Source: Orobanche coerulescens
Lineage: Eukaryota; Streptophyta; Magnoliopsida; Lamiales; Orobanchaceae
NCBI GenBank assembly: GCA_033398695.1
Contig: CM065815.1
Coordinates: 100,716,501-100,780,500 of the forward strand
Length of the DNA stretch: 64,000 bases
Direction of reading: 5' to 3'
Position numbers and translations under genes: made by a program. The notes under the pieces are model-generated. The model saw only the letters and a list, made by a program, of their open reading frames with translations. It was not told where the DNA came from and ran no database searches. Positions 1-64,000 of the stretch are shown piece after piece. The number at the start of each line of letters is the position of its first letter. Within the stretch, counting starts at the first letter, position 1.

Positions 1-764
1 TAGGGTATAGTCGCCTTAGCCGGATTCGCAACAGGAACTGGAGTCGGTACAGTTGCCTTAACAGCTGAACTAGATCCGACGCTTGGGTTTCCAAATTTGA
101 CTGGAAACTCAGGTTTATACATCTTCATCCTGTTCTGAGCTTCTAACTTCAGACATAACCCACATAATGTATCGAAGTCCTCGTATGGATACAGTTCCAC
201 CGAGTTAGCTATGCTTCGGTTTAAGCCACGCAAGAATCGCGACATCTTCTGTTCCTCATTCTCCTCTATCTCTCCCATTAAGGTTAGATTCTCAAACTCC
301 TCAATGTACTCACTGACATTTAACTTTCCTTGCATGAGATCTGCAATCTTTCTGTATAAGGATAACCGGTGTGATGTTGGCACATATCTCTTACGAAGTT
401 TTCTTTTTAATGAATCCCACGAACGGATCTTTTCCTTCCCCGCACGAGCTCTTCGTGTTTTAATTCCTTTGTACCAAAGTGAAGCTCCTTTCCCTAACTT
501 GAGAATTGCATACTTACACCTTTTCTCATCGTCAAGGTCTTTAAATTCGAACATACGATCAATTTTTCGTTCCCATTCCAGGTAAACTTCAGGGTCTGTC
601 CCTCCAACGAACTCTGGGAGCTCGTTCACCTTGAACTCTTCGACATGGCGTGAGGGTCGTTCATAGTCACCACGCCTAGGTTGCCAACGCTGGTCGCGTT
701 GTTCTGGTACGTCGCGCAATGCATCACGAAGTTTTGCCAAGAAGTCAGCGTCGTTGAGATCCAT
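1..764 (-). CDS. gag: Gag polyprotein N-terminal part, element A1 (partial)
   Basis: Capsid-type Gag. Start chosen at the ATG (complement of 762-764) giving MDLNDADFLAKL, shared with B and C and 38 bases from the LTR. Then LPEFVGGTDPEVYLEWERK, the alpha-helical Retrotrans_gag region with KLRKRYVP and EYIEEFE, and a proline/serine-rich linker towards the zinc knuckle, which lies off the left edge. By eye the frame looks open to the window edge. Gag would form the cytoplasmic virus-like particle that packages the RNA. Whether the rest is intact cannot be seen. Confidence 0.8.
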   Translation of the reverse strand, partial: MDLNDADFLAKLRDALRDVPEQRDQRWQPRRGDYERPSRHVEEFKVNELPEFVGGTDPEVYLEWERKIDRMFEFKDLDDEKRCKYAILKLGKGASLWYKGIKTRRARAGKEKIRSWDSLKRKLRKRYVPTSHRLSLYRKIADLMQGKLNVSEYIEEFENLTLMGEIEENEEQKMSRFLRGLNRSIANSVELYPYEDFDTLCGLCLKLEAQNRMKMYKPEFPVKFGNPSVGSSSAVKATVPTPVPVANPAKATIP

Positions 765-783
765 AACGTCAAAGATCTTGGGT

Positions 784-797
784 GCTCTCTGATACCA
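784..797 (-). other. Primer binding site of A1 (tRNA-iMet)
   Basis: Sense strand reads TGGTATCAGAGAGC four bases (TAAG) after the LTR. It pairs with the 3' end of plant initiator tRNA-Met (usual PBS TGGTATCAGAGCC), with a change near the distal end. Confidence 0.85.
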
Positions 798-1137
798 CTT
801 ATGATACAAATTCTCACTTGGGAGTCGAATTCGCTCTCGATACAGCGGAAGTCCTTTTGATGAACGGAAGCTATCGACAAGAAACTGTCGGGAACTGGTG
901 ACAACAGCTCGCTACAGCAACAATACTGGCGAGTGATGAAGGCGGTGATTCGATCTACCACAAGACAGGAATTTGGTCCAAATGAAAAGACTCGAAACAG
1001 CACGTTTCGTTCGGAAACGGATTTAAGACAGGAAACACGTTCGAAGGATCGAACAACACTTTATATGAAATATTGAACAAGTATACAACTGTATCGAATA
1101 ATAAACAGAATATCGAAACAAGATATAAACAGATGTT

Positions 1138-1255
1138 TTATCAAATTAGACCTATAATTTGATAAAGTGATTTCTCCTCAAGACCTATTGAGAATCAATG
1201 ATTAGTATTCGAAACGCGTCGAATAAAAACCAAGTTTTGATGAAAAGCATTCACC
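1138..1255 (-). other. Four-hairpin RNA block, family A LTR
   Basis: In sense order: H1 arms GGTGAA and TTCATC; H2 ATTCGA and TCGAAT around CGCGTT; H3 CTCAA and TTGAG around TAGGTC; H4 TTATCAAATTA and TAATTTGATAA around TAGGTC. Other family A copies: 9789-9908, 23536-23655, 53386-53505 and 62585-62704. Folding is by eye. Confidence 0.7.
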
Positions 1256-1320
1256 AGGGAAAAACACAAAGTGTTCTCAATTCTTCAACATTCAATAATC
1301 TCCTATTACAACTCTCGCCA

Positions 1321-1330
1321 CTATTTATAG
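1321..1330 (-). promoter_or_regulatory. Family A LTR TATA box
   Basis: Sense CTATAAATAG, 66 nt upstream of the first hairpin of the block. The same box is at 9971-9980, 23718-23727, 53571-53580 and 62770-62779 in the other family A LTRs. Confidence 0.7.
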
Positions 1331-1770
1331 GCAAAAGTGGCACGACAAAATAACTTAAACTATTACCACTGTTCTTTAAAATAATGAAAGGATAATAAAA
1401 GGTTCTTCATGTCACTTGTTGACAAAAGTAAAAGTTGGGTCTTGTCTCCAAGTTGAAGTTTGTGACCGCTTTTTCATATAACAAGTTGCCAAGAATCCCG
1501 CCGCCTTTATAATAAAGAAATGCTGAAAATTCTTTGTTTAGCTACCACTTGGACCTATTCCTCCCATGTTGCAACTAGCCTTAAGTTATTCCAATTCCGA
1601 CAATCAAGGTAACTCCGCACTCGTATCCGTTTTCTCGCCCAAGAAGTACGTTGGAGTGCGATCGAGGTATTTTACGTCAATTCTTACTTCATCTTCTTCG
1701 CTTGGAGTAGTCGACTTCGTATCATGCCCGATACCCGAACTTTTTGTATCTTAAGTTTCGGGACGAAACT

Positions 1771-1789
1771 TCTTTTTAGGGGGTAAGGG
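1771..1789 (+). other. Polypurine tract of Tekay-type element
   Basis: TTTTTAGGGGGTAAGGG directly precedes the LTR start TGTAATATCC; plus-strand DNA priming site. Confidence 0.75.
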
Positions 1790-3730
1790 TGTAATATCCG
1801 TGTATTTTAGTATTCGTGTGTGTGTTATTTCGGACGTATTTAGTTGAGAATTTATTCGTAATTTCCATGTTGAATTATGGTTATTTGGAACCGTGTGTTT
1901 TGACGATCGGAATTGGAATGATTATGGTTGGTAATTGTCAAGTTTTGTGATTTCTGGAGTATGTTTGCTTTGGACGGAATGTAGAAGTGGTGACTCGAGA
2001 GTTATGGCCGTAAGATATGAATGTATTACCAAAAGGGTGTTAATAGAATAAGAGTAGATATTTCCGAATTGTGATTTACACAAGGGCTGAATTCGATCGA
2101 TCACCATAAATTCTACAAAAATCAAAAAATTATAAAATTATACAGGATTGTAGAGAATTGAGTTAGCTTTCCAATAGTTCAAACGGTGAGTCAATCGGAG
2201 TCCGGACGAAGGAGTTATGGTCAAAATAGCGGACCCTGGTGCAGTGACACGGCCGTGTCATTTGACGCGGGCGTGTCGAGTTATTACGGTTAAGCAAAAA
2301 CGTTCTGGATGGGTGACACGACCCCTGACTCGATCGTGTCATTTGACACGACCGGAAGTGCAGAAATGATGAAAAACCCATTTCGGGAGCTATATATATC
2401 CTTTGGTCGATTTTTTTGGGCATTCTAGCACCTTCCCTTCATCCTCCACCTAGAATCCTCCATCTTAAACTCCAAAATCAAGCCATAAACATGTTCCAAA
2501 CACTATAGAATCAAGATATCAAGTTCATTATTGAAGAATTATCCATCTCTTGGTTGAATTAAGGTATGTGGTTGAAGTGCTTCAAGTTATTTGAAAGAAT
2601 TTTGGGGTTTGTTGGGAATTCTTGATTCAAGTTCGTTTTGGATTTGGATTATGTTAGATTATGATATTGTAATCATGTTCCTTTGTTTTCCCTCAAAGTT
2701 TATGGATTAAATTCCGAGTTTTTAATCCGTTCTTGGGTTCGACCTTTGTCGCCTCCGTAGTGTTCGATTAAATGTCTCTAAGGGTAGGACTTAGGGTGAA
2801 TTCTTCCATTTCCGTGGTGTTGTGTTTTGATTCGGTATTCCGATGTGTTAGGATCGAATCGTTGAAGGAAATTCGGACCGTACATTCATCCGTTCGCCGT
2901 TTCTCGTGTCGTTCAAATTGAGGCAAGTACTTTGATTGTGTTTACTGTACTTCGTGTGAATATGTAAAAATGGAATTTGTGCCAATTGTTGATCGAGTGT
3001 GTGTGAGCCGAGTAAAACCAGTGAGGGTCCCCTGGGGTCCGGTAGGCTGCGTATCCCTACGGATCACTCGGTTGGGCTATACACCAGGGAGGGCCTGACG
3101 AGGTGTCTCTGAGGTGTGTATCTTGCTTGAGAGGTACAGGGCCAGTATAGCTCGGGAGGTTGTTTTGTGATGATAACTGTGATGTGGTATTCCGGAATAT
3201 CTGTGATGGCACTATGATTTCTGTGATTTTTGTTGATTATTCACTTGTTGTACATATTCTAGAATCATTGTACTTGCACCGGCTTCTTGCTGACCCCTTC
3301 TGGGGTGGATATACTTTTGTGTATTCAGGTACAGGTCCAGTGGGAGGACTAGCACAGGACGGACACGAGCTTGGTGGGCAGCATTGATATCGTACATCAT
3401 TTTGAGTTGGTGGTCGTATGGTCATGGTCAAAGTCGTGTTTTGCTTTTGTACTCGCGCGGGTACTGTCCAGTGTTGTATGTCATGTCATTATTAATGGTT
3501 AATGATGTTGTTGTATTCCCGTGGTGAACGGTCATATTGGTTATGATTCCTCGGGATGATATGTTGTTTGGTATTGTGATGTATGTCATGTTGAAATTAA
3601 AGTTGGTTTTGAATGTATGAACATTTATGTTTGTCGTATTTAATGTGTTTTATTTGGGTCTAAGCCTGGTAAGTTCTCCAAAAAGGATCTACGGCGCTGT
3701 AATATCTCCGTAAATCATGGGGGTGTTACA
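1790..3730 (+). repeat. 3' LTR of Tekay-type element
   Basis: Begins TGTAATATCC and ends GGGGTGTTACA. U3 holds a block at 2164-2230 shared with S2 and S3 LTRs in opposite orientation, then a GC-rich cluster of CACGGCCGTG-like palindromes (2236-2360) and a TATA box at 2391-2399. The first 5 bases to the right are TTTTG; the matching duplicate would be off-window. Short reading frames inside look like chance. Confidence 0.8.
2391..2399 (+). promoter_or_regulatory. TATA box of Tekay-type LTR
   Basis: TATATATAT, just downstream of the GC-rich palindrome cluster. Confidence 0.6.
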
Positions 3731-3732
3731 TT

Positions 3733-4554
3733 TTGCATGCATCTTCTTTACCTTGTTATGTCATGGGCGATTTTAACACTGTATTCGGTGCTCACGATTG
3801 CTTGAGTATGGCTCCCCCTCCCCAAATTTCTTGCTCTGAATTCAGACAGGCTATTGATGATGCAGAGCTCCTAGAAGTGGAAAACGAAGGAATCACATTT
3901 ACATGGTTTTCTCGTCAACAGTATGGGAATTTCAAGGCCTCCAAAGTAGACCGCAGTTTCATCAACAGTGATTTGGTTGTTCTTTGGGATACTATTCAAG
4001 TGCTTGTGCTCCCTCGTGTCAATTCGGACCATCATCCCATCCTTCTCTCTTGCATAGACTCCAAGCCCTCATCTCCACGACCCTTTCGCTTTCAAAAGAT
4101 GTGGACCTCTCACCCAAGGTTCCGGTCTATGGTCAATGATTCATGGGCTAAGTTCTTAGCTCCTATGAATCCCATTTCTAGGGTGGTCTGAAAACTCAAG
4201 AGTCTTAAGGCCGACATCCAACACTGGAATGTTCACGTGTTTCGTAATATCCACTCTTCTCTGACCGAGCATTACTCGAATCTAGCAGCCCTCCAGGAAT
4301 CCATTTATTCCCAAGGCTACATGGAGACTCTTTTCGACCAAGAGGTAGATCTTCAAGTTCTCATCAACCGCACTCTCTCTCAGCAACATGGGTATTAGAG
4401 TCAGAAGAATCGCTTCACCTTACTTAAATACGGTGACCGCAACACATCTTTCTTCCACAAGCTTAATGCTTCGGCCAAAGTGAAGTAGCACCTTAATTCC
4501 ATTCTTATTGAGAATGAGTTTTTCGATGACCACAAACACTTAGCCGACCATGTT
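3733..4554 (+). pseudogene. LINE ORF2: end of endonuclease and linker
   Basis: APE-type endonuclease C-terminal half: the YVMGDFNTVF motif (catalytic Asp/Asn), TFTWF, and the terminal SDHHPILL motif (catalytic Asp-His). The N-terminal half is missing on the left. After the endonuclease the same frame goes on through KLKSLK, YGDRNTSFFH and into the RT, broken by in-frame stops at about 4189, 4396 and 4486. The stop at 4396 replaces a Trp that is usual before GDRNT in plant LINEs (inference). Confidence 0.85.
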
Positions 4555-6101
4555 GTGAAGTACTTCTCGGATCTATTCTCGAAACCTATCACTTCATCAC
4601 CCATCGATTTCTCAATAATGGAAGAGGTGATCCAGTCGGATATCTCTCACGCCGATAATGATCTCTTATTGAAGATCCCTACCCATGACGAAGTTAAGGA
4701 TGTTGTTTTATCCCTCTCTCCAGACAGCTCCCCGGGTCCTGACGGCTTCTCAGGCTGCTTTTATCAGACTTATTGGGATATTATTTGTAAGGATGTGATT
4801 GATGCAGTCAGATATTTCTTTGTGGACGGATTCCTTCCTCACGGCCTCAACTCCAGCTTTCTATTTCTCATCCCTATGAAGAAGGGCGCCAACAAAGTAG
4901 AGGAGTTCCGACCGATCGTCCTCAGCACCTTCCTCTTCAAAGTCCTCACTAAAATTTATGCTACTCATCTGGGCTCTTTCATAGGCACACACCTCTCGCC
5001 ATACCTTCTGAATGCTTTAATTGCTTGCACAAGGATACAGATGACGGCAACTTGGCTTTAAAGATTGACATTAGGAAGGCTTTTGACACTATCAAATGGG
5101 ATTTCCTTCTATCGTTTCTTCAGTTTCTCGATTTTGTGGGGCTGGCCATAGTCCGTATGTCCACTATACTTCATTCATACCATCTCCCCATTCTTATCAA
5201 TGGCTCCCCAGAAGGTTATTTCTCCTGCTCCCGTGGTGTGAGACAGGGGGACCCCCTATCTCCTCTGCTCTTCTGTTTGGTGGAAGAATTCCTAAGCCGT
5301 ACGATCATAGACTGTCACTTGAGGAATACGGTCAGACCAGCCTTGGCCCAGATGGACATCCCCTGCCCACCGTTCTTGTTCTATGCTGACGATATATTGG
5401 TCCTTTATGCGGCGACAGTCTCCTCTGTTTGGCAAATTAGAACCGTTTTTGAAACCTACGGTCACCTCTCGGGACAATGGGTTAGCACGGCCAAATCCAG
5501 AGTGTTCCTCGATTCTAAGATTGCTCCCCGACGTAAGTCTAAAATTCTCCATATCTCCAGTATGATGGAATGCTCCTTACCTATGAAATACCTTGGTGTT
5601 CCCATCTTCATTGGAGCCCCTACTCGTTTGGTTTTTCAGCCCTATGCGGATTCCATTATCTCCAGATTTTCCTGCTGGATCGGATCCTCCATCTATATGG
5701 CGGGCCGAGCTTGTTTGTTTAATAGTGTTTTCTCTAGCGGACTTTTGCATTCCATGATGATTTACCATTGGCCTTTGACACTTCTCTCAAAGGTGGAGAC
5801 CGCTATGCATAATTTTATTTGGACGGGCGCTATTGATACTGGAGAAAAATTCAACATCTCTTGGAAGCGAGTTTGCTCTCCCATAGAAGAAGGGGGCCTT
5901 GATATTCATTCCATTCAGGCAGCTAACGCAGCTTATCTTTTTCGATTTTCTTGGGACGTTCTTACATCTTCTGATCCGGGAATGTATCTTCTCAGGGACC
6001 TCTGGCTTTCTAATGGTGTGGCTGGGAACTACTTCCGGAAATCTTCCCCTTTCAGCACTTTTCGCCCCCATATCCGTCGGCTTATTTCGGAGTCTAGCTA
6101 G
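4555..6101 (+). pseudogene. LINE ORF2: reverse transcriptase
   Basis: Non-LTR reverse transcriptase for target-primed reverse transcription. Fingers motif SSPGPDGFSGCF near 4725; IPMKKGANKVEEFRPI near 4870; palm motif KIDIRKAFDTIKWDF (5064 on); RGVRQGDPLSPLLF; catalytic FLFYADDILVL near 5370; then KYLGVP and the thumb. Around 5010-5060 the part between HLSPYLLNA and the DIRKAFD motif is shortened and the frame changes, so a deletion removed the usual SAFVxGR segment. The rest is open to 6101. Confidence 0.9.
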
Positions 6102-6415
6102 ATCGTTGGTCCTACCTCATCGGTCCTCTTTTGGCTTGATGACTGGCTCGGTTATATACTCACGGATAGGATTGGCATCCCTTCAGGGATGTCCCACTTC
6201 TATCAGCATCAGATCTCGGACTTCTATTACGATGATGCTTGGCACCTTGATCTGGTGTTTGTTCAAGCCTACCCGGAGATAGCCTGAGATATTGTCTCTA
6301 CTGTCATCTCCACCATGGGGAATGATCATAGGGTGTGGACCCCCTCCAAGAATGGACAAGTGACCTACAAATTGGCATATAATCACCTCCGTCACTCTTT
6401 CCTCCCCATCTCTTG
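6102..6415 (+). pseudogene. LINE ORF2: connection region, frameshifted
   Basis: Carries on past the RT thumb in shifting frames. VWTPSKNGQVTYKLAYNHLR can be read near 6330-6390, the segment that usually precedes zf-RVT in plant LINEs. Broken by stops and the following AT-rich block. Confidence 0.6.
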
Positions 6416-6745
6416 AATCAACAAAAATTCCTACTACCAACCAAATCCATTGGAAAGACTCGAAATCAACAAAAGATAATGTAAGTGGACCTGACCTATT
6501 TAATTATTATGATGATATCTACTATTCTGATATTAAAATTCAATAGAGATAAAATTCGAATTAGAACAGTTGACCCACAAACTCACGTAGATGAATCCAT
6601 GAACTCAATTATTTTTTTATTTTTTGTTACTAAGCATATGAACCGTTAATTGTCTTAATTCTTATTATTAACTAATAAATACTAAGACCTACTCTTTTTT
6701 CTTCGATTGACGAAATTTTATTTTTAGATCTTGTTCGTGAAATTA
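6416..6745. other. AT-rich block of unknown origin inside the LINE
   Basis: About 330 bp, far richer in A/T than the LINE around it, interrupting ORF2 exactly where zf-RVT should start. I see no terminal repeats, no clear target duplication and no coding sense. It could be filler DNA from double-strand-break repair or a small unrecognised element. Borders are approximate. Confidence 0.5.
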
Positions 6746-7722
6746 ATATTCCTTTGAGCAGATCTTACACTATTTGGAGAGCAATTTTTGAGCGTCTTTC
6801 ATCCTGGAAGATCCTGCGATCCTATCGCATACAGGGCCCCTCCATGTGCAGCCTCTGCCATAACTCAGGGGAGTCTTCTGACCATATTTTCTCTGAGTGC
6901 TCTTTCTCGTTACGCATTTTTACTAAGCTTTGCTGGGCTTTTGATATTTCTCTTGCTTTTCATGAAAGGTTCCTCAGTTTGTTGTTACAGGCCATGCAGG
7001 TCAAAATGAGCCCACAAACCTCGAAACTTTAGCTAGCTGCGTTTATTTTGGCTATTTGGGCAATCGGGGCCGCTCGGAATGCTTGTGTTTTTTACAACAA
7101 GACATTAGATGCTACTCAAACTTTATCCATCATACTATTTTGCGTGCGGGAGTCAGCCACCTTAATCTCGGCCCCTATGCATAACACAGTTCGGGATTTG
7201 GTCACTTTGAGAAAGCTGGGTGTTCAAGGCAATCCCGCAAAGCCCCCATCACACACCATGGTCTCATGGACTCCCCCGCCGCCTTATTGGATTAAAGTTA
7301 ACATTGACGGATGTGCGCTCGGATCCACTGGTTCGTCTTCAGGTGGCGGGATTTTTTGGAATTGTAGAGGATTTGCACTCGGTGGATTTCCTACCACCTT
7401 CCCCCAGGGCTTTGCTTTCGAGGCAGAGCTGCAAGCTGCTATGACTGTTATTGAGGTTGTTAAGGATCGGGGTTGGACGACCCTTTGGCTGGAGTACGAT
7501 TCCACCTACGTGGTTCACAGCTTTCAGACTCGCTCTCTAGAGGTCCCTTGGCGACTTCGCGCTTGCTGGATTAGAACTTTACATTTGATTAACGACTTCA
7601 CTTTAAAGGTCACGCACATTTTTAGAGAGGGTAACAGGCTGATGATGCCCTCTCTAACATTCGCATCCCCTTTACATGGTGGAACCCCCTTCCCCCCACG
7701 TGGCACACATCGCACATCATGA
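6746..7722 (+). pseudogene. LINE ORF2: zf-RVT and RNase H domains
   Basis: First the zinc-binding zf-RVT region (CSLCHNSGESSDHIFSEC, near 6845-6900). After a single in-frame TAG at 7030-7032 the same frame goes on to an RNase H: WIKVNIDGCALGS (first catalytic Asp), FEAELQAAM (catalytic Glu), LEYDSTYVV (catalytic Asp). RNase H fused behind the RT is typical of many plant L1 elements. The end (EGNRLMMPSLTFAS) departs from the usual EGNxxADxLA, so a frame change lies near 7635. Confidence 0.85.
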
Positions 7723-8117
7723 CCTATTCTTTACATATACTCGTGTTCACTAACCCCCTCACCCATAGTCTTTGTTGGTATTGATGTGTCTTTTGCAGGA
7801 TACCATCGATATTCTCACTGGGCCACAACGTCTTTTTTCCTCACGATACCCTTCCCCGTTATGTTCTCTTTTTGACTATGCAGGACTCCTTCCGCATTTA
7901 TTTGGGCCACGGCGTTTCCCCTCACTTTTCCACCCCTAGTTGCTTCTAAAGGTTCTCTTTATTATTGGCATTGATGGTATTGCCTTTAGGCTGCTGGTAC
8001 TCTTTTTCCCAATATTGACTTTTCCCACAGGGTTTTCCAATATATCGGTTTTAAAGAGGCCAGTGAGTTCATCCTACACTGGGGTGAACTCTAGATGCTT
8101 CTTGCGTCTTGGAGTCT
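7723..8117 (+). other. LINE 3' untranslated part, left piece
   Basis: Non-coding remainder between the RNase H end and the solo LTR; no other feature seen. The last five bases (AGTCT, 8113-8117) are the solo LTR target duplication. Confidence 0.55.
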
Positions 8118-8943
8118 TGATACGATATCAAATATTCCAATCGAAGAAGCTCCAATAAAAATCGACATCCACGACGATACAAATTCGTATGGCCATGCAT
8201 CATCATACTTGGGAGAAAAGAACACGCGGATTGGAGTTACGTTGTTAATCGGAACCGGAGTAACGTAAAACTTGACGACGGAATCGGTCCAAAAGCATGG
8301 AAATTTCGGCCATATCATGCTTGAAAGGGACTCATGATTTGTCTTCATCTTGAAGATATCCTCCTTCCCCACCTTCCTTCAAATCGGCCAAAACATGATA
8401 TTTGATGAAGACTTTCATCAAAGATTTTCTTCATGTCATAGTCACCATAATAAGTCCAAGATGCTTGATATCATATCTTTCCAAAATCTTCATGATCCCC
8501 TCCTTGGATGATTCGGCCGATTGGTATCATTGCTAGGAAGTTTCATTTTCTTGTTTTGTTGTATTTTCTTATGGTTGTAAACTACTATATATAGTAGTAC
8601 ATTTTGTATTTGTAAGTATCTTGAAAATCAATAAACCTTGTATTTCTTTGAAATATACGTTGAACGAGTTCAACAAAACTTTAGTTATTATTTCGACGCG
8701 TCTCGAATTTTAACTTGATCAATTCTCAATAGGTCTTGAGGAGAGATTATCTTTATCGAGTTATAGGTCTAATTCGATAAAACACATCCAAATCCATATA
8801 CGATCCTACTTCACGGCCGAAACCGCTTAAATTCGGCCACCACCTTGTAATTTTTGGTTGATACTTTGATACTTGTTAAGACATAATAATCTTCCGTTGT
8901 ATTTCATACGCTTTACGTACACTTACATACGTAATTCATATCA
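8118..8943 (+). mobile_element. Solo LTR of family E
   Basis: An 826-bp LTR, TGATACGATATC to ATTCATATCA, matching the LTRs of element E (28315-29252). It is flanked by AGTCT on both sides (8113-8117 and 8944-8948), so an element inserted here and recombined between its LTRs. The TATA box lies in a perfect 18-bp palindrome at 8581-8598, the hairpin block at 8659-8780. The first ~150 bases keep the open C-terminal polyprotein tail. Confidence 0.95.
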
Positions 8944-8948
8944 AGTCT

Positions 8949-9347
8949 GTCTCAGAGACACGCCCGACAGTTCTATCGCCTTGGACGGACCTCCTTGGCA
9001 CTCATTGCTCTGCCGCTCCTCACTGGTTTGTTTGTACCAGTTTGGCCACCCATGCTATACTTGCCTCCTCTCCGGATGTTGTTCCCGGATGCAGATCTTT
9101 CGATATTTCGAGTGTTGCCTCCCACTCCCAGCATTGTGGTCCATTTACACGTGGTTTGCCTCTCCACATTGTTCAACGCCCAATCTGTTAGGACTTCCTC
9201 ACTTCTCTATTCCACTACCGGTTTGTGGTAGTTTATGCTTTCCTTTTGCTCTGCATAGAATTTTTGGCCGCTTGTGGCCTCTTGCACTTTTGGATTTGGC
9301 CGTTTTCTTTTGTATGACTTTTTCACAATTTTAATACAAGCACCTAT
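8949..9347 (+). other. LINE 3' untranslated part, right piece
   Basis: Continues the LINE after the solo LTR. It ends in a T-rich stretch with TTTAATACAAG near 9328-9340, a common look for plant LINE 3' ends, after which satellite begins. Borders approximate. Confidence 0.5.
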
Positions 9348-9421
9348 TTAGCCAATTTTGCAATGTAAAATGCTCGAATCTAATCAATAAACCCGAGTTT
9401 TCTTAGGGTTATGACTCGAAT
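9348..9421 (+). repeat. Satellite fragment, forward orientation
   Basis: Part of the ~197-bp satellite monomer (the AGCCAATTTTGCAATG segment and the AAACCCGAG segment), cut by element B at the target duplication CGAAT (9417-9421). The other half of the same monomer resumes at 24122. Confidence 0.9.
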
Positions 9422-10374
9422 TGATACGAATTCTCACTTGGGAGGCGAATTCGCTCTCGATACAGCGGAAGGCTTTTTGATGAACGGAAGCTATCGACAA
9501 GAAACTGTCGGGAACTGGTGACAACAGCTCGCTACAGCAACAATACTGACGAGTGATGAAGGCGGTAATTCGATACAGCCACAAGACAGGAATTTGGTCC
9601 AAATGAAAAGACTCGAAACAGGCCACCCCCAAACAGTGACACTCGAAACAGCACGTTTCGTTCGGAAGCGACTTTAAGCCAGGAAACACGTTCGAAGGAT
9701 CGAACAACACTTTGTACGAAATATTGAACAAGTATAAAACTGTATCGAAAAATAAACAGAATACCGAAACAAGGTATAAACAGCTGTTTTATCAAATTAG
9801 ACCTATAATTTGATAAAGTGATTTCTCCTCAAGACCTATTGAGAATCAATCAGATTAGTATTCGAAACGCGTCGAATAAAAACCAAGTTTTGATGAAAAG
9901 CATTCACCAGGGGAAACACAAAGTGTTCTTAATTCTTCAACATTCAATAATCATTACAACTCTACTGCCACTATTTATAGGCAAAAGCAGCCTGACAAGA
10001 TAATTTAAACTAATACAAGCTGAGCTTAGAATAATAAAAGATAATAAAAAGGTTCCTCATGTCACTTGTGGACAAAAGTAAAAGCTGGGTCTTTGCCTCC
10101 AAGTTGTTTGTTGACAGCCGCCCTTTTTGCCAAGAATCCTGCTGCTTTTGTAAGAGAAAGCTGAACATTCTTTTATTTGTTTAGTTGCCACTTGATCCTT
10201 TTCCCTTCCCCAAGGTGCTGCTTGTCTTTTGTTTAAGTTACTCCAATTCCGACTATCAAGGTAACTCCGTGCCTCGTTTCTGTTTTCTCGCCTAAGTAGG
10301 TTGTAGTGCGATCGAGGTGTTTTACGTCAATTCTTACTTCATCTTCTTCGCTTGGAGTATTCGGCTTCGTATCA
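9422..10374 (-). repeat. 3' LTR of element B
   Basis: TGATACGAA to TTCGTATCA, a 9-bp terminal inverted repeat. TATA box 9971-9980 and hairpin block 9789-9908. The 142 bases next to the internal region (10233-10374) encode the C-terminal tail of the polyprotein, ending GIGVT and a stop. Confidence 0.95.
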
Positions 10375-10986
10375 TCCCCTACCCCTTTAAGAGGAATTGT
10401 CCTCAATTCTGCAATCTCGTCATCATCAAGATAAGGAGAAAGATCACCTATGTTGAAAGTAGCATGCACTCCATAGTCGCTCGGAAGTTCTAATTTGTAA
10501 GCATTGTCGTTCACCTTCGCAACTATTTTAAATGACCCCTCGGCTCGTGGCATTAACTTATTCTTACGCTTACTCGGGAATCGTTCCTTCCTCAAATATA
10601 ACCAAACTAAATCTCCAACCTCGAATAGTCTCGGCTTTCTTTGCTTGTTCGACTTCCTTTTGTACGCCTCGTTTATTTCTTTGATTCGATCCCGCACCTG
10701 TTCGTGTAATTTCATCATTGATTTTAGTTTTGACTCCGCATCCTTATGCACCAATTCGTCACTTGGTAGTGGAATTAGATCTAGCGGCATGTAAGGATTC
10801 AGTCCGTAAACTACTTCAAATGGAGAGTGTGCGGTGGCATGACTAGGAGATCGATTATAAGCAAACTCCGCATGTGCGATTTGAGATCCCAGTCCTTTTG
10901 TGTTTTGCTCACCAAGCCTTGCAACAGCGTCCCAGTGTTCGATTCGTTACTTGATTTGTCCGTCGGTTTGAGGATGATGTGAAGTA
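10233..10986 (-). pseudogene. pol: Element B integrase C-terminal part and LTR-encoded tail
   Basis: Reads MPLDLIPLPSDELVHKDAE, then FEVGDLVWLYLRKERFPSKRKNKL and NDNAYKLELP, the GPY/F-like C-terminal integrase domain, then HATFNIGDLSPYLDDDE and ELRTIPLKGVGDDT. The frame crosses the polypurine tract and continues 46 codons into the LTR: EEDEVRIDV, TTYLGEKTETRHGVT, stop. The upstream join to the catalytic domain (10800-10986) is frameshifted; the catalytic Glu motif here reads TDGQIK and a stop instead of TDGQTEVTNR. Confidence 0.85.
10375..10389 (-). other. Polypurine tract of element B
   Basis: Sense TAAAGGGGTAGGGGA, immediately before the 3' LTR. It also encodes part of LKGVGDD, so coding and priming overlap. 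Confidence 0.85.
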
Positions 10987-13056
10987 CTAAACAAAAGCTT
11001 GGTTCCCACCTTCCTCCATAATGTGTTCTAAAAGTAGCTTAGAAACTTGAGTCCGGTCGAAACAATAGTTTTGAACTCCATGTAATCGCACCACCTCTCG
11101 AAAATACAAGTCAGCAACATTACTCGCATCATCGGTTTTGTGACAAGGAACAAAATGAGCCATCTTTGAAAAACGATCGACAACAACCATGATCGCATCC
11201 TTACCTCTTTGGGTTCGAGGTAAAGCAACAATAAAATCCATCGAGACATCTTCCCACGGCCTCTCCGGAATCGGTAAAGGTGTGTAGACTCCTGGTTTGA
11301 ATGAACTCTTCGCAACATGGCACGTCACACATTTACTGATTATATTATTAACATCCCCTTGCATCCTTGGCCAATAAAAATGTTCTTTAAGTACATCCAA
11401 CGTCTTGGCTGAACCAAAGTGGCCAGCCAAACCTCCCCCATGGGCCTCTCGAACCAGCAATTCTCGAATCGTGTGCCTTGGTAGACAAAGACGATTCCCC
11501 TTAAAAAGAAAGCCCTCCTGTATCGAAAATTCTCCCACTGGGCCAGGTTTGCACAGGGCGAAGGTTTCGCCGAAATCCGCATCACCTTCGTAATACTCCT
11601 TTACTGTATCGAATCCAAGCAAACGAACATCAAGAGTGGCTAGTAAGGCATAACGCCTAGACAATGCATCTGCCACAATATTGCTCTTTCCATCCTTATA
11701 CTTCGATGAGAAGTGAAATGATTGTAAGAATTCCACCCACTTCGCATGCCTGGGACTTAACTTGTGTTGCCCGTTAATGTACTTCAAAGATTCATGGTCC
11801 GAGTGTATGATAAAATGCTTTGGTCGAAGATAGTGACTCCAATGATCTAGAGCCCTCACAATAGCATAAAACTCCTTGTCGTACGTACAATAATTGAGAC
11901 GAGCACCGTTTAACTTCTCGGAAAAATAAGCAATAGGTCGCTTTCCCTGAATGAGAACCACTCCAATGCCCACTCCGCTAGCATCACATTCCACCTCAAA
12001 CGGTTGCGAAAAATCGGGTAATGCTAAGATTGGTGCTTCGCACAACTTCACCTTCAACTTTGCAAATGACTCCTGAGCAGCCCGGCTCCAATTAAACATG
12101 CCCTTCTTCAAACATTCAGTTATTGGGCTTGCAATGGTACTGAAGTCTCGAATGAATCTTCGGTAAAATGAAGCTAGTCCATGGAACGATCTAACCTCCG
12201 TCACTGTAGTGGGAACTGGCCAGGACTTAATTGCTTCGATCTTCGCTTGATAGACCGACACTCCATTCTTTGAAACAACATAGCCAAGAAAGACTATACT
12301 TTCGACCAAAAATGAGCACTTCTCCTTTTTTCCATATAGCTTCTGGTCTCTAAGGGTTTCGAAGACTCGCCTCAAGTGTTCGAAATGTTCTTGCAACGAT
12401 CAGCTGTAGATCAAAATATCATCTAAGTATACAACCACAAATTTCCCTAAAAATGGCTTAAGTACCTCATTCATCAAGCACATGAAATTACTTGGTGCTT
12501 TTGTAAGACCGAACGGCATAACGGTCCATTCATACAGCCCGTGTTTTGTTTTGAAGGCTGTCTTCCACTCATCTCCTTCCCGCATCCGAATTTGGTGATA
12601 ACCACTTCGTAGATCAACTTTTGAAAAGATCACTGATCCGTGTAATTTGTCCAACATGTCATCAAGCCTCGGAATCGGAAATCGATACTTGATGGTTATA
12701 TTGTTCACCGCTCGACTGTCAATACACATCCTCCAGGATCCGTCTTTCTTCGGAACCAGTAATACCGGAACCGCACAAGGACTTAGGCTTTCTCGAACAT
12801 ATCCACGATCCATCAGTTCTTCGATTTGGTTTTGTAATTCCTTTGTCTCCTCGGGATTACATCTATAGGCAGCTTTGTTAGGGAGCGACACACCCGATAT
12901 GAGGTCGATCTGATGTTCAATCCCACGAATAGGTGGCAAACCCGACGGTAATTCCTCGGGAAAAACATCCGCAAATTCGTGCAATAAGGCATCCATCCTT
13001 TTATTTCGTACAATCATGTTACCATCCCGTGTCTCCTTCAAAACCAATAAGTACAC
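10987..13056 (-). pseudogene. pol: Element B reverse transcriptase, RNase H and integrase core
   Basis: RT with [38 protein letters not shown] and catalytic YLDDILIYS (complement near 12418-12429). Directly after it an in-frame TGA (about 12400) replaces an Arg codon. Then LQEHFEHLR, thumb, RNase H (CDASGVGIG near 11975; [20 protein letters not shown]), and integrase with its HHCC zinc region (near 11330-11470), first catalytic Asp in MDFIVALP, and [10 protein letters not shown] frame change near 11040-11070 garbles the second catalytic Asp motif (SDRDSKF in relatives). Non-functional as read; see the finding on CHG-site edits. Confidence 0.9.
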
Positions 13057-14219
13057 GCTTTGCCATTATTAATAGCATGTTCCACCTCCCGTTCGCTAGC
13101 AAACATGGCCAGTTTTGGCTTTTCACTCCTACTAGAACTCATAGAGTGAATAGCTTGAGGTGACATTGGTTTAAGCACAATTTTCTTGCCTTTATCCCGT
13201 AACTCGTACTCATTGCTTCTTCCTCGATGTAAAACGTCCCTATCAAACATCCATGGTCTTCCCAACAGTACATGGCATGCATCCATCGGGAGTACATCAC
13301 ATAATACGTTGTCTTCATATGAACCCATGGCTAGTCCAATCCTCACTTGTTTAGTCACCCTTATTTTGCTCCCATCATCGAGCCAATGCAAAGTGTAAGG
13401 TTTCGGGTGAGCCGTAGTGGTCAGCCCGAGTTTAGTCACCATCTCGCTGGAAGCGACGTTGGTGCAACTCCCTCCATCAACGATCAAACTACACCATTTA
13501 TTTCCAACTTGACACTTCATGTGAAATATTTGATTTCGCTGTTCCGAATCATTCGAAACAGCTTTGGCTTGTAGCGTTCGCAGAACTAAAGCCGTGTCAT
13601 AGCTTGGGGCATCGTAAGTCTCGCATTCTTCTCCTTCCTCATCCTTTATGTCGAAATCAAATATGTCACCCAGCCTTTCTTCCTCAACCAACAACTCATC
13701 TCGGATCGTGACAGCTTCTCTCAGTGTCACCACTCGTTTGTTTGGACAAGCATTTTGATAATGTCCGAATCCTTGACATTTGAAACATCTTACTTTAGCC
13801 AAACTCATCTCCTTCGGTACGTAGGGCACAGTTTCCTTAGCAGGAATCGCAACAGGAACCGGAGTCGGTATAGTTGCCTTAACCGCTGAACTAGATCCGA
13901 CGCTTGGGTTTCCAAATTTGACTGGAAACTCAGGTTTGTACAACTTCATCCTGTTATGAGCTTCTAACTTCACACATAACCCACATAATGTATCGAAGTC
14001 ATCGTATGGATACAGTTCCACCGAGTTAGCTATGCTTCGGTTTAAGCCACGCAAGAATCGCGACATCTTCTGCTCCTCATTCTCCTCTATCTCTCCCATT
14101 AAGGTTAGATTCTCAAACTCCTCAATGTATTCACTGACATTCAACTTTCCTTGCATCAGATCTGCAATCTTTCTGTATAAGGATAACCGGTGTGACGTTG
14201 GCACATATCTTTCACGAAG
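13038..14219 (-). pseudogene. gag: Element B Gag C-terminal part and protease
   Basis: Gag matrix/capsid end (YIEEFENLTLMGEIEENEEQKMSRFLRGLNRSIA), a proline-rich linker, the CCHC zinc knuckle [14 protein letters not shown] (complement near 13750-13791) that binds RNA, an acidic linker, then an aspartic protease with DGGSCTNVAS (near 13450-13488; Asp-Gly-Gly in place of the usual Asp-Ser/Thr-Gly) and [11 protein letters not shown]. The frame breaks near 13060, one base short relative to element C. The N-terminal part lies beyond S1 and S2. DGG is found in A, D and E alike, so it is a family trait rather than damage. Confidence 0.9.
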
Positions 14220-14384
14220 TTTTCTGATACGGAATTAAATAGTCCGAATAAAGAAACCGAAGCAAGAATCGACGTTAAAGGCCTTACAACGCGCCGTGCA
14301 CGTGCGACTACATTTTTAGGCGAGAAAACGGACATAAGACGTAAAAGGAATGTCCGAGCTAGGAAAAATCACCACCGGAAAATT

Positions 14385-14775
14385 CACCACTGCCGGGCGC
14401 CGATCGCCGACCACCACTGCCGGAATTGGCCGATCACGCCGACCGAACCCGGCTGTGTCATCCGACACGGCCCGTGCCGAGATGTCCTAGAAAGTATAAT
14501 CTCGCTTAGGCCGACGACCGTGTCGTCAGGCCACGGCCGTCTTGAGCCACAACTGGCCGTGCCGGGCGACACGGTCGAGTTCTACTCTTAGGAAGCGTCG
14601 CAAGTCTGCCGACCCGGCCCGACCGTGTCATACGAACACGGTCGAGTCCTACTCGCCTAGAAGTGCCGAAATGCTCGCCGACCCGGCCGTGTCGGTCGAA
14701 CACGGTCGAGTCCTGCCGCACATGGCACATGCGGCCGCGGCCGTGTCAAGCGACACGGCCCGTGTCCAGCCGGCA
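14385..14775 (+). other. GC-rich palindrome cluster in S1 LTR
   Basis: Many copies of ACACGG, CGTGTC and GACACGGCC-type sequence in both orientations, sharply more GC-rich than its flanks; repeated in the 3' LTR at 16915-17385. Similar clusters lie upstream of the TATA box in the D and Tekay-type LTRs. Confidence 0.7.
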
Positions 14776-14985
14776 GCCTCCTTTATTTTATACACTTTGT
14801 GTATTAATTTGTCTCCCTTTTTCCTCACATGGTAGGATGGCTTATAATCATGTTCATGTGTGTGATCCCCACCCTTAATATTTGATTCCTTGTAATCTTA
14901 TTTTTTTTATCTTGATTATTGTTTTTAATTTCTAAGATCATGTGATCTTGTAGTGTTTGATTCCTTAGAGTTAGGTTCCACCTCC

Positions 14986-14993
14986 TATAAGTA
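14986..14993 (+). promoter_or_regulatory. S1 LTR TATA box
   Basis: TATAAGTA, 71 nt before the first hairpin; second copy at 17589-17596. The spacing matches the other families. Confidence 0.55.
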
Positions 14994-15063
14994 GATTGAT
15001 TAGCCTTGTAAGAATGTATTATGAATTTGAATGTGAAAGAAAACACTTTGTGTTTCTATCATT

Positions 15064-15184
15064 GGTAAATGATTTTTACCGAAACTTGATTTTTATTCGA
15101 CGCGTTTTCGAATATTAATCCGATTGATTCTCAATAGGTCTTGGGAAGAAATCACCTTATCGAGTTATAGGTCTAATTCGATAA
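15064..15184 (+). other. Four-hairpin RNA block, S1
   Basis: H1 GGTAAA and TTTACC; H2 ATTCGA and TCGAAT around CGCGTTT; H3 CTCAA and TTGGG around TAGGTC (one U-G pair), with an outer stem GATT and AATC across a tandem G-A mismatch; H4 TTATCGAGTTA and TAATTCGATAA around TAGGTC (one G-U pair). Second copy 17667-17787. Confidence 0.7.
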
Positions 15185-15355
15185 ACCCTTGTTCTTGATC
15201 GTTCAAGTCTTCTTGTTCGATATTTTTATTGTTATCCGATATTTCATCCATATTCATACACTCGAATTACCATATTCATAAAAGACTTCCGCTACGATAT
15301 TCCTACATATACTCCGACCGATACGTATCCACCTCTCCCCGGATAATTCGTATCA

Positions 15356-15700
15356 TAAGTGGTATCGGAGCCCAGGGTCATCTCCTTGGGCGATTTATTC
15401 AACGAATTTTTTTTTTTTTTTAGTTGAGGTATTTAATCACCTTCTTGAGTTGTTCTTCACGGTTTCTTCAAAATTTTCGATAACATTGGCAGATTAGCGC
15501 GGTCGGAAGAAAACAAAGTTTTCCGTGGATTCGACCGTTGGATCGTCACGAAATTTTGACAAAGGTAAGCCAACTCATTGAACTACAGTCTGAACGGTGG
15601 AGATCAGATTCTTTGATCATCTTCTTGGTTCATTCTTCACGGAATTTTTGGAAAATTTTCTGTCCGATTTCTTGTCAAGAACTATCTCTTGATTCTTGTT
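15356..15700 (+). other. S1 5' leader, shared with S2 and S3
   Basis: 345 nt between LTR and gag start. It is conserved with the leaders of S2 (21245-21585) and S3 (59437-59757); element E has only about 50 nt here. Contains a T run (15409-15421) and ACAAAGGTAAG near 15558, a good match to a plant 5' splice site kept in all three. Confidence 0.65.
15360..15373 (+). other. Primer binding site of S1 (tRNA-iMet type)
   Basis: TGGTATCGGAGCCC after the spacer TAAG; one A-to-G change from the canonical site, shared with B and C. Confidence 0.8.
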
Positions 15701-17074
15701 ATGGATTTCTCCGAGCTCGATTTCTTGATGACACTCCGTGACGCACTAAACGGCTTACCGGAGCAACGTATGCAAGAAAGACGCAGAGACGATGCCAACG
15801 ATATTGATTTCTTGGCCAAATTCCGCAGCATACCGGAATTTCACGGAGATAGTAATCCAAATGCGTGCATAGATTGGCTTCGTGCTTGTGAGGAGCACTC
15901 GGACTTCAAGGCTGCCCTAATCAACCGCTGCGTTTCGTTGGTGGCAAGGCGCCTCCGCGGTAGCGCCGCCGTCTGGTGGCAAAAACTGAAACAGTCCCGT
16001 TCACAACAACGTAAGCCAAAAATCAAAGATTGGCAAAAATTCACAAAATATTTCAATCGAAGGTTCAAACCATACCACCACTCGTTGTTCCCCCACCACC
16101 AGTCCTTCGACGCCCCGCCGCCGACATTCGGTCAAAGTTTTTTCCCCATCAAGGAATTCTCAACAGAGTCCTTTCTCGATGAAGATGATGTTCCTACTGT
16201 CATTTTTAATGAAGTAGACGAGACAGAGGTTTCAACGGCGCCATACAACAAAGAAGATGATGGTTGGAGTCGAACTACCCTATCGGAGCAAAGTGGGTCG
16301 TGTGACTTTGTTGCGGTACGAAACGAGCTTTGTGGATTAATTTTTGATGAGACATTATTGGGGGAGCCCAATAATTTTGAAACGGAGAGCTGGTCAGATT
16401 GCGACGGACCGCCAACATTTGATGAGGAACCAGTTGATGAAGAGGACTCCGCAATAAATTCTGTGTTTTCCATTCTTGATGGTGAACCCGATGTGGAATT
16501 ATCAGTGTTTCCAATTCTGGAGGATGAACCCGATTTGAAATTAACCGTGCGTCCCATTTCCGATTTCCGCTCATGTCATGATATCGGTATTACCGGGCAA
16601 AGTAATTATTATTATTTTATTAATAATGATAGTTATTTTATTGGTGATTCTCGAGGGGGCCCCACTACCTATCGTCTCAAGATTTTGGGCCATGTACGCA
16701 CTGCGGACATTTTTGAGGTCAAGTACTTAGAAGCTTTAATTAATTATCTTGACGACGAAGGAAGTTCGGAATTGAGGACAATTCCCTTTAAAGGGGGAGG
16801 GGATGATACGGAATTAAATAGTCCGAATAAAGAAACCGAAGCAAGAATCGACGTTAAAGGCCTTACAACGTGCCGTGCACGTGCGACTACATTTTTAGGC
16901 GAGAAAACGGACATAAGACGTAAAAGGAATGTCCGAACTGCCGGAAAAATCACCACCGGCCGGAAAATTCACCACCTGCCGGAACTGGCAGATCGCTGCC
17001 GACCACCACCTGCCGGAACTGGTCGATCACTGCCGACCGAACCCGGCCGTGTCATCCGACACGGCCCGTGCTGA
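15701..17074 (+). CDS. S1 Gag-like protein fused to polyprotein tail
   Basis: 457 residues if started at MDFSELDFLM, the start shared with S2; an in-frame ATG 12 bases upstream is also possible. Residues about 40-110 form a Retrotrans_gag-like domain (IPEFHGDSNPNACIDWL, GSAAVWWQKLK, FNRRFKP). A long acidic Ser/Asp/Glu-rich region follows, with no zinc knuckle and no enzyme. The end (YLDDEGSSELRTIPFKGGGDDT) is the same as the end of integrase in the autonomous families, and the frame runs through the polypurine tract about 90 codons into the LTR (RIDVKGLTT, TTFLGEKTDIRR). It looks like the two ends of a polyprotein joined after loss of the middle. This is the most intact long frame in the window. 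Confidence 0.8.
   Translation: MDFSELDFLMTLRDALNGLPEQRMQERRRDDANDIDFLAKFRSIPEFHGDSNPNACIDWLRACEEHSDFKAALINRCVSLVARRLRGSAAVWWQKLKQSRSQQRKPKIKDWQKFTKYFNRRFKPYHHSLFPHHQSFDAPPPTFGQSFFPIKEFSTESFLDEDDVPTVIFNEVDETEVSTAPYNKEDDGWSRTTLSEQSGSCDFVAVRNELCGLIFDETLLGEPNNFETESWSDCDGPPTFDEEPVDEEDSAINSVFSILDGEPDVELSVFPILEDEPDLKLTVRPISDFRSCHDIGITGQSNYYYFINNDSYFIGDSRGGPTTYRLKILGHVRTADIFEVKYLEALINYLDDEGSSELRTIPFKGGGDDTELNSPNKETEARIDVKGLTTCRARATTFLGEKTDIRRKRNVRTAGKITTGRKIHHLPELADRCRPPPAGTGRSLPTEPGRVIRHGPC
16790..16803 (+). other. Polypurine tract of S1
   Basis: AAAGGGGGAGGGGA directly before the LTR TGATAC, encoding KGGGD in the frame of the protein. Confidence 0.9.
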
Positions 17075-17958
17075 GATGTCCTAGAAAGTATAATCTCGCT
17101 GCCGACCGAACCCGACCGTGTCGTCCGACACGGCCCGTGCCGACACAACCCGACCGTGCCAGGCGACACGATCGAGTTCTACTCTTCCGGAAAGCGTCGC
17201 AAGTCTGCCGACCAGCCCGACCGTGTCATACGAACACGGTCGAGTCCTACTCGCCTAGAAGTGCCGAAACGCCTGCCGACCAGCCCGACCGTGTCAGTCG
17301 AACACGGTCGAGTCCTGCCGCACATGGCACATGCAGCCGCGGCCGTGTCAAGCGACACGGCCCGTGTCCAGCCGGCAGCCTCCTTTATTTTATACACTTT
17401 GTGTATTAATTTGTCTCCCTTTTTCCTCACATGGTAGGATGGCTTATAATCATGTTCATGTGTGTGATCCCCACCCTTAATATTTGATTCCTTGTAATCT
17501 TATTTTTTTTTATCTTGATTATTGTTTTTAATTTCTAAGATCATGTGATCTTGTAGTGTTTGATTCCTTAGAGTTAGGTTCCACCTCCTATAAGTAGATT
17601 GATTAGCCTTGTAAGAATGTATTATGAATTTGAATGTGAAAGAAAACACTTTGTGTTTGTATCATTGGTAAATGATTTTTACCGAAACTTGATTTTTATT
17701 CGACGCGTTTTCGAATATTAATCCGATTGATTCTCAATAGGTCTTGGGAAGAAATCACCTTATCGAGTTATAGGTCTAATTCGATAAACCGTTGTTCTTG
17801 ATCGTTCAAGTCTTCTTGTTCGATATTTTTATTGTTATCCGATATTTCATCCATATTCATACACTCGAATTACCATATTCATAAAAGACTTCCGCTATGA
17901 TATTCCTACATATACTCCGACCGATACGTATCCACCTCTCCCCGGATAATTCGTATTA
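16804..17958 (+). repeat. 3' LTR of S1
   Basis: 1,155 bp; it ends CGTATTA, so the terminal CA has become TA, while the 5' copy keeps CA. Target duplication TTTTC follows. GC cluster 16915-17385, hairpin block 17667-17787. Confidence 0.92.
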
Positions 17959-17963
17959 TTTTC

Positions 17964-18193
17964 TTTTTAAGGAATCCCACGAACGGATCTTTTCCTTCCC
18001 CGCACGAGCTCTTCGTGTTTTAATTCCTTCGTACCAAAGTCAAGCTCCTTTCCCCAACTTGAGAATGGCATACTTGCACCGTTTCTCATCGTCGAGGTCC
18101 TTAAACTCGAACATACGATCAATTTTTCGTTCCCATTCCAGGTAAACTTCGGGATCTGTTCCGCCAACGAACTCTGGAAGTTCGTTCACCTTG
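17964..18193 (-). pseudogene. gag: Element B Gag, middle fragment between S1 and S2
   Basis: Encodes the NELPEFVGGTDPEVYLEWERK to SLKRK part of Gag, matching 57,790-58,035 in element C. Bounded by the S1 duplication (TTTTC) and the S2 duplication (CCTTG, 18189-18193). Confidence 0.88.
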
Positions 18194-18346
18194 TGATACG
18201 AATTACGTATAAAATACGTATGAAATACAACGGAAGATTATTATGTATTGACAACTATCAAAGTATCACTCGAAAATTACAAGGGGTGGCCGAATTTGAA
18301 TGGGATTCGGCCGTGAGGTAGTATGATATACGGATTTTGATGTGTT

Positions 18347-18469
18347 TTATCGAACTAGACCTATAACTCGATAAAGGTAATCTCTTCCCAAGACCTATTG
18401 AGAATTGATCAAGTTAAAATCTCGAGACGCGTCGAAACAATAACTAAAATTTTGTTGAACTCGTTCAAC
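18347..18469 (-). other. Four-hairpin RNA block, S2
   Basis: H1 GTTGAA and TTCAAC; H2 TTTCGA and TCGAGA (one U-G); H3 CTCAA and TTGGG around TAGGTC; H4 TTATCGAGTTA and TAGTTCGATAA around TAGGTC, with two wobble pairs on the sense strand. Second copy 21739-21861. Confidence 0.68.
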
Positions 18470-18530
18470 GTATATTTCATAGAAATACAAGGTTTATTAA
18501 TATTCAAGATGATTTACAAATACCACAAGT

Positions 18531-18548
18531 ACTACTATATATAGTAGT
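18531..18548 (-). promoter_or_regulatory. S2 LTR TATA box in palindrome
   Basis: ACTACTATATATAGTAGT reads the same on both strands; second copy 21923-21940; also in family E LTRs. Confidence 0.65.
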
Positions 18549-19544
18549 TTCCAACCGTAAGAAAATACAACAAAACGAGAAAATGAAACTTCCTAGCAAT
18601 ATACTAATCGGCCGAAATATCCAAGGAGTAGATACCAAGCATCTTGGTTTTATTAGGTGATTGTGACATGAAGAAATCCTTGATGAATCTTGGTTTTATT
18701 AGGTGATGGTGACATGAAGAAGAACAAAATATCATCCCTTGCAATCTTCAATTCGGCCGAACTCATCAAGGAGTGATTAGGAGGATTTTGTGAAGATATG
18801 ATATCAACCTCTTTGGAATTATTATGGTGACTAAGACATGAGGGACAATGACATGAAGGAAAGGTGGGGAAGGCTTGGACGATTTGTAGTAATGGTGGGG
18901 AAGGAGAAATATCTTCATGCATCTTGACAAATCATGAGTCCCTTTCAAGCATGATATGGCCGATTTTTCATGCTTTCGGACCGATTCCGTCGTCGAGTTT
19001 TACGTTACTCCGGTTCCGATTAACAACGTAACTACAATCCGCGTATTCTTTTCTCCCAAGTATAATGATGCATGGCCATGCGAATTTGCATCGTCGTGGA
19101 TGTCGATTTTTATTGGAGCTTCTTCGATTGGAATATTAGATATCGTATCATGTGATACTTGACAAGGACAACAAAAATCAAGCTTCCATCCACTTGGTTT
19201 GGCCGAATTATTGAAGTGTGGAGGGACCCAAGCATTGTAGTGGACTTTGAAAATGAAGTCTTGAAACTAGAAGAGACAAAAATCTTCATGATCTTGGACC
19301 AAATATGATGCTGTCGGTTTTGTCATTTCTGGGATCCAGTGGGTCCGAATTTGGTCCTATGGTCTCATAAGATTTGTAGCTCTCTTTCTTAGCTTTCCAT
19401 GGCCACTTGAATCACCTGAATCGGATTTCGGACGAGAAAGTTATGGGCAAAATACTAAAAGCTTTCTGAAGTCGTCGTGCGCGCGAGAATTGGTAATTTG
19501 TTCATGTATTTTGCATGAGGATTTTATGTATGCCTGCGACTCAA

Positions 19545-21244
19545 TCAAGCTTGGTCGGATAATCTTCTTTTTGTATTTGATGATGTTGACCGATTCGTAT
19601 CATACCCTCCCCCTTTCAAAGGATTTGACCTCAAATCCAGATTTTGAACTTTTTGTGATGTAAGACTTGACATGTAGTTCATTGGATGCTCGGTCTTAAT
19701 CACATCATTCCCTTCTTTTTCAAGAAGATTCATTCTTGATTCTAATGCCCGAAAGAAGGGTTGATACTCCGGATATAGTTGCACTCCTCCCGGTTTGAAG
19801 ATGTAATTTTCGTCCATAATGTTGACTTTAACTTGTGATTGCGTATCCAAAAGGACAACATGCAAAATGGAAACAAACGACATACCTAGGAGTCTTCCAT
19901 TACCCTTAATGGAATCCCGAAAAGGTGATTTATGGTTTAACGGAGTAATTTCCAACTCCTGTGCTAAGTGAACACAAATCGCGTCCTCACTCCCTTCAAT
20001 GATGAATTCGTCCCTTACTATTTTCCGATTATACGCAGCCACACTGCTTTCACGTTGGTCGGTATCAAGAACTGGTTCAACAAGAATAAATAGATTAGGA
20101 CCCTCCAGTTCTTTGACAATAATTGAAACAACCTTGTGTGGAATATAACAAGGCGGTCTTTGTTCGATTAGTTCGCTTTGCATAACCACGCCATTATCTC
20201 GGGTCTCCTTAAGCACCCGTATGTGTTCATGCTCACCTTCAAAAATGGGAAGCTCGAGATCAATTATGGGCTCCTCTGATTCTGTATCAAATATTGGCGG
20301 TCCATCATAACCCGATCCACTTTCCATTTTAATATTATCGGTCTCCTTGAATAATGACTCATCAAAATTTAACCCACTAAGCTCATTTCGTACCGCAACA
20401 AAGTCATACGACCCACTTTGCTCCGATAGGGCAGCTCGACTCCAACCATCGTCTTCTTTGTCATCAAAAAATGCCGCAGGAAATTCTGTCATATCAAAGT
20501 CGTCAGTGACAAAGAGTTCATCTTCAAGATTAGCCGTTTCAGAAAGCATAAGGCCGTGATCTTGTTTCGCGTTACTAAAATAATTTGGTCCGTTTTGGTC
20601 AATTTGGCCAACACAACCAACTAGCCCATGATCAAAGTAGCAAGATCTAGGTTCGTCGACTAGGGAGACACGACTCAACTCATCTTCTTCGTTGAATTGC
20701 TCCGTTGAAAACTCTGTCTCGTCTACTTCATTGAAAATGGTGGTAGGGACATCGTCTTTGTCAAAAAAAACTTCGCTGGAAATTCTTCGATGAAAAAAAA
20801 ATCTTTGATCAAAGGTTGGCGGCGGGGCGACGAAGGATTGGTGGTGGGGAAACAACGACTGGTGGTAAGATGTGGCTTTGAACCTTCGCTTGAAATATTT
20901 TACGAATTTTGCCAATCTGTAATTTTAGGCTTACGTTGTTGTGAACGGATTTGTTTCAATTTTGCCACCAGAAGGCGGCGCTACCGCGGAGGCGCTTTGT
21001 CACCAGCGAAACGCGGCGGTTGATCGGGGCAGCCTTGAAGTCCGAGTGCTCCTCACAAGCATGGAGCCAATCTATGCACGCATCTGGATTACTATCTCCG
21101 TGAAATTCTGGTATCTTTGCGGAATTTGGCCAAGAAATCAATATCGTTGGCATCGTCTCTGCGTCTTTCTTGCATACGTTGCTCCGGTAAGCCGTTTAGT
21201 GCGTCACGGAGTTTCATCAAGAAATCGAGCTCGGAGAAATCCAT
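19545..21244 (-). pseudogene. S2 Gag-like protein, frameshifted in the N-terminal third
   Basis: Start MDFSELDFLMKLRDALNGLPEQR at 21244, as in S1. The frame shifts near 21118 (one base extra against S1) and again near 20950; from 20915 on it is open for 456 codons. The gag domain matches S1 (IPEFHGDSNPDACIDWL, SAAFWWQ). The long acidic region has an extra part absent from S1 but shared with S3: IIVKELEGPNLFILVEP, DTDQRESSVAAY, ITPLNHKSPF. It ends LRSNPLKGGGYDT and stops about 20 codons into the LTR, so it lacks the conserved LTR tail. Both shifts sit at CAG/CTG sites and could be sequence errors. Confidence 0.78.
19603..19616 (-). other. Polypurine tract of S2
   Basis: Sense AAAGGGGGAGGGTA before the 3' LTR; encodes part of LKGGGYD. 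Confidence 0.85.
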
Positions 21245-21585
21245 AACAAGAATCAAGAGATAGTTCTTGATAAGAAATCGGACAGAAAATTTGCCAAGAA
21301 ATCCGTGAAGAATGAACCAAGAAGATGATCAAAGAATCTGATCTCCACCGTTCAGACTGTAGTTCAATGAGTTGGCTTACCTTTGTCAAAATTTCGTGAC
21401 GATCCAACGGTCGAATCCACAGGAAAATTTATTTTCTTCCGACTGCGCTAATCTGCCAATGTTATGCGAAAATTCTTCTAACCGTGAAGAACAACCCAAG
21501 AAGGTGACTAAATACTTCAACAAAAAAAATTCGGTGAATATAGTTGATCGCCCAAGGAGATGACCTTGGTCTCTGATACCACTTA
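21245..21585 (-). other. S2 5' leader
   Basis: 341 nt, conserved with S1 and S3, including the ACAAAGGTAAG splice-donor-like site (complement near 21380). Confidence 0.65.
21569..21581 (-). other. Primer binding site of S2 (tRNA-iMet)
   Basis: Sense TGGTATCAGAGAC after the spacer TAAG. Confidence 0.82.
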
Positions 21586-22994
21586 TGATACGAATTACGT
21601 AGAAAATACGTATGAAATACAACGGAAGATTATTATGTCTTGACAACTATCAAAGTATCACTCGAAAATTACAAGGGGTGGCCGAATTTGAATGGGGTTC
21701 GGCCGTGAGGTAGTATGATATATGGATTTTGATGTGTTTTATCGAACTAGACCTATAACTCGATAAAGGTAATCTCTTCCCAAGACCTATTGAGAATTGA
21801 TCAAGTTAAAATCTCGAGACGCGTCGAAACAATAACTAAAGTTTTGTTGAACTCGTTCAACGTATATTTCAAAGAAATACAAGGTTTATTAATATTCAAG
21901 ATGATTTACAAATACCACAAGTACTACTATATATAGTAGTTTCCAACCGTAAGAAAATACAACAAAACGAGAAAATGAAACTTCCTAGCAATATACTAAT
22001 CGGCCGAAATATCCAAGGAGTAGATACCAAGCATCTTGGTTTTATTAGGTGATTGTGACATGAAGAAATCCTTGATGAATCTTGGTTTTATTAGGTGATG
22101 GTGACATGAAGAAGAACCAAATATCATCCCTTGCAATCTTCAATTCGGCCGAACTCATCAAGGAGTGATTAGGAGGATTTTGTGAAGATATGATATCAAC
22201 CTCTTTGGAATTATTATGGTGACTAAGACATGAGGGACAATGACATGAAGGAAATGTGGGGAAGGCTTGGACGATTTGTAGTAATGGTGGGGAAGGAGAA
22301 ATATCTTCATGCATCTTGACAAATCATGAGTCCCTTTCAAGCATGATATGGCCGATTTTTCATGCTTTCGGACCGATTCCGTCGTCGAGTTTTACGTTAC
22401 TCCGGTTCCGATTAACAACGTAACTCCAATCCGCGTATTCTTTTCTCCTAAGTATAATGATGCATGGCCATGCGAATTTGCATCGTCGTGGATGTCGATT
22501 TTTATTGGAGCTTCTTCGATTGGAATATTAGATATCGTATCATGTGATACTTGACAAGGACAACAAAAATCAAGCTTCCATCCACTTGGTTTGGCCGAAT
22601 TATTGAAGTGTGGAGGGACCCAAGCATTGTAGTGGACTTTGAAAATGAAGTCTTGAAACTAGAAGAGACAAAAATCTTCATGATCTTGGACCAAATATGA
22701 TGCTGTCGGTTTTGTCATTTCTGGGATCCAATGGGTCCGAATTTGGTCCTATGGTCTCATAAGATTTGTAGCTCTCTTTCTTAGCTTTCCATGGCCACTT
22801 GAATCACCTGAATCGGATTTCGGACGAGAAAGTTATGGGCAAAATACTAAAGCGCTACTGAAGTCGTCGTGCGCGCGAGAATTGGTAATTTGTCCATGTA
22901 TTTTGCATGAGGATTTTATGTATGCCTGCGACTCAATCAAGCTTGGTCGGATAATCTTCTTTTTGTATTTGATGATGTTGACCGATTCGTATCA
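21586..22994 (-). repeat. 5' LTR of S2
   Basis: 1,409 bp, the same length as the other S2 LTR and nearly identical. Hairpin block 21739-21861, TATA palindrome 21923-21940, U3 block 22783-22847. Confidence 0.93.
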
Positions 22995-23130
22995 CCTTGA
23001 ACTCTTCGATATGGCGTGAGGGTCGTTCATAGTCACCACGCCTAGGTTGCCAACGCTGGTCGCGTTGTTCTGGTACGTCACGCAATGCGTCACGAAGTTT
23101 TGCCAAGAAATCAGCATCATTGAGATCCAT
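22995..23130 (-). pseudogene. gag: Element B Gag N-terminus
   Basis: Starts at the ATG complement of 23128-23130 (MDLNDADFLAKLRDALRDVPEQR) and runs to HIEEFKV, where S2 inserted. Together with 17964-18193 and 13038-14219 it makes up the broken gag of B. Confidence 0.88.
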
Positions 23131-23151
23131 AGTGTCAAAGATCAAGAACCT

Positions 23152-23164
23152 GGCTCCGATACCA
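23152..23164 (-). other. Primer binding site of element B
   Basis: Sense TGGTATCGGAGCC, spacer TAAG from the LTR. Confidence 0.85.
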
Positions 23165-23168
23165 CTTA

Positions 23169-24121
23169 TGATACGAATTCTCACTTGGGAGGCGAATTCG
23201 CTCTCGATACAGCGGAAGGCTTTTTGATGAACGGAAGCTATCGACAAGAAACTGTCGGGAACTGGTGACAACAGCTCGCTACAGCAACAATACTGACGAG
23301 TGATGAAGGCGGTAATTCGATACAGCCACAAGACAGGAATTTGGTCCAAATGAAAAGACTCGAAACAGGCCACCCCCAAACAGTGACACTCGAAACAGCA
23401 CGTTTCGTTCGGAACCGACTTTAAGCCAGGACACACGTTCGAAGGATCGAACAAGACTTTGTACGAAATATTGAACAAGTATAAAACTGTATCGAAAAAT
23501 AAACAGAATACCGAAACAAGGTATAAACAGCTGTTTTATCAAATTAGACCTATAATTTGATAAAGTGATTTCTCCTCAAGACCTATTGAGAATCAATCAG
23601 ATTAGTATTCGAAACGCGTCGAATAAAAACCAAGTTTTGATGAAAAGCATTCACGAGGGGAAACACAAAGTGTTCTTAATTCTTCAACATTCAATAATCA
23701 TTACAACTCTACTGCCACTATTTATAGGCAAAAGCAGCCTGACAAGATAATTTAAACTAATACAAGCTGAGCTTAGAATAATAAAAGATAATAAAAAGGT
23801 TCCTCATGTCACTTGTGGACAAAAGTAAAAGCTGGGTCTTTGCCTCCAAGTTGTTTGTTGACAGCTGCCCTTTTTGCCAAGAATCCTGCTGCTTTTGTAA
23901 GAGAAAGCTGAACATTCTTTTATTTGTTTAGTTGCCACTTGATCCTTTTCCCTTCCCCAAGGTGCTGCTTGTCTTTTGTTTAAGTTACTCCAATTTCGAC
24001 TATCAAGGTAACTCCGTGCCTCGTTTCTGTTTTCTCGCCTAAGTAGGTTGTAGTGCGATCGAGGTGTTTTACGTCAATTCTTACTTCATCTTCTTCGCTT
24101 GGAGTATTCGGCTTCGTATCA
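23169..24121 (-). repeat. 5' LTR of element B
   Basis: 953 bp, same length as 9422-10374; I count about six differences. TATA 23718-23727, hairpin block 23536-23655. The target duplication CGAAT follows. Confidence 0.95.
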
Positions 24122-24625
24122 CGAATACTGTAACGTGATTTTATCTCCTATTAACAAAACTTATCAAGAAGTAAAGGCTTAAATAGAGACACTATAGCCA
24201 ATCCTTACTACAACAAGTCTTAATCAAGAAGTAAAAGCTTAATCGAAGTTGTTATAGCCAATTTTGAGTAGAAAAGGCTCGAATCTAATCAATAAACCTG
24301 AGTCTTCATAGAGTTCCAACTCGAATGCATGTAACGTGGTCTTATCTCTTATTAACAAGACTTTGTCAAGAAGTAAAGGCTTAATTGGAACTATTATATC
24401 CCATCCTTACTACAGCACGAATTAACCAAGAAGTAAAGGCTTAATCAGAGCTATTATAGCCAATCTTTATTACAACAAGACTTAATCAAGAAGTAAAAGC
24501 ATAATTGGAGCTGTTATGCTAATTCTCACTAGAAAAGTCTCGAATCTAACCAATAAACCCGAGTTTTCATAGACTTCAGACTCGAATGCATGTAACGTGG
24601 TCTTATCTCCTATTAACAAGACTTA
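24122..24625 (+). repeat. Satellite, forward orientation
   Basis: About two and a half monomers resuming exactly where 9421 stopped. Their order, up to the MITE about 504 bp on, is the same as at 47107-47615 and 52245-52753. Confidence 0.9.
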
Positions 24626-25164
24626 GGGGTTGTTCGTCGGTTGCTAAATGGTTTGGTGCAGAATTGTTGAGAGGTCAGAATGCTTGAGAGGCTCTGTATG
24701 ATTTAGTGCAGAATGAAATTTGGTTGTTTGGTAACTGTTCTGAATGATCACTCTGGATGGCTTTAAATTACCATTTTAACCCTCTATATCATTTAGTTGT
24801 CAATGAAATATATCTATTTGGCAGATAACCGACTAAAACAATCATTCAGCTCAGCGGCGAGATGGAGAACCTGGTGGCGAGATGGGACAATCAATGAGAT
24901 GGAGCAGTAGACGAGATGGAGCAGCTGGCGGTGGGAGCATGGAAGCAGATACAGTCGTGAGTTTGGAAGGAGATAGCTGCTGGGAGAATTCTTGAAAAGG
25001 GTAGGAGTGGAGAAAATTACAATCTGAATGGTTGAGGGATGCCCTGACCACAAAATGGCTCAGAGCCCTTTGTCACCATTAAGAGGGTAACATTTTTTAC
25101 CAAACAACCTCCACCTCTGACCTATTCAGAGGTGACCTCTTAATGTAACCATTAAGAGCTAAAC
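24626..25164 (-). mobile_element. MITE copy M1, main part (Tourist/Harbinger-like)
   Basis: Ends GGGGTTGTTCG here and CAGCCCC at 37889-37903, flanked by TTA (24623-24625 and 37904-37906), the usual 3-bp target of PIF/Harbinger and Tourist elements. Split by element D (duplication TAAAC). Full length about 549 bp with imperfect terminal inverted repeats GGGG(C/T)TGTTTG. No transposase; short frames inside are chance. Confidence 0.75.
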
Positions 25165-25318
25165 TGATACGAATTACGTATGAGAATGGACGTAAACTCG
25201 TAAGGAATGCAGCGGAAATATAATTGATCCTCCCAACACTCGAATATGTGTAACACTCGTAAGATATAACCGAAAGTAGGGCAATTCGGCTTACATAAAC
25301 AAGAACAATATGAATGAT

Positions 25319-25440
25319 TTATCAAACTAGACCTATAGTTTGATAAGATAATCTTTCCTCAAGACCTATTGAGAATCGATTCGATTAAAACTCGAAAACG
25401 CGTCGAATTATAACCAAGGTTTCGATGAAAAACATTCACC
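25319..25440 (-). other. Four-hairpin RNA block, element D
   Basis: H1 GGTGAA and TTCATC; H2 AATTCGA and TCGAGTT (one U-G); H3 CTCAA and TTGAG around TAGGTC, with an outer stem AATC and GATT that differs from the other families yet still pairs; H4 TTATCAAACTA and TAGTTTGATAA. The plus-strand H4 loop GACCTA is TAGGTC in sense. Second copy 36889-37010. Confidence 0.7.
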
Positions 25441-25503
25441 AAGAAAACACAAGTGTATTCTTATTTCTTCAACATACAATGGATGTTACAATGCTTACAC
25501 AAG

Positions 25504-25515
25504 CCTATATATAGG
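25504..25515 (-). promoter_or_regulatory. Element D LTR TATA box
   Basis: CCTATATATAGG, 63 nt upstream of the hairpin block in sense; second copy 37074-37085. Confidence 0.65.
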
Positions 25516-25937
25516 AGACTTCAAGTCTTCCTATAATAAGAGAAAATAATTCAAAGATTTATAAAATCTTTGAATAATCAAAATAAAACATAAAAGGAAC
25601 AACAATCCTAATTTTAGGGGAAACACAATCCCTAAAATGAGTAAAAAACAAGGCAAAGACAAACACACAAAAGAAAATACAAAAAAGGTGAAATCTGCCG
25701 GTAGGACTCAGTAGTGTCGCTGACACGGCCGCGGCGCGACAAGGACACTCGGCACGGGCGCGGCGCTGTCGGCGGTGACTCGGCCGTGTCTGCTTGACAC
25801 GGTCGCGGCGCGGCTGAGGACATCCGGCGGACTCGTCCGAAGCGGTGACCGGCACGGCGCGACACCGACAAGGACGTTCGGCGTGGGTCCGATCATGTCA
25901 CGGAACACGGTCGGGTCGTCTGGTAGTAGGTTTTGGC

Positions 25938-28314
25938 TTATCCGGCATAGTTCGACTCGACCGTGCCAGACAACATGGTCGAGTCACGTGGGCGATGACA
26001 TGCGTTTACGGGCGAGTGCGGCCGCGGGCGTGTCGGACGACACGGTGGTCCGGCCGGATGCTCGGCGATTCGGCGGTGCTCGGCGATTCCGGCAGTGGTG
26101 ATTTTTCCGGTCGGTGGTGAATTTTCCGAGTTGGATATTTTCCGGTATATTGAACATTTTTCGGCGGGTTGGATGTCGACCTTAAGACACGGCATGACAC
26201 GGGCCGAGACCGATACTCCACGTCTTATGTCCGTTTTCTCGCCTAAATACATAGTAGTCCGTGCATGGCGTGTAGTAAGGTCATTTATATCGATCCTTAC
26301 TTCGTCTTCTTCGTTCATATCAAATGATTCCGTATCATCTCCTCCTCCTTTGAAAGGAATTGTCCTCAATTCCGAAATTCCATCATCATCGATGTAAGGC
26401 GAGAGGTCCCCAACATTAAAGGTTGCATGAATCCCATAATCTCCCGGAAGTTCTAATTTGTAAGCGTTGTCGTTCACCTTCGCGATTACCTTAAACGGTC
26501 CCTCCGCTCGCGGCATTAATTTGTTCTTACGTTTACTTGGAAATCGCTCTTTCCTCAAGTGCAACCAAACCAAATCACCAACTTCAAACAATCTCGGTCT
26601 TCTTTGTTTGTTCGACTTTCGTTTGTAAGCCTCGTTTATTTCCTTGATTCGATTACGTACTTGCTCGTGTAATTTCATCATCGATTTCAATTTTGATTCC
26701 GCATCCTTGTGCACTAACTCGTCACTTGGCAATGGAATTAGATCTAACGGCATATACGGGTTTAGTCCGTAAACTACTTCGAACGGAGAGTGTGCCGTGG
26801 CATGAGTAGGAGAACGATTATAAGCGAACTCTGCATGTGCAAGTTTCAAGTCCCAATCCTTTTGTGTCTTGTTCACAAGACCACGTAGTAAAGTGCCCAA
26901 CGTTCGATTGGTTACCTCGGTTTGACCGTCCGTTTGTGGATGATGTGACGTGCTAAAAAATAGTTTGGTCCCCACCTTTCTCCACAAGGTGTTCCAAAAA
27001 TAGCTAAGGAATTTTGAGTCCCGATCTGAAACAATCGTTTTTGGAACCCCATGCAATAAATGCGATTTCTCGGAAATACAAATCAGCGGCGTTACTTGCG
27101 TCGTCCGTCTTGTGGCAAGCCACAAAGTGAGCCATCTTGAAAATCGGTCTACAACAACCATAATAGCATCTCTCCCTCGTTGAGTTCGTGGTAAAGCAAC
27201 TATGTAGTACATTGAGACATCTTCCCTCGGCCTTTCGGGAATCGGCAAAGGCATGTATACTACCGGTTTGAACGAGCTCTTAGCAATATGGCATGTTACA
27301 CACTTATTAATTATGTCGTGTACATCCACTTGCATCTTTGGCCAATGAAAATGCTCTTTAAGTACCTCCAATGTTTTAGCCGAACCAAAATGACCGGCCA
27401 AGCCTCCACCATGAGCTTCCCGAACCAACAATTCCCGAATCGGGTGTTTGGGTAAACAAAGGCGATTCCCTTTGAAAAGGAATCCTTCTTGCAACGTAAA
27501 CTCTCCAAATGGACCAGATTTACACTGAATGAAAACCTCACCAAAATCCACATCCCCATCATAACACTCCTTCAATGCTTCGAACCCAAGCAATCGAACG
27601 TCAAGAGTAGAGAGTAAGGCATACCGTCTAGATAAGGCATCCGCCACAACGTTGCTCTTGACATCTTTGTATTTTGATGAAAAGTGGAATGATTGCAAGA
27701 ATTCCACCCATTTAGCATGCCTCGGACTCAACTTTTGTTGGCCGTGAATATATTTCAAGGACTCATGATCCGAATGTAGGATGAAATGTTTCGGCCGAAG
27801 GTAATGGCTCCAATGGTCAAGAGCTCTCACAATGGCGTAGAATTCCTTGTCATAAGTACAATAGTTGAGTCGAGCCCCACCCAATTTCTCCGAAAAGTAT
27901 GCAATTGGTCGCCTCCCTTGGACGAGGACCGCCCCAATACCCACTCCACTTGCGTCACATTCTACCTCGAAAGGTTGTGAAAAGTCGGGTAAAACCAAGA
28001 TAGGTGCTTCACACATTTTCGTCTTCAATTTTTCAAACGCCCCTTGGGCAGCCCCGTTCCACACAAACGGTCCTTTTTTTAAGCATTCCGTTATCGGGCT
28101 AGAAATGGTACTAAAGTCTCGTATGAACCTCCGATAAAATGAAGCAAGTCCGTGAAAGGATCGGACTTCCGTGATGGTTTTGGGCGTAGGCCAAGATTTA
28201 ATCGCCTCGATCTTGGTTTGATCAACCGACACTCCTTCTTTAGAAACGATGTAGCCAAGAAAGGCTACACTCTCGACTAGAAACGAACACTTCTCCTTTT
28301 TCCCGTAAAGTTTT
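25938..28314 (-). pseudogene. pol: Element D RT end, RNase H, integrase and LTR tail
   Basis: One open frame of 764 codons from 28232: [16 protein letters not shown] thumb ([15 protein letters not shown]), RNase H with [19 protein letters not shown] and [10 protein letters not shown], integrase HHCC region, then the catalytic core. The first catalytic Asp motif, MDF in the relatives, reads MYY (near 27203-27211), so the enzyme should be dead. A stretch after DRFS is read in another frame and restored (two compensating indels, about 27050-27130). The second Asp (SDRDSKF) and Glu (TDGQTEVTNR) are kept. It ends LRTIPFKGGGDDT and runs about 130 codons into the LTR with EEDEVRIDIND and MYLGEKTDIRRG. 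Confidence 0.9.
26338..26350 (-). other. Polypurine tract of element D
   Basis: Sense AAAGGAGGAGGAGA next to the 3' LTR; encodes part of FKGGGDD. Confidence 0.85.
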
Positions 28315-28889
28315 TGATACGATATCTAATATTCCAATCGAAGAAGCTCCAATAAAAATCGACATCCACGACGATGCAAATTCGCATGGCCATGCATCAT
28401 TATACTTGGGAGAAAAGAACACGCGGATTGGAGTTACGTTGTTAATCGGAACAGGAGTAACGTAAAACTTGACGACGGGATCGGTCCAAAAGCATGAAGA
28501 TTCGGCCAAGACATGCTTGAAAGGGACCTTACTTGACTTCATATCTTTGACAAGATAATGAAGATATTTCTCCTTCCCCACCTTACTACAAAATCGGCCC
28601 AAGCAATAAGATTTGATGAAGACTTTCATCAAATATCTTCTTCATGTCATAATCACCATGATAAGTCCAAAATGCTCCTTCCCCACCTTCCCCACAAATC
28701 GGCCCAAGCATGATATGGGATGAAGACTTTCATCAAGGATTTTCTTCATGTCTTAGTCACCAAATAAATCCAAGATGCTTGATATCTTGGACAAAATCTT
28801 CTTGATCCCATCCTTGGATATTTCGGCCGATTGGTATATTGCTAGGAAGTTTCGTTTTCTCGTTTTGTTGTATCTTCTTACGGTTGGAA

Positions 28890-28907
28890 ACTACTATATA
28901 TAGTAGT
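28890..28907 (+). promoter_or_regulatory. Family E LTR TATA box in palindrome
   Basis: ACTACTATATATAGTAGT, perfect 18-bp palindrome, 62 nt before the hairpin block; also at 34070-34087 and 8581-8598. Confidence 0.65.
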
Positions 28908-28968
28908 ACTTGTGGTATTTGTAAATCATCTTGAAAGTTATAAACATTGTATTTCTCTTGAAATATAC

Positions 28969-29090
28969 GTTGAACGAGTTCAACAAAACCTTGGTTATTA
29001 TTTCGACGCGTCTCAAATTATAACTTGATCAATTCTCAATAGGTCTTGAGGAGAGATTATCTTTATCGAGTTATAGGTCTAATTCGATAA
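28969..29090 (+). other. Four-hairpin RNA block, family E
   Basis: H1 GTTGAA and TTCAAC around CGAG; H2 TTCGA and TCGAA around CGCGTC (this copy reads CAAAT in the right arm, the 3' copy CGAAT); H3 CTCAA and TTGAG around TAGGTC with outer stem GATC and GATT; H4 TTATCGAGTTA and TAATTCGATAA around TAGGTC. Other copies 34149-34270 and 8659-8780. Confidence 0.72.
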
Positions 29091-29256
29091 AACACATTGA
29101 AACCCATACACTACCCTACCTCACGGCCGAAACCACATAAATTCGGCCACCACCTTTTATTTTCATTGTTACTTTGATACTTGTAAAAACCGTGATAATC
29201 TTCCGTTGTATTTTATACGTTTTACGTACACTTATATACGTAATTCGTATCATAAG

Positions 29257-29269
29257 TGGTATCAGAGCC
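29257..29269 (+). other. Primer binding site of element E (tRNA-iMet)
   Basis: TGGTATCAGAGCC, canonical, after the spacer TAAG. Confidence 0.92.
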
Positions 29270-29303
29270 ATTTGTCTCACGGTTCTCGACGTTACTCAAG
29301 AAG

Positions 29304-31466
29304 ATGGCATTCACCGATGAAGAAGTAGCACAACTACGTGACGTTCTTCGCGGCTTACCGGAGCCCAGAATCCAAGCACGACGAGGATACGACGCCATGC
29401 ATGCACCACGACATGCTGATGAATACAAGACAAGCGAACTTCCGGAGTTCGTAGGCGGCACCGATCCCGAGGTTTATTTGGAGTGGGAAAGGAAAATTGA
29501 ACGAATGTTTGAGTTCAAGGATCTCAATGACGAGGTACGTTGCTATTATGTGATTCTCAAACTTGGAAAGGAGCTTCCCTTTGGTTTGAGCGAATGAAGA
29601 CACAAAGAGTTCGTCTTAGGAAAAGAGAAGATACGTTCGTGGGATTCTCTAAAAAGAAACTACGAAAAAGATATGTCGGCTACACACAAGCTAAGCTTGT
29701 ATCGAAAAATTTCTGACCTCACGCAGGGAAGCTAAGTGTCGAGGAGTACATCGAGGAGTTTGAAAACTTATCCTTGATGGGAGAACTTGAAGAAAGCGAA
29801 GAATTACGGATGTCCGTTTCCTTCGAGGTTTGAATAAAAATATTGCTAATTCCGTGGAACTCTACCCTATTCCGACTTTGATACTTTATGCGGACTTTGC
29901 ATAAAGTTGGAAAATCAAAACAAGACAAAACTTTCTAAACCCGAATTCCCATCTAAATACGGAAATACCAACTTTGGCGCGAGTTCTAGCTCGTTTCCAA
30001 AAACTGTCACCACAAGTCCACCCGTTACTACCATTCCAAAAACTCCTATCACCCCAAAAGAAACAAGCCTATCTAAAGTCCGGTGTTTCAAATGTCAAGG
30101 ATTTGGACACTATCAAAGTGCTTGTCCAAATCGGAGAATTGTGACGCTACGAGAAGCCATAGCCGTCCGAGAAGAATTACTAGCCGAAGAAGAAAGAATT
30201 GGAGACGTCTTTAACTTGGAAGCTGGCGAAGAAGAAGAAGAATGTGAGGCATACGATGCCCCGAACTATGACACGAACCTCGTCCTTCGCATGTTACAAA
30301 CGAAGGCAGCCCCGAGTGACGAAGAACAACGAGACCAAATCTTTCACATGAAGTGTCGTGTCGGAGAGAAATGGTGTATCTTGATCATTGACGGTGGAAG
30401 TTGTACAAACATGGCATCGAGCGAGATGGTCTCAAAGCTCGGATTGATCACCACGGCCCATCCAAAGCCGTATGCACTCCATTGGCTCGATGATGGAAAC
30501 AAGGTGAAAGTATCAAGACAAGTGAAGGTCGGGCTCACCATGGGTTCGTATGGTGATGATATTACATGCGATGTACTACCGATGGACGCATGTCACGTAT
30601 TATTGGGAAGACCTTGGTTATTTGATCGGGACGTACTACATCGAGGGAGGAGTAACGAGTATGAGTTACGTGACAAAGGTAAAAAAATTGTTCTTAAACC
30701 TATGTCACCTCAAGCTATCCGGACGATGAGTTCGAAAAAAGTCGAAGGACCGAAACTTACGATGCTTGCAAATGAAAAAGAAGTCGAACACGCCATTGAC
30801 GATGGCGAACGTGTTTATTTGATGATGATCAAAAAGGTCCGAAATCTTGCCACCAAATCACACCACGAAGAAGAGATAGATACACTATTACACGAGTTCT
30901 CGGATGTATTTCCCGAAGACTTGCCGGTAGGATTACCACCTATCCGCGGAATTGAACACCAAATTGATCTTGTACCAGGAGCTCCATTACCGAACAAAGC
31001 GGCGTATCGTTGTAATCCCGAAGAAACCAAAGAACTACAACGTCAAATTGATGAACTCATGAATCACGGATATGTCCGAGAAAGTTTAAGTCCGTGTGCG
31101 GTTCCAGTCCTACTTGTACCAAAAAAAGACGGATCATGGCGAATGTGTATTGACAGTAGAGCCGTGAATAACATCACCGTCAAGTATCGGTTCCCCATCC
31201 CGAGACTAGACGACATGTTAGACGAGTTACATGGCTCGGTTATATTTTCAAAAGTTGATTTACGGAGCGGATACCATCAAATTCGCATGCGAGAAGGAGA
31301 CGAATGGAAGACGGCATTTAAAACAAAGAATGGACTTTACGAATGGGTTGTGATGCCATTCGGCCTCACTAATGCCCCGAGCACTTTTATGAGGTTGATG
31401 AACGAGGTTCTCAAACCTTTCTTGGGAAAGTTTGTTGTCGTATACTTAGACGACATTTTGATCTGA
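29304..31466 (+). pseudogene. gag-pol: Element E Gag, protease and N-terminal RT
   Basis: Starts MAFTDEEVAQLRDVLRGLPEPR at 29304. Gag contains LPEFVGGTDPEVYLEWERK; the frame shifts near 29570 and several times up to about 29890 (short single-base losses). From 29907 it is open for 519 codons: zinc knuckle [14 protein letters not shown] (about 30080-30121), protease [10 protein letters not shown] (Asp at 30390) and LLGRPWLFD, then RT with [38 protein letters not shown] and catalytic YLDD (31443-31454). It stops right after YLDDILI, where two bases are missing against the D sequence. Confidence 0.9.
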
Positions 31467-32331
31467 TCGATCCTTAGAGGAGCATCTCGAACATTTGCGG
31501 CACGTATTTGAAACTCTAAGGGAGCGAAACTTTATGGAAAGCGGGAGAAGTGTACTTTCCTAGTCGAGAGTCTTGTCTTTCTCGGCTATGTTGTTTCGAA
31601 AGAAGGAGTTTCGGTCGACCAAGAGAAGATCGCGGCAATCAAGTCGTGGCCGACCCCAAAGACAATCACGGAGGTACGATCATTTCATGGCCTCGCTTCT
31701 TTTTGCGACGATTCATACGGGACTTTAGCACCATCTCCAGTCCGATCACGGAGTGTCTAAAAAAAGGAACCTTTGCATGGAACGAGGCGGCCCAAAAGGC
31801 TTTTGAAAAATTAAAAGGAAAGTTATGTGAAGCACCAATTTTAACATTACCCGATTTTTCGCAACCATTTGAGGTGGAATGCGCTAGTGGAGTTGGAATC
31901 GGGCAGTACTTATTCAAAGAGGCCGCCCCATCGCCTATTTTTCGGAGAAATTAAGTGGCGCCCGAGTGAATTATTGTACTTACGACAAGGAGTTCTATGC
32001 TATCGTGAGAGCACTCGATCATTGGAGTCACTATTTACGTTCGAAACATTTCGTGTTACATTCGGATCACGAGTCGTTGAAATACATCAACGGACAAAGC
32101 AAGCTAAGCCCGAGGCATGCAAAATGGGTGGAATTTTTACAATCTTTTCACTTTTCATCCAAGTACAAAGACGGGAAGAGTAATATAGTGGCGGATGCAC
32201 TATCAAGACGGTATGCCTTACTGTCGATTCTAGATGTTCGTTTGTTGGGGTTCGAGACTTTGAAAGATCATTATAGGGACGATTTGGACTTCGGAGAAAT
32301 TTTCACCCGTTGTAAAACGGGCCCTTAATAA
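31467..32331 (+). pseudogene. pol: Element E RT thumb and RNase H
   Basis: RT continuation EEHLEHLRHVFETL in shifted frames. The GACCAGAAA expected at LRDQKLYG lacks a base. RNase H has lost the catalytic Asp codon of CDASG (reads [10 protein letters not shown], in-frame loss) and then shifts again near 31900. From 31966 the frame is right again: [36 protein letters not shown]. Two TAA/TAG-type stops near 32326 end it. Confidence 0.85.
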
Positions 32332-33645
32332 GAATTTTTTTTACAGGATGGCTTTCTTTTCAAGGGAAATAAATTATGTGTGCCGAGACATACGATTCGG
32401 GAATTGCTAGTCCGGGAGGCACACGGAGGAGGACTAGCCAGTCATTTCGGCTCGGCTAAGACCGTAGAGGTGCTAAAAGAGCATTTATTTTGGCCAAAAA
32501 TGTATGGTGACGTAAGCACAATCGTAAGTAAATGCGTCACTTGTCACATGATGAAAAGTTCGTTCAAGCCAAGTACATACATGCCGTTGCCAATACCGTT
32601 ACGACCATGGGAGGATGTCTCGATGGATTTTATTGTGGCTTTACCTCGTACTCAACGAGGCAAAGACTCGATCATGGTGGTCGTCGACCGTTTTTCGAAA
32701 ATGGCTCACTTTATAGCATGCCACAAAACCGATGATGCAAGCAATGTGGCGGACTTGTACTTCCGGGAAGTAGTTCGTTTACACGGAGTTCCAAAAACTA
32801 TCGTGTCGGATCGAGATTCTAAATTTCTGAGTTACTTCTGGAATACTTTATGGAGAAAAGTGGGTACTAAACTCCTATTCAGTACTTCACATCACCCACA
32901 AACCGATGGACAGACCGAGGTGACTAATCGAAACTTGGGAGCATTATTGCGAGGATTGGTGAATAAAACACAAAAGGATTGGGACGTTAAACTTGCACAT
33001 GTGGAATTCGCATACAACCGATCACCCGGCTTCGCCACGGCCCATTCACCTTTTGAAGTAGTATACGGAATAAATCCGCACATGCCATTGGATTTGATTC
33101 CCTTGCCGAGCGACGAATTGGTTCACAAAGACGCCGAATCAAAACTCAAATCAATGATGAAGTTACATGAAAAGATACGGGAACGGATTAAAGAAGTGAA
33201 TGAAATTTACAAACGGAAGTCGAACAAAAATAAAAAAGCGAGATTATTTGATGTTGGCGACTTAGTTTGGATACATTTGAGAAAAGAAAGATTCCCAAGC
33301 AAACGAAAGAACAAATTAATGCCGAGAGCCGAAGGTCCGTACAAAATTGTGGGAAAAGTGAACGACAACGCCTACAAAGTCGAACTTCCGGGCGAATACG
33401 AAGTACACGCGACTTTCAACGTAGGTGATCTCTCGCCTTACCTTGACGATGGCATTACGGAATTGAGGTCAATTCCTTTCAAAGAAGGAGGGAATGATAC
33501 GATATCTAATATTCCAATCGAAGAAGCTCCAATAAAAATCGACATCCACGACGATGTAAATTCGCATGGCCATGCATCATTATACTTGGGAGAAAAGAAC
33601 ACGCGGATTGGAGTTACGTTGTTAATCGGAATAGGAGTAACGTAA
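32332..33645 (+). CDS. pol: Element E integrase with LTR-encoded tail
   Basis: Open from 32380 for 421 codons. HHCC zinc region ([23 protein letters not shown]), catalytic triad [15 protein letters not shown] and [14 protein letters not shown] all present, C-terminal domain FDVGDLVWIHLRKERFPSKRKNKL, then NVGDLSPYLDD, ELRSIPFKEGGNDT. It crosses the polypurine tract and goes 50 codons into the LTR: IKIDIHDD, LYLGEKNTRIGVT, GIGVT, stop. This is the only complete DDE integrase in the window, though the parts upstream are broken. It would insert cDNA with 5-bp target duplications. Confidence 0.88.
   Translation, partial: EFFLQDGFLFKGNKLCVPRHTIRELLVREAHGGGLASHFGSAKTVEVLKEHLFWPKMYGDVSTIVSKCVTCHMMKSSFKPSTYMPLPIPLRPWEDVSMDFIVALPRTQRGKDSIMVVVDRFSKMAHFIACHKTDDASNVADLYFREVVRLHGVPKTIVSDRDSKFLSYFWNTLWRKVGTKLLFSTSHHPQTDGQTEVTNRNLGALLRGLVNKTQKDWDVKLAHVEFAYNRSPGFATAHSPFEVVYGINPHMPLDLIPLPSDELVHKDAESKLKSMMKLHEKIRERIKEVNEIYKRKSNKNKKARLFDVGDLVWIHLRKERFPSKRKNKLMPRAEGPYKIVGKVNDNAYKVELPGEYEVHATFNVGDLSPYLDDGITELRSIPFKEGGNDTISNIPIEEAPIKIDIHDDVNSHGHASLYLGEKNTRIGVTLLIGIGVT
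33481..33494 (+). other. Polypurine tract of element E
   Basis: AAAGAAGGAGGGAA before the LTR; encodes part of FKEGGND. Confidence 0.9.
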
Positions 33646-34432
33646 AACTTGACGACGGGATCGGTCCAAAAGCATGAAGATTCGGCCAAGACATGCTTGA
33701 AAGGGACCTTACTTGACTTCATATCTTTGACAAGATAATGAAGATATTTCTCCTTCCCCACCTTACTACAAAATCGGCCCAAGCAATAAGATTTGATGAA
33801 GACTTTCATCAAATATCTTCTTCATGTCATAATCACCATGATAAGTCCAAAATGCTCCTTCCCCACCTTCCCCACAAATCGGCCCAAGCATGATATGGGA
33901 TGAAGACTTTCATCAAGGATTTTCTTCATGTCTTAGTCACCAAATAAATCCAAGATGCTTGATATCTTGGACAAAATCTTCTTGATCCCATCCTTGGATA
34001 TTTCGGCCGATTGGTATATTGCTAGGAAGTTTCGTTTTCTCGTTTTGTTGTATCTTCTTACGGTTGGAAACTACTATATATAGTAGTACTTGTGGTATTT
34101 GTAAATCATCTTGAAAGTTATAAACATTGTATTTCTCTTGAAATATACGTTGAACGAGTTCAACAAAACCTTGGTTATTATTTCGACGCGTCTCGAATTA
34201 TAACTTGATCAATTCTCAATAGGTCTTGAGGAGAGATTATCTTTATCGAGTTATAGGTCTAATTCAATAAAACACATTCAAACCCATACACTACCCTACC
34301 TCACGGCCGAAACCACATAAATTCGGCCACCACCTTTTATTTTCATTGTTACTTTGATACTTGTAAAAACCGTGATAATCTTCCGTTGTATTTTATACGT
34401 TTTACGTACACTTATATACGTAATTCGTATCA
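33495..34432 (+). repeat. 3' LTR of element E
   Basis: 938 bp, same length as the 5' LTR. Hairpin block 34149-34270 (H4 right arm reads TTCAATAA, one base changed). TATA palindrome 34070-34087. Confidence 0.95.
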
Positions 34433-34437
34433 GTTTT

Positions 34438-36666
34438 TGATCCCTAAGGATCTCGAAGACTTTCCTCAAGTGCCCGGTATGCTCTTGCAATGATCGACTA
34501 TAAATCAAGATGTCGTCCAAGTATACGACGACAAATTTTCCCAAAAACGGCTTAAGTACCTCATTCATTAATCGCATGAAAGTACTTGGCGCATTTGTAA
34601 GGCCAAAGGGCATGACGAGCCATTCATATAATCCATGTTTTGTCTTGAAAGCTGTTTTCCATTCATCTCCTTCCCGCGTGCGAATTTGATGATAGCCGCT
34701 TCTCAAATCAACCTTCGAAAAAATTACCGAACCATGCAACTCATCCAACATATCATCAAGTCTCGGAATTGGGAACCGATATTTGATGGTTATGTTGTTC
34801 ACGGCTCTACTATCTATACACATCCGCCATGACCCATCCTTCTTTGGAACAAGTAAAACCGGAACCGCACAAGGGCTCAAACTTTCTCGAACGTACCCGC
34901 GGTTCATTAGCTCCTCGATTTGTTTTTGCAACTCCTTTGTCTCCTCGGGATTACATCGATAGGCGGCCTTGTTAGGGAGTGATGCACCCGGTACAAGGTC
35001 GACTTGGTGTTCAATCCCACGTAAGGGTGGTAAACCCGGCGGTAAGTCTTCCGGGAAGACATCCGAAAATTCTTGTAGCAAGGTATCGATATCTCTCTTG
35101 CCTTGCACAACTACGTCAACATCTCGCGTTTCTTTAATCATCAATAAATACACACGCTCTCCATCGTCAATAGCATGTCTCACCTCTTTCTCGCTAGCAA
35201 ACATGGTAAGCTTCGGTTTCTCCATTTGATTAGAACTCATCGATCGAATGGCTTGGGGTGCCATCGGTTTAAGCACAATCTTCTTGCCTTTATCTCGTAA
35301 TTCATATTCGTTACTCCTTTCTCGATGCAAAACATATCGGTCGAACATCCATGGTCGTCCCAAAAGTACGTGGCATGCGTCCATCGGGAGTACGTCACAT
35401 AACACATCGTCTCCGTATGATCCCATAGTTAAGTTGACCCGTACTTGTCTCGTCACCTTCACTTTGCTTCCATCATCGAGCCAATGTAAAGCATACGGTC
35501 TCGGGTGAGCCGTAGTAGTTAGCCCGAGCTTGGTGACCATCTCGTTTGATGCTACATTCGTGCAACTCCCTCCGTCTATTATCAAGCTACACCACTTTTC
35601 TCCGACTTTGCATTTGGAATGAAAGATTTGGTCTCTTTGCTCCGTATCACTTGGAACGATTTTGGTATGTAGTGCTCGAAGCACTAAAGTAGTATCATAT
35701 TCCGGAGCGTCATAAGTCTCGCAATCCTCATTCTCTTCCTCGGCCTCCATGTTAAATACGTCACCAAGGCCTTCCTTCTCGTCCTCGACCAAAAGTTCGT
35801 CTCGGACCGCAAGAGCTTCTCTTAAAGTGACCACCCGTTTATTTGGACATGCATTTTGATAGTGACCAAAGCCTTGACATTTAAAACATCGTACTTTAGC
35901 CAAGCTCGTTTTCTTGGAAACGTGGGGAACCTTCGGGGCCGGGGTAGGGACTTGAAAAGGTACGGTAGGTTTCGTAGTCGAACTTGAGCCGGCACTTGTA
36001 TTTCCGAATTTGTATGGGAATTCGGGTTTGGTAAACTTCAACTTGTTTTGAGCTTCAATTTTTATGCATAGCCCGCATAAAGTGTCAAAATCTCCATATG
36101 GGTATAATTCCACCGTATTTGCAATGTTTCGATTTAGACCACGTAAGAAACGTGACATTCGTTGTTCTTCATTTTCTTCAAGTTCTCCCATTAAGGCCAA
36201 ACCTTCAAATTCTTCGATATATTCTTCCACACTTAGTTTCCCTTGTACGAACTCCGCAATTTTTCGGTATAAGGTTAACCGATGTGATGTCGGGACATAC
36301 CTTTTACGTAGTTTTTCTTCAAAGAATCCCAAGAATGGATTTTCTCTTTTCCCGCACGAGCTCGTTGTGTTTTCATACCCTCGAACCATAAGGAAGCGCC
36401 CTTCCCTAACTTGAGAATTGCATATTTGCAACGTTTCTCATCGTTAAGGTGCTTGAAGTCGAACATACGTTCAATCTTCCTCTCCCACTCTAGGTAAACT
36501 TCGGGATTAGTACCTCCGACAAATTAGGAAGTTCGTTAACTTTAAATTCATCCACATGACGCGGTGAATGTGCATCATATCCTCCTCTTCTTGCTTGAAA
36601 ACGTGGTTCTTGCATGCCGTGTAATGCCTCACGTAGTTTCTCCATGAAATCGTCGGAAAAATCCAT
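34438..36666 (-). pseudogene. gag-pol: Element D Gag, protease and RT up to the E insertion
   Basis: Starts MDFSDDFMEKLREALHGMQEPR at 36666 (complement). Frame changes near 36523 (at the LPEF motif, one base lost in a CCGG site) and near 36310. From there it is open to the E insertion: YVPTSHRLTLYRKIAEF, zinc knuckle [14 protein letters not shown] (about 35846-35889), protease DGGSCTNVAS (about 35560-35585), [13 protein letters not shown] with [50 protein letters not shown]. The codons after YLDDILI are intact here, unlike in B, C and E. E lies just after LRDQKL. Confidence 0.9.
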
Positions 36667-36725
36667 GCTAAAATATTTTTGATAAGAAAATCGCTAAGAG
36701 AAATTTGCCAAGGAAGTAACCTTGG

Positions 36726-36738
36726 GCTCCGATGCCAA
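36726..36738 (-). other. Primer site of element D, diverged
   Basis: Sense TTGGCATCGGAGCC directly follows the LTR without the TAAG spacer of the other elements; two changes from TGGTATCAGAGCC. Either a mutated iMet site or a sequence error. Confidence 0.65.
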
Positions 36739-37888
36739 TGATACGAATTACGTATGAGAATGGACGTAAACTCGTAAGGAATGCAATGAAATATAATTGA
36801 TCCTCCCAACACTCGAATATGTGTAACACTCGTAAGATATAACCGAAAGTAGGGCAATTCGCACATAAACAAGAACAATATGAATGATTTATCAAACTAG
36901 ACCTATAGTTTGATAAGATAATCTTTCCTCAAGACCTATTGAGAATCGATTCGATTAAAACTCGAAAACGCGTCGAATTATAACCAAGGTTTCGATGAAA
37001 AACATTCACCAAGAAAACACAAGTGTATTCTTATTTCTTCAACATACAATGGATGTTACAATGCTTACACAAGCCTATATATAGGAGACTTCAAGTCTTC
37101 CTATAATAAGAGAAAATAATTCAAAGATTTATAAAATCTTTGAATAATCAAAATAAAACATAAAAGGAACAACAATCCTAATTTTAGGGGAAACACAATC
37201 CCTAAAATGAGTAAAAAACAAGGCAAAGACAAACACACAAAAGAAAATACAAAAAGGTGAAATCTGCCGGAGGACTCGGTAGTGTCGCTGACACGGCCGC
37301 GGCGCGACAAGGACACTCGGCACGGGCGCGGCGCTGTCGGCGGTGACTCGACCGTGTCTGCTTGACACGGTCGCGGCGCGACTGAGGACATCCGACAGGG
37401 ACTCGTCCGACGGTGACCCGGCACGGGCGCGGCCCGACAAGGACGTTCGGCGTGGGTCCGATCGTGTCTGGAACACGGTCGGGTCGTCGCGTAGGTTTTG
37501 GCTTATCGGCATAGTTCGACTCGACCGCGTGCGGACAACACGGTCGAATCTCGTGGGCGTGACTTGTACATTTCTCGACGAGTGCGGCACGGCCGTGTCG
37601 ACGACACGGTCGGGTCCGACCGGCGTTGCTCGCCGATTCCAGTGGTGATTTTTCCTACGGTGGTGAATTTTCCGGCAGTTGGATAATTTCCAGATATTGA
37701 ACATTTTTCGGCAGGGTTGGATGTCGACCTTCCAGACAAAGATGACACGGGCCGCTGAGACCGATACTCCACGTCTTATGTCCGTTTTCTCGCCTAAATA
37801 CATAGTAGTCCGTGCATGGCGTGTAGTAAGGTCATTTATATCGATCCTTACTTCGTCTTCTTCGTTCATATCAAATGATTCCGTATCA
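36739..37888 (-). repeat. 5' LTR of element D
   Basis: 1,150 bp against 1,173 in the other copy, the length difference lying in the GC-rich cluster (37265-37640). TATA 37074-37085, hairpin block 36889-37010. Target duplication TAAAC follows. Confidence 0.93.
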
Positions 37889-37903
37889 TAAACAAACAGC
37901 CCC
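37889..37903 (-). mobile_element. MITE copy M1, right end
   Basis: TAAACAAACAGCCCC, the outer end of the MITE split by element D; TTA target at 37904-37906. Confidence 0.8.
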
Positions 37904-39602
37904 TTAGTCAAGAAGTAAAGGCCTAATTGAAGCTATTATATTCAATTCTTGCTAATTAATCAAGAAGTAAACGCTTAAAAAGAGTTGTTATAGCCAATTC
38001 TCAATATAAAATGCTCGAATCTAACAAATAAACCCAAGTTTTCGTAGAGTTCTGACTCGAATTCATGTAACGTGGTTTTATATCCTATTAACAAGGCTTA
38101 TCAAGAAGTAAAGGCTTAACTGGAGCTATTATAGTCAATCCTTGCTACAATAAGACTTAACAAGAAGTAAAAGCTTAATCGGAGCTCTTATGCCAATTCT
38201 CAATACAAAAGGCTCGAATCTAACCAATAAACCCGAGTTTTCATAGAGTTCTGACTCGAATGCATGTAACGCGGCCTTATACCCTATTAACAAGACTTAA
38301 TCAAGACGTAAAGGCTTAGTTGGAGATATTATATCGAATTCTTGCTACAACAATAATTAATCAAGAAGTAAAGGCTTAATAGGTGTTGTTATAGCAAATT
38401 ATTAGTACAAAAGGCTCAAATCTAAACAATAAGCCCGAGTTTTCATAGAGTTCCAACTTGAATGCATGTAACATGGAACGAGATTTAATCAAGAAGTAAA
38501 GGCTTAAACTAAGCTATTATAGCCAACTCTCAATATAAAATGCTCGAATCTAATCATTAAACCCGAGTTTTCATAGAGTTCCGACTCGAATATATGTAAC
38601 GTTGTTTTATCTCCTATTAACAAGACTTATCAAGAAGTAAAAGCTCAATCGGAGTTGTTATAGCCAATTCTAAGTAGAAAAGGCTCAAACCTAATCAATA
38701 AACCCGAGTTTTCATAGAGTTCCAAACTCGAATGCATGTAATGTGGTCTTATCTCCTAGTAAATAGAGCTATTATAGCCAATCCTTCCTATAACAAGACG
38801 TAATCAAGAAGTAAAAGCTTAATTGGAGTTTTTATAGCCAATTCTAAGTAGAAAAGGCCCGAATCTAATCAATAAACCTGAGTTTTCATAGAGTTCCCAA
38901 CTCAAATGCATGTATTGTGGTTCTATCTCCTATTAAAAAGAGTTTATCAAGAAGTAAAGGCTTAATTAGAGCTATTATCCAATCCTTGCTACAACAAGAA
39001 TTAACCAAGAAGTAAAGGTTTAATCAGAGTTGTTATATATAATTCTGAGTACAAAAGGCTCAAATCTAACTAATAAAACCGAGTCTCATAGAATTCCGAC
39101 TCGAATATATGTAACGTGGTCTTATATCCTATTACCAGGACTTAATCAAGAAGTAAAGGCTTAATCAGAGCTATTATAGCCAATCCTTGTTACAACAAGA
39201 CTTAATGAAGAAGTAAAATCTTAATCGGAGTTGTTATACCAATTCTCAGAACAAAAGGCGAATCTAACCAATAAGCCCGAGTTTTCATAGGGTTAAAACT
39301 CGAATACATGTAATGTGGTTCTGTCTCCTATTAACAAGACTTAATGAAAAAGTAAAGGTTTGATCTAAGCTATTATAGCCAATTTGGAATGTAAAATGCT
39401 CGAATCTAATCAATAAACTCCAATTTTCTTAGGGTTCCAACTCGAATACATGTAATGTGGTTTTATCTCATATTAACAAAACTTGTCAAGAAGTAAAGGC
39501 TTAAATAGAGCTACTATAGCCAATCCTTACTACAACAAGACTTAATCAAGAAGTAAAAGCTTAATTGGAGTTGTTATAGCCAATTCTGAGTAGAAAAGAC
39601 TC
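37904..39602 (+). repeat. Satellite array, forward orientation
   Basis: Tandem monomers of about 197 bp (landmark near 38051, 38248, 38450). Each holds two ~64-bp half-repeats starting CTTAATCAAGAAGTAAA and a third part with AATAAACCCGAGTTTTCA and the CGAATGCATGTAAC segment; some monomers are shortened to ~130 bp. It ends at an inversion junction in CTCGAG (39600-39605). Confidence 0.93.
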
Positions 39603-40114
39603 GAGCCTTTTGTACTAAGAATTGGCTATAACAACTCCGATTAAGCCTTTACTTCTTGATTAATTCTTTCTGTAGCAAGAATTCGATATAATAGCTCTGA
39701 TTAAGCCTTTACTTCTTGATTAAGTCTTGTTAATAGGATATAAGACCACGTTACATGCATTCGAGTAACTCTATGAAAACTCGGGTTTATTGGTTAGATT
39801 CGAGCTTTTTGTATTGAGAATTGACATAACAGCTCCGATTAAGCTTTTACTTTTTGATTAAGTCTTGTTGTAGTAACGATTGGCTATAATAGCTCCAATT
39901 AAGCCTTTACTTCTTGATAAGTCTCGTTAATAGGAGATAAAACTACGTTACACTTATTTGAGTCGGAACTCTATGAAAACTCGGGTTTATTGGTTAGATT
40001 CGAGCATTTTATATTGAGAATTGGCTATAACAACTCTTATTAAGCGTTTACTTCTTGATTAATTAGCAAAGATTGAATATAATAGCTTCAATTAAGCATT
40101 TACTTATTGACTAA
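39603..40114 (-). repeat. Satellite array, reverse orientation, first part
   Basis: Same monomer on the opposite strand from the junction at 39602/39603 to MITE M2; target TAA at 40112-40114. Confidence 0.92.
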
Positions 40115-40663
40115 GGGGCTGTTTGTTTAGCTCTTAATGGTTACATTAAGAGGTCACCTCTGAATAGGTCAGAGGTGGAGGTTGTTTGGTAAAAAATGTT
40201 ACCCTCTTAATGGTGACAAAAGGCTCTGAGCCATTTTGTGGTCAGGGCATCCCTCAACCATTCAGATTGTAATTTTCTCCACTCCTACCCGTTTCAAGAA
40301 ATCTCCCAGCCGCTATCTACTTCCAAACTAACAACTGTATCTGCTGCCATACTTCCACTGTTGGCTGCTCCATCTCGTCTACTGCTCTATCTCACCGATT
40401 GTTCCATCTCGCCACCAAGTTATCCATCTCTCTGCTGAGCTAAATGATTGTTTTAGTTGGTTAACTGCCAAACAGTTATATTCCATTGAGAACTAAATAA
40501 TATAGAGGGTTAAAATGGTAATTTGTAGCCATCCAAAGTGGTCACTCAGAACAGTTACCAAACAACCAAATTTCATTCTGCACTCAATCATACAGAGCCT
40601 CTCAACCATCCTGACCTCTCAACCATTCTGCACCAAACCATTCAGCAACCGGCAAACAACCCC
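40115..40663 (+). mobile_element. MITE copy M2, full length
   Basis: 549 bp from GGGGCTGTTTGTTTAG to GCAAACAACCCC, flanked by TAA on both sides (40112-40114 and 40664-40666). Imperfect terminal inverted repeats GGGG(C/T)TGTTTG. TAA target, size and lack of coding fit a Tourist/PIF-Harbinger MITE. Reference copy for the others. Confidence 0.82.
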
Positions 40664-43057
40664 TAAGTCTTGTTAATAGGAGATAAGACCATGTTACATG
40701 CATTCGAGTCTGAACTGTATGAAAACTTGGGTCTATTGGTTATATTCGAGCCTTTTGTACTGAGAATTGGCATAACAGCTCCGATTAAGATTTTACTTCT
40801 TATTAAGTCTTCCTGTAACAAGGATTAGATATAATAGCTCTAATTAAGCCTTTACTTCTTTGTTAATTCTTGTTGTAGTAAGGATGGGATATAATAGCTC
40901 CGATTAAATCTTTACTTCTTGATAAAGTCTTTTTAATAAGAGATAAGACCATGTCACATGCATTCTAGTTGGAACTCTATGAAAAGTCGGGTTTATTGAT
41001 TAGATTCGAGCCTTTTCTACTCAGAATTGGCTATAACAACTCCGTTAAGCTTTTACTTCTTGATTAAGTCTTGTTGTAGTAAGGATTGGCTATAGTAGCT
41101 CTATTTAAGTCTTTACTTCTTGATAAATTTTGTTAATAAGAGATAAAACCACGTTACATGTATTCGACTCAGAACCATAAGAAAACTCGGGTTTATTGAT
41201 TAGATTCGAGCATTTTACATTGAAAATTAGCTATAATAGCTTAGATCAAACCTTTACTTTGTGATTAAGTCTTGTTAATAGGAGATAGAACCACGTTACA
41301 TGTATTCGAGTCTTAACCCTATGAAAACTCGGGCTTATTGGTTAGATTCGCCTTTTGTTCTGAGAATTGGTATAACAACTCCGATTAAGCTTTTACTTCT
41401 TCATTAAGTCTTGTTGTAACAAGGATTGGCTATAATAGCTCTGATTAGGACTTTACTTCTTGATTAAGTCCTGGTAATAGGATATAAGACCACGTTACAT
41501 GTATTCGAGTCGGAATTCTATGAGACTCGGTTTTATTAGTTAGATACGAGCCTTTTGTACTCAGAATTGTCTATAACAACTCTGATTAAACCTTTACTTC
41601 CTGGTTAATTCTTGTTGTAGCAAGGATTAGATAATAGCTCCGATTAAGCCTTTACTTATTTATAAAGTCTTTTTAATAGGAGATAGAACCACATTACATG
41701 CATTTGAGTTGGGAACTCTATGAAAACTCGGGTTTATTGATTAGATTCGGGCCTTTTCTACTTAGAATTGGCTATAACAACTCCTATTAAGCTTTTACTT
41801 CTTGATTACGTCTGCTGTAGGAAGGATTGGCTATAATAGCTCTATTTAATAGGAGATAAGACCACATTACATGCATTCGAGTTGGGAACTCTATGAAAAA
41901 TCGGATTTATTGATTAGATTCTAGCCTTTTCTGCTTAGAATTGGCTATAACAACCCCGATTGAGATTTTACTTCTTGATAAGTCTTGTTAATATGAGATA
42001 GAACCACGTTACATATATCCGAGTCTTAACTCAATGAAAACTCGGGCTTATTGGTTAGATTCACCTTTTCTACTGAGAATTGGTATAACAGCTTCGATCA
42101 AGGTTTTACTTCTTGATTAAATCTTGTTGTGACAAGGATTGGCTGTAATCGCTCTGATTAAGCCTTTACTTCTTTATTAAGTCCTGGTAATAGTATATAA
42201 GACTATTTTACATGTATTTGAGTCGGAACACTACGAGAACTCGGGTTTATTTATTAGATTCAAGCATTTTATATTGAGAATTAGCTATAATAGATTAGAT
42301 TAAGTCTTTACTTCTTGATTAAGTCTTGTTAATAAGAGATAAAACCACATTACATGCATTCGAGTCGGAACTCTATGAAAACTCGGGTTTATTGATTAGA
42401 TTCGAGCCTTTTGTACTCAAAATTGGCCATAACAACTCTGATTAAACCTTACTTCTTGATTAAGTCTGGTTAATATGACATAAGATCATGTTGAATGTAT
42501 TTAGTCAGAACTCTACAAAAACTCGGTTTTATTGTTTCGATTCGAGCCTTTTGTACTAAGAATTGGCTATAACAACTCCGATTAAGTCTTTACTTCTTGA
42601 TTAATTCTTTTTGTAGCAAGAATTCGATATAATAGCTCTGATTAAGCCTTTACTTCTTGATTAAGTCTTGTTAATAGGATATAAGACCACGTGACATGCA
42701 TTCGAGTTGGAACTCTATGAAAACTCGGGTTTATTGGTTAGATTCGAGATTTTGTATTGAGAATTGGCATAACAGCTCCGATTAAGCTTTTACTTTTTGA
42801 TTAAGTCTTGTTATAGTAAGGATTGGCTATAATAGCTCCAATTCAGCCTTTACTTCTTGATAAGTCTCGTTAATAAGAGATAAAACCACGTTACATGTAT
42901 TCGAGTCGGAACTCTATGAAAACTCGGGTTTATTGGTTAGACTCGAGCATTTTATATTGAGAATTGGCTATAACAACTCCTATTAAGCGTTTACTTCTTG
43001 ATTAATTTGCAAGGATGGAATATAATAGCTTCAATTAAGCCTTTACTTCTTGACTAA
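40664..43057 (-). repeat. Satellite array, reverse orientation, between M2 and M3
   Basis: About 12 monomers. With the MITE this is one higher-order unit: M2 to M3 starts are 2,943 bp apart. Confidence 0.93.
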
Positions 43058-43587
43058 GGGGCTGTTTGTTTAGCTCTTAATGGTTACATTAAGAGGTCAC
43101 ATCTGAATCGGTCAGAGGTGGAGGCTGTTTGGTAAAAAAATGGCACCCTCTTAATGGTGACAAAAGGATCTGAGCCATTTTGTGGTCAGGGCATCCCTCA
43201 ACCATTCATATTGTAATTTTCTCCGCTCTGACCCTTTTCAAGAAATCTCCCAGCCGCTATCTCCTTCCAAACTCACGACTGTATCTGCTGCCATACTCCC
43301 ACCGCTGGCTGCTCCATCTCGTCTACTGCTCCATCTCACCGATTGTTCCATCTCTCCGCTGAGCTAAATGATTGTTTTAGTTGGTTAACTGCCAAACTGT
43401 TATATTTCAGTGAGAACTAAATAATATAGAGGGTTAAAATGGTAATTTGTAGCCATCCAAAGTGGTCATTCAGAACAGTTACCAAACAACCAAATTTCAT
43501 TCTGCACTCAATTATACAGAGCCTCTCAACCATCCTGACCTCTCAACCATTCTGCACCAAACCATTCAGCAACCGGCAAACAACCCC
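43058..43587 (+). mobile_element. MITE copy M3, small internal deletion
   Basis: 530 bp; compared with M2 it lacks a short stretch around 43350. TAA at 43055-43057 and 43588-43590. Confidence 0.82.
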
Positions 43588-45974
43588 TAAGTCTTGTTAA
43601 TAGGAGATAAGACCATGTTATATGCATTCGAGTCTGAACTCTATGAAAACTCGGGTCTATTGGTTATATTCGAGCCTTTTTTACTGAGAATTGGCATAAC
43701 AGCTCCGATTAAGCTTTTACTTCTTGATTAAGTCTTGCTGTAACAAGGATTGGCTATAATAGCTCCAATTAAGCCTTTACTTCTTTGTTATAGTAAGGAT
43801 GGGATATAATAGCTCCTATTAAGCCTTTACTTCTTGATAAAGTCTTGTTAATAAGAGATAAGTTCACGTTACATGCATTCGAGTTAGAACTCTATGAAAA
43901 GTCAGATTTATATATTAGATTCGAGCCTTTTCTAGTCAGAATTGGCTATAACAACTTCGATTAAGCTTTTACTTCTTGATTAAGTCTTGTTGTAGTAAGG
44001 GTTGTCTATAGTAGCTCCATTTAAGTCTTTACTTCTTGATAAGTTTTGTTAATAGGAGATAAAACCACGTTACATCTAATCGAGTCAGAACCCTAAGAAA
44101 ACTCGGGTTTATTGATTAGATTCGAGCATTTTATATTGAAAATTAGCTATAATAGCTTAGATCAAACCTTTACTTTTTGATTAAGTATTGTTAATAGTAG
44201 ATAGAACCACATTACATGTATTCGAGTCTTAACCCTATGAAAACACGGGCTTATTGGTTAGATTCGCCTTTTGTTATGAGAATTGGTATAACAACTCTGA
44301 TTAAGCTTTTACTTCTTCATTAAGTCTTGTTGTAACAAGGATTGGCTATAATAGCTCTTATTAAGACTTTACTTCTTGATTAAGTCTGGGTAATAGGATA
44401 TAAGACCACATTACAGGTATTCGAGTCGGAATTCTATGAGACTCGGTTTTATTAGTTAGATTCGAGCCTTTTGTACTGAGAATTGTCTATAACAACTATG
44501 ATTAAACCTTTACTTCTTGGTTAATTCTTGTTGTAGCAAGGATTGGATAATAGCTCTGATTAAGCCTTTACTTCTTGATAAAGTCTTTTTAGTAGGAGAT
44601 AGAACCACATTACATGCATTTGAGTTGGGAACTCTATGAAAACTCGGGTTTATTGATTAGATTCGGGCCTTTTCTACTTAGAATTGGCTATAACAACTCC
44701 TATTAAGCTTTTACTTCTTGATTACGTCTGTTGTAGGAAGGATTGGCTATAATAGCTCTATTTAATAGGAGATAAGACCACATTACATGCATTCGAGTTG
44801 GGAACTCTATGAAAACTCGGGTTTTTTGATTAGATTCAAGCCTTTTCTGCTTAGAATTGGCTGTAACAACCCCGATTGAGCTTTTACTTCTTGATAAGTC
44901 TTGTTAATAGGAGATAGAACCACGTTACATGTATCGGAGCCTTAACTCTATGAAAACTCGGGCTTATTGGTTAGATTCACCTTTTGTACTCAGAATTGGT
45001 ATAACAGCTTCGATCAAGGTTTTACTTCTTGATTAAATCTTGTTGTGACAAGAATTGGCTATAATAGCTCTGATTAAGCCTTTACTTCTTTATTAAGTCC
45101 TGGTAATAGTATATAAGACTATTTTACATGTATTCGAGTCGGAACACTACGAGAACTCGGGTTTATTTATTAGATTCAAGCATTTTATATTGAGAATTAG
45201 CTATAATAGATTAGATTAAGTCTTTACTTCTTGATTAAGTCTTGTTAATAAGAGATAAAACCACATTACATGCATTCGAGTTGGAACTCTATGAAAACTC
45301 GGGTTTATTGATTAGATTCGAGCCTTTGGTACTCAAAATTGGCCATAACAACTCTGATTAAGCCTTACTTCTTGATTAAGTCTGGTTAATATGACATAAG
45401 ATCATGTTGAATGTATTTAGTCTGAACTCTACAAATACTCGGGTTTATTGTTTCGATTCGAGCCTTTTACACTAAGAATTGGCTATAACAACTCCGATTA
45501 AGCCTTTACTTCTTGATTTATTCTTTTTGTAGCAAGAATTCGACATAATAGCTCTGATTAAGCCTTTACTTCTTGATTAAGTCTTGTTAATAGGATATAA
45601 GACCACGTTACATGCATTCGAGTTGGAACTCTATGAAAACTCGGGTTTATTGGTTAGATTCGAGCTTTTTGTATTGAGAATTGGCATAACAGCTCCGATT
45701 AAGCTTTTACTTTTTGATTAAGTCTTGTTGTAGTAAGGATTGACTATAATAGCTCCAATTCAGCCTTTACTTCTTGATAAGTCTCGTTAATAGGAGATAA
45801 AACCACGTTACATGTATTCGAGTCGGATCTCTATGGAAACTCGGGTTTATTGGTTAGATTCGAGCATTTTATATTGAAAATTGGCTATAACAACTCCTAT
45901 TAATCGTTTACTTCTTGATAAATTTGCAAGGATTGAATATAATAGCTTCAATTAAGCCTTTACTTCTTGACTAA
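43588..45974 (-). repeat. Satellite array, reverse orientation, between M3 and M4
   Basis: Second higher-order unit, monomer order the same as in 40664-43057; M3 to M4 starts are 2,917 bp apart. Confidence 0.93.
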
Positions 45975-46339
45975 GGGGCTGTTTGTTTAGCTCTTAATGG
46001 TTACATTAAGAGGTCACCTCTGAATCGGTTAGATGTGGAGGCTGTTTGGTAAAAAAAAATGGTACCCTCTTAATGGTGACAAAAGGCTCTGAGCCATTTT
46101 GTGGTCAGGGCATCCCTCAACCATTCAAATTGTAGTTTTCTCCACTCCGACCGTTTTCAAGAAATCTCCCAGCCGCTATCTCCTCCCAAACTCACGACTG
46201 TATCTGCTGCCATACTCCCACCGCCGGCTGCTCCATCTCGTCTACTGCTCCATCTCACCGATTGTTCCATCTCGCCACCAAGTTCTCCAACTCGCCACTG
46301 AGCTAAATGATTGTTTTAGCTGGTTAACTGCCAAATAGT
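45975..46339 (+). mobile_element. MITE copy M4, truncated at an inversion breakpoint
   Basis: Matches the first ~365 bp of M2, then breaks off inside CCAAATAGTTA and continues as satellite in the opposite orientation. Confidence 0.85.
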
Positions 46340-47615
46340 TAAGCAGAAAAGGCTAGAATCTAATCAATAAACCCGATTTTTCATAGAGTTCCCAACTCGA
46401 ATGCATGTAATGTGGTCTTATCTCCTATTAAATCGAGATATTATAGCCAATCCTTCCTAAAACAGACGTAATCAAGAAGTGAAAGCTTAATAGGAGTTGT
46501 TATAGCCAATTCTAAGTAGAAAAGGCCCGAATCTAATCAATAAACCCGAGTTTTCATAATGTTCCCAACTCAAATGCATGTAATGTGGTTCTATCTCCTA
46601 TTAAAAAGACTTTATCAAGAAGTAAAGGCTTAATCAGAGCTATTATCCAATCCTTGCTACAACAAGAATTAACCAAGAAGTAAAGGTTTAATCATAGTTG
46701 TTATAGACAATTCTCAGTACAAAAGGCTCGAATCTTACTAATAAAACCGAGTCTGATAGTATTCCGACTCGAATACATGTAATGTGGTCTTATATCCTAT
46801 TACCCGGACTTAATCAAGAAGTAAAGTCTTAATCAGAGCTATTATAACCAATCCTTGTTACAACAAGACTTAATGAAGAAGTAAAAGCTTAATCGGAGTT
46901 GTTATACCAATTCTCAGAACAAAAGGCGAATCTAACCAATAAGCCCGATTTTTCATAGGGTTAAGACTCGAATACATGTAATGTGGTTCTATCTCCTATT
47001 AACAAGACTTAAGCAAAAAGTAAAGGTTTGATCTAAGCTATTATAGCTAATTTGCAATGTAAAATGCTCGAATCTAATCAATAAACCCGAGTTTTCTTAG
47101 GGTTCTGACTCGATTAGATGTAACGTGGTTTTATCTCCTATTAACAAAACTTATCAAGAAGTAAAGACTTAAATGGAGCTACTATAGCCAACCCTTACTA
47201 CAAGAAGACTTAATAAAGAAGTAAAAGCTTAATCGAAGTTGTTATAGCCAATTCTGAGTAGAAAAGGCTCGAATCTAATCAATAAACCCGACTTTTCATA
47301 GAGTTCCAACTGGAATGCATGTGACATGGTCTTATCTCTTATTAAAAAGACTTTATCAAGAAGTAAAGATTTAATCGGTGCTATTATATCCCATCCTTAC
47401 TACAACAAGAATTAACAAAGAAGTAAAGGCTTAATTGGAGCTATTATAGCCAATCCTTATTACAGCAAGACTTAATCAAGAAGTAAAAGCTTAATCGGAG
47501 CTGTTATGCCAATTCTCAGTAAAAAAGGCTCGAATATAACCAATAGACCCGAGTTTTCATAGAGTTCAGAGTCGAATGCATGTAACATGGTCTTATCTCC
47601 TATTAACAAGACTTA
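46340..47615 (+). repeat. Satellite array, forward orientation
   Basis: Starts with the segment also found at 51483 (AGCAGAAAAGGCTAGAATC) and follows the same monomer order to MITE M5. Confidence 0.92.
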
Positions 47616-48164
47616 GGGGTTGTTTGCCGGTTGCTGAATGGTTTGGTGCAGAATGGTTGAGAGTCAGGATGGTTGAGAGGCTCTGTATGATTGAGTGCAG
47701 AATGAAATTTGGTTGTTTGGTAACTGTTCTGAATGACCACTTTGGATGTCTACAAATTACCATTTTAACCCTCTATATTATTTAGTTCTCAATGAAATAT
47801 AACAGTTTGGCAGTTAACCAACTAAAACAATCATTTAGCTCAGCGGAGAGATGGAGAACTTGGTGGAGAGATGGAACAATTGGTGAGATGTAGCAGTAGA
47901 CGAGATGGAGCAGCCGGCGGTGGGAGTATGGCAGCAGATACAGTCGTGAGTTTGGAATGAGATAGCGGCTAGGAGATTTCTTGAAAAGGGTCAGAGTGGA
48001 GAAAATTACAATCTGAATGGTTGAGGGATGCCCTGACCACAAAATGGCTCAGAGCCTTTTGTCACCATTAAGAGGGTACCATTTTTTTACCAAACAGCCT
48101 CCACCTGTGACCGATTCAGAGGTGACGTCTTAATGTAACCATTAAGAGCTAAACAAACAGCCCA
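47616..48164 (-). mobile_element. MITE copy M5, full length
   Basis: 549 bp, opposite strand to M2, as is its satellite; TTA at 47613-47615 and 48165-48167. The outer end reads CAGCCCA (one base changed). Confidence 0.82.
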
Positions 48165-48283
48165 TTAGTCAAGAAGTAAAGGCTTAATTGAAGCTATTAT
48201 ATTCCATCCTTGCAAATTAATCAAGAAGTAAACGCTTAATAGGACTTTTTATAGCCAATTCTCAATATAAAATGCTCGAATCT
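48165..48283 (+). repeat. Satellite, forward orientation
   Basis: Less than one monomer, ending at the Tekay-type LTR. Confidence 0.88.
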
Positions 48284-49062
48284 TGTAACACCCCCAAATC
48301 CTATTGGGTTATTACAGTGCCGTGGACCCCATGCTAGGTGATCCACCAGGCGAACATGACTAAAATACATTAAATTAAACAACAAGGGGAAATCATAGTC
48401 CTCACCATGATATCCGACACAATATTCCGATAAGGAATTTCAACGACAACGATGGGCCTACATGGCCAAAAATAAAATACAACAACATCCACGAGCATCT
48501 GCTCGGGTAGTACATAATGACAATGGTGACGGTGAAGAACACTCCAACTGACTGACCAACATGAACAACTCGGACTAGTATCGCTCGAATGCCTCGTCGC
48601 CATCATCATGCCCCTGTGTCTCAACTCTCTCCTCGTAAGCACCTAAAACATGAAAACATGTTCCGCCCCACGAGTCGATCATCCAGATAATGAACATCAA
48701 ATACATGTATAACATGATATGCATCCAAAGGCAGAATGAAACGGTACAATGATAATAATATTACGAGATGCTCACAAACCAATGTAAGAACCGAGCATTC
48801 GTGAAATACTATGCCCACGGCATACTATTAATACCTGTTCGACAGGTTAGAAGGTAAATGCCCAACGGCGAATCATAATTATAGAGTACCACAATGAATT
48901 ACACGACATGAACCAAACCAGAACTGAATTAATTATGAATCACAATGCCCGAAGGCTCCAATGAAATTACCAGGACAATAATAAAGGCTTGAAAGCCACT
49001 CAGCCGAAGCTGTCAAATATCACAATCACCTGAAGCCAAAACAGCCCGAAGCTATATCGATT

Positions 49063-49206
49063 AGGGCCGAAGCCACGGCACGAAGCCGTATCACAATTAG
49101 GGCCGAAGCCACGGCACGAAGCCGTATCACAATTAGGGCCGAAGCCACGGCACGAAGCCGTATCACAATTAGGGCCGAAGCCACGGCACGAAGCCGTATC
49201 ACAGTT
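49063..49206. repeat. Four tandem 36-bp repeats inside the LTR
   Basis: Unit starting AGGGCCGAAGCCACGGCACG, perfect or nearly so, at 49063, 49099, 49135 and 49171. 36 is a multiple of 3, so it makes an apparent repeat-protein frame; I take that as chance. Confidence 0.9.
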
Positions 49207-49279
49207 ATGATAGTGTGCTATCTTGACTCGGCCAACACAATAATGATGACTCACGGATGGGCATTGCACTCGACAGTCC

Positions 49280-49650
49280 CAATTCAATACCTCGATGACC
49301 TTAGAGTGGTCAATCGATAACAACGACACAACGGATGGGAACTATCCTCGACAGCCCCAATTCAATACCTCGATTGCCTTAGAATGGCCAAACGATAACA
49401 ATGATGCAGCGGATGATTCAATACCTCGATTGCCTTAAAACGGTCAATCGATAACAATGATACAATGAATGATTGAACACTTCGATTTGCCTGAGAAAGG
49501 CCAATCGATAATAATGACACGATGAATGAGTGAATACCTCGATTGCCTTAGAACGGGCAACCGATAACAATGATATGATGAATGATTGAACACCTCGATT
49601 GCCTTAGAACGGCCAATTGATAACAATGATACGAAGGATGTCTCGGTACC
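49280..49650. repeat. Degenerate minisatellite inside the LTR
   Basis: Irregular copies of about 50-77 bp with AATACCTCGATTGCCTTAGA followed by GGCCAATCGATAACAATGA. Confidence 0.75.
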
Positions 49651-50649
49651 TTTAATCGGTTACCGACAACGAAGAAGAGAAATGAATACGTCAACGCCTT
49701 TAATCGGCCAAAACAACATCAAGGACAAAACTCCAACATTAATAGCAATGATTACAACGACGTCTTAAATCGACATTAATATCAACAACAATGATCGATA
49801 CATCGATACCGCGAACCGGTGATCGATAATAACATTAACAACGAGTATCACAATGCCTTGAACCGGCCATTAACGAACAATAAAAACATTTGGCATAATT
49901 TCCGAAAGGTATCGTATCGAACGATCTCTTAATATCAATTAATTCATGAAGAGAATAAGTCTTGGAATGATACAACACATTCATACACATATATGATAAC
50001 ATTAATCTCATTGACTAGTACAAGTATAAAACTTGCCTCAACCGAAGGCAATGAAATCCTTCCACGAACAACGAACGGCGTCCTCCGATAAATATAAGCG
50101 CTCGAACAACCTTGAATGAAATACAATTCATTCAATAACACAATATCGAACGAAAACAACACAACGATCGAAGGAAACTCTTTGAGACATTTAATCGAAC
50201 ACTAAATGTTCAAAGTTCCTCAAGAACTTAAGAATCATCAATTGGGTTGAACGAATCGAAGATATGGATATACAATCCATAGAACATGATTAATAATGTT
50301 TACAAACATCAACCGATTCATCAAATTCGGACGGAAAATGAAGTCAAAGCCAACACTCCCAAAAATCAAATTTTAGGAGATTTCAAGAAATTACCTTGAT
50401 TAGGATGAAGAATCCACAAACATGTTGTTAATCCATACCACAACTTGAAGAAGATGAAATTATTTGAGTTTGATGATGCTAAATCGCCCAAAATATCGCC
50501 CACAAATCGCCCACGGAGGAGAGGAAGAAGGAAAGTGATGAAATGAGGATATTCCACAAGAAAACGCTGATATAGGCAAAACTGTACTGTGTGCCGCGGC
50601 ACAGGATGAGTGTGCCGCAGACCACGGCCAAAAACTGCCTAGCACACTG

Positions 50650-52753
50650 CCAATTCTCAATACAAAATCTCGAATCTAACCAATAAACCCGAGTTTTCAT
50701 AGAGTTCCAACTCGAATGCATGTCACGTGGTCTTATATACCATTAACAAGACTTAATCAAGAAGTAAAGGCTTACTCAGAGCTATTATATCGAATTATTG
50801 CTACAAAAAGAATTAATCAAGAAGTAAAGGCTTAATCGGAGTTGTTATAGCCAATTCTTAGTACAAAAGGCTCGAATCGAAACAATAAAACCGAGTTTTT
50901 GTAGAGTTCTGACTAAATACATTCAACATGATCTTATGTCATATTAACCAGACTTAATCAAGAAGTAAGGCTTAATCAGAGTTGTTATGGCCAATTTTGA
51001 GTACAAAAGGCTCGAATCTAATCAATAAACCCGAGTTTTCATAGAGTTCCGACTCGAATGCATGTAATGTGGTTTTATCTCTTATTAACAAGACTTAATC
51101 AAGAAGTAAAGACTTAATCTAATCTATTATAGCTAATTCTCAATATAAAATGCTTGAATCTAATAAATAAACCCGAGTTCTCGTAGTGTTCCGACTCGAA
51201 TACATGTAAAATAGTCTTATATACTATTACCAGGACTTAATAAAGAAGTAAAGGCTTAATCAGAGCAATTACAGCCAATCCTTGTCACAACAAGATTTAA
51301 TCAAGAAGTAAAACCTTGATCGAAGTTGTTATACCAATTCTCAGTACAAAAGGTGAATCTAACCAATAAGCCCGAGTTTTCATAGAGTTAAGACTCGGAT
51401 ACATGTAACGTGGTTCTATCTCATATTAACAAGACTTATCAAGAAGTAAAAGCTCAATCGGGGTTGTTATAGCCAATTCTAAGCAGAAAAGGCTAGAATC
51501 TAATCAATAAACCCGATTTTTCATAGACTTCCCAACTCGAATGCATGTAATGTGGTCTTATCTCCTATTAAATAGAGCTATTATAGCCAATCCTTCCTAC
51601 AACAGACGTAATCAAGAAGTAAAAGCTTAATAGGAGTTGTTATAGCCAATTCTAAGTAGAAAAGGCCCGAATCTAATCAATAAACCCGAGTTTTCATAGA
51701 GTTCCCAACTCAAATGCATGTAATGTGGTTCTATCTCCTATTAAAAAGACTTTATAAAGAAGTAAAGGCTTAATCGGAGCTATTATCCAATCCTTGCTAC
51801 AACAAGAATTAACCAAGAAGTAAAGATTTAATCAGAGTTGTTATAGACAATTCTGAGTACAAAAGGCTCGTATCTAACTAATAAAACCGAGTCTCATAGA
51901 ATTCCGACTCGAATACATGTAACGTGGTCTTATATCCTATTACCAGGACTTAATCAAGAAGTAAAGTCTTAATCAGAGCTATTATAGCCAATCCTTGTTA
52001 CAACAAGACTTAATGAAGAAGTAAAAGCTTAATGGGAGTTGTTATACCAAATCTCAGAACAAAAGGCGAATCTAACCAATAAGCCCGAGTTTTCATAGGG
52101 TTAAGACTCGAATACATGTAACGTGGTTCTATCTCCTATTAACAAGACTTAATCAAAAAGTAAAGGTTTGATCTAAGCTATTATAGCTAATTTTCAATGT
52201 AAAATGCTCGAATCTAATCAATAAACCCGAGTTTTCTTATGGTTCTGACTCGAATACTTGTAACGTGGTTTTATCTCCTATTAACAAAATTTATCAAGAA
52301 GTAAAGACTTAAATAGAGCTACTATAGCCAACCCTTACTACAACAAGACTTAATCAAGAAGTAAAAGCTTAACGGAGTTGTTATAGCCAATTCTGAGTAG
52401 AAAAGGCTCGAATCTAATCAATAAACCCGACTTTTCATAGAGTTCCAACTGGAATGCATGTGACATGGTCTTATCTCTTATTAAAAAGACTTTATCAAGA
52501 AGTAAAGATTTAATCGGAGCTATTATATCCCATCCTTACTACAACAAGAATTAACAAAGAAGTAAAGGCTTAATTGGAGCTATTATAGCCAATCCTTGTT
52601 ACAGCAAGACTTAATAAGAAGTAAAAGCTTAATCGGAGCTGTTATGCCAATTCTCAGTACAAAAGGCTCGAATATAACCAATAGACCCAAGTTTTCATAG
52701 AGTTCAGACTCGAATGCATGTAACATGGTCTTATCTCCTATTAACAAGACTTA
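50650..52753 (+). repeat. Satellite array, forward orientation
   Basis: About 10.5 monomers up to MITE M6, in the same order as the mirror-image arrays at 40664-45974. Confidence 0.93.
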
Positions 52754-53048
52754 GGGGTTGTTTGCCGGTTTCTGAATGGTTTGGTGCAGAATGGTTGAGA
52801 GGTCAGGATGGTTGAGAGGCTCTGTATGATTGAGTGCAGAATGAAATTTGGTTGTTTGGTAACTGTTCTGAATGACCACTTTGGATGGCTATAAATTACC
52901 ATTTTAACCCTCTATATTATTTAGTTCTCAATGGAATATAAGTGTTTGGATGTTAACCAACTAAAACAATCATTTAGCTCAGCAGAGATGGAGAACTTGG
53001 TGGCGAGATGGAAAAATCGGTGAGATGGAGCAGTAGACGAGATGGAGC
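52754..53048 (-). mobile_element. MITE copy M6, left part
   Basis: Starts GGGGTTGTTTGCCGG after TTA (52751-52753); split by element C with duplication GGAGC (53044-53048 and 63173-63177); continues at 63173-63429. Confidence 0.85.
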
Positions 53049-53974
53049 TGATACGAATTCTCACTTGGGAGTCGAATTCGCTCTCGATACAGCGGAAGTC
53101 CTTTTGATGAATGGAAGCTATCGACAAGAAACTGTCGGGAACTGGTGACAACAGCTCGCTACAGCAACAATACTGGCGAATGATGAAGGCGGTGATTCGA
53201 TACAGCCACAAGACAGGAATTGGGCCCAAATGAAAAGACTCAAAACAGCACGTTTCGTTCGGAAGCGACTTTAAGACAGGAAACACGTTCGAAGGATCGA
53301 ACAACACTTTATACGAAATATTGAACAAGTATCAAGCTGTATCGAAAAATGAACAGAATATCGAAACAGGGTATAAACAGAAGTTTTATCAAATTAGACC
53401 TATAATTTGATAAAGTGATTTCTCCTCAAGACCTATTGAGAATCAATCAGATTAGTATTCGAAACGCGTCGAATAAAAACCAAGTTTTGATGAAAAGCAT
53501 TCACCAGGGAAAAACACAAAGTGTTCTCAATTCTTCAACATTCAATCATCTCATTACAACTCTACTGCCACTATTTATAGGTAAAAGTGGCCTGACAAAA
53601 TAACTTAAACTATTACAAGCTGTTCTTTAAAATAATGAAAGGATAATAAAAGGTTCTTCAGGTCACTTGTTGACAAAAGTAAAAGCTGGGTCTTTGTCTC
53701 CAAGTTGTTTCTTGTGATACCGCCCTTTTGCCAAGAATCCTGCTGCTTTTGTAAGAGAAAGCTGAACATTCTTTTATTTGTTTAGTTGCCACTTGATCCT
53801 TTTCCCTCCCCAAGATGCTATTTGTCTTTTGTTTAAGTTACTCCAATTCCGACTATCAAGGTAACTCCGTGCCTCGTTTCTGTTTTCTCGCCTAAGTAGG
53901 TTGTAGTGCGATCGAGGTGTTTTACGTCAATTCTTACTTCATCTTCTTCGCTTGGAGTAGTCGGCTTCGTATCA
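53049..53974 (-). repeat. 3' LTR of element C
   Basis: 926 bp. TATA 53571-53580, hairpin block 53386-53505. At 53707-53716 the CTGACAG present in the other LTR is garbled. 53833-53974 encodes the polyprotein tail. Confidence 0.93.
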
Positions 53975-53988
53975 TCCCCTCCCCTTTA
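53975..53988 (-). other. Polypurine tract of element C
   Basis: Sense TAAAGGGGAGGGGA next to the 3' LTR. Confidence 0.85.
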
Positions 53989-54541
53989 AGAGGAATTGTC
54001 CTCAGTGCGCAATCCGTCATCATCAAGATAAGGAGAAAGATCACCTATGTTGAAAGTAGCATGCACTCCATAGTCGCCCTAAGTTCTAATTTGTAAGCAT
54101 TGTCGTTCACCTTCGCAACTATTTTAAATGGCCCCTCGGCTCGTGGCATTAACTTATTCTTACGCTTACTCGGGAATCGTTCCTTCCTCAAATGTAACCA
54201 AACTAAATCTCCAACCTCGAATAGTCTCGGCTTTCTTTGCTTGTTCGACTTCCTTTTGTACGCCTCGTTTATTTCCTTGATTCGATCCCGCACTTTGTTC
54301 GTAATTTCATCATTGATTTTAGTTTTGACTCCGCATCCTTATGCACCAATTCGTCACTTGGTAGTGGAATTAGATCTAGCGGCATGTAAGGATTCAACCC
54401 GTAAACTACTTCAAATGGAGAGTGTGCGGTGGCATGAGTAGGAGATCGATTATAAGCAAACTCCGCATGTGCGATTTCAGATCCCGATCCTTTTGTGTTT
54501 TGCTCACCAAGCCTCGCAGCAGCGTCCCAGTGTTCGATTCG
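53989..54541 (-). pseudogene. pol: Element C integrase C-terminal part
   Basis: RDRIKEINEAYKRKSNKQRK, FEVGDLVWLHLRKERFPSKRKNKL, NDNAYKLEL, in several frames; shifts near 54075 and 54295 and between 54400 and 54541. Confidence 0.85.
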
Positions 54542-56328
54542 TTACTTGATTTGTCCGTCGGTTTGAGGATGATGTGAAGTACTAAACAAAAGCTTGGTTC
54601 CAACCTTCCTCCATAACGTGTTCCAAAAGTAGCTTAGAAACTTTGAGTCCCGGTCCGAAACAATAGTTTTCGGAACTCCATGTAATCGCACCACCTCTCG
54701 AAAATACAAGTCAGCAACATTACTCGCATCATCGGTTTTGTGACAAGGAACAAAATGAGCCATCTTTGAAAAACGATCGACAACAACCATGATCGCATCC
54801 TTACCTCTTTGGGTTCGAGGTAAAGCCACAATGAAATCCATTGATACATCTTCCCATGGCCTCTCCGGAATCGGTAAAGGTGTGTATATTCCTGGTTTGA
54901 ACGCACTCTTCGCAATATGGCATGTCACACACTTACTGATTATATTATGGACATCCCCCTGCATCCTTGGCCAATAAAAATGTTCTTTAAGCACATCCAA
55001 TGTCTTGGCTGAACCAAAGTGGCCAGCCAAACCTCCCCCATGAGCCTCTCGAACCAGCAATTCTCGAATCGTGTGCCTTGGTAGACAAAGACGATTTCCC
55101 TTAAAAAGAAAACCCTCATGTATCGAAAATTCTCCCACCGGGCCAGATTTGCACAGGGCGAAGGTCTCGCCAAAATCCGCATCACCTTCGTAATATTCCT
55201 TTATTGTATCGAATCCAAGCAAACGAGCATCAAGAGTGGCGAGTAAGGCATAACGCCTAGACAATGCATCTGCCACAATATTGCTCTTGCCATCCTTATA
55301 CTTTGATGAGAGGTGAAATGATTGTAAGAATTCCACCCACTTCGCATGCATGGGACTTAACTTGTGCTGTCCGTTAATATACTTCAAGGATTCATGGTCC
55401 GAGTGTATGATAAAATGCTTTGGTCGAAGATAGTGACTCCAATGATCTAGAGCCCTCACAATAGCATAAAACTCCTTGTCGTACGTACAATAATTCAGAC
55501 GAGCACCGTTTAACTTCTCGGAAAAATAAGCAATAGGTCGCTTTCCCTGAATGAGAACCGCTCCAATGCCCACCCCGCTAGCATCACACTCCACCTCAAA
55601 CGGTTGCGAAAAATCGGGTAATGCTAAGATTGGTGCTTCGCACAACTTCGCCTTCAAATTTGCAAATGACTCCTGAGCAGCCCGGCTCCAATTAAACGTG
55701 CCCTTCTTCAAACATTCGGTTATTGGGCTTGCAATGGTACTGAAGTCTCGAATGAATCTTCGGTAAAATGAAGCTAATCCATGGAATGATCTAACCTCCG
55801 TCACTGTAGTGGGAACCGGCCAGGACTTAATTGCTTCGATCTTCGCTTGGTCGACCGACACTCCATTCTTTGAAACAACATAGCCAAGAAAGACTATACT
55901 TTCGACCAAAAATGAGCACTTCTCCTTTTTTCCATACAGCTTCTGGTCTCTAAGGGTTTCGAAGACTTGCCTCAAGTGTTCGAAATGCTCTTGCAACGAT
56001 GGTTGTAGATCAAAATATCATCTAAGTATACAACCACAAATTTCCCTAGAAATGGCTTAAGTACCTTATTCATCAAGCGCATGAAAGTACTCGGTGCATT
56101 TGTAAGACCGAACGGCATAACGGTCCATTCATACAGCCCGTGTTTTGTTTTGAAGGCTGTCTTCCACTCATCTCCTTCCCGCATCCGAATTTGGTGATAA
56201 CCACTTCGTAGATCAACTTTTGAAAAGATCACTGATCCGTGTAATTCGTCCAACATGTCATCAAGCCTCGGAATCGGAAATCGATACTTGATGGTTATAT
56301 TGTTCACCGCTCGACTGTCAATACACAT
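54542..56328 (-). pseudogene. pol: Element C RT, RNase H and integrase core
   Basis: RT from [13 protein letters not shown] to YLDDILIY; the frame is lost right after, near 56000, one base short. The next frame (484 codons, 55996-54542) has [12 protein letters not shown] thumb, RNase H ([29 protein letters not shown]), integrase HHCC region, MDFIVALP and SDRDSKF, and ends TDGQIK with a stop where the catalytic Glu (TDGQTEV) should be. Element B has exactly the same change. Confidence 0.9.
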
Positions 56329-57447
56329 CCTCCAAGATCCGTCTTACTTAGGAACCAGTAATACCGGAACCGCACAAGGACTTAGGCTTTCTCGAACGTA
56401 TCCACGATCCATCAGTTCTTCGATTTGGTTTTGTAATTCCTTTATTTCCTCGGGATTACATCTATAGGCAGCTTTGTTAGGGAGTGACACACCCGGTATG
56501 AGGTCGATCTGATGTTCAATCCCACGAATTGGTGGTAAACCCGACGGTAATTCTTCGGGAAAAACATCCGCAAATTCGCGTAATAAGGCATCCATCCTTT
56601 CGTTCTGCACAACCATGTTACCATTCCGTGTCTCCTTCAGAACCAACAAGTACACACACTTACCATCATTAATAGCATGTTCCACCTCCCGTTCGCTAGC
56701 AAACATGGCCAATTTTGGTTTTTCACTCCTACTAGAACTCATAGAGTGAATAGCTTGCGGCGACATTGGTTTAAGCACAATCTTCTTGCCCTTATCCCGT
56801 AACTCGTACTCATTGCTTCTTCCTCGGTGTAAAACGTCCCTATCAAACATCCATGGTCTTCCCAACAGTACATGGCATGCATCCATCGGGAGTACATCAC
56901 ATAATACGTTGTCTTCATATGAACCCATGGCTAGTCCAATCCTCACTTGTTTAGTTACCCTTATCTTGCTCCCATCATCGAGCCAATGCAAAGTGTAAGG
57001 TTTCGGGTGAGCCGTAGTGGTTAGCCCGAGTTTAGTCACCATCTCATTGGAAGCGGCGTTGGTGCAACTCCCCCATCAACGATCAAACTACACCATTTCT
57101 TTCCAATTTGACACTTTGTGTGAAATATTTGATTCCATTGTTCGAATCATTCGATCTGACTTTGGCTTGTAGCGTTCGCAGAACTAAAGCCGTGTCATAG
57201 CTTGGAGCATCGTAAGTCTCGCATTCCTCTCCTTCTTCGTCCTTAATGTCGAAATCAAATACGTCACCAGTCTTTCTTCCTCAACCAACAACTCATCTCG
57301 GATCGTGACGGCTTCCCCGAGTGTCACCACTCGTTTGTTTGGACAAGCATTTTGATAATGCCCGAACCCTTGACATTTGAAACATCTCACTTTAGCCAAA
57401 CTCGTCTCCTTGATGCGTAGGTACGGTCGCCTTAGCCGGATTCGCAA
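56329..57447 (-). pseudogene. gag-pol: Element C zinc knuckle, protease and RT N-terminus
   Basis: Zinc knuckle [14 protein letters not shown] (near 57345-57390), protease around 57050-57090 with a frame change at the DGGSC motif, [11 protein letters not shown], then the RT start ([26 protein letters not shown]). The next break is near 56343. Confidence 0.85.
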
Positions 57448-58167
57448 CAGGAACCGGAGTCGATGCTTGCCTTAACCGAACTAGATCCGACGCTGGTTTC
57501 CAAACTTGACGAAACTTCAGTTTATCTGACTTCATCCTGTTCGAGCTTCTAACTTCACACATAACCCACATAATGTATCAAGTCCTCGTATGGATCTGAT
57601 TCCACCGAGTTAGCTATGCTTCGGTTTAAGCCACGCAAGAATCGCGACATCTTGTTCCTCATTCTCCTCTATCTCTCCCATTAAGGTTAGATTCTCAAAC
57701 TCCTCAATGTACTCACCGACATTTAACTTTCCTTGCATGAGATCTGCTATCTTCTGTACAAGGATAATCGGTGTGATCTTTGGTACATATCTTTTGCGAA
57801 GTTTTCTTTTTAACGAATCCCACGAACGGATCTTTTCTTTCCCCGTACGAGCTCTTCGTGTTTTCACTCCTTCGTACCAAAGTGAAGCTCCTTTCCCCAA
57901 CTTGAGAATTGCATACTTACACCTTTTCTCATCGTCAAGGTCTTTAAATTCGAACATACGATCAATTTTTCGTTCCCATTCCAGGTAAACTTCAGGGTCT
58001 GTCCCTCCAACGAACTCTGGGAGTTCGTTCACCTTGAACTCTTCGACATGGCGTGAGGGTCGTTCATATTCACCACGCCTAGGTTGCCAACGCTGGTCGC
58101 GTTGTTCTGGTACGTCACGCAATGCATCACGAAGTTTTGCCAAGAAGTCAGCGTCGCTGAGATCCAT
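57448..58167 (-). pseudogene. gag: Element C Gag
   Basis: Starts MDLSDADFLAKLRDALRDVPEQR at 58167 (complement), with LPEFVGGTDPEVYLEWERK, KGASLWYEG and KLRKRYVP. Open to about 57610; between 57420 and 57620 it carries many 1-5 base edits against A1 and B, most at CAG/CTG. Confidence 0.88.
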
Positions 58168-59077
58168 AACGTCAAAGATCTTGGGCTCTCCGTGATACGA
58201 GATCGACATGGCCAACCGAAGAAAGACGATGTAGACGACCATGCAACCATGCATACGGCCATGCACACACATGCACCTACACGACATGCACTTACTTCTT
58301 TGGACGAGACGACTAATACGAGACTTGAAGTAACCTTGAACATATTTTACGTATGCATGAAGAAATTACGAACCATGCACTCATCCACCTTCTTCATGCA
58401 TTGAAACCGATGGTTCCCCTCCCTTGAATAAGTCACCTACATGGCAACAAAGTCATCAAAGCATGATAATAATAATCATCAAGAATCAAACCAAAGTCTT
58501 CTAACATGATTAGTTATTTTATTTTGTTTCTTGTCTTTGGTGAAGATTTGCTCAAGATTGACTAGTCATGATCCGAAATTTACTAGTCCGAGTGAAAAAG
58601 GCGAAAAGCGGACAAAATTACCAATTCCTGCGCGTATGACTATTTCGTAGCAGTTTTGGTATTTTAATCATAACTCTCTCATACGAAGTCCGATTTAGGT
58701 GATTCAAGCGGCCATGGAAAGATAAAAGAAAGATCTATAAATCATGTGAAACGGTACAAGGTCCAATTATGCTTATATCAAGCCACACGAACCGTTCAAA
58801 TGTGCAGTGATTTTTATGGCCGAAAATTGATGAAGATTTGTGAAGATTTTGTCCAAGATTGATGAAGATTTTCCATGCCTTCATTTTTCAAGTTCATGTC
58901 TACATTTTTCAAAGTCTTACAAGAAGATCAAATGGAGAAGATTTTGGGTCCCTCCACACTTCAATAAATCGAACCAAATCAAGGAGGATGGAAGCTTGGT
59001 GTTGATTTTTGTTGTCTTGTTAGAATTGTTTAATCTTTGTTTGATTTTAGTTGATTTTTGTGTGATCTTGTAATGGC

Positions 59078-59086
59078 TATTTATAA
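59078..59086 (+). promoter_or_regulatory. S3 LTR TATA-like box
   Basis: TATTTATAA, 66 nt before the hairpin block; second copy 61884-61892. Confidence 0.55.
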
Positions 59087-59152
59087 GCCACAATTTCAGC
59101 CCTTGAAAGATATCTTGAAAGTTATAAACATTGTATTTCTCTTGAAATATAC

Positions 59153-59274
59153 GTTGAACGAGTTCAACAAAACCTTGGTTATTATTTCGACGCGTCTCGA
59201 ATTATAACTTGATCAATTCTCAATAGGTCTTGAGGAGAGATTATCTTTATCGAGTTATAGGTCTAATTCGATAA
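59153..59274 (+). other. Four-hairpin RNA block, S3
   Basis: Same arms as family E: H1 GTTGAA and TTCAAC, H2 TTCGA and TCGAA, H3 CTCAA and TTGAG, H4 TTATCGAGTTA and TAATTCGATAA. Second copy 61959-62080. Confidence 0.7.
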
Positions 59275-59436
59275 AACACATTCAAACCCATACACTACCC
59301 TACCTCACGGCCGAAACCACATAAATTCGGCCACCACCTTTTATTTTCATTGTTACTTTGATACTTGTAAAAACCGTGATAATCTTCCGTTGTATTATAT
59401 ACGTTTTACGTACACTTACATACGTAATTCGTATCA

Positions 59437-59757
59437 TAAGTGGTATCAGAGCCCAAGGTCATCTCCTTGGGCGATTTATTCAACGAATTTTTAGTTGAAG
59501 TATTTAGTCACCTTCTTGGGTTGTTCTTCACGGTTAGAAGAATTTTCGCATAACATTGGCAGATTGGCGCAGTCGGAAGAAAATAAAGTTTCCCGTGGAT
59601 TCGACCGTTGGATCGTCACAAAATTTTGACAAAGGTAAGGCAACTCATCGAACTACAGTCTGAACGGTGGAGATCAGATTCTTTGATCATCTTCTTGGTT
59701 CATTCTTCACGGATTTCTTAGCAAATTTTCTGCTCAGTTTCTTGATCATTAGAAGAG
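59437..59757 (+). other. S3 5' leader
   Basis: 321 nt conserved with S1 and S2; splice-donor-like ACAAAGGTAAG near 59629. Confidence 0.65.
59441..59454 (+). other. Primer binding site of S3 (tRNA-iMet)
   Basis: TGGTATCAGAGCCC, canonical. Confidence 0.92.
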
Positions 59758-60807
59758 ATGGACATGACCATCTCCGAATTCTTGGTAAAGCTACGTGATG
59801 CTTTACATGACTTACCGGAACGTCGACGAGGAGGAGAAGGCCTATGTTCCCCACGCCATACTAACGAGTTCGAGTTGAACGAACTTCCGAAGTTCATCGG
59901 AGGTACCGACCCCGAAATTTATTTGGAATGGGAACGTAAGATGGATCGCTTGTTCGAGTTTAAAGGTCTTGACGATGAGAAGCGTTGCAGATATGCAATT
60001 ATCAAGTTGGTTAAAGGCGCTTCAGTTTGGTTCGAATTAAAGAAGAAGCAAAGGACTCGTGCTGGAAAAAACAAGATCCGTTCGTGGGAGTCGTTGAAAA
60101 GAAAACTTCGCAAGAGATACGTACCTTTCGGCTCGAGTTCGGCTCTCAAAATCATAACAACATCAGCCCCTAACTCGGTTTCTAAATCTCTCGACTTGCC
60201 TAATGAGACGAGTTTGCTGGAGGTGAGTTATTTCATTGGCCAAAGGTTCGATCATGTGCAAGATGTTTGCCCGACTCTTGCTACCCGAGACGAGTTAATA
60301 GCCGAGGAAGAACAAGAAAGGCTAGGCGACATTCTCAAGTTTGATATAGAGGACGAAGGAGAAGAAGAATGTGTAGTTTACGATGCTCCCGATTATGATA
60401 CAGACTTAGTTCTTCGTACTTTAGAAACCAAATCGGTTTCAAATGATTTGGAGCATCAGGACGAGTTAACGAGTGAGGAACTCACAAGTATACTTTTTAG
60501 TTCTACACAACCGTCCGTTTCCCGAGCTACAGAAGATGAAGAGATTGAGGACAAGGCGATTGTTCCCCAAAATTTCTATGAGGATATTTCTATTATTGTT
60601 AAAAAATTGGAGGATCCCAATCCAATTGTTCTCATTGATCCGGTTCCCGACACCGACCAACGTAAAAGCTATGTGGCTACATGTGACTGGAAAATAGTAA
60701 AAGACGAACTCATTGATGAAAGGAATGAGGACAAGATTTGTGCCCACATGACGCCGGAAATGGAAATTATTCCGTTAAACCACAAATCTTTTTGGGGATT
60801 CCGTTAA
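59758..60807 (+). CDS. S3 Gag-like protein with ruined zinc knuckle
   Basis: 349 codons. The N-terminal half is the Gag of the autonomous families (LPKFIGGTDPEIYLEWERK, KGASVWFE, SWESLKRKLRKRYVP), but the capsid middle is missing and the knuckle reads YFIGQRFDHVQDVC, having lost its first two Cys ([14 protein letters not shown] in the relatives). After an acidic linker (YDAPDYDTDLVLRTL, as in the autonomous Gag-PR linker) comes a part shared only with S2 (IIVKKLEDPNPIVLIDP, DTDQRKSYVATC, IIPLNHKSF). No protease motif. The frame stops at 60807 and resumes in the next entry. Any role as a Gag partner is inference. Confidence 0.82.
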   Translation: MDMTISEFLVKLRDALHDLPERRRGGEGLCSPRHTNEFELNELPKFIGGTDPEIYLEWERKMDRLFEFKGLDDEKRCRYAIIKLVKGASVWFELKKKQRTRAGKNKIRSWESLKRKLRKRYVPFGSSSALKIITTSAPNSVSKSLDLPNETSLLEVSYFIGQRFDHVQDVCPTLATRDELIAEEEQERLGDILKFDIEDEGEEECVVYDAPDYDTDLVLRTLETKSVSNDLEHQDELTSEELTSILFSSTQPSVSRATEDEEIEDKAIVPQNFYEDISIIVKKLEDPNPIVLIDPVPDTDQRKSYVATCDWKIVKDELIDERNEDKICAHMTPEMEIIPLNHKSFWGFR

Positions 60808-61210
60808 GGGAAATGGTAGACACCCAGATACGTCGTTTGTTTTTATTTTGCAGGTTGTTCTTTTAAAAATGCAATCCCAAGCAAACGTCAACACATCCGA
60901 CGAAAATTACATCTTCAACCCGGGAGGAGCACAACCCTATCCTAATACCAACCGTCCTTGGATTTTAGATTCGAGGACGAATCTCTTTAAAGGAAGAGGG
61001 GATGATACGAGATCGACATGGCCAACCGAAGAAAGACGACGAGACCATGCAACCATGCATACGGCCATGCACACACATGCACCTACACGACATGCACTTA
61101 CTTCTTTGGACGAGACGACTAATACGAGACTTGAAGTAACCTTGAACATATTTTATGTATGCATGAAGAAATTACGAACCATGCACTCATCCACCTTCTT
61201 CATGCATTGA
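60808..61210 (+). pseudogene. S3 C-terminal continuation into the LTR
   Basis: After a frame change near 60800, the S2-like C-terminus goes on: VVLLKMQSQANVN, DENYIFNPGGAQPYP, SRTNLFKGRGDDT through the polypurine tract and about 65 codons into the LTR (HTHAPTRHALTSLDET, TRLEVTL). Confidence 0.7.
60999..61012 (+). other. Polypurine tract of S3
   Basis: AAAGGAAGAGGGGA before the 3' LTR; encodes part of FKGRGDD. Confidence 0.9.
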
Positions 61211-62242
61211 AACCGATGGTTCCCCTCCCTTGAATAAGTCACCTACATGGCAACAAAGTCATCAAAGCATGATAATAATAATCATCAAGAATCAAACCAA
61301 AGTCTTCTAACATGATTAGTTATTTTATTTTGTTTCTTGTCTTTGGTGAAGATTTGCTCAAGATTGACTAGTCATGATCCGAAATTTACTAGTCCGAGTG
61401 AAAAAGGCGAAAAGTGGACAAAATTACCAATTCCCGCGCGTATGACTATTTCGTAGCAGTTTTGGTATTTTAATCATAACTCTCTCATACGAAGTCCGAT
61501 TTAGGTGATTCAAGCGGCCATGGAAAGATAAAAGAAAGATCTATAAATCATGTGAAACGGTACAAGGTCCAATTATGCTTATATCAAGCCACACGAACCG
61601 TTCAAATGTGCAGTGATTTTTATGGCCGAAAATTGATGAAGATTTGTGAAGATTTTGTCCAAGATTGATGAAGATTTTCCATGCCTTCATTTTTCAAGTT
61701 CATGTCTACATTTTTCAAAGTCTTACAAGAAGATCAAATGGAGAAGATTTTGGGTCCCTCCACACTTCAATAAATCGAACCAAATCAAGGAGGATGGAAG
61801 CTTGGTGTTGATTTTTGTTGTCTTGTTAGAATTGTTTAATCTTTGTTTGATTTTAGTTGATTTTTGTGTGATCTTGTAATGGCTATTTATAAGCCACATT
61901 TTCAGCCTTTGAAAGATATCTTGAAAGTTATAAACATTGTATTTCTCTTGAAATATACGTTGAACGAGTTCAACAAAACCTTGGTTATTATTTCGACGCG
62001 TCTCGAATTATAACTTGATCAATTCTCAATAGGTCTTGAGGAGAGATTATCTTTATCGAGTTATAGGTCTAATTCGATAAAACACATTCAAACCCATACA
62101 CTACCCTACCTCACGGCCGAAACCACATAAATTCGGCCACCACCTTTTATTTTCATTGTTACTTTGATACTTGTAAAAACCGTGATAATCTTCTGTTGTA
62201 TTTTATACGTTTTACGTACACTTACATACGTAATTCGTATCA
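61013..62242 (+). repeat. 3' LTR of S3
   Basis: 1,230 bp, 14 shorter than the 5' copy because of a small indel near the start. Hairpin block 61959-62080, shared U3 block 61464-61535. Confidence 0.93.
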
Positions 62243-62257
62243 CTCCGATACCACTTA

Positions 62258-63172
62258 TGATACGAATTCTCACTTGGGAGTCGAATTCGCTCTCGATACA
62301 GCGGAAGTCCTTTTGATGAATGGAAGCTATCGACAAGAAACGCCGGGATCGGTGACAACATGCCAAAGAACAATTGGCGAGTGATGAAGGCGGTGATTCG
62401 ATCTGACCACAAGACAGAATTGGGCCCAAATGAAAAGACTAAACAAAGACGTTTCGTTCGGAAGCGACTTTAAGACAGGAAACACGTTCGAAGGATCGAA
62501 CAACACTTTATACGAAATATTAAACAAGTATCAAGCTGTATCGAAAAATGAACAGAATATCGAAACAGGGTATAAACAGAAGTTTTATCAAATTAGACCT
62601 ATAATTTGATAAAGTGATTTCTACTCAAGACCTATTGAGAATCAATCAAATTAGTATTCGAAACGCGTCGAATAAAAACCAAGTTTTGATGAAAAGCATT
62701 CACCAGGGAAAAACACAAAGTGTTCTCAATTCTTCAACATTCAATCATCTCATTACAACTCTACTGCAACTATTTATAGGTAAAAGTGGCCTGACAAAAT
62801 AACTTAAACTATTACAAGCTGTTCTTTAAAATAATGAAAGGATAATAAAAGGTTCTTCAGGTCACTTGTTGACAAAAGTAAAAGCTGGGTCTTTGTCTCC
62901 AAGTTGTTTGCTGACAGCCGCCCTTTTGCCAAGAATCCTGCTGCTTTTGTAAGAGAAAGCTGAACATTCTTTTATTTGTTTAGTTGCCACTTGATCCTTT
63001 TCCCTCCCCAAGATGCTATTTGTCTTTTGTTTAAGTTACTCCAATTCTGACTATCAAGGTAACTCCGTGCCTCGTTTCTGTTTTCTCGCCTAAGTAGGTT
63101 GTAGTGCGATCGAGGTGTTTTACGTCAATTCTTACTTCATCTTCTTCGCTTGGAGTAGTCGGCTTCGTATCA
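62258..63172 (-). repeat. 5' LTR of element C
   Basis: 915 bp. TATA 62770-62779, hairpin block 62585-62704, polyprotein tail 63031-63172. The stretch 62340-62450 differs from the other LTR at nearly every CAG/CTG site. Confidence 0.93.
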
Positions 63173-63429
63173 GGAGCAGCCAACAGTGGGAGTATGGCAG
63201 CAGATACAGTTGTGAGTTTGGAAGTAGATAGCGGCTGGGAGATTTCTTGAAACGGGTAGGAGTGGAGAAAATTACAATCTGAATGGTTGAGGGATGCCCT
63301 GACCACAAAATGGCTCAGAGCCTTTTGTCACCATTAAGAGGGTAACATTTTTTACCAAACAACCTCCACCTCTAACCTATTCAGAGGTGACCTCTTAATG
63401 TAACCATTAAGAGCTAAACAAACAGCCCC
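63173..63429 (-). mobile_element. MITE copy M6, right part
   Basis: Resumes with the duplicated GGAGC and ends CAGCCCC before TTA (63430-63432). Confidence 0.85.
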
Positions 63430-64000
63430 TTAGTCAATAAGTAAATGCTTAATTGAAGCTATTATATTCAATCCTTGCTAATTAATCAAGAACTAAACGC
63501 TTAATAGGAGTTGTTATAGCCAATTCTCAATATAAAATGCTCGAATCTAACCAATAAACCCTAGTTGTCGTAGAGTTCCGACTCAAATAAGTGTAACGTG
63601 ATTTTATCTCCTATTAACGAGACTTATCAAGAAGTAAAAGCTTAATTGGAGCTATTATAGCCAATCGTTACTACAACAAGACTTAATCAAAAAGTAAAAG
63701 TTTAATCGGAGCTGTTATGCCAATTCTCAATACAAAAGGTTCAAATCTAACCAATATACCCGAGTTTTCATAGAGTTCCAGCTCGAATGCATGTAACATG
63801 GTCTTATATCCCATTAACAAGACTTAATCAAGAAGTAAAGGCTTAATCAGATCTATTATATTGAATTCTTGCTACAACAAGAATTAATCAAGAAGTAAAG
63901 GCTTATTGTCAATTCTTAGTACAGAAGGCTCGAATCGAAACAATAAACACGAGTTTTGTAGCGTTCCGACTGAATACATTCAACATGATCTTATGTCCTA
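63430..64000 (+). repeat. Satellite array, forward orientation, to window end
   Basis: About three monomers; array continues beyond the window. Confidence 0.93.

Follow-up and report, generated by a model that had tools for sequence, protein, structure and literature searches.

A predicted chain of four hairpins, likely kept by selection on the sense RNA, in the LTRs of CRM-like and gag-only retrotransposons of Orobanche coerulescens

To our knowledge, little is known about how the non-autonomous LTR retrotransposons of plants are recognised by their helpers. Gammaretroviruses carry successive leader hairpins with identical GACG loops, which are linked to packaging and dimerisation. The block described here is similar in that successive hairpins bear identical loops, and different in the loop itself and in its place relative to the primer site. 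For BARE1 and BARE2 of barley, a parasite element in the particles of its helper and conserved dimerisation and packaging signals have been described (PMC3735527); the likeness is drawn from that description, and BARE1/BARE2 belong to the Copia superfamily, unlike the CRM-like elements of this study. Among the literature matches listed, as far as their available text goes, packaging signals of plant elements are mentioned for barley BARE only. The non-autonomous TR-GAG CRMs of Coffea (PMC5818461) are LTR elements without pol that occur beside autonomous CRMs, as S1, S2 and S4 do here; they differ in that the available sections of that paper give no RNA element that explains helper use. Recombinant centromeric retrotransposons of grasses resemble the present elements in exchange between families, LTR segments included, for which co-packaging and template switching were proposed, and differ in that the available parts of that report (PMC4079200) connect the junctions with neither the start site nor an RNA structure.

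The window, meaning the whole stretch of 64,000 nucleotides that was analysed, lies at C15:100716501-100780500 of the 3.65-Gb genome. Elements A, D and E contain gag and pol domains and are autonomous. S1, S2 and S4 lack pol domains and are gag-only elements; each has two LTRs and a gag-related ORF, which is how TR-GAG elements are defined. A scan of the window identified four CCHC knuckles, one in E, two in A (57343 and 13746) and one in D (35847), and none in S1, S2 or S4. Perfect 5-bp target duplications flank E, S1, S4 (Table 1) and D (TAAAC), and the duplication of A, GGAGC, was read off its flanks. The primer site of A, D and E is of the tRNA-Met type, as in group A of the CRM clade, and we take its tRNA to be initiator Met. 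The chromoviruses of CRM group A have LTRs ending in TGATG/CATCA (Neumann et al. 2011, PMC3059260). They share with A, D and E the 5-bp duplications and a pol ORF that reaches into the 3' LTR (here 10233-10946 and 25938-28325 on the minus strand, and 32332-33645 on the plus strand). Because the LTR termini of A, D and E are TGATA.../...TATCA, unlike those of group A, we call these elements CRM-like only. Their integrase has a C-terminal tail beyond the SH3_Tf2-1 domain, the place at which a CR motif would be expected in group A. An A-rich stretch in the 5' UTR is mentioned in the available text of the group A survey, and leader hairpins are not (PMC3059260).

The best named matches of the D pol ORF are polyproteins of Lactuca, Silene and Cichorium (74-80% over the aligned part), and the retroelement proteins of the window resemble plant polyproteins. 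No relative of the D pol protein was found in viral contigs. By blastp, the S4 ORF matches the gag parts of A (48-66%), D (42%) and E (44%), the S1 ORF matches A (31%) and S4 (29%), and the S2 ORF matches S1 (39%) and S4 (60%) and no other element of the window. The S1 ORF has a weak Pfam gag match (E 2.2e-5), and the S2 ORF has no Pfam match. The S1 ORF (15617-17074, plus strand) is a gag N-terminal part fused to a tail like a pol C-terminus, residues 351-461 being 47% identical to residues 621-724 of D pol; neither an RT nor an integrase domain was found in it. Among 4,046 scored candidates, a single relative of the S2 ORF (19545-20924, minus strand) was found, an Orobanche minor protein with a gag domain (39% over 58%). 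S2 has an apparent LTR-internal-LTR-internal layout, in which 1413 bases are repeated at 98.7% (18190-19602 and 21582-22994) and the repeat extends past the LTR. In both LTRs of E, the U3 contains a 104-bp unit twice (28570-28779 and 33750-33959).

Table 1. Elements, hairpins and copies of the block in the window. Positions are those of the window.
Feature	Position	Strand	Remarks
Element E, autonomous	28315..34432	+	LTRs 28315-29252 and 33495-34432; target duplication GTTTT; gag CCHC knuckle 30084
Element S4, gag-only	58193..62242	+	own U3, R-U5 of E; target duplication CTCCG
Element S1, gag-only	14225-17958	+	target duplication TTTTC
Predicted transcription start of E (U3/R border)	28928..28928	+	TATA+33; E/S4 identity jump
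H0 of E, small bulged hairpin preceding H1	28949..28968	+	MFE of 342-nt leader
H1 of E, GTTGAA/TTCAAC	28969..28984	+	block alignment, fold
H2 of E, loop CGCGTC	28993..29025	+	one inner pair broken in this copy, at 29015
H3 of E, 7-bp stem TTCTCAA/TTGAGGA	29027..29058	+	loop TAGGTC 29040-29045
H4 of E, 11-bp stem TTATCGAGTTA/TAATTCGATAA	29063..29090	+	loop TAGGTC 29074-29079
Primer binding site of E (TGGTATCAGAGCC)	29257..29269	+	
Block, E 5' LTR	28969..29090	+	
Block, E 3' LTR	about 34149..34270	+	
Block, S4 5' LTR	about 59153..59274	+	
Block, S4 3' LTR	about 61959..62080	+	
Block, S1 5' LTR	about 15063..15184	+	
Block, S1 3' LTR	about 17666..17787	+	
Block, S2 LTR 18194-19151	about 18347..18468	-	
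Block, S2 LTR 21586-22543	about 21739..21860	-	
Block, D LTR 25165-26338	about 25319..25440	-	
Block, D LTR 36739-37889	about 36889..37010	-	
Block, A LTR 802-1724	about 1138..1258	-	
Block, A LTR 9422-10374	about 9789..9909	-	
Block, A LTR 23169-24121	about 23536..23656	-	
Block, A LTR 53049-53974	about 53386..53506	-	
Block, A LTR 62258-63172	about 62585..62705	-	
Block, E-like single LTR 8118-8943	about 8659..8780	+	

The first-pass annotation had reported a block of about 120 nt in the LTRs of six families, and 16 LTR copies bear this out. There are 16 matches to the H4 core in this stretch (shuffle mean 0.05), and all 16 blocks can be aligned with one another. The four successive hairpins it had drawn by eye, H1 to H4, were recovered in the RNAfold MFE structures of the E, A, D and S1 blocks. 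H3 and H4 present the same loop, UAGGUC. In E, the H3 stem is followed outwards by a two-base purine mismatch and then a 4-bp stem, GATC/GATT. When leaders are folded, H0-like hairpins of differing letters appear in E, S4, S1, D and S2. The stems vary by family: H4 is also found as TTATCGAATTA/TAATTCGATAA, as TTATCAAACTA/TAGTTTGATAA and, in L232/L233, as TTGACGAGTTA/TAACTCGTTGA; H2 as ATTCGA/TCGAAT or GTTCGA/TCGAAC; and H1 as GTTGAA/TTCAAC, GGTGAA/TTCATC, GGTAAA/TTTACC or GTTTGA/TCAAAC. One family on C1, that of the GTTGGACGAG type, has a weak H1.

Rfam at gathering score produced 0 matches in the window. The available text of PMC3059260, PMC4079200, PMC5818461, a study of LTR structure (PMC3601003) and a paper on plant structured RNAs (PMC12218528) does not describe the block, nor does that of papers on enod40 (PMC10578108) and MLV dimerisation (PMC2925334), a 2025 review of plant LTR elements (PMC12786077) or PMC3735527. 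A literature search for UAGGUC with hairpin generated nothing related among the matches listed, and the matches listed for other literature searches included nothing closer. Within Rfam and the available text of these sources the block was thus not found described before, and, depending on its function, it would belong to a known kind, the leader packaging hairpins.

Single blocks were folded with RNAfold and compared with 200 shuffles each, which gave z values of -2.9 (E), -3.9 (D), -3.9 (S1) and -4.8 (A); the antisense strand of the E block gave -1.1. The wider sample of 110 parsed copies comprises 16 from the window and 94 from C1 loci, some of them overlapping, and one more match was unparsable. 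H3 was present in the MFE structure of 101/110 and H4 in that of 100/110. In folds of whole leaders, taken between the predicted start and the primer site, the MFE of E, S4, S1, D and S2 contained the array. It was absent from that of A, though the A block alone folds into it. RNAalifold on the sense strand, a check proposed in the first-pass annotation, recovered little of the structure, in parts only, from a plain MAFFT alignment of 85 copies, with energies of -5.6 for the sense strand, -3.1 for the antisense strand and a mean of -0.08 for shuffled columns.

Conservation of pairing was examined on a tree. Five of the 110 copies were lost at the loop parse, and the remaining 105 collapsed to 84 distinct rows, which were aligned on the loop motifs. 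The block copies all come from one genome, those beyond the window from chromosome C1 only. The test covered 32 pairs from H2-H4. For the null, substitutions were redistributed over the tree by branch length in 1000 runs. 95.3% of the pair cells were able to pair, compared with a null mean of 85.2% and a maximum of 92.3% (reached in 0/1000), and slid controls gave 31.5-50.9% paired. Six double changes kept pairing, all on internal branches, against a null mean of 1.35 and a maximum of 5 (0/1000). Two of the six arose by transversion and four by transition at both partners, and two of these four fell at one CpG-bearing H4 pair. Chance and CpG decay were both rejected as the origin of the pairing.

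Single changes away from Watson-Crick pairs yielded G-U and A-C in a ratio of 22:3 on internal branches (27:4 and 22:4 with two other trees) and 26:22 on tips. The non-stem counterpart was 100:90 on internal branches and 96:95 on tips; since the non-stem columns are without bias, the G-U excess is not accounted for by mutation being generally biased between strands. Internal changes towards Watson-Crick pairs showed a weaker bias (13:8), and both directions together gave 35:11 (p = 0.00027, one-sided). Transversions made up 6/66 internal changes in stems and 195/385 in non-stem columns. While the lineages were active, G-U was tolerated and A-C mostly was not; after insertion both decay alike. 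Tolerance of G-U on internal branches together with equal decay on tips is expected under selection on the sense RNA. The tree null, the internal G-U bias and the antisense z of E together support the earlier proposal of a selected RNA structure on the sense strand, and the block hairpins have likely been kept by such selection, as judged from aligned sequences. Significant covariation of single pairs, which the first-pass annotation had looked to R-scape to provide, did not materialise: an R-scape-like per-pair G-test with the tree null identified 0/32 significant pairs (best E 16, one misparsed row, L226, included). The outer stem of H3 had been described as co-varying, and here its innermost pair is not strictly kept, being C x A in 45/87 distinct rows.

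The six families are not independent witnesses of the structure, the lineages in the window being A, D, S1 and the E group. Alignments over most or all of the LTR, at 79-88%, connect E, S2 and the single LTR at 8118-8943, and the R-U5 of the third gag-only family, which we named S4, is 99% identical to that of E. The LTRs of D and S1 have U3 patches in common, the first ~118 nt at 76-77% and others. The description of the LTRs as otherwise dissimilar therefore fits A and E best. Between these two, the block aligns over ~111-116 nt (84%), and elsewhere in the LTRs at most two short stretches do (49 and 58 nt). Alignable non-coding DNA of lineages such as A and E consists mainly of the LTR tips, the primer site and the block island; D and S1 have more in common.

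That the block lies near the 5' end of the transcript is supported by a start site predicted in two ways, from TATA+33 and from the E/S4 junction. The TATA box of E, TATATATA, is at 28895-28902, and the block starts ~41 nt past the predicted start. Measured from the H3 loop, most TATA boxes of the copies are at -142 to -156. E and S4 were compared in 20-nt windows. In each of the four windows up to 28927, 5-9/20 positions are identical (9/20 at 28908); in all 17 windows of 28928-29267, 19-20/20 are (20/20 at 28928), and the identity then drops to 3-9/20. The common part consists of R-U5, reaching the LTR end, plus TAAG and the primer site. TAAG and the primer site, 17 bases in all, hardly differ in S1 and A either and so are little informative.

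Change-points were located in 103 copy pairs in which the block region is alike and the upstream parts differ; copies were reused and some loci overlap, so the pairs are not independent. 67 of the 103 change-points lie at -120 to -95 from the H3 loop, 21 lie near -220 (copies of one local array, C1:20.55 Mb) and 15 elsewhere. The U3s of the 99 copies with enough flank form 13 clusters. The S4 U3 is also found at C1:34.6 Mb in two copies, L230 and L231 (93-100% over -300 to -150), whose R-U5 is of the S2 type (100% to S2 over -90 to 0, 87% beyond). Between -150 and about -103, L230 resembles neither S4 nor S2 well (65-71%), and its junction is less clean than that of E/S4. Because E-like LTRs retain their own U3 with the E-type R-U5, it is simpler to infer a transfer out of E into S4 than the reverse.

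Junctions of this sort result from first strand transfer, an established retroviral mechanism, when two RNAs occupy one particle. The E/S4 junction resembles a relic of strong-stop transfer from one co-packaged RNA to another. The first-pass annotation had suggested that the gag-only elements use a helper. This is favoured to the extent that they have no CCHC knuckle and that the R-U5 exchange of E and S4 at the predicted start suggests a shared particle.

The two loops offer a clue to what reads the block. Their 12 UAGGUC columns have 0 internal substitutions and 14 on tips, and the 78 arm columns have 102 internal substitutions; the loop figure is biased, because the sample was partly selected by the H3-loop pattern (nine loci by both loops) and the parse favours intact loops. 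Since the loops are constant and the stems drift as pairs, recognition is likely by a trans factor that reads loops displayed on stems. Gag with its knuckle is what dependents would have to borrow in trans, and the block would accordingly read as a packaging signal. Under this proposal, the four-hairpin chain of the sense RNA would act as packaging signal close to the predicted start; the Gag nucleocapsid of A, D and E would bind the two identical UAGGUC loops, and the RNAs of S1, S2 and S4 would be packaged alongside helper RNAs. Transcription from the TATA box would be followed by Gag binding and packaging, and the junction would arise by intermolecular strong-stop transfer in a shared particle. 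By computation, and with the start predicted, the block has what a packaging signal should have, an RNA structure that is conserved and lies close to the genomic 5' end. We counted in favour of packaging that the array occurs in autonomous and gag-only elements and CCHC in autonomous Gags only. Textbook packaging signals are often downstream of the primer site, and the position of the block upstream of it was counted against. On balance, we felt that the chances were about even that the block is a packaging signal usable in trans by gag-only elements.

A wider reading is more tentative: one UAGGUC leader module may be the common packaging currency of the whole network of CRM-like elements, with U3s, U5s and coding regions exchanged around it, gag-only elements dependent on it, and R-U5 swaps recording the sharing of particles. 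The block would be a compact, testable RNA module common to helpers and dependents, and the R-U5 chimeras would be a genomic record of which RNAs may have shared a particle. Should Gag bind the loops, trans-mobilisation could be predicted from sequence in genomes of this sort.

The hairpins could instead serve reverse transcription, holding the RNA 3' end or strong-stop DNA within R for first strand transfer, also between elements. The conserved island begins at the predicted R start and E/S4 resembles the product of an R-U5 exchange, which would suit this role; transfer within an element needs only matching copies of its own R, however, and loops constant across families with differing U5 are left unexplained, so we consider it rather unlikely. 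To the same low degree of belief we assign control of translation, or of the split between translated and packaged RNA, by a cap-proximal hairpin array. Here the array is near the predicted 5' end and folds well, and separate RNA pools are known for BARE from the available text of PMC3735527. Loops that are identical and lack internal substitutions speak for a specific binder more than for a plain steric effect, and the block is retained in gag-only elements despite their reduced ORFs.

More doubtful again is a role in export, stability or 3' end formation, exerted by a host RNA-binding protein that reads the loops. One loop in two copies would fit such a protein, as would ATAA(A) in the H4 3' arm of most rows, but the L232/L233/L241 family is without ATAAA there and keeps H4 pairing, and nothing points to any particular host protein. 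H4 as a poly(A)-signal hairpin was rejected on the same family. A packaging signal read by Gag was placed ahead of strand transfer, translation and host-protein binding, with roughly an equal chance of being right or wrong.

Dimerisation by kissing loops, the role that GACG hairpins play in retroviral leaders and one the first-pass annotation had listed, is improbable: UAGGUC lacks self-complementarity, and the sense strands of the six elements contain a single copy of its complement, GACCTA, where 5.2 are expected (3/100 shuffles were as low). Kissing between the two UAGGUC loops is accordingly disfavoured. Dimerisation through other parts is conceivable, and the H2 loop contains the palindrome CGCG. 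A DNA-level element with dyad protein sites, or shared ancestry without selection, is hardly credible: CpG decay could turn one H4 pair from G-C into A-T and so mimic matched changes in its two arms, but neither a strand-specific G-U bias confined to internal branches nor the scarcity of internal stem transversions would follow.

The block is abundant in the genome. The exact H3 core was found 16,118 times (8,204 + 7,914; reversed control 0), and a loops-only pattern, with three loop motifs fixed and the stems free, 8,610 times (4,460 + 4,150; reversed control 2). Counting Watson-Crick combinations genome-wide, one H4 pair is T-A in 8,874 and C-G in 3,701 cases; in the sample (n=87 rows), the same pair is T-A in 54, T-G in 19, C-G in 12 and C-A in 0. 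Outside this genome, the H3 core was picked up in 21 viral stretches and 76 prokaryote ones, none with the block, and the two-loop pattern matched at least 120 stretches of viral contigs, chance matches only; by nhmmer, 0/217 such loci contain the block.

Blocks follow one another at near-constant spacing at C1:115.55-115.58 Mb (~2.4 kb), C1:11.188-11.203 Mb (~3.6 kb) and C1:128.148-128.165 Mb (~3.2 kb), which suggests tandem arrays of retroelement units. Within the window, satellite-like arrays with periods near 142, 173 and 200 bases occupy much of 37903-53048, and a 36-bp unit is repeated 4.1 times at 49060-49207 with 99% matches.
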